DNA of 64,000 nt from Nymphaea colorata. Its lineage: Eukaryota > Streptophyta > Magnoliopsida > Nymphaeales > Nymphaeaceae. The stretch spans positions 18,182,040 through 18,246,039 of the forward strand of contig NC_045145.1 of the NCBI RefSeq assembly GCF_008831285.2, read 5' to 3'. A program made the translations under genes and the position numbers. Each line of letters begins with the position of its first letter. Positions within the stretch are counted from its first letter, which is position 1. The notes under the pieces are model-generated. The model ran no database searches. It worked only from the letters and a program-made list of their open reading frames with translations, and was not told where the DNA came from. Positions 1 through 64,000 of the stretch are shown here, one piece after another.

Positions 1-1970
1 GAAAGTGTGCGTGGTGAATTCCATCCATTAATTCGAAGAAGAATCAAAATCAGGAGGAAACTACAAATTGGGTCTTGATTATTTTAGCAGAATGGCGGGT
101 CAAAGGTGGCAGTGTGGTCGGCAACTCTGCACAAAGATTCGATCATGGTGGCCGCCAAGGAACGAGTCCAACCTTTTTCTGCTTTCTTTCCACGCACCCT
201 CCCACCTCTCAATCTCTTCTTTTGGGTCAAAATTGGCCAAGGAGAATTCTTGGCAAATAAAACGGAAAGCGAAACTGAGACAAAGGAAACGTTTGAATAG
301 CTGAAACTAAATACTCGGACATCAGAATGCCGAGTATTTAGTACCGGACACTTTTTGTTGTGGAATTTTCCTTTCACCTTCCATCAATATCCCAACTTAT
401 TTCATTTTCTATAACTTTTGTTCGAGATATTTTAGTTTCATGTTTGTTTGTTTGTTCATACAACTTAAAAACTAATAAATTTTTTTCCTTTTCTTCAGAA
501 AACGATAGAAAACCATTTGTGCATGTCAATTGTCATGTTCTTGTTCCATTATATATTCTTGGTAAGGGAAAAGTGCGGTTTGTTGGATCTAAAATATATT
601 ATGAGAGCAAATTGAGTTTTCATAATGCCAAAACTTGGTCACGTTGATTACGTCCATATGGTTACGTTTTGCATAAGAAAATATATAAATGGAAGCGAAA
701 CGAGTGCGTGTTCTTGACTTGTAGAAACACCTCGTCAATCCAACCTACAAGGCACGCAATTTTCGAAATTCTATCATTTCAAGAAAAGTATGTCATCTTT
801 GAGGGCATTATCTGATCCATATTTGAGGGCAAAACAGGAAGCCCGATAATATGACTTTTTGGAGCGGGCCTGCGGATCTGCTGACCAGGTCCAATCGGCC
901 TCACCGTCGTCACCGCAAACCAGAACAGAAAAGTCAACCGATAAAAAAAAAAAAAAGGAAAATCGATATGATCTCAAAAAAAAAAAAGCATAAATATTTT
1001 GTAATATTGATGCCCTTTCGAAACATTTAAAGTTTATAATCGGTACTTACAAATACTTTTCTTTTAACAAGAAAAAGAAAAAAAAAAAGGACGATTTCCA
1101 AATTATCGTGAGGGACACTCTGGGAATACCGATAATGTTGGGGGACATAACCGGCAAAAGGAAAGTGGATAAGGCTTGGGGGGTTTGTTGGTTGAACGAA
1201 CAAAAGCGAGGAGTCTTCGTCAACGTGACCATCTTCATGTGCCACGTGTCAACCATCTGGAAGCTTCTCAACTCCTTCCGTGGACGCGATCTCGTACACG
1301 AACCAACGGCTCCCGGGAATCCTTAACCCCCACAAGGACCCGGATGCCCCCGCTCCCCACCACACCGACCATGAACTTGGCCGAATTATCATAATTGCCA
1401 TGCCCCATCCAATGCCCAGCCGCATGGCACCCTATAGCATGGGAATAACACATTACTTTCGTCTGGTATCTTCTCTTCGACGCCAAAGAAACGTTTATGG
1501 TGTGGAATCTTGACAATCTCAAATGTGCGAACAAATGGGAATAACTTTTATATTTGAAAATTTTATATGATGTGTGTTTATATTTGAGCTGATTTAGTAA
1601 CTCATTTTGTAGTTGGTAACCATTTTGACACGTATTGCGAACCAAAATCGAAACCAGTTTGCTGTTCAACTTTCGACCAGATCATGGCGAATGGAGAAAC
1701 TATTGAGCCTCTCAAACGTGCAAGGCTGGACTCGAGCTCCAGCACGGCACCAAGAAAGCGGTGGTGGTTTGGAGATAAGCTCGACGTCTAAGGGCAGTTG
1801 TGGAGACAGTGGTTGATCTTCAACAACCCAACGGCTCCACGACATCGGCCTGTGGGTGTAGAGCGAGAGAAGAGGCGTTCCCCAACACACCTTCCTTCCG
1901 CTTGCCGCCAACGCGATGTTCACAACAAACTCGTGCCCCCACCCTCTGTTCGACCGAGACTGCAACCCCA
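1..1970. other. Left-edge intergenic region, no gene recognised
   Basis: Short open frames occur here on both strands, but none shows a recognisable domain, codon bias or splice structure. Visible elements are a 13-bp perfect inverted repeat at 306-342, several A-runs (about 940-990 and 1070-1090), and a G-box core CACGTG at 1243-1248 inside gccacgtgtc. The right part is the upstream region of the small gene at 2082. No function is assigned. Confidence 0.6.
306..342. repeat. Perfect 13-bp inverted repeat (hairpin)
   Basis: The left arm actaaatactcgg (306-318) and the right arm ccgagtatttagt (330-342) are exact reverse complements separated by 11 bases. It could be a hairpin in RNA or DNA, or the fused ends of a deleted inverted-repeat transposon. 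No rho-type or poly-U context supports a terminator role, which would not be expected in a plant nucleus anyway. Confidence 0.8.
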
Positions 1971-1978
1971 TATATAAA
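1971..1978 (+). promoter_or_regulatory. TATA box for the small gene at 2082
   Basis: The sequence tatataaa (within ccccatatataaacagacc) is a consensus plant TATA box. A start of transcription about 30 bases downstream would give a 5' leader of roughly 80 bases before the ATG at 2082. That leader carries a purine-rich (GAA)n stretch at 2058-2080. Confidence 0.6.
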
Positions 1979-2081
1979 CAGACCTTCTCACCAAATCTGG
2001 ATGGTGGTGGGTGGCCTTCTTTTGAATTTGCTGAAAAGGAAGAGGTAGCGGACGAAGCAGAAGAAGAAGAAGAAGAGGAGA

Positions 2082-2303
2082 ATGGAGCAGTGGGAGAACG
2101 CAGAGGGAAGGATCGAGTCGGAGCGCCCTGCAGTTCACAGCCAAGTGAGGAGAATCAAGCTAGAGGATGAGAACATAGCCGACGAGCGAAGATCATCGCG
2201 GCCGACGCTGGAAATCAGGCACGGCCTGCCGGCTTACAGGCGCCGGATCTCGCGGTCTCCGTTGGGCAGAGCAGGGATTGCCATCCCCGTCGGTGATTCG
2301 TAG
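2082..2303 (+). CDS. Small basic protein of unknown function (73 aa)
   Basis: An uninterrupted 73-codon frame begins at an ATG just after a (GAA)n leader and about 110 bases below a consensus TATA box. The product is hydrophilic and rich in Arg, Glu and Ser. It has an acidic/basic middle (RRIKLEDENIADERR), a Pro/Arg-rich end with RRRISRSPLGRAG, and no signal peptide or membrane segment. The coding stretch is more GC-rich than its surroundings, which supports a real gene. I do not recognise a family with confidence. The Ser-Pro and Arg-rich tail could be a phosphorylated or nuclear-directed segment, but that is inference. An intron in the 3' leader or a longer spliced form cannot be excluded. 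Confidence 0.55.
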   Translation: MEQWENAEGRIESERPAVHSQVRRIKLEDENIADERRSSRPTLEIRHGLPAYRRRISRSPLGRAGIAIPVGDS

Positions 2304-3855
2304 CAGCAGCTGCTTGCGTTGGTACTGCTCGTTCCTTCAAATCAGGTCCCTATATTTATGTGACTGATTCTTCTAGGTGTAGACAGAGATGAGTTCTTAG
2401 GTTCTCATGTACTGGGCACCGCTGGTTTGGGCCATCCTTCGTGGCTTTTCTCGGACGGGTGCCATTAGATGATAGCTGGCAGAGGTTTTGTACATAGACA
2501 ACCATGTTATGACATGCTTATTATAGCAATATGGATCAGAGGTTTTAATATGTTAATGGGTACTCGTGGATTTTTGTTCAGCTTGGTCATGTATATCTTA
2601 TTCAAATATTCAGCAGGTCATAGATCACACAGAGCATCAAATTTATCATCTATCAAGGTACAACAGGAAAACGAATAAGCATTCGTTTTCATGCGACTGG
2701 TTCACGATTAGGGATATAGAAAACCCTCGTGAATTGGGAAGACCAGCCCTGATTATTCAACTTAAGAACAGCAGAGTTGATAAAAAGGAGGGGAGGGATG
2801 ATGGTGTGGTTTGGATGACAGCTTAAAACCAGGTTTTAAAGCAAAATCTCGTTTTGCCTTCAAAAAACAATTTCGTACATGTTTCGATGACATGAAAATT
2901 GGTTTTGCCAAAACCCAATCTTCACAAAACCTGATTTTCATAAAGAGCCTGAAAAACCTGCCTCCCCCAAGCTTTTCAAAAAAAACTGATTTTGTCCCCT
3001 TCAAGTCTTCGTCTTATCATGTAAACATCCAAACCATGTTTTCAAAATTTGGTCTTTAACCAAGCCTTCACTGTCATGTTTGTGTGAATGGAAACTCATA
3101 TTGCCAGGAGACTAAGAAGCTAATAACCAATAAAGGTCTGTTTTTAAATATTAAACAAATCTCACCGTGTATATGTGTGTGTACAAGAGTGCACGGTGGT
3201 GCATATTTCGACAGTTTTGCGTTGAATATTCCAATCAAAATAGGTGAAGAGTTCTCCCTTTTCGAGGCTTGAGAAATCAAAGGTCTCAAATTTGCAGAAA
3301 CGCTTGAAACTCAAGAAAGACATGCTTCTGTATTAAATGCAGAACAGTAGCCCTACACTAGTTGATTTGCAGCAAATAGACCATGGCGAACACATGCAAA
3401 GATCAGATTTTACCAAGTAAGATCAGGGAACACCTAGTTTCATGCTGTCCGTATTCCCATTTCCTCTCTTTCTCTCCCCAGTTTAGTGTATGAATATTTT
3501 GTTCCTACACTCGTTTGAGTATCATTTTCATCCATCTGGTACCCTCACTCGCCTTTTTTATGCATGCTTTTACCGCGCATGAGGTATCTTGAACAGCCTG
3601 TCTTGTTCCTTTTGATCGCTTATGAAAGGTACTTCACTCGCTTGATCGTTGAGAGGTTCTTCCTCTGAGTGACAGATATATACCCTAAACAACAAAATAA
3701 AACCGCGGTGCATGGAAGGGACGATCCGAATAAACAGAACAACAAAATAAATCAGCAGTACGTTGAAGGAACGATCCAAACATACAGAACAGGCCATAAA
3801 TTGATTCTCTATTGCATCGTAGCAAGAAAAATTCCAACTGTCCAGGGATTGAGCT
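2304..3855. other. Intergenic: 3' flank of small gene, MITE candidate, 3' flank of SET gene
   Basis: No gene is recognised. Positions 2304 to about 2700 are probably 3' untranslated and flanking sequence of the small gene. About 2806-3060 is a candidate short inverted-repeat transposon. Roughly 3570-3855 is probably 3' untranslated sequence of the minus-strand SET gene, whose stop codon lies at 3856-3858. Confidence 0.5.
2806..3060. mobile_element. Candidate MITE-like inverted-repeat element
   Basis: The left end (tggtttggatga, near 2808) and the right end (acatccaaaccatg, near 3024) are inverted relative to each other. The interior is short and non-coding and repeats the theme ggttttgcc/aaaacc in both orientations. 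A distantly similar stretch with gcatttggata lies at about 52240-52520. No clear target-site duplication was found, so this is tentative. Confidence 0.35.
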
Positions 3856-6800
3856 TTAAGCAGAGTTGGCACCTTTTTCATTGGATAACGTATTTACTTT
3901 TCTTGTTAATTCTCTCATCACGTCACTGATCAATGTTTTCTTTCTCAGCCGGAACTGGATTGCCAGTTTCATGGAACTAGATATGGTACCTTTCAACAAT
4001 GACTCGTCCTCCATGATCTTCGTGGGGAAGTGTCCAAGTGCTATCACACACAAAGCAATAAGAGTCCGAAGCGTGAAGATTTCGTTAGATAGGCCCAATG
4101 GAGCTTTTGTTGAAAGCAATTGCAGAGTGCTCAAGTTGTGTTTCTCAACAACATCCTTATCATTCCCCAAGAGTATTCTTATCGCAGCTAATAAGCGGCC
4201 ATCAACAACATCTGGGCCCCCCAGAGTTACCTGCAACAGAAAATCACATTGATGGGTTGCTCCATAGTCATAGAAAGCAAAGCCATGTTTATTAGTTAGC
4301 AGCACGAAAGGACCTTGAGATCGGCACCATCTCCTTCTAAATTTAGAAGCCGCAATAAATCATCCTGCCATGGTGTAGGAGAAGAAAAGTTAGGAGACTG
4401 TAGTCCTGCTGCCATGCTTGCAGCATCAAGTAGAACTCCATCGTATTTAAGCTCGATAGTGTCGTATGGATTTTCTGGAATTACAAATCCATAATCCAGG
4501 AGTAGTAGATCGTTGCATAGATCACCATAATTCAACAACACTGAATAACCCCGCTGTATCTGCTCTTTGGATACTACCTGCATATGCACAGCGGGAATCA
4601 TTGAAACATAAAGGCAAGAAATAAACACCAGATCCATTTTAGTAAGAACATAAGGCGAATACTCTAGATTCCTATCAAGCATGAACTCAGTGCAAGGGCA
4701 GAAAATAGAGGATTGATGTCAGAAATTGAAAACACTATAAGTGAAGTAGTACCAAAAAAAAAAGGCTCATAATATTAGCAGGAAATAGAAGGCGTTCAGT
4801 ATCAGGTGCTCTTGTTTTATTGACATGTTTATCACAAATACAGTTACTCAGAGATTGTTGAATTCTTTAGACTTCAATGTTGTTGAAAACAGGAAAAACC
4901 TGAACTGAGATCTTCAAATGGATCATCCCATGCAGCAAGTATTGTGTTTCAATTTAAACTTTAAACATAACACTTTTAGTGCAAAAATGTTCTAATAAAG
5001 CTGTATTCTGTTGGTCAAGAAAGAAACCTAGTATGAACATATAATCTTGCCAATGCTAATGAACAATGCAACAGGGTCATCTTAACAGCGCAAACTTTAC
5101 ATAATGAACAGACTGGAACGAAAAGAAATTACTAAGACACACTCATGAGCAGTACTGAATCAATATTTCCCAACCTAAATCACATGGACTTGCCAAAAAA
5201 CATTGCCAAAAATCAACCTGGGTACAGCAACTAGCGATTTTTTTCTTCTTTCACAGAATCGTTAATAAAATGATAGTTTGTTAATAGTTATTTGAAAATT
5301 TCTCTGTCTCACCTTGCTGACATAGTTGTCAACAAGGCGATACTTCAACTAGACACACAAGAATCACAAATAATAGCTGAAAGTCACCCAAAATTTATAA
5401 TTGATAGTCATGATTATGATGTTGCTATTTACAGTTAGAGGTGAAACGTCTGGATAACTTAAGAAAAGAAATTTAGGGAACGGTCTTCGTCAGTGCTTCT
5501 CTTTTCAAAGAGATTAAATTGAGTTATATAATCAGAAATTCTGTTGAGAAGAGTATGGTGGATGGAGATGGTCACAAAACAAAAAGAACTAGGAAAGAAA
5601 AGAATAATAACAGAAAAGTAATAAACATATTTCACAAACAGGTACATAAAAAAATGAAGATAAAAAGAGATACAATAGGAAATTCACTTCGGTCATAGGG
5701 TATACACTCAAGGTACCATACAAAAAAAAGTCAAGCACACAAAGCGAAAGCTGAAGAGGAATCACACCTTAACTATTGCTTCTGGACTTTTGTTATCTTG
5801 TTCCTGGATGATTTCAGCATTAGGTTCAAAACTATGGTTGCACATATCAATAAGAGGAAGAAGCATTGGGATATCACTTTTTGAGCCATGTGGCAGAGCT
5901 TTGCCATGCAATCGGAATGCCCTAGTTGAGACAGCCGCCATGGCCCAGCCAAGAGCAGAAGCATCAACATCTTGACCTCTGAAAGGATGATTCCTGAAAG
6001 AAACGTCCTCAAGTGTCTGTTTGACTACTTTCTCAAAATCAAGTAGAAATCTGCATCTTTTATTAACCTGTTACGAATCAGGTTGGTTAGAATAGAACAA
6101 GTGAATCTGTCTTTCTATGTTCTCTACATAGACATTTCTGATTGAATAGACAAAAGATTCAACTGCATCTGGTTCGGAATTTTAAAGAGGAAAAAAGTAA
6201 TAATTCACTTTCAAGAACTGCAAAAAAGATTGTGAAACACCAAAACTTATCTTTGAGGCATCTATGACCTTAAATCTACCGCACATGATAAGATTAATTT
6301 TCACTTTATGCATAAGTCCAAAAAATATACCTGGTGAACAATTGGAGCATACTGCAGATTCTTTATCTCATCCCCTGAGAAGAAAATAGGTGTGCTAAAT
6401 GCTTCAGGCAAATTACTAATGTATGGCCACCAGAATGATCCCACGGTTGCCCTTTCTTGAAGAAGTCTCAATCCCAATTTTAACGCCCAGAGCTCCTCTG
6501 CCAATGCTCCAAATAAGGCCTCATTTTATTCTAAAGAAAAAGAATCAGACTGACCTAACATGACAATGAAGCCACAAAAGAAAAACTAAGCTATCAGGAA
6601 TTCATCGCCACAAATAAGACATCCAAGAAATCTGAAGAGTAAACTGAAAAATTCATGCCAAATTTAGACTTTAGGTCACCGTATGCTAGAGGGTTTCCAG
6701 GTTTACGTTCACATGCTTAATTAGGAATTAATTATGAACACTGAATTATCAGCCCGTCAATCATCTAAGAATACAAGCAAATCTTTTATACTTCCAGCAG

Positions 6801-8237
6801 GCACATCGGCTCTTCAAGTCCCGATACTGCATTAGCATGAAGCAAATAAAAGTAGACCACCTAAATGCTGTAAGTGGTAAAACAGTAAGAGAGACTTGAA
6901 TAATAAAATATGACAACACAACCATTTTCCCATAAAAAATAGTGACAAAGATGTGCGTAATTGATTTTGTAGAGTCAACATAGTTGCTGAATTGTGATGC
7001 TTAGGTAGGAATTCACAACTGCTTGAAGAACATCCCGATTTTTTTCGGAAAGGTTGAAACCGAAAGAAACATGTTTTCCAATAAAAATTAGTTTTTCTTT
7101 TCTACCCTTAGCAAATGGATCGTGATTTCATTTACATACGTTAATGGGCTGTATAGATGCCTCATCTTGGACGTTTTTCCAGCACAGATTGACTTTAAGA
7201 ACTGAAAATGAATCACTCTGCGAATGATAGAGCCTTTGTTGGCACACCGTGTCAAAAATAAGCTACATAGTAATGGAATGAACTGCAGGTGCAAATCGAT
7301 GGCAACAGGAGCTTCAGAACTTTGGTACTCCAAAGCCATAAGAGCAGGAAAATTATGCTTCGGTATGCATACTCAGCATATCATTTCTTGCTCCCCTACA
7401 GCCTTTTTCTCATGATGGGAAGACTGTTCACCTAAAATTCTCGACTTGCTGGGGCACCTTCCACATCCCACTTCAATGGATGCTGGAGGTTTCGTATTAG
7501 CAACAGAAAGCATACACGCCTTTAATGGAATCGCATTGCGTTTCATATCACGTAGCTGCACTGAATTTTATATGCCGGCATAGACTTAAAACATATCACA
7601 AGAATATTTTCGCTTCAATCCCTTGAGGCTTGAGTGTCAATCTTATCATCCCTTTAAGTAAAACGATCTCCTCTCTGTAATTGCACAATTCTTACAGAAA
7701 TAACAAAATAAAACCTCCTGATGAATAAATTTATGATAATTGTATGACGACCATGATATGAACAACGAAGTATGGTTAAGTAGGGAATCCACTCTCAAAC
7801 TCTTGATGATGTACCAGCAAACCACCAATCAATTACCATCTCAAAGAATGCTGCAACAGATAAAGGCGTATACCAGGCACTTTCGAAGCAAGTTCGATGA
7901 GAAGAGCGTGTGAACCATCTCGAGCGGACTCGGGAGGGTCGAAGGAGAGAGGAAGATGAGTGGGGAGCCTAATGAGATCAGAACCGCTTGAGATTTCCTC
8001 GGAGGCGATCAAGTCCAGGCCAGTAGAAGAATGGCCGCCACTACCAATCCTCAGACTCTGGTGCACGAAACCTCCTTCCCTCCTTACCCAACTCACCAGA
8101 TCAAGTGGGCGAGGAACTAGACGTGAAGAGAGCGATGCAGAGACAGTGGTGAGCTTCCGACGGCCGAAATGTGGGGCGATGATCGAGGAAGCCATCGCCA
8201 CCACCACCATTTTTTTAACTCCGGAAGGAACAACCAT
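3856..8237 (-). CDS. SET-domain protein, Rubisco LSMT-like methyltransferase family
   Basis: Five exons join in phase: 8237-7874, 6497-6331, 6067-5768, 4577-4314 and 4230-3856, giving 489 aa. The N-terminus is rich in Ser and Arg and could be an organellar transit peptide. The split SET domain follows: LDLIASEEISSG starts it in exon 1, MCNHSFEPNAE in exon 3 holds the NHS cofactor-binding motif (Asn254-His255), and LLNYGDL (about 291-297) with LLDYGFV in exon 4 close it. Exon 5 matches the Rubisco LSMT substrate-binding helical domain. Relatives methylate lysines on Rubisco large subunit or plastid aldolase; the substrate of this branch is not known to me. Family length is usually 470-515 aa. 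An internal Met at residue 10 or 15 is an alternative start. The closest relative I recall is the Arabidopsis At1g24610 type. Confidence 0.9.
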
Positions 8238-9985
8238 GCTCTATGATACTTTTATCCGTTCATGCACACAACCAACCGCGAGGGGAAGAGAGAGAGATGG
8301 AGAGGAAAGCAGATTAAGCCTGGACTGGTTATTGAGTAAACCTCTGTAGGTTCCCCTTTCAAGCCTGGGGTTAATCTTCTTATTCAGACCCATTCTTTAC
8401 CGGATACGATGTTGGGGGCCTTTCGTTTGTATGTTTCGACCAAAGACTTTGCAGGAACCGGAGCGGTGACCACCATGGCCTGCGAAGACCGGAGACGCCC
8501 TACCCTCTTATGGGATAACACGGGAATAGCCCTCAACTCTAGCCGATTTCTTGAAGAAATTATTATCTAAACCGTAGGTGCTGAGGTATAATTCAGAAAT
8601 TTGTCTCCGTGAATATCAAAATAAACATTTCAGATCTGAAATGTGTAACTTTTTATAGTACAACTGTATTATGTCCGAAATCTGAAAGCCGTGAATAACA
8701 CCGCTTCGGAGCTTCCAGGGGCGCACCACACATATAAGTAGGCAGTGGACAGGTCGAAATCTTCACTAAGCAATGTCCATGTAAATTGAACGCATGGACC
8801 ATATGCCAGCCAGATGAACTTGTGTTGTTAGGCAGACTAAGTAATGAATAGGAAACATTAGTGTCTGGCCTTTTCAAGCACAACCGAAGAATAATCTGGT
8901 TTGGGTTTACCTGATCTGATTTCCCTTCAAAAGGCCAGTTTTGAGTTTGTTCTTTATTGCCATCCTCCCTTCATGCCTCCATTAGGAATCCCCTCAATAC
9001 AGTCAAAACAGGGGAAGAAAACAGCAGACTTTGTCTCCGTCCTTACAAATATAGGCAACACGTCTACAGTATTTCAGTATCTTTCTCAAGCATTGAGGTT
9101 TAATCCGAATACGTAACTGTAACGCTGACTTTAACGAAGCAAAAGGAAGGGGGTAAAATTACATGGACGTCTTATTTCTGTCCTGCCAACGCAGAACATC
9201 ACACCAACGAAAAAATTAGATTGCAAAGAGCACCAAGATTATTAATTACAAACACTCGTGCAGCTTTTCAGCTACAGATTCGAGCAACCGCAAGTTTCAT
9301 TTGCCGTTGACGGCAGAGTTGCATATCAGTCTAAGAGGAATTGCATGAAGATTGAAGGTGCAAGAGGCCCAAACTAATCGGACTCATGTAGCTAGACTGA
9401 GTAGCATCAGCCGCAGCCAAAAAATTCGGGACCCCTTTAGCTGTAGCCTATCCATTTGCAACCCCATCTCTTGAAAGCAGTGGAGATTCAAGGACGGAAA
9501 AATCGTTCTATGCTTAAGATGAAAAAAATCGTAACCAGCTACCGAAATGACATGCAACAAAGATCAAAGCTAGCGTTTATCAATTGCCCGTCGAGACTAG
9601 TGTAAGCAGTAACATAACGACAGTGCCGCGATGCCTACATATATGCAGCATCAAACGGCGGAATATCAGACACCAAGGCCCTTTTGTTCTCCAAGGAGCA
9701 AAAATAACAAATAAGTACTTTTCCGATAGAACATCACAACATTCTTGTATCACATATAAACGGATATGTTACACAATTCCAAAAACCGCCAAAAGTGATG
9801 TGCGAAATCCACGGGAAATTAGCGGGATGAAGATTTGCATAAGGTATACAAATCGTACAGATGATGATGACATTGACAATCCATATAATAGCCAATCGGC
9901 TACTAGGTCCAGGTTTAGTTAATCTTTTGTCGTCGTTCCAGAAATGCAGGGTGGTGCTCATGTGAACGTTTTAAGAGATGTATCT
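8238..9985. other. Intergenic: SET-gene promoter side and CAP-G 3' flank
   Basis: Both flanking genes run on the minus strand, so this stretch holds the SET gene's promoter and 5' leader (from 8238 upward) and the CAP-G 3' untranslated region (below 9986). Open frames such as 9584-9922 (+) lie antisense to the probable CAP-G 3' end and show no domain. No TATA box is obvious near 8240-8350. Confidence 0.5.
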
Positions 9986-12900
9986 TCAGCTCTCATCAGA
10001 AGAAGATGATTCACTTGATGTTACTTCAGACTCTTCTTCGCTTGTTGACATCCCCAACACTTTACCCGTGATCCTTGCCATTGCTTCTGTTTTACTAGTC
10101 CGCTGAGAGCGAGTAGTAACTAGAGCAGGTGTCCTTGACGCCACGTTTGCTGGTAACGGTATATCCTCATCTGTTGATGAAGTGTCAATTTTAGTGTGCT
10201 TCTTTTTCACTGTTCTTGTTCTTGCTGCAGGAGTAGTAACATCAGATTTTGCTAGCGCTTCTACATCAAAGTCATCAAGCTCCAGCTTGCCTGTAAAGAA
10301 AAGGCTCAAGGTTACATATCTAGTAATATTATAGAATAATATTACAGCAAGTCGGATATAAACCTACCAAGCAGAATCTTGATCTGTTCACTTGAAAGTA
10401 AGCGATCTGGATCTTCATCTTGAGTTTTAAGGTGAGTCGCCATTGACTTCAAATCCTTCAGAACTTGGTTGTCAGATGTTATATATCCAACCATTTGATT
10501 CAGCAGCATCCGCATGAGTTTAAGAGCATCTTGCTGTGAAGGGCAGAATCTTAATGAAACAACTACTCTACATAATGCCAATATGTAAGATTTTCCTGCG
10601 GCAGTCCTCTTCACATGACACTTCAGCACCTAAATAATACATGAACAATAAAGTTACTGCATGAGGTCATTTTTTTATCAAAGAGGAAGAAATAGAGTTC
10701 AGAGATTGCAAAACAAACGTCAAGAAAAACTGCATCTCGATGGACTACCTCAACAGCAAGGCGAATAGCAAGCCCTTCCTCTCTGCTATCTATATCAAGA
10801 TGATCCAGATCCATGCCACTTCGGTTTCCTCCTGATTTGTCATTGCTACTCTCTTCCCCATTTTCTCCGGGGAATTTGTACAGAGAAGTCTGCATCATTT
10901 GCAGCATGAAGAGTGACACTTGAGTTGCACGCCTCCTCAGATTAGAAACCACTGTTGGCGCCCCACCAGGATTCCCGAACATCCCAGGCCAACTGGAGCG
11001 CATAACTGGGACAAATGCTTTTGAAATGCTCTTCTGTACATGAACATGAAATCATCAGTTTATTATTTGATTGGCACATCATATATTTTGACAAGGATGG
11101 CATTAAATTGATACGACAAGGTTGTACACTTGCCTTGTGGTTGGCAGAAAGTGCAGGAAATTGCTCAAAGAACACTGATAAACACTGTCTTAACCTGTCA
11201 ACATACGATACGCCAACTTTGCATGTTAGAGTACCAACAAGATAGCAAGAAATATAATCGTCACTCACCGAGGCAGCTTGGTTTCTTCACTAAAGTACAA
11301 TGTAATGAGTTTCTCCAGTATTAAGGGATGCATTGAAGCTGAAAGGCTTGGATAACCTTTACTCTGCAAAAGCATTTTTGCAAATCCTTCAGCCAGAACA
11401 CCTCCAACTGTTTCCAGTCCATCAATTTCTGTACACTCATCCCAGTCGTTTCTCTCAAGCCCAGAGTACAAAAGTTCGAGAATTCCACTCTTTGGGCTGC
11501 CATCATCGCTGGAGCTTTCATTGTTCTGATTTTCAGTGCCAATTTGCTCTGAGGAATTAAGCCCAACTGCTTTATCAACCTCCTCAGGACCATGCCACAT
11601 TGCTAAATCAAATAATGCCTTAGCAGCCACAATGGAAACGGAAGAGGGGCCACTAACAAATGAAAGCCTCAGTTGCTTCAGGACATCCTCTCTTGGCCTT
11701 CTCTCTAATAAGCCAAAAAGGCCAAGATTTCTAACTGCAGCTCTTTGAACATCCACGTGGATGTGCTTTGCCTGTCCATTAAATCAAGGATTTAACTCTA
11801 TAAACTGAAACCTTAAAGAACTTGAGGTCATGGTAATATTTCACTAAAATCTGCTAAAAGCATTGTTTTCAAACTATACTCACTGCTGGAAGAATCAGTG
11901 TCTGCAGCAATTCTGAAGGATTTATGGCTTTCCCTTGCAGGCAAAGAAGGGATCTTGCATTTTCCAGTAGCAAGCCAGTCACAGCAAGGCAATGCATCCA
12001 CTGCATGAAATCAGCATCCCTTTGCCGACAAGGACGAGCCAGCTCTTCAATAACACTGGTGACAACCTCCTCAAATTCTCCTGGTGAAGCGTGCACACAT
12101 TTTGCTAGCTCCGCTACTGCTTTAGCCCAATCTCTATCACCACCAAGATTTATGCCGTCACCAAGGACAACCTTGTTTCCATCTTCTTCATCAATTTCAT
12201 GCTCAAGTGGTGCATGCAACAGCTCCTGCACAAATTCGGCAGCAACTCTCCGGTTTGTAGTATCAGAAAAGTCTAGCATGACCCCAAGTAACAGCAGTTG
12301 CCTGGTTGAAAACCGATATGTCACTCCTGAAAAAGATTGTAAAGGGAAGATCATGAAAATGTTTTACAACATGAAAAGAAAAAAGTGTGTTAGAGTTGGA
12401 AAATCAAAACTGCGTAAGGAATTTTTTTTTGAAATGCTTATTCCAAGCTACAATTTGGCGGCTTGCCTGCATCTACATGTGATTTGATTAGCTTAACAAA
12501 GTCGGAAACAGTTGCAGGAAGAATCCTTTCCAAAAGCTCATTCCTGTCTGAAGCTTCTGCTGCATATACAACTGCTTCAGTACCTGTTGTTGCAGCAGCA
12601 TCACGTCCTCTTGTCTACAACCAAGTAACACAAAAAAAAAAGTCAAAATTTCGCACCACAAAATGCAAATAGTCAGAATTTATATTTCAAAGCTTTTAAA
12701 CTTTCAAAGTGCACACGGAACAATAAGGCTCACAAGTTGCCAAACCAATTGCACAACCCCAAAAACAAATGTCATAATTAGACCAATTTATGAACCTAAA
12801 AAAAAGCTTGTCATGAGGGCGCTCCCACATGCATAACAACACTAAGCCAATGCAGCAGCCAGTTTACAACATGCATGTGATAGATGAAAATATTTTCTTT

Positions 12901-15900
12901 GAGATTGTCTTGGTATGCATCGTTAGCTTATAATGTAATTTTCATATGTGTGTTTGAAACTTTCGTAGTATAATTCTCTTTTATGATTTGATCTACTTGA
13001 TGATACAATTGTATGGTTTATTAAAACGTTGATCTGAGACCCTGTAGGCTGGGGCTTGTCTCCTGAACCGTATATGAGCTGCCTCGTATGGCTTCCCCCA
13101 CCCCCTTCTTCCTTCCACATCATTTTTTTCTGTTATTGTTATCACACAAGGAGAAAAGGTAGCTCCGAGCACAAAAAGACTTAGGAAAATCCCTTCACCC
13201 TCCTATTCAATGGGGCCCTGTAGTTATATAACATGAATAACAGGAGTTTCATTACTAATGCTTTTGACAATGTAACTGCTTCTTGATGTGTTTTCTTATA
13301 ATTCATTTTGTGTGTGTGCGTGTGTAGATACATGTATTTACTATTTATATAAACACAAAATGAATGTTTTGATTTCAGTGCACGTTTGGTTTCTCTTGGC
13401 TTGTGCATTCAATAATTTTGTTACTGTCATAACAGCTGTCTTATGCAGTTAATAATCTACCATGTTGTCTAATGCATGCATCATATTTGAGGAGTCAATC
13501 TCAACTCGGGAACACGCCTACAGCTGTCTTACATATCTCGCTATGTGTATCGCATCTTCACATTCAATCCTACTACACATCCATGTTGATCACATAGTGT
13601 TCACAATTCTTCAAAGTTCACAACTGACTCGTATCAGTTATATCCTACAGTTCACTGAGCAATTATGAGCAGGCATTTAGCTGGGAAGCCTCCATACCTT
13701 CACTTTCCCAGTCAAAAGATTCTTCTTTTTTTTTTTAACACTTCTGACTGCGACTACCTGTTACTGCCGCAGCTGTCACCACAGTTTTTGTTCAAGAAAA
13801 AGCTATTTACAGAGTAGTAAAGAACCCATAGTTCACTATAATGGAACAGATATTGTGCCCAATGAGCAAACTTTTGTGTCATGCACAGGAAACTGACATT
13901 TATCACTAAACATGCTCACATTGATAGGCATATTTTCATAGGGAATGCAAGTATTGCTTCATATTTTCATGTAGGTGTCCACACAGTAAGCATGACTCAC
14001 ACAAGGCATGCAAGACAGTCTAACATAGAGCATGTGGAATAAAATATGCTTCATTCTAGATACATTATGATTAGGTGTACTTGCTACTTGCTAAATAAGT
14101 CATCCGTCAAAAAGACAACGAAGTAGTAGCTATTTCCATAAGAGTCCATACTTGTGCCTCCATTTGCAAATTCCTGCACAATTTTCTCCAATATAAGGCG
14201 ACTTCTGGTTCCATAACCTGTATGCTTGAACCTTTTTGCCCTATCAAAATTTCAAACAGTATCATATACCAAAAGAACCCAGTAAGCAATTCACATGCAT
14301 GCATACACATTTCACATAGATATAAGCACTGTAAGCCAACTGAACAAGTCTCCCCTAAATACCATATATTTGTTCCTCCCCTGGCTAGTCTAGTAGACCT
14401 CGCTCCCCTCCCATGCCCCTAATCTTAAACAGAACACCCAATTATTAAACATATGTTGCACTCTTTAGTTAGGGTTCTGGAAAGACTGATGTCCTCCAGG
14501 CTAAGGCAGTATCACCAGCTTCAACCTGCAGGAAGGCATGAACCCTGCTTGTAATGTCACATAGGTGCTTCAAATAGGCTGCTGCACCTAAGCCAGATGT
14601 GCAATTCTTGTGGTGTGTGCCAGGTGCTTTGTGGGCATCGTTTTTAACGATTGGTTATGCTCCAATTCAAATATATACATTTGTTATATATTCATACACA
14701 TGAGCTCCTTTCACACACACACCCTTTTGAGAAAAATGGTGACTTGCACCATAGCTTGTGCAGTTGAATCTCATTATATTTCTTATATAATGGATCCCTA
14801 GGCCTATCCCTTCAACCAGTTGATAAGCAGCCCAGATCATTTTGAGTTAAACAGACTTTATGGTTCCCTTCAAAATGTGTAAGTCCTAAAAGATAAGTGA
14901 GCAATGTTCATTGTTGATAAGAAAAAACAAAATGAAATTACGATCACAAATAAAATAGTGAAATTAGATGGCAGGAATGACTGCAAAATTAGGACACAAC
15001 AATTTTTCTTGTGGAAATCATCAATCAGAGACTCTGCTTAGAGGGCTTGAAAATTGCCACGAGCCAGCTCTAGCATGATCAAATGAAACCAATTGATGGC
15101 AGGTGCTTAGAACAGCTGAAGCATTATCATAAAATCTTTGCTGAAGCAATAGAAGTAACCACTTTTATGAGTTGCCATGGCATGTTCAATGTCTCTATCT
15201 TGTTGTGCAAACGATGAAGATGCTTGCTAACAGAAGTGTCCCTATAGCACAACTAAACCCCAATTGGATTACCTTATACTAGACCAGAGTGGTCAGACTA
15301 ATCCAACCGAAAAATGATCAAGTCCTAGGCCTTGTCTGGTCTCCTTAGAATTAAATAAAAGCAAGCAAAAGTACTAAGCAGAAAAAGAACATTATATAAA
15401 TATAACCAATGTTCTATGTAACATAGCAACATAGCACATTGTATGATATGATACATTGCACAACTGTGAAGGAAAATAATGTAAAACACCCATGAATTTG
15501 ATGGGTGTAACTATACCATATTGAATGCAATTGGTACATCCCCATATCGTGCATTACACTGGAATGCAGTTGTAACCATTGTCACATATATCATGTATGG
15601 GTATTATACGGCAAGGAATTTTTCGGGTATAATACTCAAAGTTGTATATCTCGGGAATATCTCGGCAAATTTTAAAAAAAAATGAAAACATTTAATAAAT
15701 CCTAAAAAAATATAAAAAATAATTAAAAATTTTAAAAAACGCAAAAATGTGCAGAATATGCATTTTTTCATGTTTTTTATGTTCTGGCATTTTTTAAAAA
15801 AGACGTGTCTAGTTGCCGTTTTATACAGCTGATTTATTTCTTGTGTATTATACATGTTTTTTCGAATAATACACGTTTATTGTGACAATGGTTGTAACTT

Positions 15901-18900
15901 ATTTTACACCATGAAAACACAAAAGAGTGTTAAAAGGTTTTATTTTTATTTTTCTTTTTCTTTTTCTTTTTTAAGCCAGGTTGCACAAATTTCTTAAGCT
16001 TGACTATTAAGTGTGATGTAAAAATCATTCTTACACATTTGAAGGAAAAAATATAAAATTTACGCTGACTTTGAACAACAAAAATACAGCTTTTCTGGTT
16101 TCCCTTAAAAGATCCTATTCTCTACTCATTTAAAAAAAAAAATCAAATGTTATGGTCGTGCATATATGCGTGCATGTGTGTGTGTGTATAGATATGCTCA
16201 AATCTTTTAATCGCTATGCACACCTGTTACTATGTCCATGCCTGTAACAACACCAGTCCAACATAGGTTCAGTCCAACATATAAATAAGATTTTATAGAA
16301 AACTTGAGCATGACATTATTAAATTCTCGGTTTATTCATCTATCTATTGGATTTTCATCTCTTAATTATTCTTACATCTTGAAGTTTGAACATTCTACAA
16401 ATCTACATCCATTTGTGTTGTTAGGTCTTTGAAGTCTGAAAAGATGATTGATAACACCACATAGCAAAATCTAGTTTCATGTGTGTGTATGTGCATTCAG
16501 GTGTGCTTTCTTCAAGGACGTGTGCGTGCATGTGCATGAATTCAAGTGAGTAGGTGCATCCATGTAAGTATTTTTTTCTTGCATGGGTCCATCCACACCT
16601 ATCAGCAGTTAAGAGGGCAAGCAAGCTGAAAAATAGTACCTCCATTTTCCTCAAATGCTGGAACCAAGAAATTCCTAATGCTTTGATCTTCTTGAACATG
16701 CGCCATTCCTGATCTTAGAAGCTCATCTATTACTGCTTCTCCAACCAATTCGTACGTCTCCACATCAAGAAACTTTAGCAAGGAAATAGGATCACCGTTA
16801 CAACACTTCATTAGCCACGCATCTTTCATTAGCTTTGTGCACTCCTTCTTTACAGCTGGGGACCTATCTACAAGCCCTCTTTGAAGAATAACAGTCCGTT
16901 GCTTGATGCTTCATGCATAAACGAGAATGTAAATAAAGAAGGCTAGAAAGCAAGAAACTGTATAGATCTAAAAGAACCTACCTTACCTCAAAGTCTGGAT
17001 TGGAAATTTATTAGCCAAAACATAGTATGCAGCTTTCCTCACCGATTCATTTGGATCAAGTGTTCTCTCTATGATGTCCAAAGATGTGAAATTTGAAGGA
17101 GGCATGGAAAGTACTAGCATTTTCCGAACTTCCTGGATGAGTTATTGGTACAAATATAAGTATTTTTTAAAAAATAAAATTTATCAGCAAAAGTAGGTTT
17201 CACCCGTCAAAATGATGGTTCCATTGTTATAACATTGTCAAAATAATTGCAAACTGCAAACTAAATGGTGAGTTGCCCAGGTGGAAGTAAATTCAAAATA
17301 AAAAATAATAGGACATTAAAAGCAAAAAGGTGATAACTGAATTATAAAAAGAGGGAAATTATGAACTTAAGCAAGAAAAACCTAAGCTATGTACTACCGT
17401 ATGTTCCATTGGTGTAGGTGCACAGTCCGATGCAGAGCATCTTCAAAAAACTTGAGTGGAGGGAAACAGCACATATACATGGAGTCATGGAGTCATGGAG
17501 TCATAGAGACACACACATATATCTGGAAACAATAAGATTTTAAGCAAGCAAACACACACTTGTATTCATAACACATAAATTGTGAAGGTTAAAATAGACC
17601 AAAAATGCAAAATACGATTTTGCCATGTCCAGCCATCTCAACCCCGACGTGGAAACTGGAAACCTTGTAGGCATGACCATCAGACCATGTAATATAGGTC
17701 ATACCAAGTGCATAAAATTTTTCAGGCTAATGCTAAAAATGGAAATTATTAGCTCTAGATGACAGCAAATATCAAAACTTCTCCACAAAGTCCCTAACAC
17801 TAGAGTGAGGATCAGCTCACTCCCCGGGAGGCCTTAAGATGTGGCCCAGCCATTAGGGTCATTTACCTGGTACTTTCGTCAGTACATTGACAATACTGGC
17901 CCCACCATTTGAGTGGCCTAAATCGCCAACCTAATCTCAATTCTGCAAACATATTATTACAGCTTATGAAAATCAACAGAAGTATGCCTCAACCGCATCA
18001 ACTATCTGCTTGAATTTTACTTGCAACGCACAAGTCATGGACTCTAAGGTAGCAATTAATGAACGAATAACAACAGAATCAGTTTTTCCTATCAAAATGC
18101 AGAAAAGGTCTGGCGGTTTCAATTGGTCATAACCACAAATAGGTCGAGACATGATTGAACAGTTTGATAAGTATGGATTTTTTCATTCTTAAGATTACTT
18201 TTCAAATATTTTGATTTTATTTTTAAATGTAAAAAATGGTAAATGAACTAATTCACACCGATACTCCTGTACATTTGTAGAATTATTCATATTCATTACC
18301 GACACGGACAACATTGGTGCCTGGGAATTGGAGAAGCAGCGCCACTTTTTTATTTCGTGAACCACGTGCAGAGGAAACGTGATAAAAGAACACAAACTTC
18401 ATCCTTGAGCAGAAAACTGCTCATTCCCACATTTTGGACTCCAGAGAAGGCTCAGCGAATAATTTGCCAAAGGAAATAATCACTCCAATGAGCAATAGAA
18501 ACAGAAAAAAAAAAAAGGTTACCCCCACTAACATCTCCCAGTAATTACACAACAGACTCGTCAACCAACAACCTCATTCAAGACATATTTTGGCTACACT
18601 TGTACGAAGAAATAAAAGCAACAATGGCAAAAGGAATATCATTATTTTACTTGTACTCGTTGCAGATTAAGCAATTTTTTTATCGACAAAATTTAATCAA
18701 CAGGTAAATGAACCAAAATTTCCAATTATTTTTAATTAGGAACCAACTTACGGCATTCGATTCAGAAGACAGAGATTTCCTGAACAGCTCAACAACGTCC
18801 CCATTCTCCGCATCGACGGCGAAACGAGCAAGAGCACGTACAGCAAAAGCCCTAACTAGAGGAATCTTATCTTGTATTCTCCCCTTCATACACTCAACCA

Positions 18901-19522
18901 GTTCATCCCACAATTCGTCACTCACTTCAGCATCATCTGGAAGCTGCATCATGATCTGCCAACAAACAAAAGCCTCATAAAAACAGCCAGAGAAGATCAA
19001 GAAACCTCCATCCAACAAACCAAATCCCCCGAACAACGATAATTTTGCGAACAGAAATCGAGGCGATCACTTCGTGGAAAAGGGGAAAAGAGAAAATCTC
19101 TCTAAATTGTAAACCTCGGAAACGATCTGGCATGATCTGAACCGAACAGCCTTGTTGGAAGCAGCGGAGGAAGCGAGGAGAAAGCGCAAGAAGTCCTCCA
19201 GGAAGGCGTCGCCAGGGCGGGCGGCCTCGGAAACAGCAAAGAGGGCGACAAAGCGGACGAGGCGCTCGGTGGAGGGGGCCCTCTTGACTGTGGCGAAAAG
19301 GGGAGAGAGCATGGTGGTCCAGCAGTGGGTGAAGTCGAGATCAGGGTGGGAGGAGGATCGGAGACAGCCCATCTCCTTGAGCTTCCGGCCGTGGGCGGCG
19401 AAAGAGTGCTGGCACTCATTGAGGATCCGACCAATCCTTTCGAGGAGCTGAGTCCTCCCACTCCTACCCTCCTCCTTCTCCGCCTCCGCCTCCGCCTCCT
19501 CCCCTCTCGCGCTCTTCGCCAT
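9986..19522 (-). CDS. CAP-G: Condensin complex subunit 3 (CAP-G), HEAT-repeat protein
   Basis: Twelve exons join in phase to 1040 aa: 19522-19115, 18955-18752, 17132-16987, 16908-16640, 14240-14152, 12614-12467, 12326-11884, 11771-11269, 11194-11134, 11033-10749, 10629-10368 and 10290-9986. Length fits plant CAP-G (about 1050 aa). CAP-G is the HEAT subunit that, with CAP-H and CAP-D2, anchors condensin I on mitotic chromosomes. The N-terminal HEAT region shows VRFRSCQIVSE and DKIPLVRAFAVRALARF (exons 1-2). The Cnd3 C-terminal domain spans about residues 420-860, with YRFSTRQLLLLG, NRRVAAEFVQELLH and DVQRAAVRNLGLFGLL. The tail (about 935-1040) is acidic and Ser-rich. Start MAKSARGEE is preferred over an in-frame ATG at 19603. 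Introns 6 (donor at 12466-12465) and 9 (donor at 11133-11132) use GC-AG sites. Introns 2, 4 and 5 exceed 1.5 kb. Confidence 0.96.
15576..15891 (-). mobile_element. 316-bp non-autonomous inverted-repeat element in CAP-G intron 4
   Basis: The ends ccattgtcac (15576-15585) and gtgacaatgg (15882-15891) are exact inverted repeats, flanked by a direct ttgtaa at 15570-15575 and 15892-15897 that looks like a target-site duplication. Subterminal gtattatac/gtataatac motifs are also inverted. The interior is AT-rich and non-coding. A diverged copy in the opposite orientation lies at about 27417-27701. This looks like a MITE; superfamily not determined. Confidence 0.75.
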
Positions 19523-20930
19523 TATCCCCTTCCTCGTCTGCAAGAACTCTTTGTGCTCGTTATCTCTTCTCCCTCCACCTTCCCCTTTTGGGGGGAAGAA
19601 CATTTTCGCGCCTCTTCACCGTTTGAACTGTGGTGGTGACGCAAATTACCAGAACAGCCCCAACGCCCGAACCGCGTCACATGCGTACCAGCTCCCCGCT
19701 ACTCCCCCATCCATGTCATGTGGAGCTTGATGGATCATAGTAATCAGCTACTTTGGTTGGTGAAGACTCTTTTTTTTCATCAATACTCATGATGTGACAA
19801 CCGCCAAACTATTGGCAACATTTTTTAGTTCAATCATCCTCAAGTTATTGACTATGCATATCCTCTTTAGATAATAAAGAAAGAAGAACATTTCATCCAC
19901 CATTTAAGATGACAATAGAATTCCTTCCTTTTTGGTGCAAAAAAAAAAGAGCTTTCAATGGTACCTGAGTAATGCATCCTCAATTCGAATTCAAGGCTAA
20001 TCTTTTTAGACTACAAAAGGTAGCATGTATGCCAAAACATTGGAGATGAAAGGTATTCGGGTTGTAAGATCATCCAATCTCAAAACAAACATAGGGCCCC
20101 TAATAGAAAGGGAAGAAGATGAGGTTTTCCTCTCAAAGTTTAGTGCTATTTGATGAAAATGTTATTACATAACATCAGTTAGTACAATACATAAATGTGA
20201 CATGCATGAGAATCAAACTAACATTATGCTATACCTTTTATGTTTATCTTTTCAATCATTCCTAAAAGAGAACATTCAACTCGATGGAATGGTGCCCCAT
20301 TGACAACGTAGCCGACTAGCTCGGCCAAACCCCCACATGGACGAGATCACATGCACCACGTGGGTGGGGTACCTGAACACTGAACAGTTCTCAATTCAGG
20401 GGACGAATAAAGGGAACCCTTGTAAAAAGATTTACACTAGAGCCTTGGTTACAACATATTCAAGATCGTCGTTGATGCTCTGTCTAGATTCCCGGCGTCA
20501 TCGATTGGAGAAACCAGGGGACTCAGTTGGCGCCACCCATCACTATAGAAGCCTTTCCGAATTCCATCTCCTTCCAGTTTACTCACCCTTCCTTCCCAGA
20601 TCAAAGGTTAGGGGGCAAAACGTCGATGATGGTTAAATCTCTTCTCTCTCCGTCTCCTGGCCCTTTCGCTTAAAAAATTAAGGGGAAAATGTGAAAACAA
20701 GGAGAGAGTTCTATTCCAAGGGGCGAGGGTTCTATTCCATCCTCTTCCGCCACCACCACTGTTCCCCACATTACTTTTTAGTGAGAACAAACAAAAGCAA
20801 AACGAGAAAGAATGGGTTTCCAGAAGATGCCCACAAACCATCTTCCACCTAAACAGGTGCCAATTTGCGCTTCTTCATCGGCTCTTGCGCTTTCTTGTTC
20901 GTTTGGGCTTCGATTGGCCGGTGATCCGAT
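19523..20930. other. Divergent promoter region between CAP-G and the lipase
   Basis: CAP-G is read leftward and the lipase rightward from this 1.4-kb gap, so both promoters sit here. The CAP-G side carries the E2F-like site. A CACGTG G-box lies at 20357-20362. Positions 19700-20300 are AT-rich with no recognisable element. From about 20640 the sequence becomes pyrimidine-rich, as expected for a lipase 5' leader. No clear TATA box was found for either gene. Confidence 0.6.
19604..19611. promoter_or_regulatory. E2F consensus site in the CAP-G promoter
   Basis: tttcgcgc matches the E2F consensus TTTSSCGC and lies about 82 bases upstream of the CAP-G start codon, a typical distance for S-phase genes. 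Eight bases further upstream, 19619-19623 reads ccgtt, i.e. AACGG on the CAP-G strand. That is the core of the mitosis-specific activator (MSA) element, although its flanks match the full consensus only partly. Together they suit cell-cycle expression of a condensin gene. Confidence 0.55.
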
Positions 20931-21153
20931 ATGTCGTCGCCGTGCTGCCTGGTGGAGTGCGCCGTCTGCCTGGGGTGTTCCCGCTGGGTCTGGAAGCGCT
21001 GCAGGTACGTTGGTGGCGATGACAGCGAGACGTGGCCGTTCGCCACTCCGGAGGAGTTCGAGCCCATTCCCCGCGTCTGCCGCGCCATCCTCGCCATCTA
21101 CGAGGACGACCTCGCCAACCCCCGCGTCCTTCCCGCATCCGCCTACCGCATGA
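20812..21153 (+). other. Possible overlapping upstream ORF of the lipase gene
   Basis: An ATG at 20812 lies 119 bases upstream of the lipase start in a different frame. Its 113-codon frame runs past the lipase ATG and ends inside exon 1. Its context (A at -3, G at +4) is stronger than that of the lipase ATG (G at -3, T at +4). The predicted peptide matches nothing I recognise and its downstream half is a shadow of the GC-rich lipase frame. If the transcript begins upstream of 20812 it would reduce lipase translation; otherwise it is irrelevant. Confidence 0.3.
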
Positions 21154-24100
21154 ATCCCGCCTGGGTGGTCAAGCGCGCCGGCTACGAGTCCACCGGCGGC
21201 TGCGCCCCTCCCTACCTCATCTATGCCGACCACGAATCTCGCGACATCCTGCTCGCCATCCGCGGCCTCAACCTCGCCAACGAGAGCGACTACAAGGTCC
21301 TTCTCGACAACCGGCTCGGCAAGCAGATGTTCGATGGCGGCTTCGTCCACCACGGCCTCCTCAAGTCCGCGTTCTGGCTCCTTAACCAGGAAGGGCCCAC
21401 TCTCGAGCGCCTCATCTCAGAGCATCCCGGGTACACCCTCACGTTCGCCGGCCACTCCCTCGGCTCCGGTGTCGCGGCGCTCCTCACGGTGGTCGTTGTC
21501 AATCACCGCCACCGTTTCAGCGGAATCCCGCGGGAGAGGATCCGATGCTACGCAATCGCGCCGGCGCGGTGCATGTCGCTCAACCTCGCGGTCAAGTACG
21601 CAGACGTGATCCATTCCGTCATCCTGCAGGTAATCGCTGGGCAATTCCCTTCCCATGTTTGCTCCTCCAGGAAAATTTTCTATTTTCGCGCCACTTTTGA
21701 TGCGTAAAGGCTTCCTTTCCTGCTTAATTGAGCTTCGTTTGAGTTAAATTTTGGAGTATGAGCTGCTAATTGAGCAGAAAGGTTAATAGAGATGGAATTT
21801 GTTTACAAACTCGGGTGATTTTGTTGATCAATTGTTTGGTGCCTTTTCTTTTTCCATGTTTCTGGCGATAATGATATGCAATTGATTGAGTGAAGTGTGG
21901 TCAATTTACATGGCATGTGTATGAATGCGAGTAAAACTTGTTTTTCTTTTAATGGAGGTGCTTATGGGTGACTTGACGTTAACGGAGATCTACTTGATCA
22001 GTTGATACGGGCTTTGACAGCTGATGCTATTACCTGAAGGCATGAATAGGTCTTCAGCTGTGGCACGTCCATCTTTTTACCCATGTCACAGAAGTTACCC
22101 AAGTTCTTGTCATCTGAACATTAGATTTTGCAACTTTTCTTGAGTTTTCGTCTCGTTGTAGAAATTAGATGTTTCTATTAGTTTATCAATCCTAGCGGTA
22201 ACAAGTGGCAGCAACCATGGTACTCCTCAGATCTCTTTAGTATAATCATACAATGGTACAGAGGAAGACCAGGCACCAGGAGCGAAAAGAAACATGATAC
22301 TCAGTTTCAGCTGCTAATTTATTTTTATTTATGCGGACTACAGCATTCACATGTACGGAAATTTATGATAACGCCTTGATGTATGCAGGATGACTTCTTG
22401 CCAAGGACAGCTACTCCCTTGGAAGACATTTTTAAATCAATATTTTGGTAAGCAAATGAACTGCAGCTGCTCTTCGGTTTTACTTTCATCTCATTTCATT
22501 TAGATATTTCTTGTAGATCATTGTCCATGCACAAATGCTTTTGAAAAAATAAAGTTGTTTCCATCGATTCATTCTAACAAGATACAGTCTCCCTTACGGT
22601 TAAATTCTAGGCTATGCTAATTTGACCCAGATTAGTTCTTTTGCACAGTCTTCCCTGCCTGTTGTTTCTTGTTTGCTTGAGAGACACCTGCATTCCAGAA
22701 GGGAGAAAGCTTAGGGATCCAAGAAGGCTCTATGCTCCTGGAAGGATGTATCATATTGTTGAGAGAAAATGCTGCAGGTATCGGGCATCTGTTTTAAAGC
22801 ATTCATAGTGTACAGGTTCCTAATAATATTTTTCAAATTACATCACAATTTTTTCCGAATTTGTGTCTTCTATATTATTCCTAATGATTCTGCTTGAGAA
22901 GTTTGTTTGGTTATTTTTATGTTTATGTTTCATGGAAAACTGATGTGTTAGTTTCCTACATTTTTGGAGCTTACTGCATGTGCTTGCCTTTTGTTCACAT
23001 CTTCCAGTCCAATATATTGGTTTTGCCTGCATATAGGAGTTAGCAGTGAGACACCTCCAGCATGTTGGATTTAGTCACTTCATTCAAAGAAATGTTCTAT
23101 TTCCATGTTAATGATAACAAATATGACATGGACAAGGATTTTCTTTAGAGGGCCACCGATGAGGTGAGTTGCTAGAAGTCTAGAACAGCAATACAGTGCC
23201 CTTTGTAAATATTTGTGCTGCATATTCAAGCTTTCCTGATCAAAATTCGTGGTAATTCAGTATCATCCATTGAGACTCTGGTAACTGATCACCTGGAACA
23301 CATTTTAATAATCAGTCAGCATCAGCATGTAAGATGCTGGTCAACGTTGATGTTCAGCATCAATATGTTTTAATCATGTTTTATGCTTCTAAAATTTGTA
23401 ACTTAAACTATCTACCTGAAAACATTCATTCCTGCAAGAAGCCCTGGTGAATTGTTAGCTTGTGAAATTAAATTAGACTGGTCTATCCACCATTCGTGTA
23501 TTAGTGAGGACAGTATGGTCTTATATTTCCTAGGTCTTTTGGTACTTGAGCTTAAACTTCACTAGAAAGCTGATAATAGGCATTCAAGACAAATCTGGGT
23601 TTGTTTTCTTCTGCTCTATTACAGGGATGAGGTAACTAATTTCTCCATGGCACCACAAGGTTATAACTGGTTGAGCATGGCAGGCGGGTATCCACATCTA
23701 CAAGTTCCTGTCATTCTAGCAACCTGTCATTGGTTAAAAAGTAAATTTGTAGTGGATCTTTTCCTCTCTATACTAAACGTGTTTGAGTTTCTTGTCCTAT
23801 GAATATCTGGCTAATCACCAAAAATTTATTATTCAGAATTGCCTAAAGGAGGGCATTACTCATTGTTATGATATCAGTTCTCTCAAACACGGATGCTTAT
23901 TTATGACTCGTACCCTTATTCTGCCTTGCTTTATAGGTTATCAACTTATATTTAATTGCTTAGGATGGCTGGTAGCTACGATCTGTTACCAAACTAGCAA
24001 CCTGTAAGAAGGAAAATTAAGCTAGCCAGGAAGTTTTGCTTGTCTCAATCTGGTTTAAATTGGTTATATATTAGATAATGTTAGAGCATTAATGTTGGTT

Positions 24101-24916
24101 ACAATCTCTTTCAGATGTGGAAGGTTTCCTCCTGAAGTAAGGACTGCTATTCCTGTTGATGGAAGGTTTGAGCATATTGTGCTTTCCTGCAATGCCACAT
24201 CAGACCATGGAATTATATGGATCGAAAAGGAGGCTCAAAAGGCTCTAGATGTAAGTGAAAAGTGATCTGGACATGTTATTCTCGATCTCCTTTTTTCAGT
24301 TTCGCTAGCGAACTCCACAATGACATGTTGAGTTCATTGCAAAGAGAGATGGAGAAAGACCTTTATAGGGGGTTGAAAAATCATCCATAGCTCCACTCTG
24401 TGTCCATCTTTGTTATTCAACATGGGTCAACATCGGAACATGTAACACCAATCTCATTGTGCAACTTCCAATGTGCCAGAATTAAGGGATTGCAATATAT
24501 TGCGCTTTTATTAAGCAAACTCCAAGAGTTTTGTTGAAGTAGGGCCTCCTTGAAAGGAGAGACGATATTTTTCTGCTAACCATTTATGTCCGAAGTTCAT
24601 GCTCATTAAGATGTCTTTCAAAATTTCGTTTTAGATGATGAAGGAAGGCCTTGCCATCACAGCCGCTCCAGCAAAGAAAACAATGACAAGGCAACAGACT
24701 ATTCAGGAAGAACACAAGGATGCACTCGAACGGGCTGTCAGTTTGAATGTTCCTCATGCTGTGACCTCATCAGAAGAGGCTGTGGCAGATGCTGGTGCTA
24801 TAGTCCAGTCCAAGCCCGAAGGAAGAATCAACTGGGAAGAACTTGCCCAAAGGCTCTTTGACAAGGACGAGGCTGGGAAACTGGTCTTGAAAAAGGATGT
24901 TGCTGTTGCTGAATGA
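20931..24916 (+). CDS. Class 3 lipase, calmodulin-binding heat-shock-protein type (DAG lipase-like)
   Basis: Five exons join in phase to 434 aa: 20931-21629, 22389-22447, 22649-22777, 24115-24250 and 24635-24916. The Cys/Trp-rich N-terminus (MSSPCCLVECAVCLGC...RWVWKRC) is the mono/diacylglycerol-lipase N-terminal signature, followed by the alpha/beta-hydrolase fold. The nucleophile elbow is GHSLGSG with Ser176. Likely partners are an Asp in the DDFLPR motif (234-235) and His327 in CNATSDHGI. The family cleaves acyl chains from di- or monoacylglycerols, and the tobacco and Arabidopsis relatives were described as calmodulin-binding. The C-terminal third (about 342-434) is charged and variable and ends in an acidic/hydrophobic module (INWEELAQRLFDKDEAGK). 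The start is fixed by N-terminal similarity to the family. Exon 1 is strikingly GC-rich compared with exons 2-5. Confidence 0.92.
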
Positions 24917-27416
24917 TTCTTTTTTATCTGTCTGTGGTTTGCATCAATCGATTGAGTGGTTATGTTCGTTCTTGAGAAATAAGTTTTTCATATCTTCATT
25001 TTTTATGTGTAATATTATGTAATCATGCACAAATCTGTCAAGGGTTTCTTTATCTGTTATTGTTAAGAATAATGTATCTTTTTGAAAATTTCATTTATGT
25101 TGATTATTTGTTCTGTTTAGAGGGCTTTAGCTTTTTGGAGATGAAGGGAAGTGAAATTTACTATCCCAAATTGCATTGTGGTTTCTGATGCAGCAGGGGT
25201 CTTAGAATGAACAAACTTTTTGCCAAGAATTTGGTTGATTTTTTACAAGATTTCTGGAAACTGAGTGGTCCATCTCGGTAAAGATGAATCTTACATGATC
25301 TATTGAGCAATTTCGGAATTAATGCTCATGAGCAGGGTTAGGAACGAACCCACCAATTTTAAAAGTGGGCATTTGATGCGTAAGAAAAATGTTTCTTGGA
25401 AGGCATATTCCTAGAATATATATTTCAAGGAATACCGTGTTCTTATTCAAGAAAGCATAGTGAGATTGCGGATGTTGTTCTTATATCAACCATAGAATGT
25501 TATAAATAATCAAACCATGTTTTTAGGACAAGAACATAGTGTATTTGGAATATTTGATTTTGGAACATGTGGTCAAAAGGCTCCACGGTCTTCAATATCA
25601 AACGCCCTCAAAAGGTCGTGTTGGAACTTAGCTTATACTGCAAAAAGCTTGCCCGGCGCAGCTCAAGGACTGCTTTGGCCGAACACTTTACTCGAAAGAC
25701 TAAGGACAAAGCATTCGATGAATGAGGAGAGGAGTTAACCGAACCAAAATTTATATCTCGGAGCTTTTTGAACAAAAATTATATCTCGATCACTCGTAAG
25801 CCTAATGGCCTCATTTATCTCGTCATCTTTTTCTCCGCCTTTTGCTAATACCAGACATTTCTTCATATCATGAGAGAGGAGAGACATAGACTAAGCAGTT
25901 AGGATTGCAGGATCAGTGATAATCAGGATTTGATGCCCATAAATATGGACAACAAATGACCAATTGAGTTCCCTCGATGAACTTACAGAAAGAAAAACGA
26001 CTGGCTGAAAAAGTGAACTCTCGTTTTAATTCCAGGTAAAGTAGAAACTTTGGGTTGTTGGCCACATCAAAATCCTAATGACTGAAACCAGCATTAGGTC
26101 CTTTCATTTAGAGTGGCTGGGTTAAGAAAATATGTCAAAACAAGCAAGCTGCTTATGTGACTGTGACTGATGCCAACTAAACGCTTACACCCATGGTTAT
26201 ATTGAATTTAAGACATCTTATTCTTTGTTCCTTCCTTTTTCCTTTTTCCTTACACGGATTTACTTTTATTTTTGTTCACAGATTCATCTCTATGCTTTGA
26301 ACTGGAAGGCCGAACTTATTAAAGTATGGTTCTTACGTATGCAGAGCAGTGTGCAACCAATAAAAGGGTTTCTTTATATAGAAATTTATGTTTTGTACAC
26401 AAGGTGACTGTGGTTTTTCTTCTTTTAATCACTCACACAAGTTGAGGTGTTATTCCTTGTTTCTTTTTTTGTTCTTCTTTGAATTAACATTTGACGCTTT
26501 CAATGTACTTGTGTATGTAGAAATTTAACAAAAGCTTTCCACACCTTTTAGTTTCACCAAACACCTTTATATGTTGTTGTGCCCCTTAGGGTTTGATAGT
26601 TTTCTCGTTAGTGCCCTTCAGCTCAAAATTTCTGGCTCTGTCGCTGCCTGCATATAAAAGAAACGGACAGAGAAAGTGGAGCTCTTGGTTCTGTATGACC
26701 TTCTTGGGCTGCTACATCCATTAAATTAACCAGGGCCTTATTAAGGGGATCAAGTGAGAGGCAAGCTAGTTGGGGAAGAGACGGCAGCATAGTTTCTATA
26801 AGGGTGAGTTTGAACCTTATGAATAATAATATCACAGCCATGAGTTCTTAGCTTATGATTCCTTGTCATGGTGATTCGATCACTCGATTAAAATATTATG
26901 CTTTCTCACATGGATTTCTCAATAAAGAGTTATGTTATGATATCCCCGTGCATCCAACATCATTAATGGTTGTTATTTAGTTTCTATAGAACAACCTCTT
27001 AACTTCAGATAATGCGATCTTTGACTCTCATTGGAGAGTTATGTGCTTTCAATTTCTCAAAGGCCACGGCCCCTAGCTTTTCATTAATGGATCTTTATGA
27101 AAAGTTGCCTTTTAGGGGATAAAAGTCCTTAGTAGATATTCTTTTTAGTCCTTTTTTGGTTGGCAATTGAATGAGTTGTTATCGGGATAAATATTTTTCT
27201 TTTCCTTGGTAAACGTATTGCACATACAATTACAAAACATCATATCACTACAACTGTAGAACCCTTGGAATTTCACAATCCAGTGAGGAACAGCAAGCCA
27301 ATGCAAATCCCTCCCCCTTTTTTTTCATTTTTTTCTCTTTGCTTTATGGCAGCAACCATTAGCTTGAAATCAAACCAGGGACTGGCCTTCTATTCTGAGG
27401 TGGAGTTAGAAATGTT

Positions 27417-27701
27417 TGGGAAAAACACATATAATACGCTAAAACTTACTCAGCTGTATAAAACGTATAAAAAACATGTCTTTTTGAAAAAAATGCTAGA
27501 AAAAAACGTGAAAAAACGCATACTATACGTGTTTATTTCATATTTTTATGATTTTTTATTTTTTATATTTTTTAAGATTTATTAAATGTTTTAAATTTTG
27601 TAAAAAATTGTCGAGATTTTCCGGATATATACAACTTTACGGTGTTATACATAAAAACTTCTTTGTCGTATAATACATGTACATGTTTTTTGTGATAATG
27701 G
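27417..27701 (+). mobile_element. Second, diverged copy of the 316-bp element
   Basis: Read on the plus strand this matches the reverse complement of 15576-15891 along most of its length. Shared blocks include cagctgtataaaacg, gatttattaaatgttt, atatacaacttt and cgtataatac. The right end gtgataatgg (27692-27701) resembles the gtcacaatgg-type terminus. The left end has decayed and no target duplication could be seen. Confidence 0.65.
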
Positions 27702-28693
27702 GGGCATTAATATGTAAATAAGAAAATTACTCAAAAATATCAATATAAAAATAAGTATTTTTTTAAAGGTTTGTGTGGGCAATTGCCTACACATAATCCC
27801 ACACCTACCTTCGCCCCCTACTTCTACGAGTCACTCCAGGCACTTGTAACTACAGTCGAAAGGACCAGATTTGCCAACAAAGATGAGTGTGTTTTTCCAA
27901 CTATACATAGTTGTTTGTAAGAAAAGCTTAAGCAAACAAAATGATAATGCAGAGACTGTATTAAGAGCTTTTAACCTGATGCCTTTCACATTTTGTTCTA
28001 ATTTCTAATGCTCACTAAAGTTGATCAAGAGTATCAATCTTGCAATTTTGGGGCTTGAATATCTTCGTAGGGTTCTCTAATGTACAATCAAAGCTGGCTG
28101 ACAGTTTTCTTCTAGCCAAAAGTTCCTGGGCACACACACAGCACACAATTTTGAAGCCTCTTATTTTCATATAGATTGTACAACAACACCCAAAAGAAAA
28201 ACTTTATCGATTTATATTTAAGTAATTCTTTTAGAAATTATTGTAAAAAAAGCCAATTTTCCTAGCCAGTACCTATTCTCAATTCCACGCAGTGCACCCA
28301 CCAAAGCCAGATCGAGTCAAAGACATACGAAGGCACAAAGATTGGCTGAGGAAGGGGAAGATTTGGCAACAGTCACCGATTCGCATTCTAGAGAAAGAAA
28401 TTACAGAGTTTGGATTCCGGTCATTAATTGGATGTATATTGACAACTATCCTCTTGGTTTAGGCCCCCTAATGTAGACGTCACAACTTAGATCAGAGGTG
28501 ATGAAAAATAACTTTCTCCAACATCACCTAGCCTCGAGTGCGAAAGCAAACAGTCGCCACACTTGGTTGTCCAACAAATATTTTGGTATTGGTTTCGGCA
28601 TTTGGGGCTACATGACATGAAAATATAAACAAAATTGGGTGTCAAACAGTTATCAACTCACAACTAACAACAACTATCAACAGATATGCTACC

Positions 28694-28799
28694 AATAACT
28701 GATGGGACAAAGCGTACCTGATAGGGGTAGGGGGTCAGAGGGTGGTAATAACTGATGGGACAAAGCGTACCTGATAGGAGTAGGGGGTCAGAGGGCAGG
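28694..28799. repeat. 53-bp tandem duplication
   Basis: Two consecutive 53-bp units begin with aataactgatgggacaaagc at 28694 and at 28747 and are nearly identical (one visible difference is aggggtag versus aggagtag). The high identity suggests a recent slippage or duplication event. No coding content is seen. Confidence 0.85.
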
Positions 28800-28956
28800 T
28801 GGTATGTGGTTGGTAAAAGCTATCCACTTCTTTTTCGAGTTTTGATGTGTCCTTTAATTTGAATGCTGCCGCACATGTGACTGTTTGTAATTCAAAATAA
28901 TACTTATACTAATGAAACTAAAGGTGTGTTGCTCCTAAATCCATGCTTAACAGTGG

Positions 28957-29169
28957 TGTAGCCACATGGTGGCTCAGGGCCGAAACCACGATTTTTGTCA
29001 AGAGCGAGCCAAACGTTTCGTCGAACTTATTCGAATAAGACCAAATTAAATTCGATTATAAAAAATACATTATCTAATCAAAATTTTTCAATTTTTGTAA
29101 CATAATTTTTTTTTCAAGTAGATGGGGTGGGCCACGGCCTACGCCCCCCCCCCGTGGCTGGTGTGGGCA
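28957..29169. mobile_element. Degenerate hAT-like short element
   Basis: The left end cagtggtgtagccac and the right end gtggctggtgtgggcag are approximate inverted repeats around an AT-rich interior with ccaaatta and aaaatttttcaattttt. This is the same architecture as the clearer hAT-like copies at 44879 and 60186. The flanking 8 bp do not match well, so the boundaries are approximate. Confidence 0.4.
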
Positions 29170-30498
29170 GTTGACTACATCAGCCTTACAAATTTAGTTT
29201 TATATGTATATATATATTAATGTTTTTATATATTTAATTATTATACAATGAGTGGCCCTAATAAAAAAAAATTTCTACCTCCACTAGTGTCTATCAACTA
29301 TGTTACACTCCTTAGAGAGAAGACAGAGGGCAGGCAAAGATAGGAAAAGGAAAGGCAAGAGGGCAAAAGATGACTTCAGCCATGAAAGGGTTAGATTACC
29401 AAAGAAGGAGGTCATAGGTGTTGACATGGCTGACAAAGGGAACATGTGGTTCTTTCGTAATGTTACCATCAAACACGATCATATTTGCAGATCAGATGTT
29501 CACCATCATTTTGTTTTCGCTTCGACCACGTTCGCAGCATTTAAATCATTTAACCTTCTTTCGGCGCGGCGGCAGTCACTTCATTCAATTTTTTATATTG
29601 CAAATCAATTCCATAGATTTACAAGTTTAACGGTTTCAGAGCTGCTTCCAAGAGGCTACATCAGTGTAGTTCAAACTGGTCTTTAAATTGATTCGGTTTT
29701 CGAAAAGATTCAAGAAATCCTCCCAACCCCATAGAAACAGAGTCCTCCTTCCATTTGGGAAAGGTGGTATTAGATCAATCTTTTACCCACTGAACTCCAA
29801 TCAGCGGGTTCAAACCTGATTTTAGTAGCAGTGATCTATACTGGTTGTCACTGTGGGGTTTCCTTGCAATTCAATGTAAAGAAAGAAAGAACAAGATCAG
29901 TAGGTCCTGAAAGACATCTGGGAGGCAGTGCTCTTGAACTGTGGGAGGGGGCAGTGACAGATAACTAACTGTCTATGCAAATTCTCTCTGCCAAAGGTGA
30001 AGAATGGCAGTCTACTTTTCTCCTTCTTAATACAGAATAAAGCGAAGAAATGGAGAGGAATATATGCTGTAAAACCAAAGGCATGCAGACAATCTGTAAA
30101 ATCGAAGTATGTGGATGGATGAGATAATTGAGAAGGAACCTTATGAGTACCACAAATTGGTGGCTTGTTGGAGTTGGACATGATGGGGAGGACTGCTGCA
30201 CCATGTGGGCAAGGAATGTAGATTTCGATGCTCTGATGCTTCTCCCACAAGTCTTACTCAGAAAGGAGGTGCCCTTCATCTTTCCGGCCAAAGCTAAATC
30301 AGTCGCTTCTAAGCGATATGAGCCATAAATTGAAAAGCGAGAGAGAGAGACAGACAGAGAGTCCAACATGAAGGTATGGCCTCACGTATGTTTGTTAAAT
30401 GAAATATGCATTAAAATATGAGGCTGTCTTAGATAATTTGTTTGCTTTGAAAGAGAAAGAAAACAACTTCTTGATGTTACACTCACAATTAAGTCATT

Positions 30499-31083
30499 GT
30501 GTAACGATTTGACCCACTTTTATATCAGGTTCAGAGCCTGACAGATCTCAACTCACTCCCAACTTTGGGTCCAGCCCCAAAAAAAAGCTAGGAATCGAAA
30601 CAACCCACCACTTAACGACCTCATTTATAAGTCTCATACAATTCTTCATAACTTCAAGTTAGGGACTAAACTTTTCAAAGCTCGGTGGCGTTACACATTA
30701 TTTGCAGTCCACTTGGGATTTCGGTAGGTTATGATCATGAGCATAAGATGTTGGGAAAACTTAGTTTTTATGTCAGTGGGATATTTCCTTCGTGATATGA
30801 TATCAAACGTATAAGAAGAACTACTTTTAGGAGTTTATTAGTACTACAAATGACAAAACGGCCGGTAGAACAAGTTGTCATAACTAGGACCTAGATCTGA
30901 CATCGAGGGTAATCCGACAGTCTTAAGTGTTTTATCATTAGCAAAAAAATTATGAGAGGTTTTTAAGGGCTAGGATTGTTAAAGTGGTTGTTGTATTGAT
31001 TCTTAACCTTTTTGGATTAAAATCGAAATTGCTAAGGAGCAGTTTGGAATCAAGAGAGACGTAAGAGTGGGTCAAGTTATCAT
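30499..31083. mobile_element. Candidate 585-bp element with inverted ends
   Basis: The left end tgtaacgatttgacccactt and the reverse complement of the right end (tgataacttgacccactct) agree over the ttgacccact core. The interior is non-coding. Without a clear target duplication it may equally be an LTR fragment, since it starts with TG. Confidence 0.35.
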
Positions 31084-31738
31084 CTTCCGGTGTCTTGTCA
31101 TATAACATTCTGTACGCAATATGCATTAAAAAAATAGGTCTTCCAGCGGAAGGGTTAAGTTTCGATTACCAACTAATTACATTTTATCTGGTCACTTCCA
31201 AGTTGTATTGGATTCTATGGCGACCTCAATGAAACAACACAGTATGTTAAAATTGGAGGAGTAGGTATCATTCTCTAGGTGGAGGATCCCTTTTCATCTT
31301 GCTCTTGCCCTCTCAGTATATCTCTTACCTCATCTTCTCTCCGCTTCCATCTTTCCAAGTCCTGTGATCATATGCTGTCCTCAGCATGAGGAGAGTTGAC
31401 ATGTGTGAAAATGATCTATAGAATCATGCATGCACCTAACTTCATATTTCAATTCATATATATATATATATATGGTGTTTAATAATTGAATTATATATAA
31501 ATATATATTATATGTATATGCAGTACACACTTGATATACAAATATCTAAAGTCAAAGTTAGGTTTTGGATATTTTATTATAGAAAACAATACATAGGGAC
31601 GTTTCATGCATCGATGTCAAGTATCCCAGGGATTCAGAACCCATTAGTATCATCATGGATTGCGGCGTCAAATTTTCACCACCTTCAATTGGATATTTGT
31701 GGAAATACCGTATGTGCATGACAAACATTTAAGTCAAT

Positions 31739-31754
31739 CTCTCTCTCTCTCTCT

Positions 31755-31798
<44 letters not shown>

Positions 31799-31799
31799 T
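31739..31799. repeat. Compound microsatellite (CT)n(TA)n(TG)n
   Basis: A CT run passes directly into a TA run and then a TG run. A separate TA run lies nearby at about 31456-31473. Such compound repeats are usually length-polymorphic. Confidence 0.9.
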
Positions 31800-32062
31800 A
31801 TAAAGGGTGAGTTTTGAGAAAGTGTGTGAGTATGCATTGAGAAGGTTGAGCATAGCCAAACACGATTATTTATGCGAGGAGAATAAATGACGCACCATAT
31901 AATCATGGCTCGAATAACTTCGGAGTCATTGGTTGGCATCTGGTGGGATTTCTTTAATAAGCAAATTGTGCGACAGCTTTAGAGTTTGGTGGCACTATTG
32001 TTATTATTATTCATATTAATAAATAACAATAACATAATGTTATTATTGTTATTATTACGTAA

Positions 32063-32131
32063 ATCCAGCATGTTAATTGCAAAAGTCCTCATTCACATCC
32101 AGCATGTTAATTGCAAAAGTCCTCATTCACA
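32063..32131. repeat. Exact 34-bp tandem duplication
   Basis: The unit containing ccagcatgttaattgc and aaaagtcctcattcac occurs twice with a period of 34 bp and no difference visible. It lies in non-coding DNA just after an ATT/AAT-rich stretch at 31998-32060. Confidence 0.9.
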
Positions 32132-32557
32132 GTGCCTTTGGGTGAGTAAGATGAGTATCATCCAATCCTTCTGTTCTATTATTATTCTTTTGATATGTGC
32201 ATATGAGGTATTGCTACAATGTGTTTCAACTTGTATATTGGTGAGACACTTGCTCGAATTGAAGACTTGCCGCCTACCAACCTTAATCCTGACTATTGTG
32301 TCGAATCCCCTAGGATTCTGACTTCATACTTCGCTATATCTCATATCCAAAGAAAAAGCAACAGAAAAATAAAAAACAAGGCTGTCATGATCAAGACCAA
32401 TAAAATTGTTGCCATTTGTACAACGAAATTTGAACAAACAAGCTTGCTTCAGTTCGGTGAATTAGGTTTTTACCTACGTGGCCACTCTATTAGAAAGAGA
32501 TCTCAGGCTCGCCTTTCTAGTGCCTTAGCCTGTTGGCTTTGCAAGACTCGCAAATCA

Positions 32558-32720
32558 GGGGCGAAGCCAGGATTTTTTTCAGGGACGGGTCAAATGGTTC
32601 GCGGGTCGGGTCAAGAGAAGCAAAGGTTGGACTAAACTAAAAATAATTGATTTTTTTTTCGTCAGAAAAAAGAAGAAGCGAAGAGCATCATGAGAAATAT
32701 AATTTTGGACGTTTTCCTCA
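32558..32720. mobile_element. Truncated hAT-like end
   Basis: caggggcgaagccaggattt is a good match to the left terminus of the short hAT-like family seen at 44879 and 62235, but no matching right terminus could be found. It is either truncated or too diverged to delimit. The right boundary given is arbitrary. Confidence 0.35.
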
Positions 32721-34381
32721 AAGCTACATATTTTATTAAATACCAAAAAATGATACGTTGTTTAATGGTTGTGACGATTGTTGCTAGTTGACAATGGAAA
32801 ATGAATAATTAAGACCTTATTCTGAATATTCATGTCGTAATCATCAGGCAAGCTGTGCCATAAAATAAGAAATTAATAAAAAAAGCGGCGATTGAATATT
32901 CCTTTTTAAGTATAAAATTGCTCATCTCCTCTCCCTTACGCTACGAAACGCCCACGCCCAACCCTTGATTTATTTTTTTATTCAGCCAAATGAATCCTCA
33001 TCTTATGACGTGGCAATGCAGGCCCGACCAGCATTTTTGTTTTTTCATAATTAAAAAAAAAAAGTTATACGAAGATTTTCGTCAACTCTTTAATTTGTTT
33101 GTTTTATAACTTCGCAAAGAAAAGAAAATTTTACTTGACAAATTGTATATGAACGATCGACTGAAGCTGTGATTATAAGATATTGGCTCCTAATTATAAA
33201 ATGAAGCTGTAAACAAAAAATAATTTGTTTTTACAAAGAAAAGAGTATTTGAAGTGGACAGAGGCGAAGAAATGACCCTTATGTATTTACAACATTGGAT
33301 ACGGTTCTTCTTGGCAACATCATGCAGGTTCTCCTGAAAAACAAGCAAAAAAACAAAATGAGAGTGAAAATCAAACGCGAGAGACAATTTTGAGAAAAAG
33401 TTTCGCCTTTTTGTTGTAAAGGCAAAGAGGTTCAGGAAGAAGAAGTCCTGAGAAGTTTAAAAAGATTTTGTGCCATTAAATGCGGTGTCTTTTTTGAATC
33501 TGAAGGTCTTTAAATTCATCATCTACAGGTGAATAGATTTTTGATGGACATAAACGCTACCATGTTTTAATAAATCATAAAAACTTGTAAGGCATCATCT
33601 CTTACGAAAGCCCAAAAGTGGGTCTACTTTTTTTTGGTTGGAGACGACTTCGGTTGAGTAAAGGTAGAAGGTCATACCTCCTGCTTTGGGGTTTTTGAGC
33701 ATTAGAACTTGATGGATAACTTGAGCATAGCGATCTTTTTATGAATGGAGAAGAACATAAAAGATGGTGTTTCTGCACGTATATCTATGCTGTCCGTAAA
33801 TTGTCGCTTTACTGTCAATCAATTTATACTGACGGGGCTTTCTTCTCATACGCGGACCAAATCAATTGGACGGCAGAAGCTGCTTCATGAACACTACTAA
33901 TTTTGAAACGGAATCATGGAATAAGTATTCAGTTGCCAATGTCAGGATCACATGAGGATTGCTTGCTATCAAGATCAAAGAGGCCTCGAAAAAAAAGTTC
34001 GAAAATTAAATGACAAAATTTTGGCAGTTTATGATGGTATCTTGACTGTACCACTCATGCGATAGTCCGTCCTCCGGTGGTTTCAGCAACCAAAAGGCAT
34101 AGGTGGTCTTGGGGAAGCTGCATCTCAAATCAAGCAGGGACGTCACTGGTTCCATTGATCATGCATGTGGGTCCCCAACTTGTTTTGCGTTATTCTAATC
34201 GAATTTTAAATCAATAATTCTTTTTGCAAAGTCAAGGAGACACAATTGGCATCCTGCGTCACTTGTTTGAAAATTTTCTCGAGAAAAACAGTATGGTAAA
34301 TTCACATTGAAAGGAAAATTTCTTATTTAAATAATGGTAATAAAGAAGGCATCTCCGCCACTTGCGAGCCGGGAATATCAG

Positions 34382-34388
34382 TATAAAT
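34382..34388 (+). promoter_or_regulatory. TATA box of the GS1 gene
   Basis: tataaat lies 115 bases upstream of the GS1 start codon, which predicts a 5' leader of roughly 80-85 bases. It is preceded by a G/C-containing stretch (cacttgcgagccggg) that stands out from the AT-rich surroundings. Confidence 0.6.
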
Positions 34389-34496
34389 TCTTGTGCCCCA
34401 GGCGTTGTCTTTCATCTATTCGTTGAGAGCAGAGCCGGAAGGAAGAGACTGTTTTTTCAGTTTCCTGTTTTTTGATTTCTGGCGAAGGATTTCAGG

Positions 34497-37400
34497 ATGT
34501 CTCTTCTTTCTGATTTGGTGAACATGAACCTGTCTGATTCGACAGACAAGATCATTGCTGAATATATATGGTAACGTCCTTGCTCCTTGGGGGAACTGAT
34601 GAGTTTCATTCCTGCTATCTGGATGTTTGCTGAGACCAAGTTCTGCTTCTTTGTTTTAAAACAGGGTTGGTGGCTCTGGAATGGATATGAGGAGCAAAGC
34701 AAGGGTGAGTTAACCTTTTTCCTCTTGCTCGGTTCAATGCAATGCCAACTTTTTTCTTTCCCTTGAGCTTTTGTTTTTCTTCTGCAATTGAATCATTTCC
34801 TCTTGTGGTTTGGTAGACACTCTCTGGCCCTGTGAGTGATCCCCACAAGCTCCCGAAGTGGAATTATGACGGTTCTAGCACGGGACAGGCTCCTGGGGAA
34901 GACAGTGAAGTCATATTATAGTGAGTTTTGTGTTCTCGCAGAGAGTTTTTTGTGACTTTTTCACCGGACGGAGGTTTACTTGTTTCTGAACTTGGTGAAA
35001 CAGCCCACAGGCAATTTTCCGTGACCCGTTCAGAAGAGGAAACAACATTTTGGTAAGATTGGAAGACTCTTCTTTTAAAGCAAACATTTTGTGTTCAGTT
35101 GCTTTTTCCTTCCTTCATGTTTTACTTCTGAACTTGTTCAGGTTGTGTGTGATACATACACTCCCCAAGGGGACCCAATTCCTACAAACAAGAGATACAA
35201 TGCTGCAAAAATCTTTAGCCACCCTGCCGTGGTGAAAGAAGAGCCCTGGTACTCTTTCTCTCTCTTGGCAATTATGATCTTGATCACAGATAGAGTTGTG
35301 AATTGGAAACCTGGTGCACTATATTATATTTAAGGTGAACAATCTTTTCTTTTCTGCCGAAGCATGAACTGAACAAGAAGCAAAAATACAGGTATGGTCT
35401 TGAGCAGGAGTACACCCTTCTTCAGAAAGACGTTCACTGGCCTCTCGGATGGCCTATTGGTGGTTTCCCCGGTCCTCAGGTATTCTACCATAATCTATGT
35501 TCGATTCATTTTCTGTTTTTTCTTCAATCTTGAATTTGGGGAATCTTATCTAGAATTTGTCTCATTTGCGTCTGTTTTTCACTCTCATCCCACCTTATCT
35601 TGTCCCAGTTGAAACGGAAGGTTGTGTATTATTACTGTCCTTTTCGTCTTTTGTTTTTCTTTTTGTTGGCAAGCGGTTTCTTTCTCGTAACCGAAGATAT
35701 TATAATTTTTGTAGTATTTATGTGGGTGTGCGCATGCATATTATACATGATAGGCAGGAGAACCAATTGCCAGTTATTTATAGACCACTACTGTAGGCTT
35801 GTAACTTCATAATTAAACTTTACTAATTTTACTATAATTTATTTGATGTTATAGTTTGTTTGTCAGGAATCATGCTCTTCTATCACTGTTTTCTTCATAT
35901 GGGATATGAATTCTCAGGCCATGAAGTTTTGGCATCTGTGAAGTTGCTGAATTTTTAAATATCATGTAGAACTTGTATGGATCTCTCTCTCTCTCTCCCT
36001 AACACGTAAAAGCGGACACAACGCCAAGAGATATTCATGGACTTGCGCACGAATTCGCACATAACCTTGATCTACTGCTTTAACATTTGGAGATGATAAG
36101 TTCACAGAAGAACAAATTTTTTTCCTCACCCCATGTTACAATAAGCTATGGAAACCAAGTGTCTTAGGATGTAGGCCACTAAAGGAATTGAATTGCCAAG
36201 AAACCCACCAAGCTCAAGGAAGCTGTGTTAGCTGACTGGCTTATGGCTGAAAATGGACAGATGCTTTTGCGAATCTCTTTTTTAACTGTGGTAAACTGTT
36301 CATGTGCGTAGGGCCCATATTACTGCGGTGTTGGTGTTGACAAATCCTTTGGCCGCGATATAGTGGATGCCCACTACAAGGCATGCCTCTATGCAGGAGT
36401 CAACATAAGTGGCATCAATGGTGAAGTGATGCCAGGGCAGGTAGATTCCCCTGTTCTTCGCTCTTGTTCTGTACTTTTACTGATCTGAATTGTAGTTGAC
36501 ATCACCTTATTCCTTTTATCAGTGGGAGTTCCAAGTTGGTCCCTCTGTTGGTATCTCTGCTGGGGACGAGCTGTGGATTGCTCGCTATATTCTCGAGGTA
36601 ATCACATATGGACCATTTGTTTCACAGCTTCACCCTGCTGCTGCATTGAGTCTGTAATATGTTTGTCATATCTTCATTTGTCTGAACGCATTAGACATCT
36701 TCATCTACAGAGAATTACAGAGGTCGCTGGAGTAGTCCTTTCCTTTGATCCCAAGCCCATTCCTGTAAGTACTTAGCCCTCTTGCAATAACACTTTCGAT
36801 GTAAAGTTCCAATTTTGAACGCAATTTTACTAGATGGCATGATGGCCATTCGCAAATAGATAAGCCAAGTCCTGAGAATACATGGACAACAGAGTAACTT
36901 CACTGTCAAATTCAGAGAGATGTATTCTCATAGGAAAAATCTGTTGATAAAAATTAAACAAATTTTACACTGGAGAGGCTTGAAGTTGATCCAATTTAAA
37001 AAAATCAAGAAAAGTTCCATTTCCAAATGTTGCTAATCTTTTGATCGTGTAATACATAGGGAGACTGGAATGGAGCTGGTGCACATACAAATTACAGGTA
37101 AAAGCAAATGACTCGACGGTGAACTTGGGTGAATGTTTTCAAAGCTTATTTACTATTTTTCTAACCTTCAAAATTTTCCTATGTTAGCACAAAATCAATG
37201 AGGAATGAGGGAGGACTGAAAGTGATCAAGGAGGCCATCGGTAAACTTCAGCTGAGGCACAAGGAACACATTTCTGCATATGGTGAAGGAAATGAGCGCC
37301 GTCTGACGGGTCGACATGAAACAGCAGACATCAACACTTTCACATGGGTAACTTATACATCTCTCTAAACAACCAACTGTCTTTAGTTTTCAGCAGAAGA

Positions 37401-38068
37401 GATTTAACTGTAATTGTCGCAACTAAACAGGGCGTTGCCAACCGTGGTGCCTCCATTCGCGTTGGTCGTGACACTGAAAAAGCTGGAAAAGGTGACACTG
37501 ACCCTCCTTTCGTAGCCATGAACTATATATGCTTTTCTAAAACTTTAGATGTTCACTGGAAGAAGATCATTGTGGTTGATGTAGCCATGAACTATATATC
37601 CTGTTCTAAATCTTAGTTGTTCACTGAAAGAGGATCATTGTGGTTGATTGCTGGAACCTCTGAAAGACATTAGAACCTCACTTATGGGGGTGCTGGCTTT
37701 CAAAATACATGAGATTATACAACTCTTTCACTGACAAGTTTGTTTGTTCTAAACGAAAAGCCTGTTCTTCCAATATCCATTGAAAACCAGACTTTTATGT
37801 CGTCAATCAACTTTTTGAATTAAAGAAATTCCACTTACATAATGAGAATTTCCTCCTTCTGTATATCATGGATTTTTCAAAGGACTTTGCTTCTTGATTC
37901 TTGCTTGATGCTTCAGCCATCACCTATTAACCACTTCCAACTCTGGAAACTATTTTCATTTCTGCAATTGCAGGATACTTCGAGGACAGGAGGCCTGCTT
38001 CCAATATGGATCCCTACGTCGTCACTTCCATGATTGCTGAGACTACCATCCTGTGGAAACCAACATAA
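34497..38068 (+). CDS. GLN1: Cytosolic glutamine synthetase (GS1)
   Basis: Thirteen exons join in phase to 357 aa: 34497-34570, 34665-34704, 34817-34920, 35004-35052, 35142-35248, 35392-35479, 36312-36440, 36523-36597, 36711-36764, 37060-37097, 37188-37347, 37431-37491 and 37974-38068. The enzyme condenses ammonium with glutamate using ATP, the main route of ammonium assimilation and recycling, working with GOGAT. Diagnostic stretches are [29 protein letters not shown], the active-site region with [20 protein letters not shown], and the C-terminus [12 protein letters not shown]. The length equals that of plant GS1 (about 356 aa). There is no N-terminal transit peptide and no plastid-type C-terminal extension, so the cytosolic isoform is clear. 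Eukaryotic GS works as a decamer. All introns are GT-AG. A 69-bp tandem duplication sits in the last intron. A polyadenylation signal follows at 38295. Confidence 0.97.
37512..37650. repeat. 69-bp tandem duplication inside GS1 intron 12
   Basis: Two units begin tagccatgaactatata at 37513 and 37582 and continue through ttcactg(g/a)aagaagatcattgtgg-like sequence. They differ at several positions, so the duplication is older than those at 28694 and 32063. It does not touch either splice site. Confidence 0.85.
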
Positions 38069-38294
38069 AGCAGCGCTTAATTTTCTGCTCAAGGGATTTC
38101 CCTCTTGGTGTTTCTGCTGCAGTTTGTGGGATTCGTATCTGAGGTGCACTGCTCTGCCAGGGGTCTCCAATTGTTCTGACTTGGCAGCCGAGAGTCGTAT
38201 TGAGCAGGGAAGTTGAGCAGGGAAGCCTGATGTAGGTGTTCCGTCTCTGCTTCTTGTGTAACTACACTTTTCCAATAACAGTGTCACACTCCCT

Positions 38295-38300
38295 AATAAA
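38295..38300 (+). promoter_or_regulatory. Polyadenylation signal of GS1
   Basis: A canonical aataaa lies 227 bases after the GS1 stop codon, within ccctaataaaattcag, at a normal distance for a plant 3' untranslated region. Confidence 0.6.
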
Positions 38301-39819
38301 ATTCAGTCTTTTCCTGAGAATTTCTTCTATCGAGAGTCTGCGCCTTTTAGTATGAGATGTGTTCTGCATTGATGAACTGCTTCAAGAATATCTTCTATCT
38401 TTGAAAGAAGCTGCCAGCATGTTAGGTCCATTGAAATCTGAAGAATTGAACAACGGAAAGAAATAGAAAGAGAAGAACAGTCAAATGAATTGACGTTAGC
38501 GCAACCGCGTGGAAAGAGCTAACAGAATATGCCCAACAACACAAGCGATGAACTGAATGAATGTGGACATTTAACCGCAGCCTTTCCTCATTTGTGAAGT
38601 TCATAAGCTTTAATGGCAGTAGATGCATGCTCTATTGGGGGATTTCTGAGAGAGAGTTGAAAAACAAAGGTGGCACATAAGCATCCTCTCCTGAGGAAGC
38701 GATTATCAGGATTAACTGATCCATTCAAAGGTGTTTCTCACTGCATTCCAAGAGAAACGCTCCTCAGGTCTTCTGTGCAGATCTACAAAAAATGATTTAC
38801 CTTTTCAGGTTCTTTCATAATCTGGAAAAAATTTATCCACCTTTTCTTGGGTCTTCCATGTTTTATCGAGTTAATGTGGAGATCAAACATGGCATTTTCA
38901 TAAAAAAGTTCAACATAAATATGCTGGAAGCAAACACCGCTTCTACGACAACGTTTATCTTGAAATTCTTGGGACGTAAACGCCTGAAACGTTCAGAATC
39001 GGTTCCGATTCACGTTTACAAGATCAGTCCCAATTGTCTCTCCCTCAGATTTGGAATCAGATTTGAACTAAATTCTGAATTTTAAAACCAAATCTAGATC
39101 CCACGGGCATAAGATCTGATTTTTACAAGTGATTTGAGTTGCATCATTGTGGGATGGCTTGAGATTTAGTCACCAAAGCAGCTCACAGTTGCGAGTGGAT
39201 TTGATTTTGGATCTACTTCTCTTTGATGGATCGGGTAAAATGGATTTGGTTTTGACGTCGGAGATCAGGCTGCTACCATCAAGGTGATGGCAGCGTCTTT
39301 GGCAGCATCTTGAGCAGATCAAGCAAGAGGATCCTTGGATTGAGATGGGGTGGGCTGTTCAAACCTTTCATATACGATTTCTTGATGAAGTAAGAGCTAA
39401 GCCAGAAATCCAAACCAAGGGGAATAACGTTATGATGAAGTAAGAGCTAAGCAGTCCTGATGCTGATATCAAATTACCAGTTGCCGCGGCCATTATTTCG
39501 AGAACTTGAATTTCCTAGATATACCAAACTCCACCTAAACAAGCCCAATTTGAATTTCCTTAGCTATACCAAAGTCGACCTAATCTGAATATCTGATTTC
39601 AAAGTACCGAAAATTTGGACCCAATTCAAACCCAGATTCGTTTGGGACCTTGGATGTGTGAGTGGATTGTAATGCTTTATTGTGAGAAAGTTTAGTAGAT
39701 TCTTAATTTTATCTAAGCTTTTTATAAATCTTGGAAAATTTCAAAGAATGTCCAATGTGAAATTAAACTCTTTTACAATGCGGCTTTACAATCCACCTTT
39801 CTTGTTCATTTTGTAAAAT

Positions 39820-40235
39820 TACAGAGCAAGATCTGAATCTGACTAGTAATAAACTTTGCCGGATTCATGTAAACAGATCCAGAGTTATAATTAGGTCGAC
39901 TACCGGATGCCTCCTACTCTACTCATTCCCCGTTTGAGAATGTCTCATCGTTTCATGCGCATAAGAATGTGGATCCCTCTGGGCACCAGCATGATCAAGA
40001 GCGATGCATCTAAAATCAATCGAATCCAAATGTAGCCATACGGGGATGATTCATATCCCGGTTCAGATGAAAACTTGTATTCTGAATCTTGTATTACATC
40101 GATTGATGGATCCAGAACCGGGCTAATATTTATGAGATGTAATGGGGTTAATTAACAGATTGACTTATTCAAGTGTGGTTCAAACAAGATAATGGATCCC
40201 ATAAGACTCCGATCTTGTACTACATTCACCCAGAA
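39820..40235 (+). repeat. Dispersed repeat, copy A
   Basis: This is one of three same-strand copies of an unclassified non-coding repeat of about 400 bp. Shared, in order: a ccggat/atc opening, a block near ggcaccagca(t/g)gat...agagcgatgcat, the phrase ttcagatga, the phrase gaatcttgta, cagatcc/gatccag, and an end near gagat(t/g)ta...gggtta. No terminal repeats were delimited. Confidence 0.6.
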
Positions 40236-40557
40236 GTTCACACTTTAGATGCCGTTTGGTAGTAAGAACAAACGTGAGTGTTTTATAAATTGAAGTAGAT
40301 TCAGAAGGCACTTGTTTAATAAGTGTTTCATGAATCATCTCCAATTTTGGAGCACATTCACAAAACACTAGAACCTTGTTGATAATGCGAAACGGCCCCC
40401 ACTTAATGAGCATATTCTTCTAGTCCAATGAAATCCAAAAACAAAGCCAAAGATATCATGTCCTAAAATATTTGAACAACCTAGGGATTTACTCTCTTGC
40501 TTTTTTTTTTCCTTCTAAACTTTGGCCCACCAGCTGACTCATGACCTAAAAAAGGTT

Positions 40558-40561
<4 letters not shown>

Positions 40562-40593
<32 letters not shown>
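40562..40593. repeat. (TA)n microsatellite
   Basis: An uninterrupted TA run of about 31 bp is followed by a gagagag tract. It is non-coding and likely polymorphic. Confidence 0.9.
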
Positions 40594-40601
<8 letters not shown>

Positions 40602-41159
40602 AATAGAGAGAGAAGTACAGTACGTACAATCCTTTTTGTTTGTAGGGCAAAGTCCTAACCCATCAAACCACAAAAAAGCAAAAATAAAAAAAATATATAA
40701 TCCATCAAACACACGAGAAATCTGGAATGAAGAAAAAAATCCACTTACACCTTTTGAAAGGAAATTATTTCTAGACAAGAGTTTGTTTTTATTTTTTATT
40801 TTTATGACCTTGAAAAGTCTCTAATTCTTGAAATTGATGCCCACATGCACAGCTATATTTACAATTATAGCTAGTCTCTAACTGCTGGCAAGAAAACAGT
40901 CTTAAATTTTGGTGCACGGTGGCGACTAAACCAACATGTCGTTTTCCCAATTCTAAAGAGAAAAATTCCCGTTTAACTTCAATATGAATATTATTTTTGG
41001 GCACTTATTTTATGATCACTATCGAGTAGAATCCAAGAAGTGTATACATAGTGGCGTTATAATCTGCCTTATTATAACACACACATCAAGATATGGCATT
41101 TATGCATCTTGAAATTTGAGTCCCATTCATGTAATGTTGTTAGACGACATGTCAAATTC

Positions 41160-41540
41160 AAATTTGAGGAGTAATAGACTTCACAGAATCTTACCATTTA
41201 AACAGATCTAGAATCAGGTAAAGTAATTTATACTTCCTACGTGTTTGCATCCCAATTTCTAAATGTCGATCGAGGTATAAGCATGTGAACTCCTTTTGGC
41301 ACTAGCAGGATGTAGAGCGAAGCATATGAAATCAATAGAGTTCTAATGTGGCAGTTCTAATAGAGTTCCGACTCAGATGAGATTAAGGAGAAATTGTATT
41401 CGAATCTTGTACATGGATTTAGATACAGATATTATTGGATACAGATCCAGGTTAGTACTTATTGAGATTTAGCGTGGTTAGTTTGACGCAACCAGATATT
41501 GAAGCGTCGATCAAACATGTCCAAATGTTGAAGCGATTCA
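41160..41540 (+). repeat. Dispersed repeat, copy B
   Basis: The same family as 39820-40235 and 45060-45440. Recognisable blocks are ggcactagcaggatgtagag, ccgactcagatgagatt, cgaatcttgtacatggattt, ggatacagatccagg and ttgagatttagcgtggtta. The copies are well diverged from each other. Confidence 0.6.
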
Positions 41541-41565
41541 ACGGGGAGGAGTGTTGGTTGGCATG

Positions 41566-41970
41566 TCAATATATCCGATCGAATCGATCCGAAAAAATCG
41601 GGTATGGAGAAAATTTTAACATCCGATTAAGAAATCGGATCGGATTCAGATTTAATATATGGCATCCGATCGGATTCAGATATACATAAATATCCGGTCT
41701 AATTCAGATACAGATTTGGATCAGATTCATTTTTAGACAAATATCTAGTATTTAATGCTAATTAAAATTTGAAAATTGGCAAGTTTCAAAATTCGGATTC
41801 GGGTATAAATATAAAAATCGAGTTTGAACTACATTCAGATTATAAAGTTAGATTTCAGATATGATTTTTTGTATTCGAATTTGAATCAGAAATATGTGAA
41901 TATCCGAAAAAAACAGATAGAACTAAGAATATATCGAATCAACAGATAGAATTAAGAATATATCGGATCC
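41566..41970. repeat. Degenerate short-period repeat of gattcagata / atccgat words
   Basis: Words of 8-12 bp such as atccgatcggattcag, gattcagatacag and aatatccgat recur in both orientations with irregular spacing over about 400 bp. This is not a clean microsatellite. It resembles self-similar AT-rich repeat arrays seen in plant intergenic DNA. Confidence 0.6.
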
Positions 41971-42202
41971 GTTGACATCCCTAATTGGTGGCAATGGAAA
42001 GTTTAGATAGGGGTTTCCTTTTGTAACTTAAAAAGCTAGAAAAAATCTTTTTTCGAAAAATGCAAGGCTGCTGTTTCTAAGAAAAGCAGATATTTTGATA
42101 AAAGCAGATTGCCGGATGGGGAGTTTAAGTAGACAGTCCGGCGTTGCGGTTCCCACTCAAGGTCTGGGCTTCGGATCTTCTTGCTGTGATCATTTTGAGA
42201 GG

Positions 42203-42571
42203 ATGGACTCGGGATCGGATGTCAAAGGCAAGAAAAAGTCCAAGTCAAAGTCCGCCGCGGAGGGGAGTTCGTCCAGCGCACCACCGGTGAAGAACACTCC
42301 CAACACTAAGGACGCCGGCGCCGACGAAGTCCCCAAGGACACCCCTAACAATGTCGCCCCCAAGGCCGTCCCGGCAGCCGCCGCACAGAACGCCGCCGCC
42401 ATCTATAATTACGTCCCCTTCCACAGCGAGGATCTCTACGACGCCATCTTGAACCTTGGTAGGACCACCACCGTGGACGACTGTTGGAGCATCTTCTCCG
42501 GCGTAAACAGCGAGACTGGTAGCCCGCTCGAGTACGAGGAGTTCGTCAGAATGTTGAGGAATCGACGCTAG
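42203..42571 (+). CDS. Degenerate calmodulin-like protein, paralogue of the gene at 46489
   Basis: A 122-codon frame with no intron. The N-terminus MDSGSDVKGKKKSKSKSAAE aligns with MGFGSCLNRCKKSKSP of the downstream gene, but its cysteines and Gly2 are gone. Where EF-hands 1-3 should lie there is instead a low-complexity Ser/Pro/Lys/Ala-rich stretch (about 20-66). The C-terminus (about 76-122) aligns with the last EF-hand region. Its loop reads NSETGSPLEYEE (102-113) against DKDGDGLINFEE, so the Ca-binding Asp residues at loop positions 1, 3 and 5 are lost and only the final Glu remains. Calcium binding is unlikely. The frame is intact, without stops, and GC-rich like a coding sequence. It may be a neofunctionalised protein or a pseudogene. 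An in-frame ATG at 42095 lies in the probable promoter/leader and is not preferred. Confidence 0.6.
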   Translation: MDSGSDVKGKKKSKSKSAAEGSSSSAPPVKNTPNTKDAGADEVPKDTPNNVAPKAVPAAAAQNAAAIYNYVPFHSEDLYDAILNLGRTTTVDDCWSIFSGVNSETGSPLEYEEFVRMLRNRR

Positions 42572-42860
42572 AGCGTAGTATCTCTCAATATTGTAGACCT
42601 AATCTCTGTCCGCCTCTCTCTGTCTTCCTCCATCAATCACTATTGTCACTACCTTTTGTTTTTCATTTCTTATCGGATCGTTCCCAGTGATTCCGTTTGT
42701 TCTAGTTAGATGATGGGGAGAGGACAGATAATATAAATGGCCTGCAGATTTCTTCCTTGATACTGTTGTTGATCAACCGAGGGGTCTGGATATGTCTGTT
42801 GTCCAATGCATGTGATGTCAACGAGTGGGACCTTTTCTTTTTCCTGTGTTTTATATTTCT

Positions 42861-42866
42861 AATAAA
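42861..42866 (+). promoter_or_regulatory. Polyadenylation signal after the degenerate CML copy
   Basis: A canonical aataaa (tctaataaagctt) lies 290 bases after the stop. In the sister copy the corresponding site reads tctaatgaagctt (about 47371), so the canonical signal is kept here and altered there. Confidence 0.45.
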
Positions 42867-43005
42867 GCTTTCGGCAGTTGGATGCATCTCTTGATTTAAG
42901 CTGTCGAGTAAAAGAGTTGAGGAACAGTTAATTTAAGCACATCTTGCTTTTCCCCTTACGTACCAAGAAAACAAAAATGCCTCCAAATTTATACACTACG
43001 GAACT

Positions 43006-43010
<5 letters not shown>

Positions 43011-43057
<47 letters not shown>
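43011..43057. repeat. (AT)n microsatellite
   Basis: A perfect 47-bp AT run inside the first duplication unit. No equivalent run is seen in the second unit, so it expanded after the duplication or was lost there. Confidence 0.92.
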
Positions 43058-43060
<3 letters not shown>

Positions 43061-44878
43061 AAAAGATAATACAATCAAGTTCTTCAACTGCAAATTGTCA
43101 CTAAATTGCTTACAGACCATCACACAACATAAAAGATCACTAATGTTAATATGAAAACTATTTTTTTTAATAGCAATTACTTTAATTTTAACGATCCGCC
43201 AACATCCAACATACTACATGAATCGAATGTCCATCTTATTCGGTATGAAAACCCTTAATCTGCTAGTGCACTTCAAGCAAACAAACTCAAAATCGGGGTA
43301 CACGAAAGCTCAGTCATTCAGAAAGCGAGTTTATCTGCTCTACAAGAACTTAAACTTTCATGAGAACCAAAGAAAGAAAGAAAGCAGGTCAATCGAAAAT
43401 CTAACAGCAGAGCAACGCTTTCTTTTTCATAATGAAAAGGAAGAAGATAGGTCAAAACCATTGATTAATTCATGTCACAGCAAAATCCACCTTGTCCCAA
43501 CTTTTGCGCACTTTTTGGAGTTTGGACGACCTTCGCGTCCGCCATGATCGTTTACAAGGATCCGGTTTATGAACCAGAAGTTCAGATTTATGGTTAACGG
43601 GGTGACGCGAATTTGTTAGACTCAGATTTGAGATCTACGTAAATTTCAAATCTACGGATTTAAGGTCACACTCCTAAAATAGTGGTAAAATCCAGTATTT
43701 GTTTGCATTGTGGATCCCACATAATAGATACTATGTGACTGGATACGGTTTTGGACCCAATTGGAACCAAATTTTTTTTCAAAACCCGAAGTCAGTATAA
43801 CCAACATACCATCCAATATTTGTATGTTGTTGGGTTTTTACAGAATCCTAGATGACCACTAATTTGGAACTCGGATCAGTTATAAAACTGCATACAAAAT
43901 CTGAATCTGATTACTATTTGGATCCCATATTTTTTTACCAAATTCGACCAGATTGATTAAAAAACGGGTCGATGATTGAGTTTATCCCGCCCATTGACAT
44001 CCTTACAAACTCGCACTAAATCTTTAAAAAAAAAAAAAAATTCTACAATGAAATGGGGAAGTTGGGTTCATTTGTGGCGAGTACTAGTATGAAATGATAT
44101 AAGTATATCGAAAGCAGGGAAGATAGTTTTAGAGAAGAGTTAACCAGGCTTCTTGATCAATTTCAATATCTAGGTCCGTATACAACAGCCTACCAAAATA
44201 GGGCTTCAAATGGGCAAGACCTGGTTTAAGTTGCTTCTCATTATCCAAATGTGATTCCACCTCCAATGTGCTTAGATGTCTTGGATATAATATATTTGGA
44301 TCCTAGTGTATATGGGTTGGATCTGATCTATATCTATACGGAGCTTAGTGTATATGGGAAAGTTTGGATCCAACATAAAACCACACATTAGACTCAAATC
44401 TCGTTGTTAATCGAATCTTGTTTACTTACTCGACCTGAAAGATCAGATCCAATTTTGAATCATCAGTTGGACAAAAAAAAAAAAAAAAAACCAAGAACCC
44501 TGATTGGGAAGTCCTTGCTTCTTAGTCCTGATACAAAATTTGGTTACCTTCAAAATTTTGAATGCAAAAAGGCGAAATCTGAAATAATCAAGTGTAGATT
44601 TTAGGTCTGGTCTAAGATCCATAGCTTGATGAACCATGGATTGTAAGATGGATTTTTTTTGCCACATCTGACCCTTGGGTTCAAACCTAAAGTAATGAAT
44701 CTTGAATACGGTATGGAATTTTCTGATAATGAAGTGCTACCGGCACACACTAGATATGATTTGTTGGGTCTTCAAATCCGATCCTGATTCATGTGGTAAA
44801 ACTACATACCAAACTAGAATCCGAATAATAATAGAGTTTACCGGATCTGACTACACAGATCAAATCCAAAGTCAGGTC

Positions 44879-45064
44879 CAGGGACGTAGCAAGAATTTTT
44901 TCATAAACGATGCCGAACCAAAGTTTTTAAAATTTTAACACGGGCCAAAATATTAATTTTCAAAGTTTTTACATAGAATAAGTAAAATTTTCTAAAATTT
45001 ACATGTAATTTTTTTTTGAGGTGGGGCCAAAGCCCATGTGGGCCCCTCCTTGGCTCCGCCCCTG
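44879..45064. mobile_element. hAT-like non-autonomous element, 186 bp
   Basis: The left end cagggacgtagcaag and the right end cttggctccgcccctg are imperfect inverted repeats. They are flanked by gtcaggtc (44871-44878) and gtcaggta (45065-45072), a 7-of-8 target duplication of the length typical of hAT transposons. The interior is AT-rich and non-coding, ending in gaggtggggccaaagccc. Confidence 0.75.
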
Positions 45065-45440
45065 GTCAGGTAGATTATCGGATACCCCCTACCCTTTATT
45101 TACGTCCTTAGTTGCGGCTGTTGGTCATGTCATATGCAATGGACTCCCCACTATGCACTAACTGGATCAAAGGAGATACTAAGTATCTGATCAGATGGAT
45201 CGAACTAAATGCAACCGTAAGGCTACTGTGTTAATTGACAACTACACATATAATAGATTCAGATGGAAAAACTTATTCTGCATCTTGTTTGAGGATTTAG
45301 AGACAAATGTTGTTACATACAGATCCGGTTACTACTGAGATTTAGCTTGGTGAGTTAACAAAATGAGCAACCGAAGTTCAGATAAGATCTTGGATTCCAC
45401 AACACTGTAATCCAAAACTGAAAACCTTCCACACGAAAAT
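45060..45440 (+). repeat. Dispersed repeat, copy C
   Basis: Third copy of the family at 39820 and 41160. It shares ggtagattatcggat, gattcagatgg, ctgcatcttgtt, acatacagatccggttac and tactgagatttagcttggt, and lies on the same strand as the other two. The hAT-like element at 44879-45064 abuts its left end. Confidence 0.6.
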
Positions 45441-46279
45441 TGAAAATTTTCGCACGTAAAATCACAGAATAGAGATGGAAGCAAAAAATCTTTGTGTCCT
45501 CCTGCTCATAGCTGTAAAGTAAAAAACTACCATGTATGAAATATGGAAAAAGTAATTACGAAGAAAAATAAATGATTTTATAGGTGCAGTCCGGTTTTTT
45601 TAATTTTGTGACAATAGGGCATCCCAATTGCAAATAGATACTTTTAAAAACGGCGATATATTCGGGGATCTTTTCGTTAAAAAAACTCAAACAAAAAGGG
45701 GGAAAGAAAAAAGGCGTGGTAGTGGAAGTGGAGATACCACTATTTTTTTCATGTGGGTAACTTCCGCATAAATGCCTCGCACGTTAAAAGAAAGAATCGT
45801 TTGTTTATAAATGGAAATACGCGTGAAGACATTTCAGGAACATAATAAAAGCGAGACCCACACACTTTCGGAAGCATCTTCCCCTTCCTCGAAATCCTAG
45901 GTGAAATTAAAGTTAAAAAATATCAAATTTTAAGTTCCTTTTTTAAAACTTTTTTCCCTTTTAAACTTCTTGGGAGGCTTAACACCTTTGTGGGTTTGAC
46001 TTTTTGGTCAAAGCCCACTGAAGCAGCAACAATAAGGTAAAATGCGAACAAAACCCAGACGTGTCAATTACTGGTAAGAAAGATTTACGCGTAGGTGTAG
46101 AGATCTCGGATCGTCGCAAAGTCGTTTGGCAAAAGGAACACTAACTCCATAATGAATGTAATGTATGTGAATGAATGATTGTAGAAGATTGAATGAAATA
46201 GTAGCAGCACCGTTATTAAAGAGATGCAATTGAGCCGGAGTCTTGGTGATGGAAAGTTTTGGTACCGGTTTTATTTTCA

Positions 46280-49110
46280 AGTTTTAAAACTTGAAAAAAA
46301 ATCTGTTTTTAAATGCAAATGTGCTGTTGCTAATAAAGGTAGATTTTGAGACGAAAGCAAATTCCGGGAACGGGAGCTTAAATAGACCGTTACGACGAGT
46401 TACGGTTCCCACTAAAGAGATTTGGGTTTCGGATTTTCCGCTTCGGATTATCTTTCTTTCGTTTGGGAGGGAAGAGGTGGGAGAGAGGATGGGGTTCGGG
46501 TCGTGTCTCAACCGCTGCAAAAAATCGAAGTCGCCGCAGCAGCAGCCGCCCACGGCGGAGAGTTCGTCGTCCGAGCTACCGGAGAGCTACGCCAAGGAGA
46601 TGGAGAGGGTCTTCCGGCGGTTCGACGCCAACGGCGACGGAAAGATAACGTGGGCGGAGCTGGGGTGGATCATGTCGAGCCTGGGGCAACAGGCGACGGC
46701 GAAGGAGCTGCAGGAGATGGTCCGGCAGGTGGACTCCGACGGCGACGGCAGCATCTCACTCGACGAGTTCATCGAGCTCAACACCAAGGGTGTCGACTCA
46801 AGCGTCGCCCTTGATGACATGCGCGGCGCCTTCTCCCTCTTCGACGTCGACGGAAACGGCTTCATCTCCTGCAAGGAGCTCCACAAGTTCCTCAGCAAGA
46901 TCGGTGATTCCGCGACCATGGACGAATGCCGGAAGATGATCGGCGGCGTGGACAAAGACGGGGACGGCCTGATCAATTTCGAGGAGTTCAAGGCCATGAT
47001 GATGGGACGTTCTTCCCGGTCTAGTGGGTGATATCGTGGACCTAGCTAATCTCTTTCTTCAGTCCTGCTTGGTGGATTGAACCCGCATTTCTCGTCAAAT
47101 GTAAATTGTTCGTCTCTAGTGCTTTTGTTTCTTCTGTTCAGATAATGGGGAGACGGCAGATCCAAACAAAAAATGGTCTGAAGATTTCATGGCTTCTTGT
47201 TTCAACTGGAACTTATTGATTGATATTGTTGTTGTTCAACTGATAGGGTCAACGAGTAGGACCCTCCCTTCTTCTTCTTCTTCTTCTGTTTTTTGGGGTT
47301 TTATCTGCTGGACATTATAGTGTTTCCGCAGCAAGCCTGCAGAAAGATAGTGTTTAATTTTCTAATGAAGCTTCTTATGGTTCGTGCTTTTTGGGAATGT
47401 ATGCCGCCGATGACATTTCTGCATATTTAAGTTGTCCGGTAGAAGCCTTAAAGTGTTTGATAGACAATTGCATCGCATTAGTTTCTTTCGCTTCTTCCAT
47501 AGTGTAGGGAGCAACTATGGTGCCAATCTATTGCTTCAGAGTTGAAATATAGATCTAACTCTTTGAAAAAGAAAGAAAAAGAGAGAATGGGGTTGACCAT
47601 CACATTTTTTTTTCTTTGAACAACTTGAAGAAAAAATCTCTGAAAAGTTGGCAACTCTAAATTTTAAAAGCGATACCTTGGCAGGACATAAAAATTAAAA
47701 TTTCACCTGAATGCAAGGGTTCCAAATCCAAAACTAGTCCAAAAGACGAACAAAGGAAAATATGAATGGAAAACGAAACGGATTGTAGATAAATATAGCC
47801 TTTGTAAGTTCTGTGTTGGGGCACCCAAAATCATGATAAATGAATTCAGATTCAGGAAAGGTTTAGTTTAAATTTTTTAAGTGAATACCTTATATCGAAT
47901 GTCCATATATTTCCAAAGTTATATTTTATCTGGTATTGGATTTCTCACAAATATATGAAAAGAAACAGATGACTGCAAATTGATTCTATAAGACGAAAAA
48001 AATGCAAAAGATATTGCTCAACAAAATATGTCCAAGAAGTAAATTATATAGCAAGAAAGACCCCCAACATTTTAGCTTTTGTGCTGACACGAATTCATCA
48101 AAACCAGGCGCTTAGGTATCATGCTCCCTATTTGTTAAGCACGCGAAAAGGGGTGTTGGGCATTTCAGAACAACTTCCTTCCTGCCTTCGCCTTTTAAAG
48201 ACGCCAAGGAAACTTCTATCACCTTCACTCCATCTGATTTCATTCACTTGAACTCTTTTACAGTCACAAACTTTGGCAGGGACAAGTTAGTGTTGTTGAT
48301 TATGGAATCAAGCAGGACCCACTCTCCTATTGGTGATCAGAGAGATGCCAATTGGATCTCTGAAACAGGCTGCTCTAGATTTGATCTAACTAATAATTGG
48401 TGAGTTTCAGATTCTGACCCAGTCAGCTGCTCGGACTACCATCTCGTAGATGAATCGGATCCAAGTGAACCGATCGAACTTGATATACTGTATCTCTCTG
48501 CAACGCACATACATACAGAGACTACAGAATTGAGTCAAATATACATAACGATGGCAATTATTCTTAGTGAAACTCGCTTTAGTTTCAAACATACAGCTTT
48601 CTAAAATGAGCTCGTCAGAGTTTAATGTGACTTAACCGGATTTGTTTGTGCATGGAGATTAATCTGCAGTAATCCGATTCGGTTCTTGCTACCAAATCAA
48701 ACCAATCGACTTCAGGTTCAAATGGGCAGCGGTGATGGATTTAGTATCTGATCCTGACTGGCGATCCACGCGGCCTCTTTATTGCTGGTTAATCTCCAAG
48801 CAGAACAAACTTAAATCGACGGTGGTGTTTCGAGAACACGAAAAATAAGTTATTTGGCATGCCACTTTATCTGCTCTCCAAGAACTTTAACTTTGAAAGA
48901 AAGAAAGAAAGAGAGGAAGAAAGCATGTCATGCCTGCAGCCATGTCTTAAATTAAAAAGCCAACTGCAGAGCAATACTTTACTTTTAACAACGAAAAAAA
49001 AGAAGATAGATCAAAAACCTTTGATTAAGTCATCTCTCAAACAAATTCAACCTTTTCCCAACTTTACGCACTTTCTGGATGACCTTCTCGCCCGAGGGAA
49101 AGACACTTGA
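46280..49110 (+). repeat. Tandem segmental duplication, unit 2 (contains intact CML gene)
   Basis: This unit aligns with 42060-43550 in the leader, the gene ends, the 3' flank and a distal block at about 48862-49100 (ttatctgctctccaagaact, caactttacgcactttctgg). It is longer because about 47400-48860 has little counterpart in unit 1, implying an insertion here or a deletion there. That extra DNA shows no gene. Confidence 0.8.
46489..47031 (+). CDS. Calmodulin-like Ca2+ sensor with four EF-hands (CML23-26 type)
   Basis: Intronless, 180 aa. Four canonical EF-hand loops are visible: DANGDGKITWAE (46-57), DSDGDGSISLDE (82-93), DVDGNGFISCKE (119-130) and DKDGDGLINFEE (155-166), each with Asp at 1 and Glu at 12, so four Ca ions can probably be bound. 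It is a calcium sensor that would act by binding target proteins. FIELNTKG, ECRKMIGGVDKDGDG and the intronless structure point to the CML25/CML23-24 group. The N-terminus MGFGSCLNRCKKSK has Gly2 and two Cys next to a Lys cluster, which could support lipid anchoring (inference). The frame is open upstream to 46291, but that part looks like promoter and leader, and MGFGSC aligns with the start of the sister copy. Coding GC content is high. Confidence 0.93.
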   Translation: MGFGSCLNRCKKSKSPQQQPPTAESSSSELPESYAKEMERVFRRFDANGDGKITWAELGWIMSSLGQQATAKELQEMVRQVDSDGDGSISLDEFIELNTKGVDSSVALDDMRGAFSLFDVDGNGFISCKELHKFLSKIGDSATMDECRKMIGGVDKDGDGLINFEEFKAMMMGRSSRSSG

Positions 49111-50649
49111 AATTTGAAGACTCAAAAAGAGGCATCATCCACCATGGTCATTATTATTTTGCGACTACCCACTTTGTCAACAATCGGTTCAGCTTTATGT
49201 ATAGCAGGGAGAGAAGAAATAGCCCAACAAATGCTAAAGCCTGACAGCAGGCAGAGATACTATAAACTATAAATGGGGTTGGACTTTCGAATCCTGTCCA
49301 ATGCATAGTAAATCAGATCAGGACCCGGTCAAGTACCATTTTGGGCACAGCCATGAAATTCAAGACCCGGCTAATTAGATTTGCTTTCACCGCTGGATTC
49401 AAACCAGATTAATTTCTTTAACAACCAGACGCTGGATCAAACATGCATAGGATCCACACTTAGATGTAACCAGTTTGAGGCATCGTGATCTTCGACTCAA
49501 ATACGCTAAGAACTTAGGTAATGCACCGACGCAAGGAATGACTAATGTTTTATTTCGTATTCCAATCATGAAAATAAAAGAGGGAATTGGGAGTTATGGG
49601 GTCCCAACTATTCTTAAATTTCCTACTCCACGATTTCTGCCTCATTTATATTCACCATTAAGGATGAGCTGACATAGTTTTTGTATTTTTCTTACGCATC
49701 TCTACGTATGTGGGCCTCACTTCTTATAAAATTATTTTTGTCATTTTCCTTTTTGCCTCATATGACAACTTTGATTGACCATCTAAATATATGAAAATTC
49801 CTTCTAGGTGCTCTTGCTAATGTGGCACTTGTTAGATGACCCCAAGTTGTCATAGTGCGGGCCCCTTGCTGACATGGCATCCACCTTAGTTTGGTGAGGA
49901 GCAGTTTTGTTGACTAATTTGACCACGGGTGGCTGGACTGGTGCAGTTATAGGCAAAGCTGCTTTGAATGCCTCCTTTTTTTTTTTAGCTTCGAAGGACT
50001 ATTGGGGGAATCAGGTAAAAAATCATATAAAAATTGGTATACTAAGTTATATAAAATTATATGGAATAAGTGTATATATGTAATACATCATATTGACTTG
50101 CTAGGCAATTAAGCAAAGCAAACAATTTCTAAAAGCTAAGTATGTTGGTGTTGCACTGGACTGGACTCCCTAGCAACATGAAGCAGCTAGCTTGTGTTCA
50201 ATAACATGTTGAACGGAGTTGAGATTACCGGATCGATTGTTCAAGATGCTAGCTACTTGCTACAACTGTCTATAACTATTGAGAGTAATACATCCCATGA
50301 AACACTTTTAATTAAGTGAAACCACCAGACTCCAGATGATGCATTGAACTCAAAAAAACAAGTGGGATGGGAAAACAAGTTACAGAAGTGCAACACGAAC
50401 GCAAACGAACAAGAAAACAAAAGAAAAGAAAAAAAGTAGAAAGATCCGGCACAGTCCCCGATGACAGGACCAATACGAGGTTCTTATTGAACATTTAGTT
50501 TCTCATCACCAAGAACTAGTGCCGATCGATTTTATTCAATGGTTTGCACTGCCCCTTCCCAGGAGCCACACACTAAAAGGAGAAGCAATAGGCGGCCAAG
50601 GCATCCGATCCTGATGGAGAGAGCCTGTCGCCGATCGAGCTCATGACCT
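47032..50649. other. Intergenic: CML 3' flank, duplication remnant, laccase 3' side
   Basis: Contents are the 3' flank of the calmodulin-like gene, with a (CTT)n run near 47270-47287, unmatched DNA from 47400 to 48860, the distal duplication block (to 49110), and repeat-like DNA sharing phrases such as gatcaggacccggtc with the local repeat families. The laccase 3' untranslated region is on the right. No gene is recognised. Confidence 0.5.
50531..50536 (-). promoter_or_regulatory. Polyadenylation signal of the laccase gene
   Basis: tttatt on the plus strand is AATAAA on the laccase strand, about 115 bases beyond the laccase stop codon at 50652-50650, a typical distance. Confidence 0.55.
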
Positions 50650-53600
50650 TCAACAGGGAGGCATGTATGGTGGTGGTGGCAACATGCTCGTCTCGTTCGT
50701 TGGTCCGTTCTTTGTGATGAAGACTGCAATCATTCCCCAGGAGAAATGGCGCTCCAAGTGACAATGCATCAGCCAGACACCTGCATTCCATACAAGACGA
50801 ACAGGGTTTTCTCTTCACAACCATTACCTAGCATCCCAACTAAAACCGCTAGGAATTAACGAAGATTTGCAACGGAGAAAAAAAGGAAGTAAAGCTATGT
50901 ATCTTGTGATGCAGAGAAAACTCTAACCTGGGTTGACAGCTCTAAACCTCACGGCCACCCATCCGGCCGCGGGAACCCCCACGGTGTTCTCGTATGGCGG
51001 GTCGACCAAGTTGAACTTCTTGGGGTCATTCACCGGGTCAAAGTTGCCGAAATCCCGGGCCATGACGAAGAAGCTGTGGCCGTGCAGGTGCAGCGGGTGA
51101 TTGATTTCGCCGTTGAGTCTTGTCCCCTGCATCACCAGCTCCACCGTATCGTTGTAATCCAGCTCCACCACCTTCGTCCCCGTCGTCGTAAACTCTTCAG
51201 CATTCGTGAAGTTCGTGTACGTGAAGTTGAAGACCTTAGTGAAGGGGGGGAAGTCGGGGGTGTAGACGCCGGAGATGTTCTTATAGTACGCTTGGAGTAT
51301 GTCTGTCGACGGCAACTGAAAGGAGATGTTGTTGATGCTGGCGGCAAGCTTCGGGTTGTTGGTGCAGGTCTCGCAGGACAGGTAGTTGATGCCGAAGGCG
51401 AAGGCCAACCTTTTGGTGACGTTCATGGGGACGCTTATGGAGTGGTTCGCATCCACCATGCTCCTCTGCCTCTTCACGAAGTCCATCACCGCCTGCGAGT
51501 CGCTGAAGGCCGGCAAGGTCGGGAAAGGAGTTGTTGAAGTGGTGTTGGTTCCTTCGTAGCCCTTATATTCCACTATCGCCGTCGTCGTTGTGTTGTCGAA
51601 GACCAGACGGGTGTCAGCATTGTAGGGCTTAGCAGCAATGTAGTAGAGCCCCGGCGTCTGGTCGGCAGTGATCAGGACATCCATCCCTTGGCCCGGAGTT
51701 ATGCAGATGTACTCAACGGATTCGTTGCTAACGTAGGCGCCGTCGCGGCCGACGAGTGTGATGTTGTGGTTCGCGACGGCGAAGAAGTGGCCGTAGGCCA
51801 GCGCAGCATTGATCACGCGAAGCATGTAGCTCTTGCCTGGCTCCACAAGGAATCTAGTCGTATCTGCAGTTCATTTTTTTTTCCCCATAGCTTGAAGTCA
51901 CGAACAGATTTTTCATAACTAAAGAGAAGTGGTGTGCAGTTGCAGGGAGAAATGAAAATTTTGCTGAATGTAACACCTATGAAGAGATCAGTATATGAGG
52001 ATCATCGCCGCCTATTGGGCGATTCTAGCTGTCTTTGATTACTTCAAATTCTAAACTCACGACTCTTGCTTTTACTAATGTGGCAAAAAGTCCATACTAA
52101 AATTCGTGATTGATCAAACTATATAAAGATCTAGCATCCATACTTAAGATTTCAATGTACTTCTTTAATTAGCAAACCACAACATTTAAGGGTTTTTTTT
52201 TCTTTTTTGCTTTGTTCATTATATCCATATTTAAGAGGTGCATTTGGATAATACTCCAAAACCATTTTTTTGAGGTAAAAAATGGTTTTCGTTCCAAAAT
52301 ACAATTTCATGGGAATTTGGATGACACCAAAAAAGAGTTTTGCCAAATCTCATTTTTGACAAAAACTGCATTCGGAAAGGGATTGCCTGGTACCCTCATG
52401 ATAATCACAAGAAAACGTGGTTTGTTCATACTACCTAAGCGCACAAACCAAACTGATCAAAAACCCAAATTCTTAAAAAATAGTTTTCACAATCCAATTT
52501 TTTAAAGTCAGTTAGCCAACGCTTTATAAAGACTTTTCTTGTTTTGTTTTGTTTTTTTTTTTCATTAGCAGAAGGTCCAAGGTCCAAAATAGGTACTGAA
52601 GAGCAAAGCTGGATATATGCATTAAATTTTGCGGGCTAGTATGGTTAATGACAAAAGTACTCTTAGTTTTTGGTAAGACAAAAGTGAAAATAAAGAAAAT
52701 GAAATGACTACAAAGACGTGTTATATATGGAGATGGGTGTGTAATGATCAAAATACCTCTGGTCAAGTTTAAAAAATAGATTTTTAAAAGGATAAAAAGG
52801 ATTATAAAAAAGTTAAAAATTCTAAAAATACATCAATCACCTTCTTTTTTCCTTGGTGTATGTTTGTCGCGTGCAAAACCTAATGCACCCAACTCAATAT
52901 TGACTCTTATATATATAGAGCTCGACAACCCCATCCCTGAACTCCAGATCCATGGTTTCCATAATATAATGTAAATGTCAAACATGCAATTGTGAAATGT
53001 ACTGTTTGCTTTAAGAGTTTATTTCACCTAATGCCCATTTTAAATAGGTACCAAGGCTGCAAACATAGTTGATATTCATGGATTCTAGATCCGAAAGATC
53101 TTAAAACAAAGTTGGTCCAAGGTAATCAAACACATATAAAAGTAAAAAAATATCATGGCATGAAAGAGTGCTACCTCTAATTGTTTAAAGTTTAAACTTG
53201 TACTAAAAGATGTTGGACTTTTTCAAGCACTAGTTAAGCGATTGATTATTCTGCTTCTCAGACTTTCTAAAAGTATAACTGAAATGGTTAAGAGATGTGC
53301 ATGAGCCCAATGTACGCCTGGGCAAGGTCAAAGAGTTTTGAGATAATGCTTGAATTGAAATTTAAATGTTTGGCATTCTCCAAAGAATGTTGGCCTCCAA
53401 ACACCTCACATGAAACGAACCGAACCTGGTTATATGTCTCATACTAGTCAACAAATTTTTTGTGTGCCAACGATGAAAAGTATATCCACTTCACACCGAA
53501 AAAGAAATTTTTTTGTGAGGGCAAAAATAAAAATAAAAAAATGAAAAGCCTAGAAAGGACATTCCTTTTGAAAATTGGAAAAAAAAGTCTGTTACATGAT

Positions 53601-56600
53601 GAATGAAGAAGAAGGGAAAACAAATCGTGGGTGTCTCACTAAGAAAAAGCACGGGAAGCTCACTTTCTTTGGAACAGTTGTATTGGTCTCCGGGCTGGCC
53701 GTTGATCATGTAAGCATCCGATTCGTTGAATCCCGATCCGCTGACGAGTCCCTCCTCCAGCACCTGCATTACGTCGCCCTTCCACCATTCACCTGCGCAA
53801 CAATCACATGGCAATCAGTACCATGGCATTCACAAACTTAAAATGTTTCATTTTTATGCACCGGCAATCAATTTGTCCTCCTTCATTGTTTCTTAAACTC
53901 TGCCTACCAGCACCTTCGCATTCATTCCCTAAGGACTTCTGTGGTCAGTGTCTGATGGCTAACAGTACAATTATTATGGCATTGTTTCCAGCTTTTGCCA
54001 TTTCACTTTCGTCTTTTCCTAATGGGAATCTTTTCGATCCACCAATCCCTTTCATGGAGGTTTAATTCTCGATTGGCAGCTGCCGCTTCGCCTAGCTAGC
54101 TACCGAGCTATTCTCTTATTCTCTCTCTCTCTCTCATATATGCTATACTGTTGTTGGCATTGACAATTCTTGATTTCTACAATTGGAGTCTGCTATCTCA
54201 GGAGGTGAATGAGGCTGAACTGAAAGGTGAAACTTATCCTTCTTATTAACATAGAGAAAGGTTACACAGGGAACTTAGTTATCTTGACGTTGGTAGTACT
54301 TTAACGATGGTAGTGCGTACTAACTAATTGTGCAACATTAACTTAGGTACTTTTATTTCAAATCTATAAATACCCAAATCCCAACTTGCCCTTTAGTACT
54401 TTCGGTTTTAACTTAAAAAAGTTTATTTAAAACTAAAACAATTAACTACTTAAACAACCCTCTTTATAAGTCCTTCAAGCCCTTTAAGATCTTCGATAAT
54501 CTAAAAAGAGAAGGAGAGAGAGAGAGAGAGAGAGATTACTGATAATGACGAGGTATTCTCTATGAGGAGTGGGGTAAGGATACGAGACTCCTATTGGCGG
54601 ATAGACGACGATAGCACCATGAATGGTTGCTCTGGACCAGTCGCTGTGGGCATGGTACCAAATAGTCCCTTCTTCTTCGCTGAAAATCAGGGTGTATGTG
54701 AAGTTGTAGCTTGGACGAATGCCACACATGGTGATGTATTCCGGCCCGTCCGACCAAGGGTTCCTCGGTTGCCTCAGTCCATGCCTACACACAAGAAAAA
54801 GAGAGAGAGAGAGAGTCTTTAATGAACATATGGCTACCACATATCCTCCACCTGATCTTCATCAGACATTTACTGTGTCTTATCAATCTACAAACTATAG
54901 GGTTGCATCGAGAAGGGGAATCGATGGTACTGAATTATTTCAGAAACAGATGAAAACTAAGGTGGTAGGGCAGACTTTAAATTGTTTTTGTCCAAGCCAA
55001 CAAATGGCCGAAGTTTAACATTTCAAGGTCGCAATCAACACATTCGAATCTGATTTCCTGTTCGCAATTGGCTGATCTGGTTCTTATCTGTTTACACCGG
55101 CAGCTATCAATCTGGAATCCATGATTCGGAAGGACCGAGAAGCCATAGCCTGCCATCTCTGAAACTTATGCTGGGCAGGGACGTGACGCAGAGATATTCT
55201 CAAGACAAACCAACCATAAAAAAAAAAAAAAAAAAAAAACAGAGGAACGTGTTACCAGTGGATGGTGATGTTATATTTGGCGAGGTTATGCACATTCACA
55301 GTTACCACGTCACCTCTGCGGGCAAACAGGGTAGGGCCGGGGAATAATCCATTGATTGTCATGATCGTCTTGGTCGAGCAAAGCCTTGTATAATTGGCTT
55401 CTGTCACCTGCAATCAGCATGATATTATGTTACACAGTCACAGGTTGAGCTTTCACAGCAGTGGGGCTCTCCCTGAAAGCTGTTCTAAGAAAGATCAAGA
55501 AACTATTGCTTAAACAACTCAAACAACTCTCTTTTTATCTTTTTTGTCATGAATACTTACAGTTAAACTAAACATCTAATACCAAAAAATTAGAAAGAAT
55601 TGTTTAAGTTGTCGCTGTAGCTATTGGTGACACGCGCCTGAGAGCACAGTATCCTTACAGTATGAACAGTAAAAAGAATAAACCAAATTGTGAGCACATA
55701 AATGCATCGATCTCGTTTGGCTTACGAGATCTACAGACTGGTTAAAAAAGGAGATTTAGGGATCTCCCAACTCAAAAAGATTAAGATCTGCAAATAAAAT
55801 AGACAAAGTGCCACATTTCTTCTTCTAACCAAAGTAAGGGATTTTAAAATAGCCGAACGGGAATCAAGAAGGGCAGAGCTGCCGGCCTTCTGGGTTTTCA
55901 AAAGTTTTAAAAACTATTATTAACTTTTCTGGAAAAATTGCTTAAAATTGGTAAAATTCCGAACATCACCCCTTTCCAAAAAATGACCAACATATTTCCC
56001 TGGAGAACCATGATTTTTTTTAACTCCAAAAATAATGAAAATTGTTTACATTAAGGTCAAATTCAAAATTTACCAAATTATGTATCTATTGACACTGCTC
56101 GATCGAACGGACCCGGAGAGTCATCCCATTTTTTTGTTTTTCTCAAGCTGCACCTCATGGCCCGAAAAATTCCCAGATAAGATAAAATAATTGAATGGAA
56201 AGCACCAAAACCGTCGTACCATAATTATTAACTATTTGCTCTAAACAACGACAAGGTCGACAGAAAAATGCCAGCAGAAGGGACACTGAACCGACGAAAC
56301 GGGGCATTTCTTTTACATTTTTTTTTAACTTAAGTAAAAAATGGCTTCGTGTCTAGCTTTTGGGGTTTTAATTGCGAAGTGGAGAGAATCTTTATCCTTA
56401 TTATTTTTTAACTAGAATTAATAAATGTAAAATCAGATCTAATTGAATATTCGCGGCGCAGTTCTTCCTTTCTAGCTAGAATAAAGAAGAAAGACCTCTT
56501 TATCATGAAACGCAACCAAGAAGAAAATGAAAATTAATGAAAACGTACTTTAAATTTGGAAGCAAATGGGACCTTCCAAACAAAAACAAAAAAAGGGGTG

Positions 56601-57530
56601 AATGTGGATCTACATGTTACATGTTAGATCCTTCTCAGCCGTCAGCCCGAGAATGTTCATATGTACGATCTAATGTTCACCCTTGACCTTAGAATTCATT
56701 AAAAACTTGAACCACATCCAACTCTGGTGTGTTTGTTAGCTTGTTGAAGACCAATTCTCTCTCTCTCTCTAGATAGAGCCAGAGAGTGTCCAAAATATTC
56801 GGTCAATCGCAGACGGGGTGAAAGAACAACATGTTCTCCCTCTATTCTTTTGGAATTCAAATCCCAAAGGAAAATTTTCCGAGTCCCTTGCATGTAAGAA
56901 CTCATCGCCCATTCTGCACAAGGCCGGTACCTGCTTTAGTGCCAAATGTGTTCATGAAGCGATGATAAACACAGGCTCCATGCTGCACTAAAGCTTTCGT
57001 CATAATCATGCTGACTTAAACAAATAGAATTATATACAACCAACATCTACAAGCTCCTTCTTTGAAATTTCGACTGGAAGGAATTGCATTTCACGGAAAC
57101 GAAACAAGGAATCATGTTTGTTCCAGATCTATTTTTCTCGTAAAACGGCAACTTATACTTCTCACAAAGCGAGGAACGGGGATCTGTTGCAGAGACTCGA
57201 CAAGTCTTTAATAAGAAGCTGGATTTTATCAAGTAGCACGTCGCTCTCCCCCTCTCCGGCGTCATGAAACTGTAACTTAAGAAAAAAAATTCCATAGAAG
57301 AATTTGTGATGATGAGAGGAAAGAAAGAAGCAACAGAGCCACAGAGGTGCACGTTTTGTTTTTCTACAGACTGATTTTGTTTTTTCCTTCACTTACAAAG
57401 CAAGCAAAAGGCAGACGATTAGATGCAAACTCACATTCCATTCGTAATGGTAGCGTCCCGCAGAAGCCAGAGACAGGAACAGAGAGAATGAGAGAAGAAA
57501 GCCCAAGATATTCACCGCCACCATGGCCAT
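50650..57530 (-). CDS. Secreted plant laccase (multicopper oxidase)
   Basis: Six exons join in phase to 562 aa: 57530-57435, 55407-55256, 54784-54540, 53792-53664, 51863-50928 and 50780-50650. A hydrophobic signal peptide (about 1-24, ending LASA) targets the wall. All copper motifs are present: HWH (82-84), YHAH (His127, His129), HPLHLHGH (463-470) and [12 protein letters not shown] (525-536), with Cys526 as type 1 ligand and Met536 at the axial position, where many lignin-type plant laccases carry Leu. Plant laccases oxidise monolignols or flavonoids with O2; the substrate here is unknown. Many NxT/NxS sites imply heavy glycosylation. The second-exon join gives [15 protein letters not shown], the usual laccase arrangement. 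Introns 1 (2.0 kb) and 4 (1.8 kb) are long and the latter holds an AT-rich repeat. A TATA-like ttatagag lies about 70 bases upstream of the ATG. Confidence 0.95.
52720..52915. repeat. AT-rich dispersed repeat in laccase intron 4
   Basis: Shares an ordered set of words with 59205-59420 and 61272-61520: atgaccaaaatac-like, a run of aaaaagg/attataaaa, gttaaaa...taaaa-acat, then caccttcttttt and a tg(c/t)a-rich end (gtttgtcgcgtgcaaaacc). It is non-coding. Classification unknown. Confidence 0.55.
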
Positions 57531-59204
57531 TTTGTATCTCCCCTTGCTTGAATGCCTGACTTCCAGAAAGGCAGGGACCTCTGTGTAAAGAGCTCCCCTC
57601 TATAAGCTCCATCTTGTCTGTTGGGTCGCCCTCCTTACATACTGTAAACAATTATTTACGTTGCAGTAACACCTTTTCCCTCAAATAAAGAACCATGAAA
57701 AATTCTTTTCTGCTTGGACGCCGAAAAAGACAATGGAAAGTTACAACCGGCGTGAATGCGTCAGCAGCCCACATGTTGAACGTGCCAAGCTTGGGAAAGT
57801 CCTACATTTGTTTCTTTCTTCTCAGGCAAAACATTTTACTGTTCGATAGGTACAGTTACTCACTCGAGCTTCGAACCAAGAACGCGCCTTGCCAAACTCG
57901 GGAAATTGAAATTCTGAAACACAATTCTCTCCTTCAGACGTGCACACCCACTCTAACAAGGTGGGCAGCTTCCTGTGAACAACTTCCTTTAACCACACAT
58001 ATACTTACTGAATGTAAAGTTCATTGAAACTAAATTACCTTGAGATATTTCTGCACGGTTCTTTTCTCTTGTTGTCAGCATAGTTTATAGATTGTGAAAC
58101 TGCCATTAATATTGGTGCATGCATGTTGCAGATGGTTAAAGCGGATCGAGAAGCCATTTTTGACCAAATTGATCGGCTGGTGAAATTCTAATCAATGTAG
58201 ACAGGGGAAGGGTTCGAAGGGTCCAAATCGTCACTCGTAGAGTCTACATCTGAAGATGCGGTAATAAAAAATTGCGTTGGTGAAGAGACGAGCTTCTTTG
58301 TTTTTTTTTTCGCTTTTTAATATGGGGAGCCCAGCACTTCTTTTGGGCCCATTCCAGCGTTTCTTTCTGCCACCGTCGGGAAATGTCAATTAAATGTGGT
58401 ACGTCTTCATCAATGGCATGTACGAAGACTTGCTTTTATTACCGACTATATATATATATATATAACCTTTTAATACTGTAGAGAACATATATTTCTTTTT
58501 TACATTTTAATCATTTCACCATGTCTTTAGGCATTGAATAATTAATTATATCATTTGAAAAAAAAAATTAAAAAGAAAGGGAGAGATAGAGTATGGTAAC
58601 TCAACGGCATGTCCGATTCTTAGTACTTGACCTGGTTCAGTCAACGAGTCAATCCATCGACGCGGTTGGCTGCAGTATGATTCTCGAGTTTGCCAATTAT
58701 AACATGCACGACTCATTTATGCCTTCGAAAGTTGAAACTCCAAAAAGAAAAAAGAGAAAGGAAATTAAGGCCTTGCAACAAGCAAGTAGTGCCGGTAAAT
58801 CATCTTTCCGACTGAAATAAAATACATTGTATGTTCTTCAATTTCAAGTCACCTAATCAGATATTTTGGCTTCATATTAAACCAGGGATTATAGCTGAAA
58901 TAATGAGCGCAAGGAACCAAACACTAGGTTTTGAAATCAGTCTTAACTGATGTTATGGATCAAGTAACTCATCGAGATCTTTTCATTAATGTTGCAGTTG
59001 TAGGTTTAATTTGGCAGACTTGATTATTGTTGGGATTTACAAAACATGGGAACTAATTTCAAAGTAATTCAGAATGTCCATCAGAACACAATAAAGGGTT
59101 ATTGTATGTTACTGTCAAGGTAATAAATACGAAAAAAAAAACCTATTATAAAAAACATTTTTCGGAGACAAGTGGGATGGTGGCTTGTGAGAGCTGAAAG
59201 ACAA

Positions 59205-59420
59205 GATCAATGAAGCTGGTTATGTGTATACTTTTGGGGTGCAAAAAAAGTATGAAATGACCAAAATACTCCTAAATCAGTAAAAAAGAAGAGACCGTTA
59301 AAAAGATAAAAAAAAAGGTAGTTAAAAGTCCATAAAAAACATTTCTTTTTAAAAAATTTTCAAAATATCCTAACTTTTTCTTTGTTTTACAAACCTGGAT
59401 CACTCAACTCAATCTCAATA
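59205..59420. repeat. AT-rich dispersed repeat, second copy
   Basis: Contains atgaccaaaatactcc, gaccgttaaaaagataaa, agttaaaagtccataaaaa and aactttttctttg in the same order as the copies at 52720 and 61272. A near-palindrome gttgtgtgtgcc...ggtgcacacaac follows at 59486-59513, and the same tgcacacaac word recurs near 61487 and 62615. Confidence 0.5.
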
Positions 59421-60185
59421 AATAGTGTGGCAGCTCTTGTATAGGACAGAATGTACTTTAGACATACAGCATGTAGATGAGAATGAGTTGTGTGTGCCGC
59501 TTGGTGCACACAACATAGGGAGCCATTTCAGAAATTATTGAAAAAGAAATGGATTTTCCCTTTTGTCTTTACAAAAAAAAAAATGAAAAAAAAATCTTTT
59601 TTTATTAAGCAAAGATATTTTCGTTATTTATCATAATTATGCACTAAACTTTGTTTGCGAATATTTTCGTCTGGTTTCATTTAAACCGTGAGAATCAGTC
59701 TGACAGTAAAATAATGCAGTGGGTCACCGTTTTGGACTTTTTGTTCGAAACGCAAGTCAATTATGAGCGAAAGAAAAAGGTCATTGAAGGCCTTCTCAAA
59801 ATAAGACGCAAAAAAGAAAAATCCGAAAAATATCATGATCCGATATTCTCTTGTTCGAATTAAATTATACAAAACAACAAGATGTTAGATGCCTGGCAAA
59901 ACGGTCCGTCCCTTTAAATTAATTCTGTCGTCTACGAAGTACCGAAGATAGATATTCGAATCCAATAATACCACATAACATAAATAAGGTTTTCCAAACT
60001 TAAACGCGCCAGTGAGGTTTGTTTTTATCAAGCTTTTAAAAGTGCAAAGCCTTGATGTTCACAGAGAACAAGCGTATTAAGAGAAAGCCAGGTGGGGATA
60101 GCATGGATAGCATTCAAGACATCCAAAGCAAACCATATAATATTAGGGGATAACGAGTTAGATTGAAACTTCGGCTCATTGCCGA

Positions 60186-60334
60186 CAAGGGCGGAGCTAA
60201 AAATTTCTTATGAGGAAGGCTGAATTAAAAGTTTCTAAATTTTGATATGAATCGAAATATCATTTTTCAAAATTTTTATATACAACAAACTTTTTTTTGA
60301 CGTAGGACCAAGGCCTTACTCTCGCTCTACCCTG
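60186..60334. mobile_element. hAT-like non-autonomous element, 149 bp
   Basis: The left end caagggcggagct and the right end cgctctaccctg are imperfect inverted repeats. They are flanked by attgccga (60178-60185) and attgccca (60335-60342), a 7-of-8 target duplication. The interior (tttctaaattttgatatg, aaaatttttatatac, gacgtaggaccaaggcc) parallels the copy at 44879. Confidence 0.75.
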
Positions 60335-61271
60335 ATTGCCCACCTGAAAGAAAAAATCATGGAAAAAAAAAGATAGTTTATGCTTTCATATACCCACATC
60401 TCTCCTACTTTACTGTCATCTAGGGCTGAGTTGGGATTTTTTTATTAAAAAGCTGAATGCAAGGCTGCACATAAGCCGAGTCAACTCAACTCCTCGAGGT
60501 TCAAGCTTGGCTTGAGCCACCCAAGTCGAGCTCCATAAGACATGCTCGAGCTCAAGTTGTTGATACAGTATTGTGCTTCAACTCACTCGCTTTACTCATG
60601 TATTTTGTTTCCGTTACCTTCATATATCCCATTTCTTTAACTCATTTAATTGGTTTCTTTCAACTTATTTAACTATGAACCACCATCTAACAGAAAATTT
60701 AAAGAAAGGGCTCACATTCTGCATCCAAATATCCCTTAAGTAAAAATTTAGCAAACTAAAATCTCTCATCCATGACACATTTATATGGTTGAGCTAAGCT
60801 AAGTTTAAACGAGTCAACGTCTTCCAATTTAAACTTGACTCATTCAACATTTCGAGCATAAGTTTAAACTCAAGGTTAATTCATTTATAAATGAGTCGAA
60901 CTCGAGTCAAATTAATTCAAGTTGACTTTGGGTAGTCAAACTGACTTTGACTTGGCTTGAATCGCTATGCAGTTGAATGCCTTTTTATTTTTCAAAAAAT
61001 TTTAAAAGCTTTTGAAATATTTTTTCACAAGCATATACCATATAAATTCTTTAATTTTTTACATGAGACAAATTAATGTTTTTTAAAAATTATAACTGAA
61101 AAAGAAAATGTCAAGGAGCAATGGCCATGCCCGCTCCCAAATCATGGTCGTATGTGGGAACACGTGGCACCTCTTTGGCCTTGGTTTGGCAAGCAAACCA
61201 CGTGTTTTTATTAATTGCAAGAGGAATTATTGCCAAGGCAATGACCACGTGACACTAAAAGTCACCCACTA

Positions 61272-61520
61272 AGGACGAAACAGGTTACGTGCACATCTTT
61301 GTGCACAAAAAACTGTGTATGTGGTATGTAATGAATAAAATACTTTTGAATTTTTTTTTAAAAAAAGATGATTATAAAAATATTAAAAAGTTTAAGATAT
61401 TCATTTTTTTTATGAAAAAATTCTAAAATACCTCAACATCTTCTTTTTGTTTTTTTTTAAGTGTATATTTGTTGTATGCAAATGGTATGCACACAACTTT
61501 AATGCATTTCAACATCTGGA
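61272..61520. repeat. AT-rich dispersed repeat, third copy
   Basis: Begins gtgcacatctttgtgcac (a small palindrome) and ends near gtatgcacacaac. The interior has the shared aaaaaagatgattataaaa, attaaaaagttt and cctcaacatcttcttttt blocks. The inverted gtgcac/gcacac ends suggest a transposon, but the boundaries are uncertain. Confidence 0.5.
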
Positions 61521-61570
61521 TTTAATAATAGCAGCACAACTAACATTCCAATCTGAGTGAACATTGATCA

Positions 61571-61656
61571 CCTTGAATATTAGACGGTTGAGGCTGTTTG
61601 GTTGCAATATGAGTGACCTTGAACATTAGATGGTTGAGGCTGTTTGGTTGCAATAT
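61571..61656. repeat. 46-bp tandem duplication
   Basis: The unit beginning ccttgaa(t/c)attaga(c/t)gg and continuing ttgaggctgtttggttgcaa occurs at 61571 and again at 61617 with two differences. Confidence 0.85.
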
Positions 61657-62234
61657 GGTCTCCACAAGGGCAATGGTAAGTGGGGTCTCCGTAAGCACAC
61701 TTTAAAACTTTAATTTAGTGTGGAAACTTGAGTGAACTTGAATTCGGTTATGTTTATGTGCGGTAACATAACATAACTTGTTTCATACTCAATTGAAAAT
61801 TTGTTAATTTCTTAATGATATATGCCGTACATCATTAAAAAAAAAAAAAACAAAAACTTCTACCTCTACGCTCGCACCTACACCTAATTCCAACCTTAGA
61901 AAATTTGATTGCATGCCATCTTTGGCAATCTTCCATTTTAAATCCATTCTCTTCTGCCTGTCAAATCATCCACATTTTCTTCAATTTGCCGCAGGCTGCG
62001 CGTCGTCGCCATCGTTGCCAATAAGTAACCTTGTCGCTTTTCAATCAGAAAGGCCAACACCTCCATCGATTCAAACGATTAAAAGAAAAAGAAAGAAAAA
62101 AGAGAAGCCATGGTTTCGTCTCCATCACTCTGCATGTGCGACTCTCGTGATAACAGTGCAGAGAGATGCATGAAGCCATTAAACAAACTTTCGAGGACGA
62201 AATGGAGCAGATTCTTCAGATCGGTCCCAGCTGC

Positions 62235-62414
62235 CAGGGGCGGAGGGAGGGGGGGCGCCTAAGCCATGGCCCCAAAAAAAAAAAAATACAGTATAAAAAT
62301 TGAATTTTTTTTTGCCTTTATGTAGTTTTTGAATGTGAGTTCAATTTGTCTCTACTCGAATCCAACCTAACTCCCATTTGGTCCGTTCCTGAAAAAATCC
62401 TAGCTCCACCCCTG
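62235..62414. mobile_element. hAT-like non-autonomous element, 180 bp
   Basis: The left end caggggcggaggga and the right end ctagctccacccctg are inverted repeats, the best-preserved terminus of this family in the window. The flanks (cccagctgc on the left, cccatgctg on the right) may be a target duplication altered by an indel. The interior has an A-run and a T-run. Confidence 0.65.
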
Positions 62415-63559
62415 CCCATGCTGTTAAGCATTTACTGAAGGAAGAATATGATAAAAACAGATAGTACAGGATGATGGTGATCAAAGTGACGAGAACTTTG
62501 GGGTTGCACGTACGGACATATATGAATCAAGTTGAGTTCGAGCTAGGTCAGCTTCTAACTCGATTCGATTTATGGTGAGCTCCACTAGAGCAGTATTTGT
62601 TGCGTGCACACAACTTAACCTCTACTAAAAGCAGTATATTATTCATGTGCTACACGCCTTACAGCGTCATTTTTTAGAAAATAAATATTAATTCACCTAA
62701 TATTTTTGTCCTATTGTAGCGTTTTCATCCTTTGTTTCACTCTTTGTTGTCAGATAAATTTTAAAAGTTTTAAGTGCCCACACATAACATGCTAACATAT
62801 CCTCTCAAGAAAAAAATTAAAACATCCTTTAAGATACGTGTTGCTTTGCAGTCAATTTCGGAGCTCTATATATAACCAGACCGTCTTTGCGCCAGAATGG
62901 TGATTAGAAGAAAGAGTTTTCGTGCATTATGTTGTTTGCAGTACTTATAAGTAAGTTTACTCCTTAAAAGATGAAAACTTAAGAGTTCTTTGATCATAAT
63001 TCTATACACACTGATGAGATCAACAAAGTTTAAAACACCGAAACCGACTCTAGAATGGGATGATTTGGATGAACAAAATGTGATTCCTTTAAAATACACT
63101 GTCGGCAGCACCTTTTCCTCATGCAAACGCAACGAAAGGATCCAATGATGTTAGAGCTCGTAGCTTTACAGAAGAGGTCGAGCACATGGCTCCGCCCCCA
63201 TGGGACCCTTGCCTTTTTACCTTCTGTAGCTCTCAAGCGTGTCCTACGCGAGGGCTTTAAACGAACACCGCAAAAAGAAAACAAATGGGAATCTGCATCA
63301 CACAAAGATCATGGGGTTTATTGTGGTTGGGTCTGTAAATGACCTCCGCCCTCTCTCAAAAGGGCTTCTTCACATGGCCGCCTTCTCTATATTTCTCATC
63401 TTTACGTCTTCTTTCACAGCTTTCACGCACAACATGATTGTCTTTCTCGTTACGATTGAATTCTTGATTTTCATAAAGGCAAATGGGTAGACTTTATTTT
63501 CTATTTTGATTACAATCAATTGTTGTTGTATTTAAACAATCTTTATCACTATCACCGGA

Positions 63560-64000
63560 AGATTTTATACGGCTCAGATGTGAGCTGTTGCTTGACGCTC
63601 CATGCAGCTTGGAGCAAAGGTCAAAAAACCGACCAAAGGTTTCTGCCAAACTGATGTGACGTAGAAAGACGACAGACAATTATTTCTTCCTTAGCTATAT
63701 AATTGTCTCAAACTAAATGAACATCAATTTTCACATGCTTGAAAAGCTTATGCATGACCAGATTTGCAAGCTATGAGAATAGCACCAAGATCGTTGCACC
63801 ATAAAATGGGTAGAGAGGATAGGGAGACCCGAAGGTCGTGAAGTAAAAAACTGATCCAGCGGCTCCATTCGCGAGTGTCTGATACTCTGCTTCGGCGTAT
63901 AGATTTCTGATCATCTAAATATGAAGTCCATAAAGATGGTGCCCTTGATATAACGAAGAATCCGTCTGACCGCATTCCAATGATCAATCGTCGGATCCTG
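63560..64000 (-). mobile_element. Decayed Ty1/copia retrotransposon pol fragment (RT end / RNase H)
   Basis: On the minus strand, reading from 64000, translated pieces are WNAVRRILRYIKGTI (end of reverse transcriptase/connection region), AEAEYQTLANGAA (RNase H, normally SAEAEYRAL), LLHDLRVSLSSLPILWCNDL (RNase H, normally with CDN), and HLV-DNYIAKEEI with LSTSHQF (C-terminal end of pol). They lie in different frames with stops between, and the DADWAG segment expected after KGT is missing, so the copy is frameshifted and internally deleted. It continues beyond the right edge. No LTR was delimited to the left of 63560. Confidence 0.8.

Follow-up and report, generated by a model that had tools for sequence, protein, structure and literature searches.

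Calmodulin-like proteins (CMLs) vary in the number of EF-hands, and some of them have lost Ca2+ ligands; according to the available text of PMC5983762, Arabidopsis CML14 has one functional site out of three, and the Arabidopsis CMLs span 80-330 aa. About 7.6% of CMLs carry Gly2, and M-G-F is among the CML myristoylation motifs given in the accessible part of PMC6471108. Functional divergence after duplication is described for the plant calcium sensor CBL10 (PMC7210777, in excerpt). For mammalian duplicates, an excerpt of PMC4159008 reports that both copies speed up at first and that divergence then lasts longer in one of them; the longer acceleration is tied to a new genomic position.

The two genes considered here lie in a window of 64 kb, that is, the whole stretch of DNA that was analysed. 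On one side of the locus is the laccase gene, on the other are the lipase and condensin subunit 3-like genes. Copy 2 resembles the M-G-F CMLs in its single frame without introns, in its EF-hands as the only domain type and in Gly2 within the M-G-F motif; by the rule for CMLs in the same part of PMC6471108, it is more calmodulin-like, with D-x-D in loops 2-4 and D-x-N in loop 1. Copy 1 differs from this group, having neither a Pfam EF-hand nor Gly2. It is closer to the CMLs with fewer or non-functional EF-hands in its reduced EF-hand number and ligand loss, but its entire N-lobe is unrecognisable, a linker of no detectable origin has taken that place, and an intact sister begins 4.3 kb downstream. 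The unequal divergence recalls the mammalian duplicates as excerpted above; here, however, the copies are adjacent. The outcome is lopsided yet ordinary for gene duplication, and it is not a new kind of system.

Extent of the tandem duplication

The tandem duplication of the CML gene region is genuine. Five blocks are similar between the copies at E<=1e-3 (best 1.6e-27; 112, 98.6, 90.6, 58.8 and 34.4 bits); they are collinear, lie in the same orientation and include non-coding DNA, as in a tandem segmental duplicate. As a null, plus-strand matches at E<=1e-3 were counted in 200 dinucleotide-preserving shuffles of 45201-49500, of which one had any such match, with a top chance score of 33.7 bits; taken singly, the block at the CDS start, with its 34.4 bits, is no better than this chance match. 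The sequence-only reading had proposed that the units arose by duplication, sharing the leader, the N-terminal and C-terminal codons, the 3' flank and a distal block, and that a self-comparison would reveal a diagonal between them. Our shuffle-controlled comparison bears this out, with all five elements common to both units in the same order and orientation (Table 1).

The secure extent of the duplication is 41985-43519 / 46243-49079. Within it, the distal block is the most similar (52 of 265 aligned sites differ; E 1.2e-31), and the stretch between the 3' flank and the distal block has no similarity between the copies (531 of 1000 shuffles as good). With standard scoring, the match in the 3' flank shrinks to 42678-42752 / 47110-47188. 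Further upstream, a repeat block also pairs between the copies (41328-41515 / 45202-45387), but it says little about the extent because it occurs a third time, at 39907-40246. The foldback element that borders the copy 1 leader on its upstream side is flanked by terminal inverted repeats of 20 nt (80% complementary), and comparing the region with its reverse complement gives a match of 62%. A permissive scan of 40.0-51.0 kb gave weaker off-diagonal matches as well (E 0.003 to 0.25), which are taken as background.

Table 1. Features of the two calmodulin-like copies and their surroundings (window positions)
Feature	Position	Strand	Remarks
Upstream repeat block	41230..41519	.	one of three copies; others 39907-40246, 45188-45449
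Foldback (MITE-like) element	41560..41981	.	terminal inverted repeats; upstream edge of copy 1 leader
Leader pair	41985-42196 / 46243-46454	+	71-72% identity; 72% over 41985-42180 / 46243-46438
CDS-start pair	42197-42290 / 46483-46585	+	65% identity
CDS end and 3' flank pair	42322-42871 / 46761-47302	+	57%, permissive scoring only
Copy 1 leader / proximal promoter	41985..42196	+	TATA-like TTTAAGTAG (by eye)
Copy 1 CDS	42203..42571	+	122 aa, eroded calmodulin-like protein; open frame, GC3 0.78
Pro/Ala-rich linker of copy 1	42287..42424	+	46 codons (29-74)
Degenerate EF-hand 4 region of copy 1	42428..42565	+	codons 76-121; similarity to copy 2 residues 129-174
Copy 1 3' flank	42572..42871	+	250 sites aligned to 47032-47320, 79 differ
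Distal block, copy 1 side	43252..43519	.	best match; 69-72% to 48775-49079
Copy 2 leader / proximal promoter	46243..46454	+	TATA-like CTTAAATAG (by eye)
Copy 2 CDS	46489..47031	+	180 aa, calmodulin-like protein; four canonical EF-hands, MGF N-terminus
Copy 2 3' flank	47032..47302	+	aligned to copy 1 3' flank
Distal block, copy 2 side	48775..49079	.	pairs with 43252-43519

An intact sensor and its eroded sister

Copy 2 is the gene to which four perfect EF-hand loops had been ascribed, and the canonical loops are indeed found at residues 46, 82, 119 and 155, with the Ca2+ ligands expected of a CML. Pfam recognises EF-hand_1 (5.5e-32, four stretches) and EF-hand_7 (1.2e-33), and calmodulin chains are matched at about 1e-34. 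The N-terminus reads MGFGSC; beyond MGF lie two cysteines, at residues 6 and 10, as well as a basic stretch. Judging from these residues, an N-myristoylated terminus together with the cysteines and the basic stretch could possibly attach the protein to the membrane.

Copy 1 is shorter by a net 58 codons and stays open for its full length from the ATG, without the broken frame of a pseudogene. A Pfam search returned no family at E<=10, EF-hands 1 and 2 are not recognisable, and the EF profile of copy 2 scores copy 1 no higher than it does 67 of 2000 shuffles; the best PDB match is calmodulin, and it is weak (E 0.037). What copy 1 retains is the leader, a strongly basic N-terminus (GKKKSKSKS, lacking both N-terminal cysteines of copy 2), the 3' flank and a degenerate EF-hand 4, DKDGDGLINFEE as against NSETGSPLEYEE in copy 2. 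Residues 75-122 match copy 2 better than any of 5000 protein shuffles, and at the DNA level the C-terminus does better than all of 1000 shuffles, so that descent from a CML is supported by sequence despite the missing Pfam EF-hand. Positions 1, 3 and 5 of EF loop 4 have changed from D, D, D in copy 2 to N, E, G, and Glu at position 12 is kept in both copies; Ca2+ binding has probably been lost. In a low-confidence AlphaFold model, helices at 58-70, 75-88, 91-99 and 111-119 are spaced as in two paired EF-hands of which the first loop has collapsed, and part of EF-hand 3 may perhaps survive. Copy 1 had been described as keeping the ends of the gene and not the middle; the ends are kept and the centre is unmatched, but the C-terminal codons that it keeps are those of the degenerate EF-hand 4, and thus the middle was not replaced as a whole.

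In agreement with the sequence-only reading, the central linker of copy 1 does not detectably resemble copy 2 in either orientation: codon shuffles scored as well as the real sequence in 292 of 500 cases on the forward strand and in 144 of 500 on the reverse complement. A homologous centre would have been detected in 100%, 100% and 96% of 300 trials each at 29%, 36% and 42% divergence, and in 46% at 50%, in trials that modelled substitutions alone and no indels. The composition of the linker is coding-type GC3: its GC by codon phase is 0.63/0.46/0.80 (position 3 against 1 and 2, P=0.003), and only 41 of 1389 window pieces reach at least 0.80 in their best phase, all in five coding or coding-like stretches: exons of the condensin-like, lipase and laccase genes, together with both CML copies. 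By phase excess alone the linker is less special (75 of 1389 pieces).

Origin and fate of copy 1

We propose, as the rather probable account, that an ancestral plant CML gene was duplicated in tandem and that the two copies then diverged asymmetrically, with copy 1 still coding and probably Ca2+-independent. Copy 2 would have kept the ancestral role of binding Ca2+ through four EF-hands. Copy 1 would be the changed copy, which lost recognisable EF-hands 1-2, Gly2, the N-terminal cysteines and ligands 1, 3 and 5 of loop 4, and which carries the Pro/Ala linker; we infer this polarity, like the dating of the duplication, from comparison of the two sequences. Copy 1 may be expressed and translated and would act, if at all, as a small, soluble, Ca2+-independent protein, its C-lobe remnant perhaps contacting the former target of the CML.

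How the linker arose is a further matter. The sequence-only reading had raised gene conversion or an insertion as the event that replaced the middle. It is possible, though doubtful, that copy 1 acquired its present centre by capturing a coding fragment rich in GC or by recombining with a different gene; this addresses the origin of the linker and is compatible with the other explanations. The unmatched centre, given the detection power at 42% divergence, and a GC by codon position like that of coding exons and unlike that of the flanks (33-40% GC) point this way; however, neither donor nor homologue was found within the window, and MAFFT can align the entire middle as a deletion with point changes, although shuffled sequences do equally well over this middle in 1592 of 2000 cases.

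The main rival, unlikely but to be reckoned with, is that copy 1 is a young pseudogene, a gene that was in use for some time, then escaped constraint, and has an open frame by chance. Indeed, no amino-acid constraint is visible in its C-terminal part, where 46 codons give pN 0.449, pS 0.305, dN 0.68 and, on just 27 synonymous sites, dS 0.39, and the bootstrap interval of pN/pS (0.88-2.96) spans 1; domains and ligands have been lost, and the upstream region is interrupted by the foldback element. On the other hand, frame and GC3 are intact across all 122 codons, linker included. In neutral simulations of a CDS2-like gene (5000 runs each with the measured indel rate, half of it or none), the frame was kept at t=0.2 in only 39, 44 and 214 runs; a short neutral phase of t=0.1 is more lenient, with 151, 202 and 896.

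Flank divergence is 0.31 in the leader and 0.41 in the 3' flank. Considering that these values match the C-terminal dS, the flanks are not specially conserved; of the earlier picture of recognisable flanks around a replaced centre, the unmatched centre stands and the unusual conservation of the flanks does not. It is very unlikely that the coding sequences belong to far more ancient paralogues whose flanks were later homogenised by gene conversion: similar flanks with dissimilar centres would be expected here too, and in its C-terminal part copy 1 shares 12 of 46 residues with copy 2, hardly more than the 11 of 46 that it shares with calmodulin, but conversion confined to the flanks should leave dS above the flanks, which the C-terminal value is not (a weak test on so few sites), and the N-terminal dS of 0.94, which points the opposite way, comes from 9 sites, too few to use.

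Returning to asymmetric divergence, its boldest form, which we regard as quite unlikely, makes copy 1 a functional new protein derived from a calcium sensor: having dropped the N-lobe and the ligands, kept proximal promoter and frame and gained a linker, it would constitutively, and independently of Ca2+, compete or cooperate with its Ca2+-regulated, membrane-anchored sister at the latter's target. If copy 1 is a pseudogene, the locus records ordinary decay. If it is expressed and functional, the pair would serve as a compact natural experiment in which a calcium sensor stands beside its own derivative; Ca2+ ligands and a lipid-attachment motif would then have been lost while the flanks diverged by 0.3-0.4 substitutions per site, under proximal promoters that are still alike, and what becomes of EF-hand proteins once their ligands are lost could be tested directly.

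Extent of the tandem duplication

The sequence-only reading proposed that two calmodulin-like protein (CML) genes, the eroded copy 1 and the intact copy 2, arose by tandem duplication, and self-comparison, the check it named, bears this out: under standard scoring, four block pairs are collinear and in one orientation, and under permissive scoring a single block runs from the coding interior into the 3' flank. Shuffled controls gave 1 weak match in 200, and the units as first delimited lie within about 75 bases of the secure blocks. The upstream block has a third copy and may be a dispersed repeat; therefore, we leave it out of the secure part of the unit. Around the duplicated genes, a degenerate block occurs three times within 6 kb, either as a dispersed repeat or as the relic of a further partial duplication. 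A foldback, MITE-like element with imperfect 20-nt terminal inverted repeats abuts the point where the leader ceases to be alignable. Within the duplication, similarity peaks in the non-coding distal block, where 52 of 265 sites differ, and is lower in the leader, the coding ends and the 3' flank; an Rfam search with it gave no match, and RNA folding gave no convincing fold.

Positions of the duplicated genes, shared blocks and neighbouring features (copy 1 / copy 2 where paired)
Feature	Position	Strand	Support
Copy 1 CDS	42203-42571	+	
Copy 2 CDS	46489-47031	+	
Leader	41985-42196 / 46243-46454		
3' flank	42572-42871 / 47032-47302		
Distal block	43252-43519 / 48775-49079		
Block pair	43300-43519 / 48836-49079		E 1.2e-31
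Block pair	41985-42180 / 46243-46438		E 2.1e-22
Block pair	41387-41483 / 45265-45356		E 4.3e-12
Block pair	42678-42752 / 47110-47188		E 4e-6
Permissive block	42322-42871 / 46761-47302		
Upstream block	41328-41515 / 45202-45387; third copy 39907-40246		
Degenerate block	39779-40246; 41080-41519; 44744-45449		
Foldback element	41560-41981		
Laccase-like exon	50926-51870	-	multicopper oxidase domains; best PDB match laccase, 6.5e-84
Condensin complex subunit 3-like exon	19070-19615	-	PDB 5oqr, E 0.00025
Further frames	about 10.6-12.4 kb	-	
Inverted repeat pair	15576-15861 / 27701-27421		290 columns, 77% identical
Short tandem duplications	28694-28795; 32063-32131; 37512-37648; 61570-61657		34-68 nt, 89-100% alike

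Divergence of the flanks, the protein and its centre

The flanks had been taken as conserved, but their divergence is ordinary (leader 0.31, 3' flank 0.41) beside a dS of 0.39 in the C-terminal codons, with the distal block somewhat lower at 0.23. The unusual part of the pattern is the protein, rather than the flanks. Between the copies, the C-terminal codons have a dN of 0.68, and the bootstrap interval of pN/pS is 0.88-2.96. Aligned ungapped, they differ at 58 of 138 sites (P=0.005 against leader plus 3' flank, where 131 of 456 differ); for first and second positions alone, the count is 37 of 92 (P=0.035). With gaps allowed, 43 of 129 sites differ and significance fades to P=0.33, and we therefore claim only that these codons lack visible constraint, positive selection being no part of the claim. 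Calmodulin-based polarity favours copy 1 as the changed copy by 11 sites to 4, with 19 of 34 undecided (P=0.12).

The supposed replacement of the coding centre stands in part: for codons 29-74 of copy 1, a Pro/Ala-rich linker, no counterpart is detectable in copy 2 on either strand, but replacement and much faster change would both produce this. In a substitution-only simulation (300 trials), a counterpart was found in 100% at flank-like divergence (29%), 96% at 42% and 46% at 50%; given this power, the centre was either lost and replaced or has changed much faster than its surroundings. Coding exons in the window are GC-rich and the surrounding DNA AT-richer. The linker has GC of 0.63/0.46/0.80 by codon position, and best-phase GC of at least 0.80 is found in 41 of 1389 pieces (overlapping, three supplied by copy 1 itself), all starting in five stretches, namely condensin-like, lipase, copy 1, copy 2 and laccase; because of this composition and the stretches sharing it, the linker does not look like intergenic DNA. 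Its phase excess over the mean is less telling, as 75 of 1389 pieces equal it.

Two unequal proteins

Copy 2 (180 residues, N-terminus MGFGSCLNRCKKSKS) has four canonical EF loops, as the sequence-only reading held for one copy. In calmodulin-type proteins, Ca2+ opens the two lobes and the target is then bound, and copy 2 most likely acts in the same way as other CMLs. Its membrane tether could be the MGF terminus together with Cys6, Cys10 and basic residues, N-terminal cysteines having such a role in other acylated Ca2+ sensors. The excerpted text of PMC6471108 gives MGF as a CML myristoylation motif and lists no CML palmitoylation site.

Copy 1 has 122 residues. Its N-terminus, MDSGSDVKGKKKSKSKS, resembles that of copy 2 modestly (14 of 5000 protein and 1 of 1000 DNA shuffles as good), and residues 75-122 score against copy 2 above all 5000 shuffles. 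Residues 76-121 align gaplessly with copy 2 residues 129-174 (12 identities), a stretch that opens with the outgoing helix of EF-hand 3 and takes in EF-hand 4, where loop 4 is NSETGSPLEYEE for DKDGDGLINFEE in copy 2. A Pfam search up to E 10 assigned copy 1 to no family, and a profile from copy 2's own EF-hands did not single it out (67 of 2000 shuffles scored equally well). The PDB sequence search produced weak rows, ten in all, of which none reached significance at E 0.03. Seven are named calmodulin (best E 0.037); the remaining three are a dynein light chain, a designed calcium sensor and an RNA-binding protein. Copy 1 has neither Gly2 nor the two cysteines, also lacks the N-lobe and three of the ligands in loop 4, and is accordingly predicted to be soluble and insensitive to Ca2+. 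In a low-confidence structure model, four helices are spaced as in a pair of EF-hands whose first loop has collapsed; speculatively, this leaves scope for Ca2+-independent target contact.

Coding status, setting and age

We consider it reasonably probable that copy 1 is a still-coding derivative, for which its open frame and the coding-like composition of the linker count. In neutral simulations from a copy 2-like start, at the measured indel rate (30 events per 721 aligned sites), the frame survived 39 times in 5000 runs at t=0.2; at t=0.1 it did so 151 times in 5000. Because the gene simulated exceeds copy 1 in length and the deletion that shortened copy 1 lies outside the model, frame survival is in truth likelier than these counts. 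That copy 1 is a young pseudogene seems rather unlikely: the lack of visible amino-acid constraint points that way, as does the foldback element immediately upstream of the shared leader, beyond which distal promoter sequence is therefore not common to both copies, but the open frame, the coding-type linker and the rarity of frame survival in the simulations argue against it. A linker brought in by capture or recombination would be compatible with both readings, so these likelihoods overlap rather than exclude one another.

The laccase-like exon follows the pair and is encoded on the other strand, and the window also holds a class 3 lipase as well as a Rubisco LSMT substrate-binding domain. 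Together with the condensin-like exon and the contrast between GC-rich exons and AT-richer surroundings, these genes suggest plant nuclear DNA. By eye, the further minus-strand frames appear to belong to the same gene as the condensin-like exon; a Pfam scan of two of them gave no family. The inverted pair may be a mobile element present twice, and the short two-copy tandem duplications suggest recent local duplication events.

Taking ~6.5e-9 substitutions per site and year, a plant rate for grasses, flank divergence gives an only indicative age of ~24-32 million years for the duplication, and more in slower lineages. In the parts of the literature drawn on here, CMLs are described as differing in how many EF-hands they carry and as losing ligands (PMC5983762), 13 possible tandem-duplication sites are reported for soybean EF-hand genes (PMC5443154), and unequal acceleration following duplication is a known pattern, seen in mammals (PMC4159008). 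The copy 1 and copy 2 pair is no new kind of thing, but a striking example.
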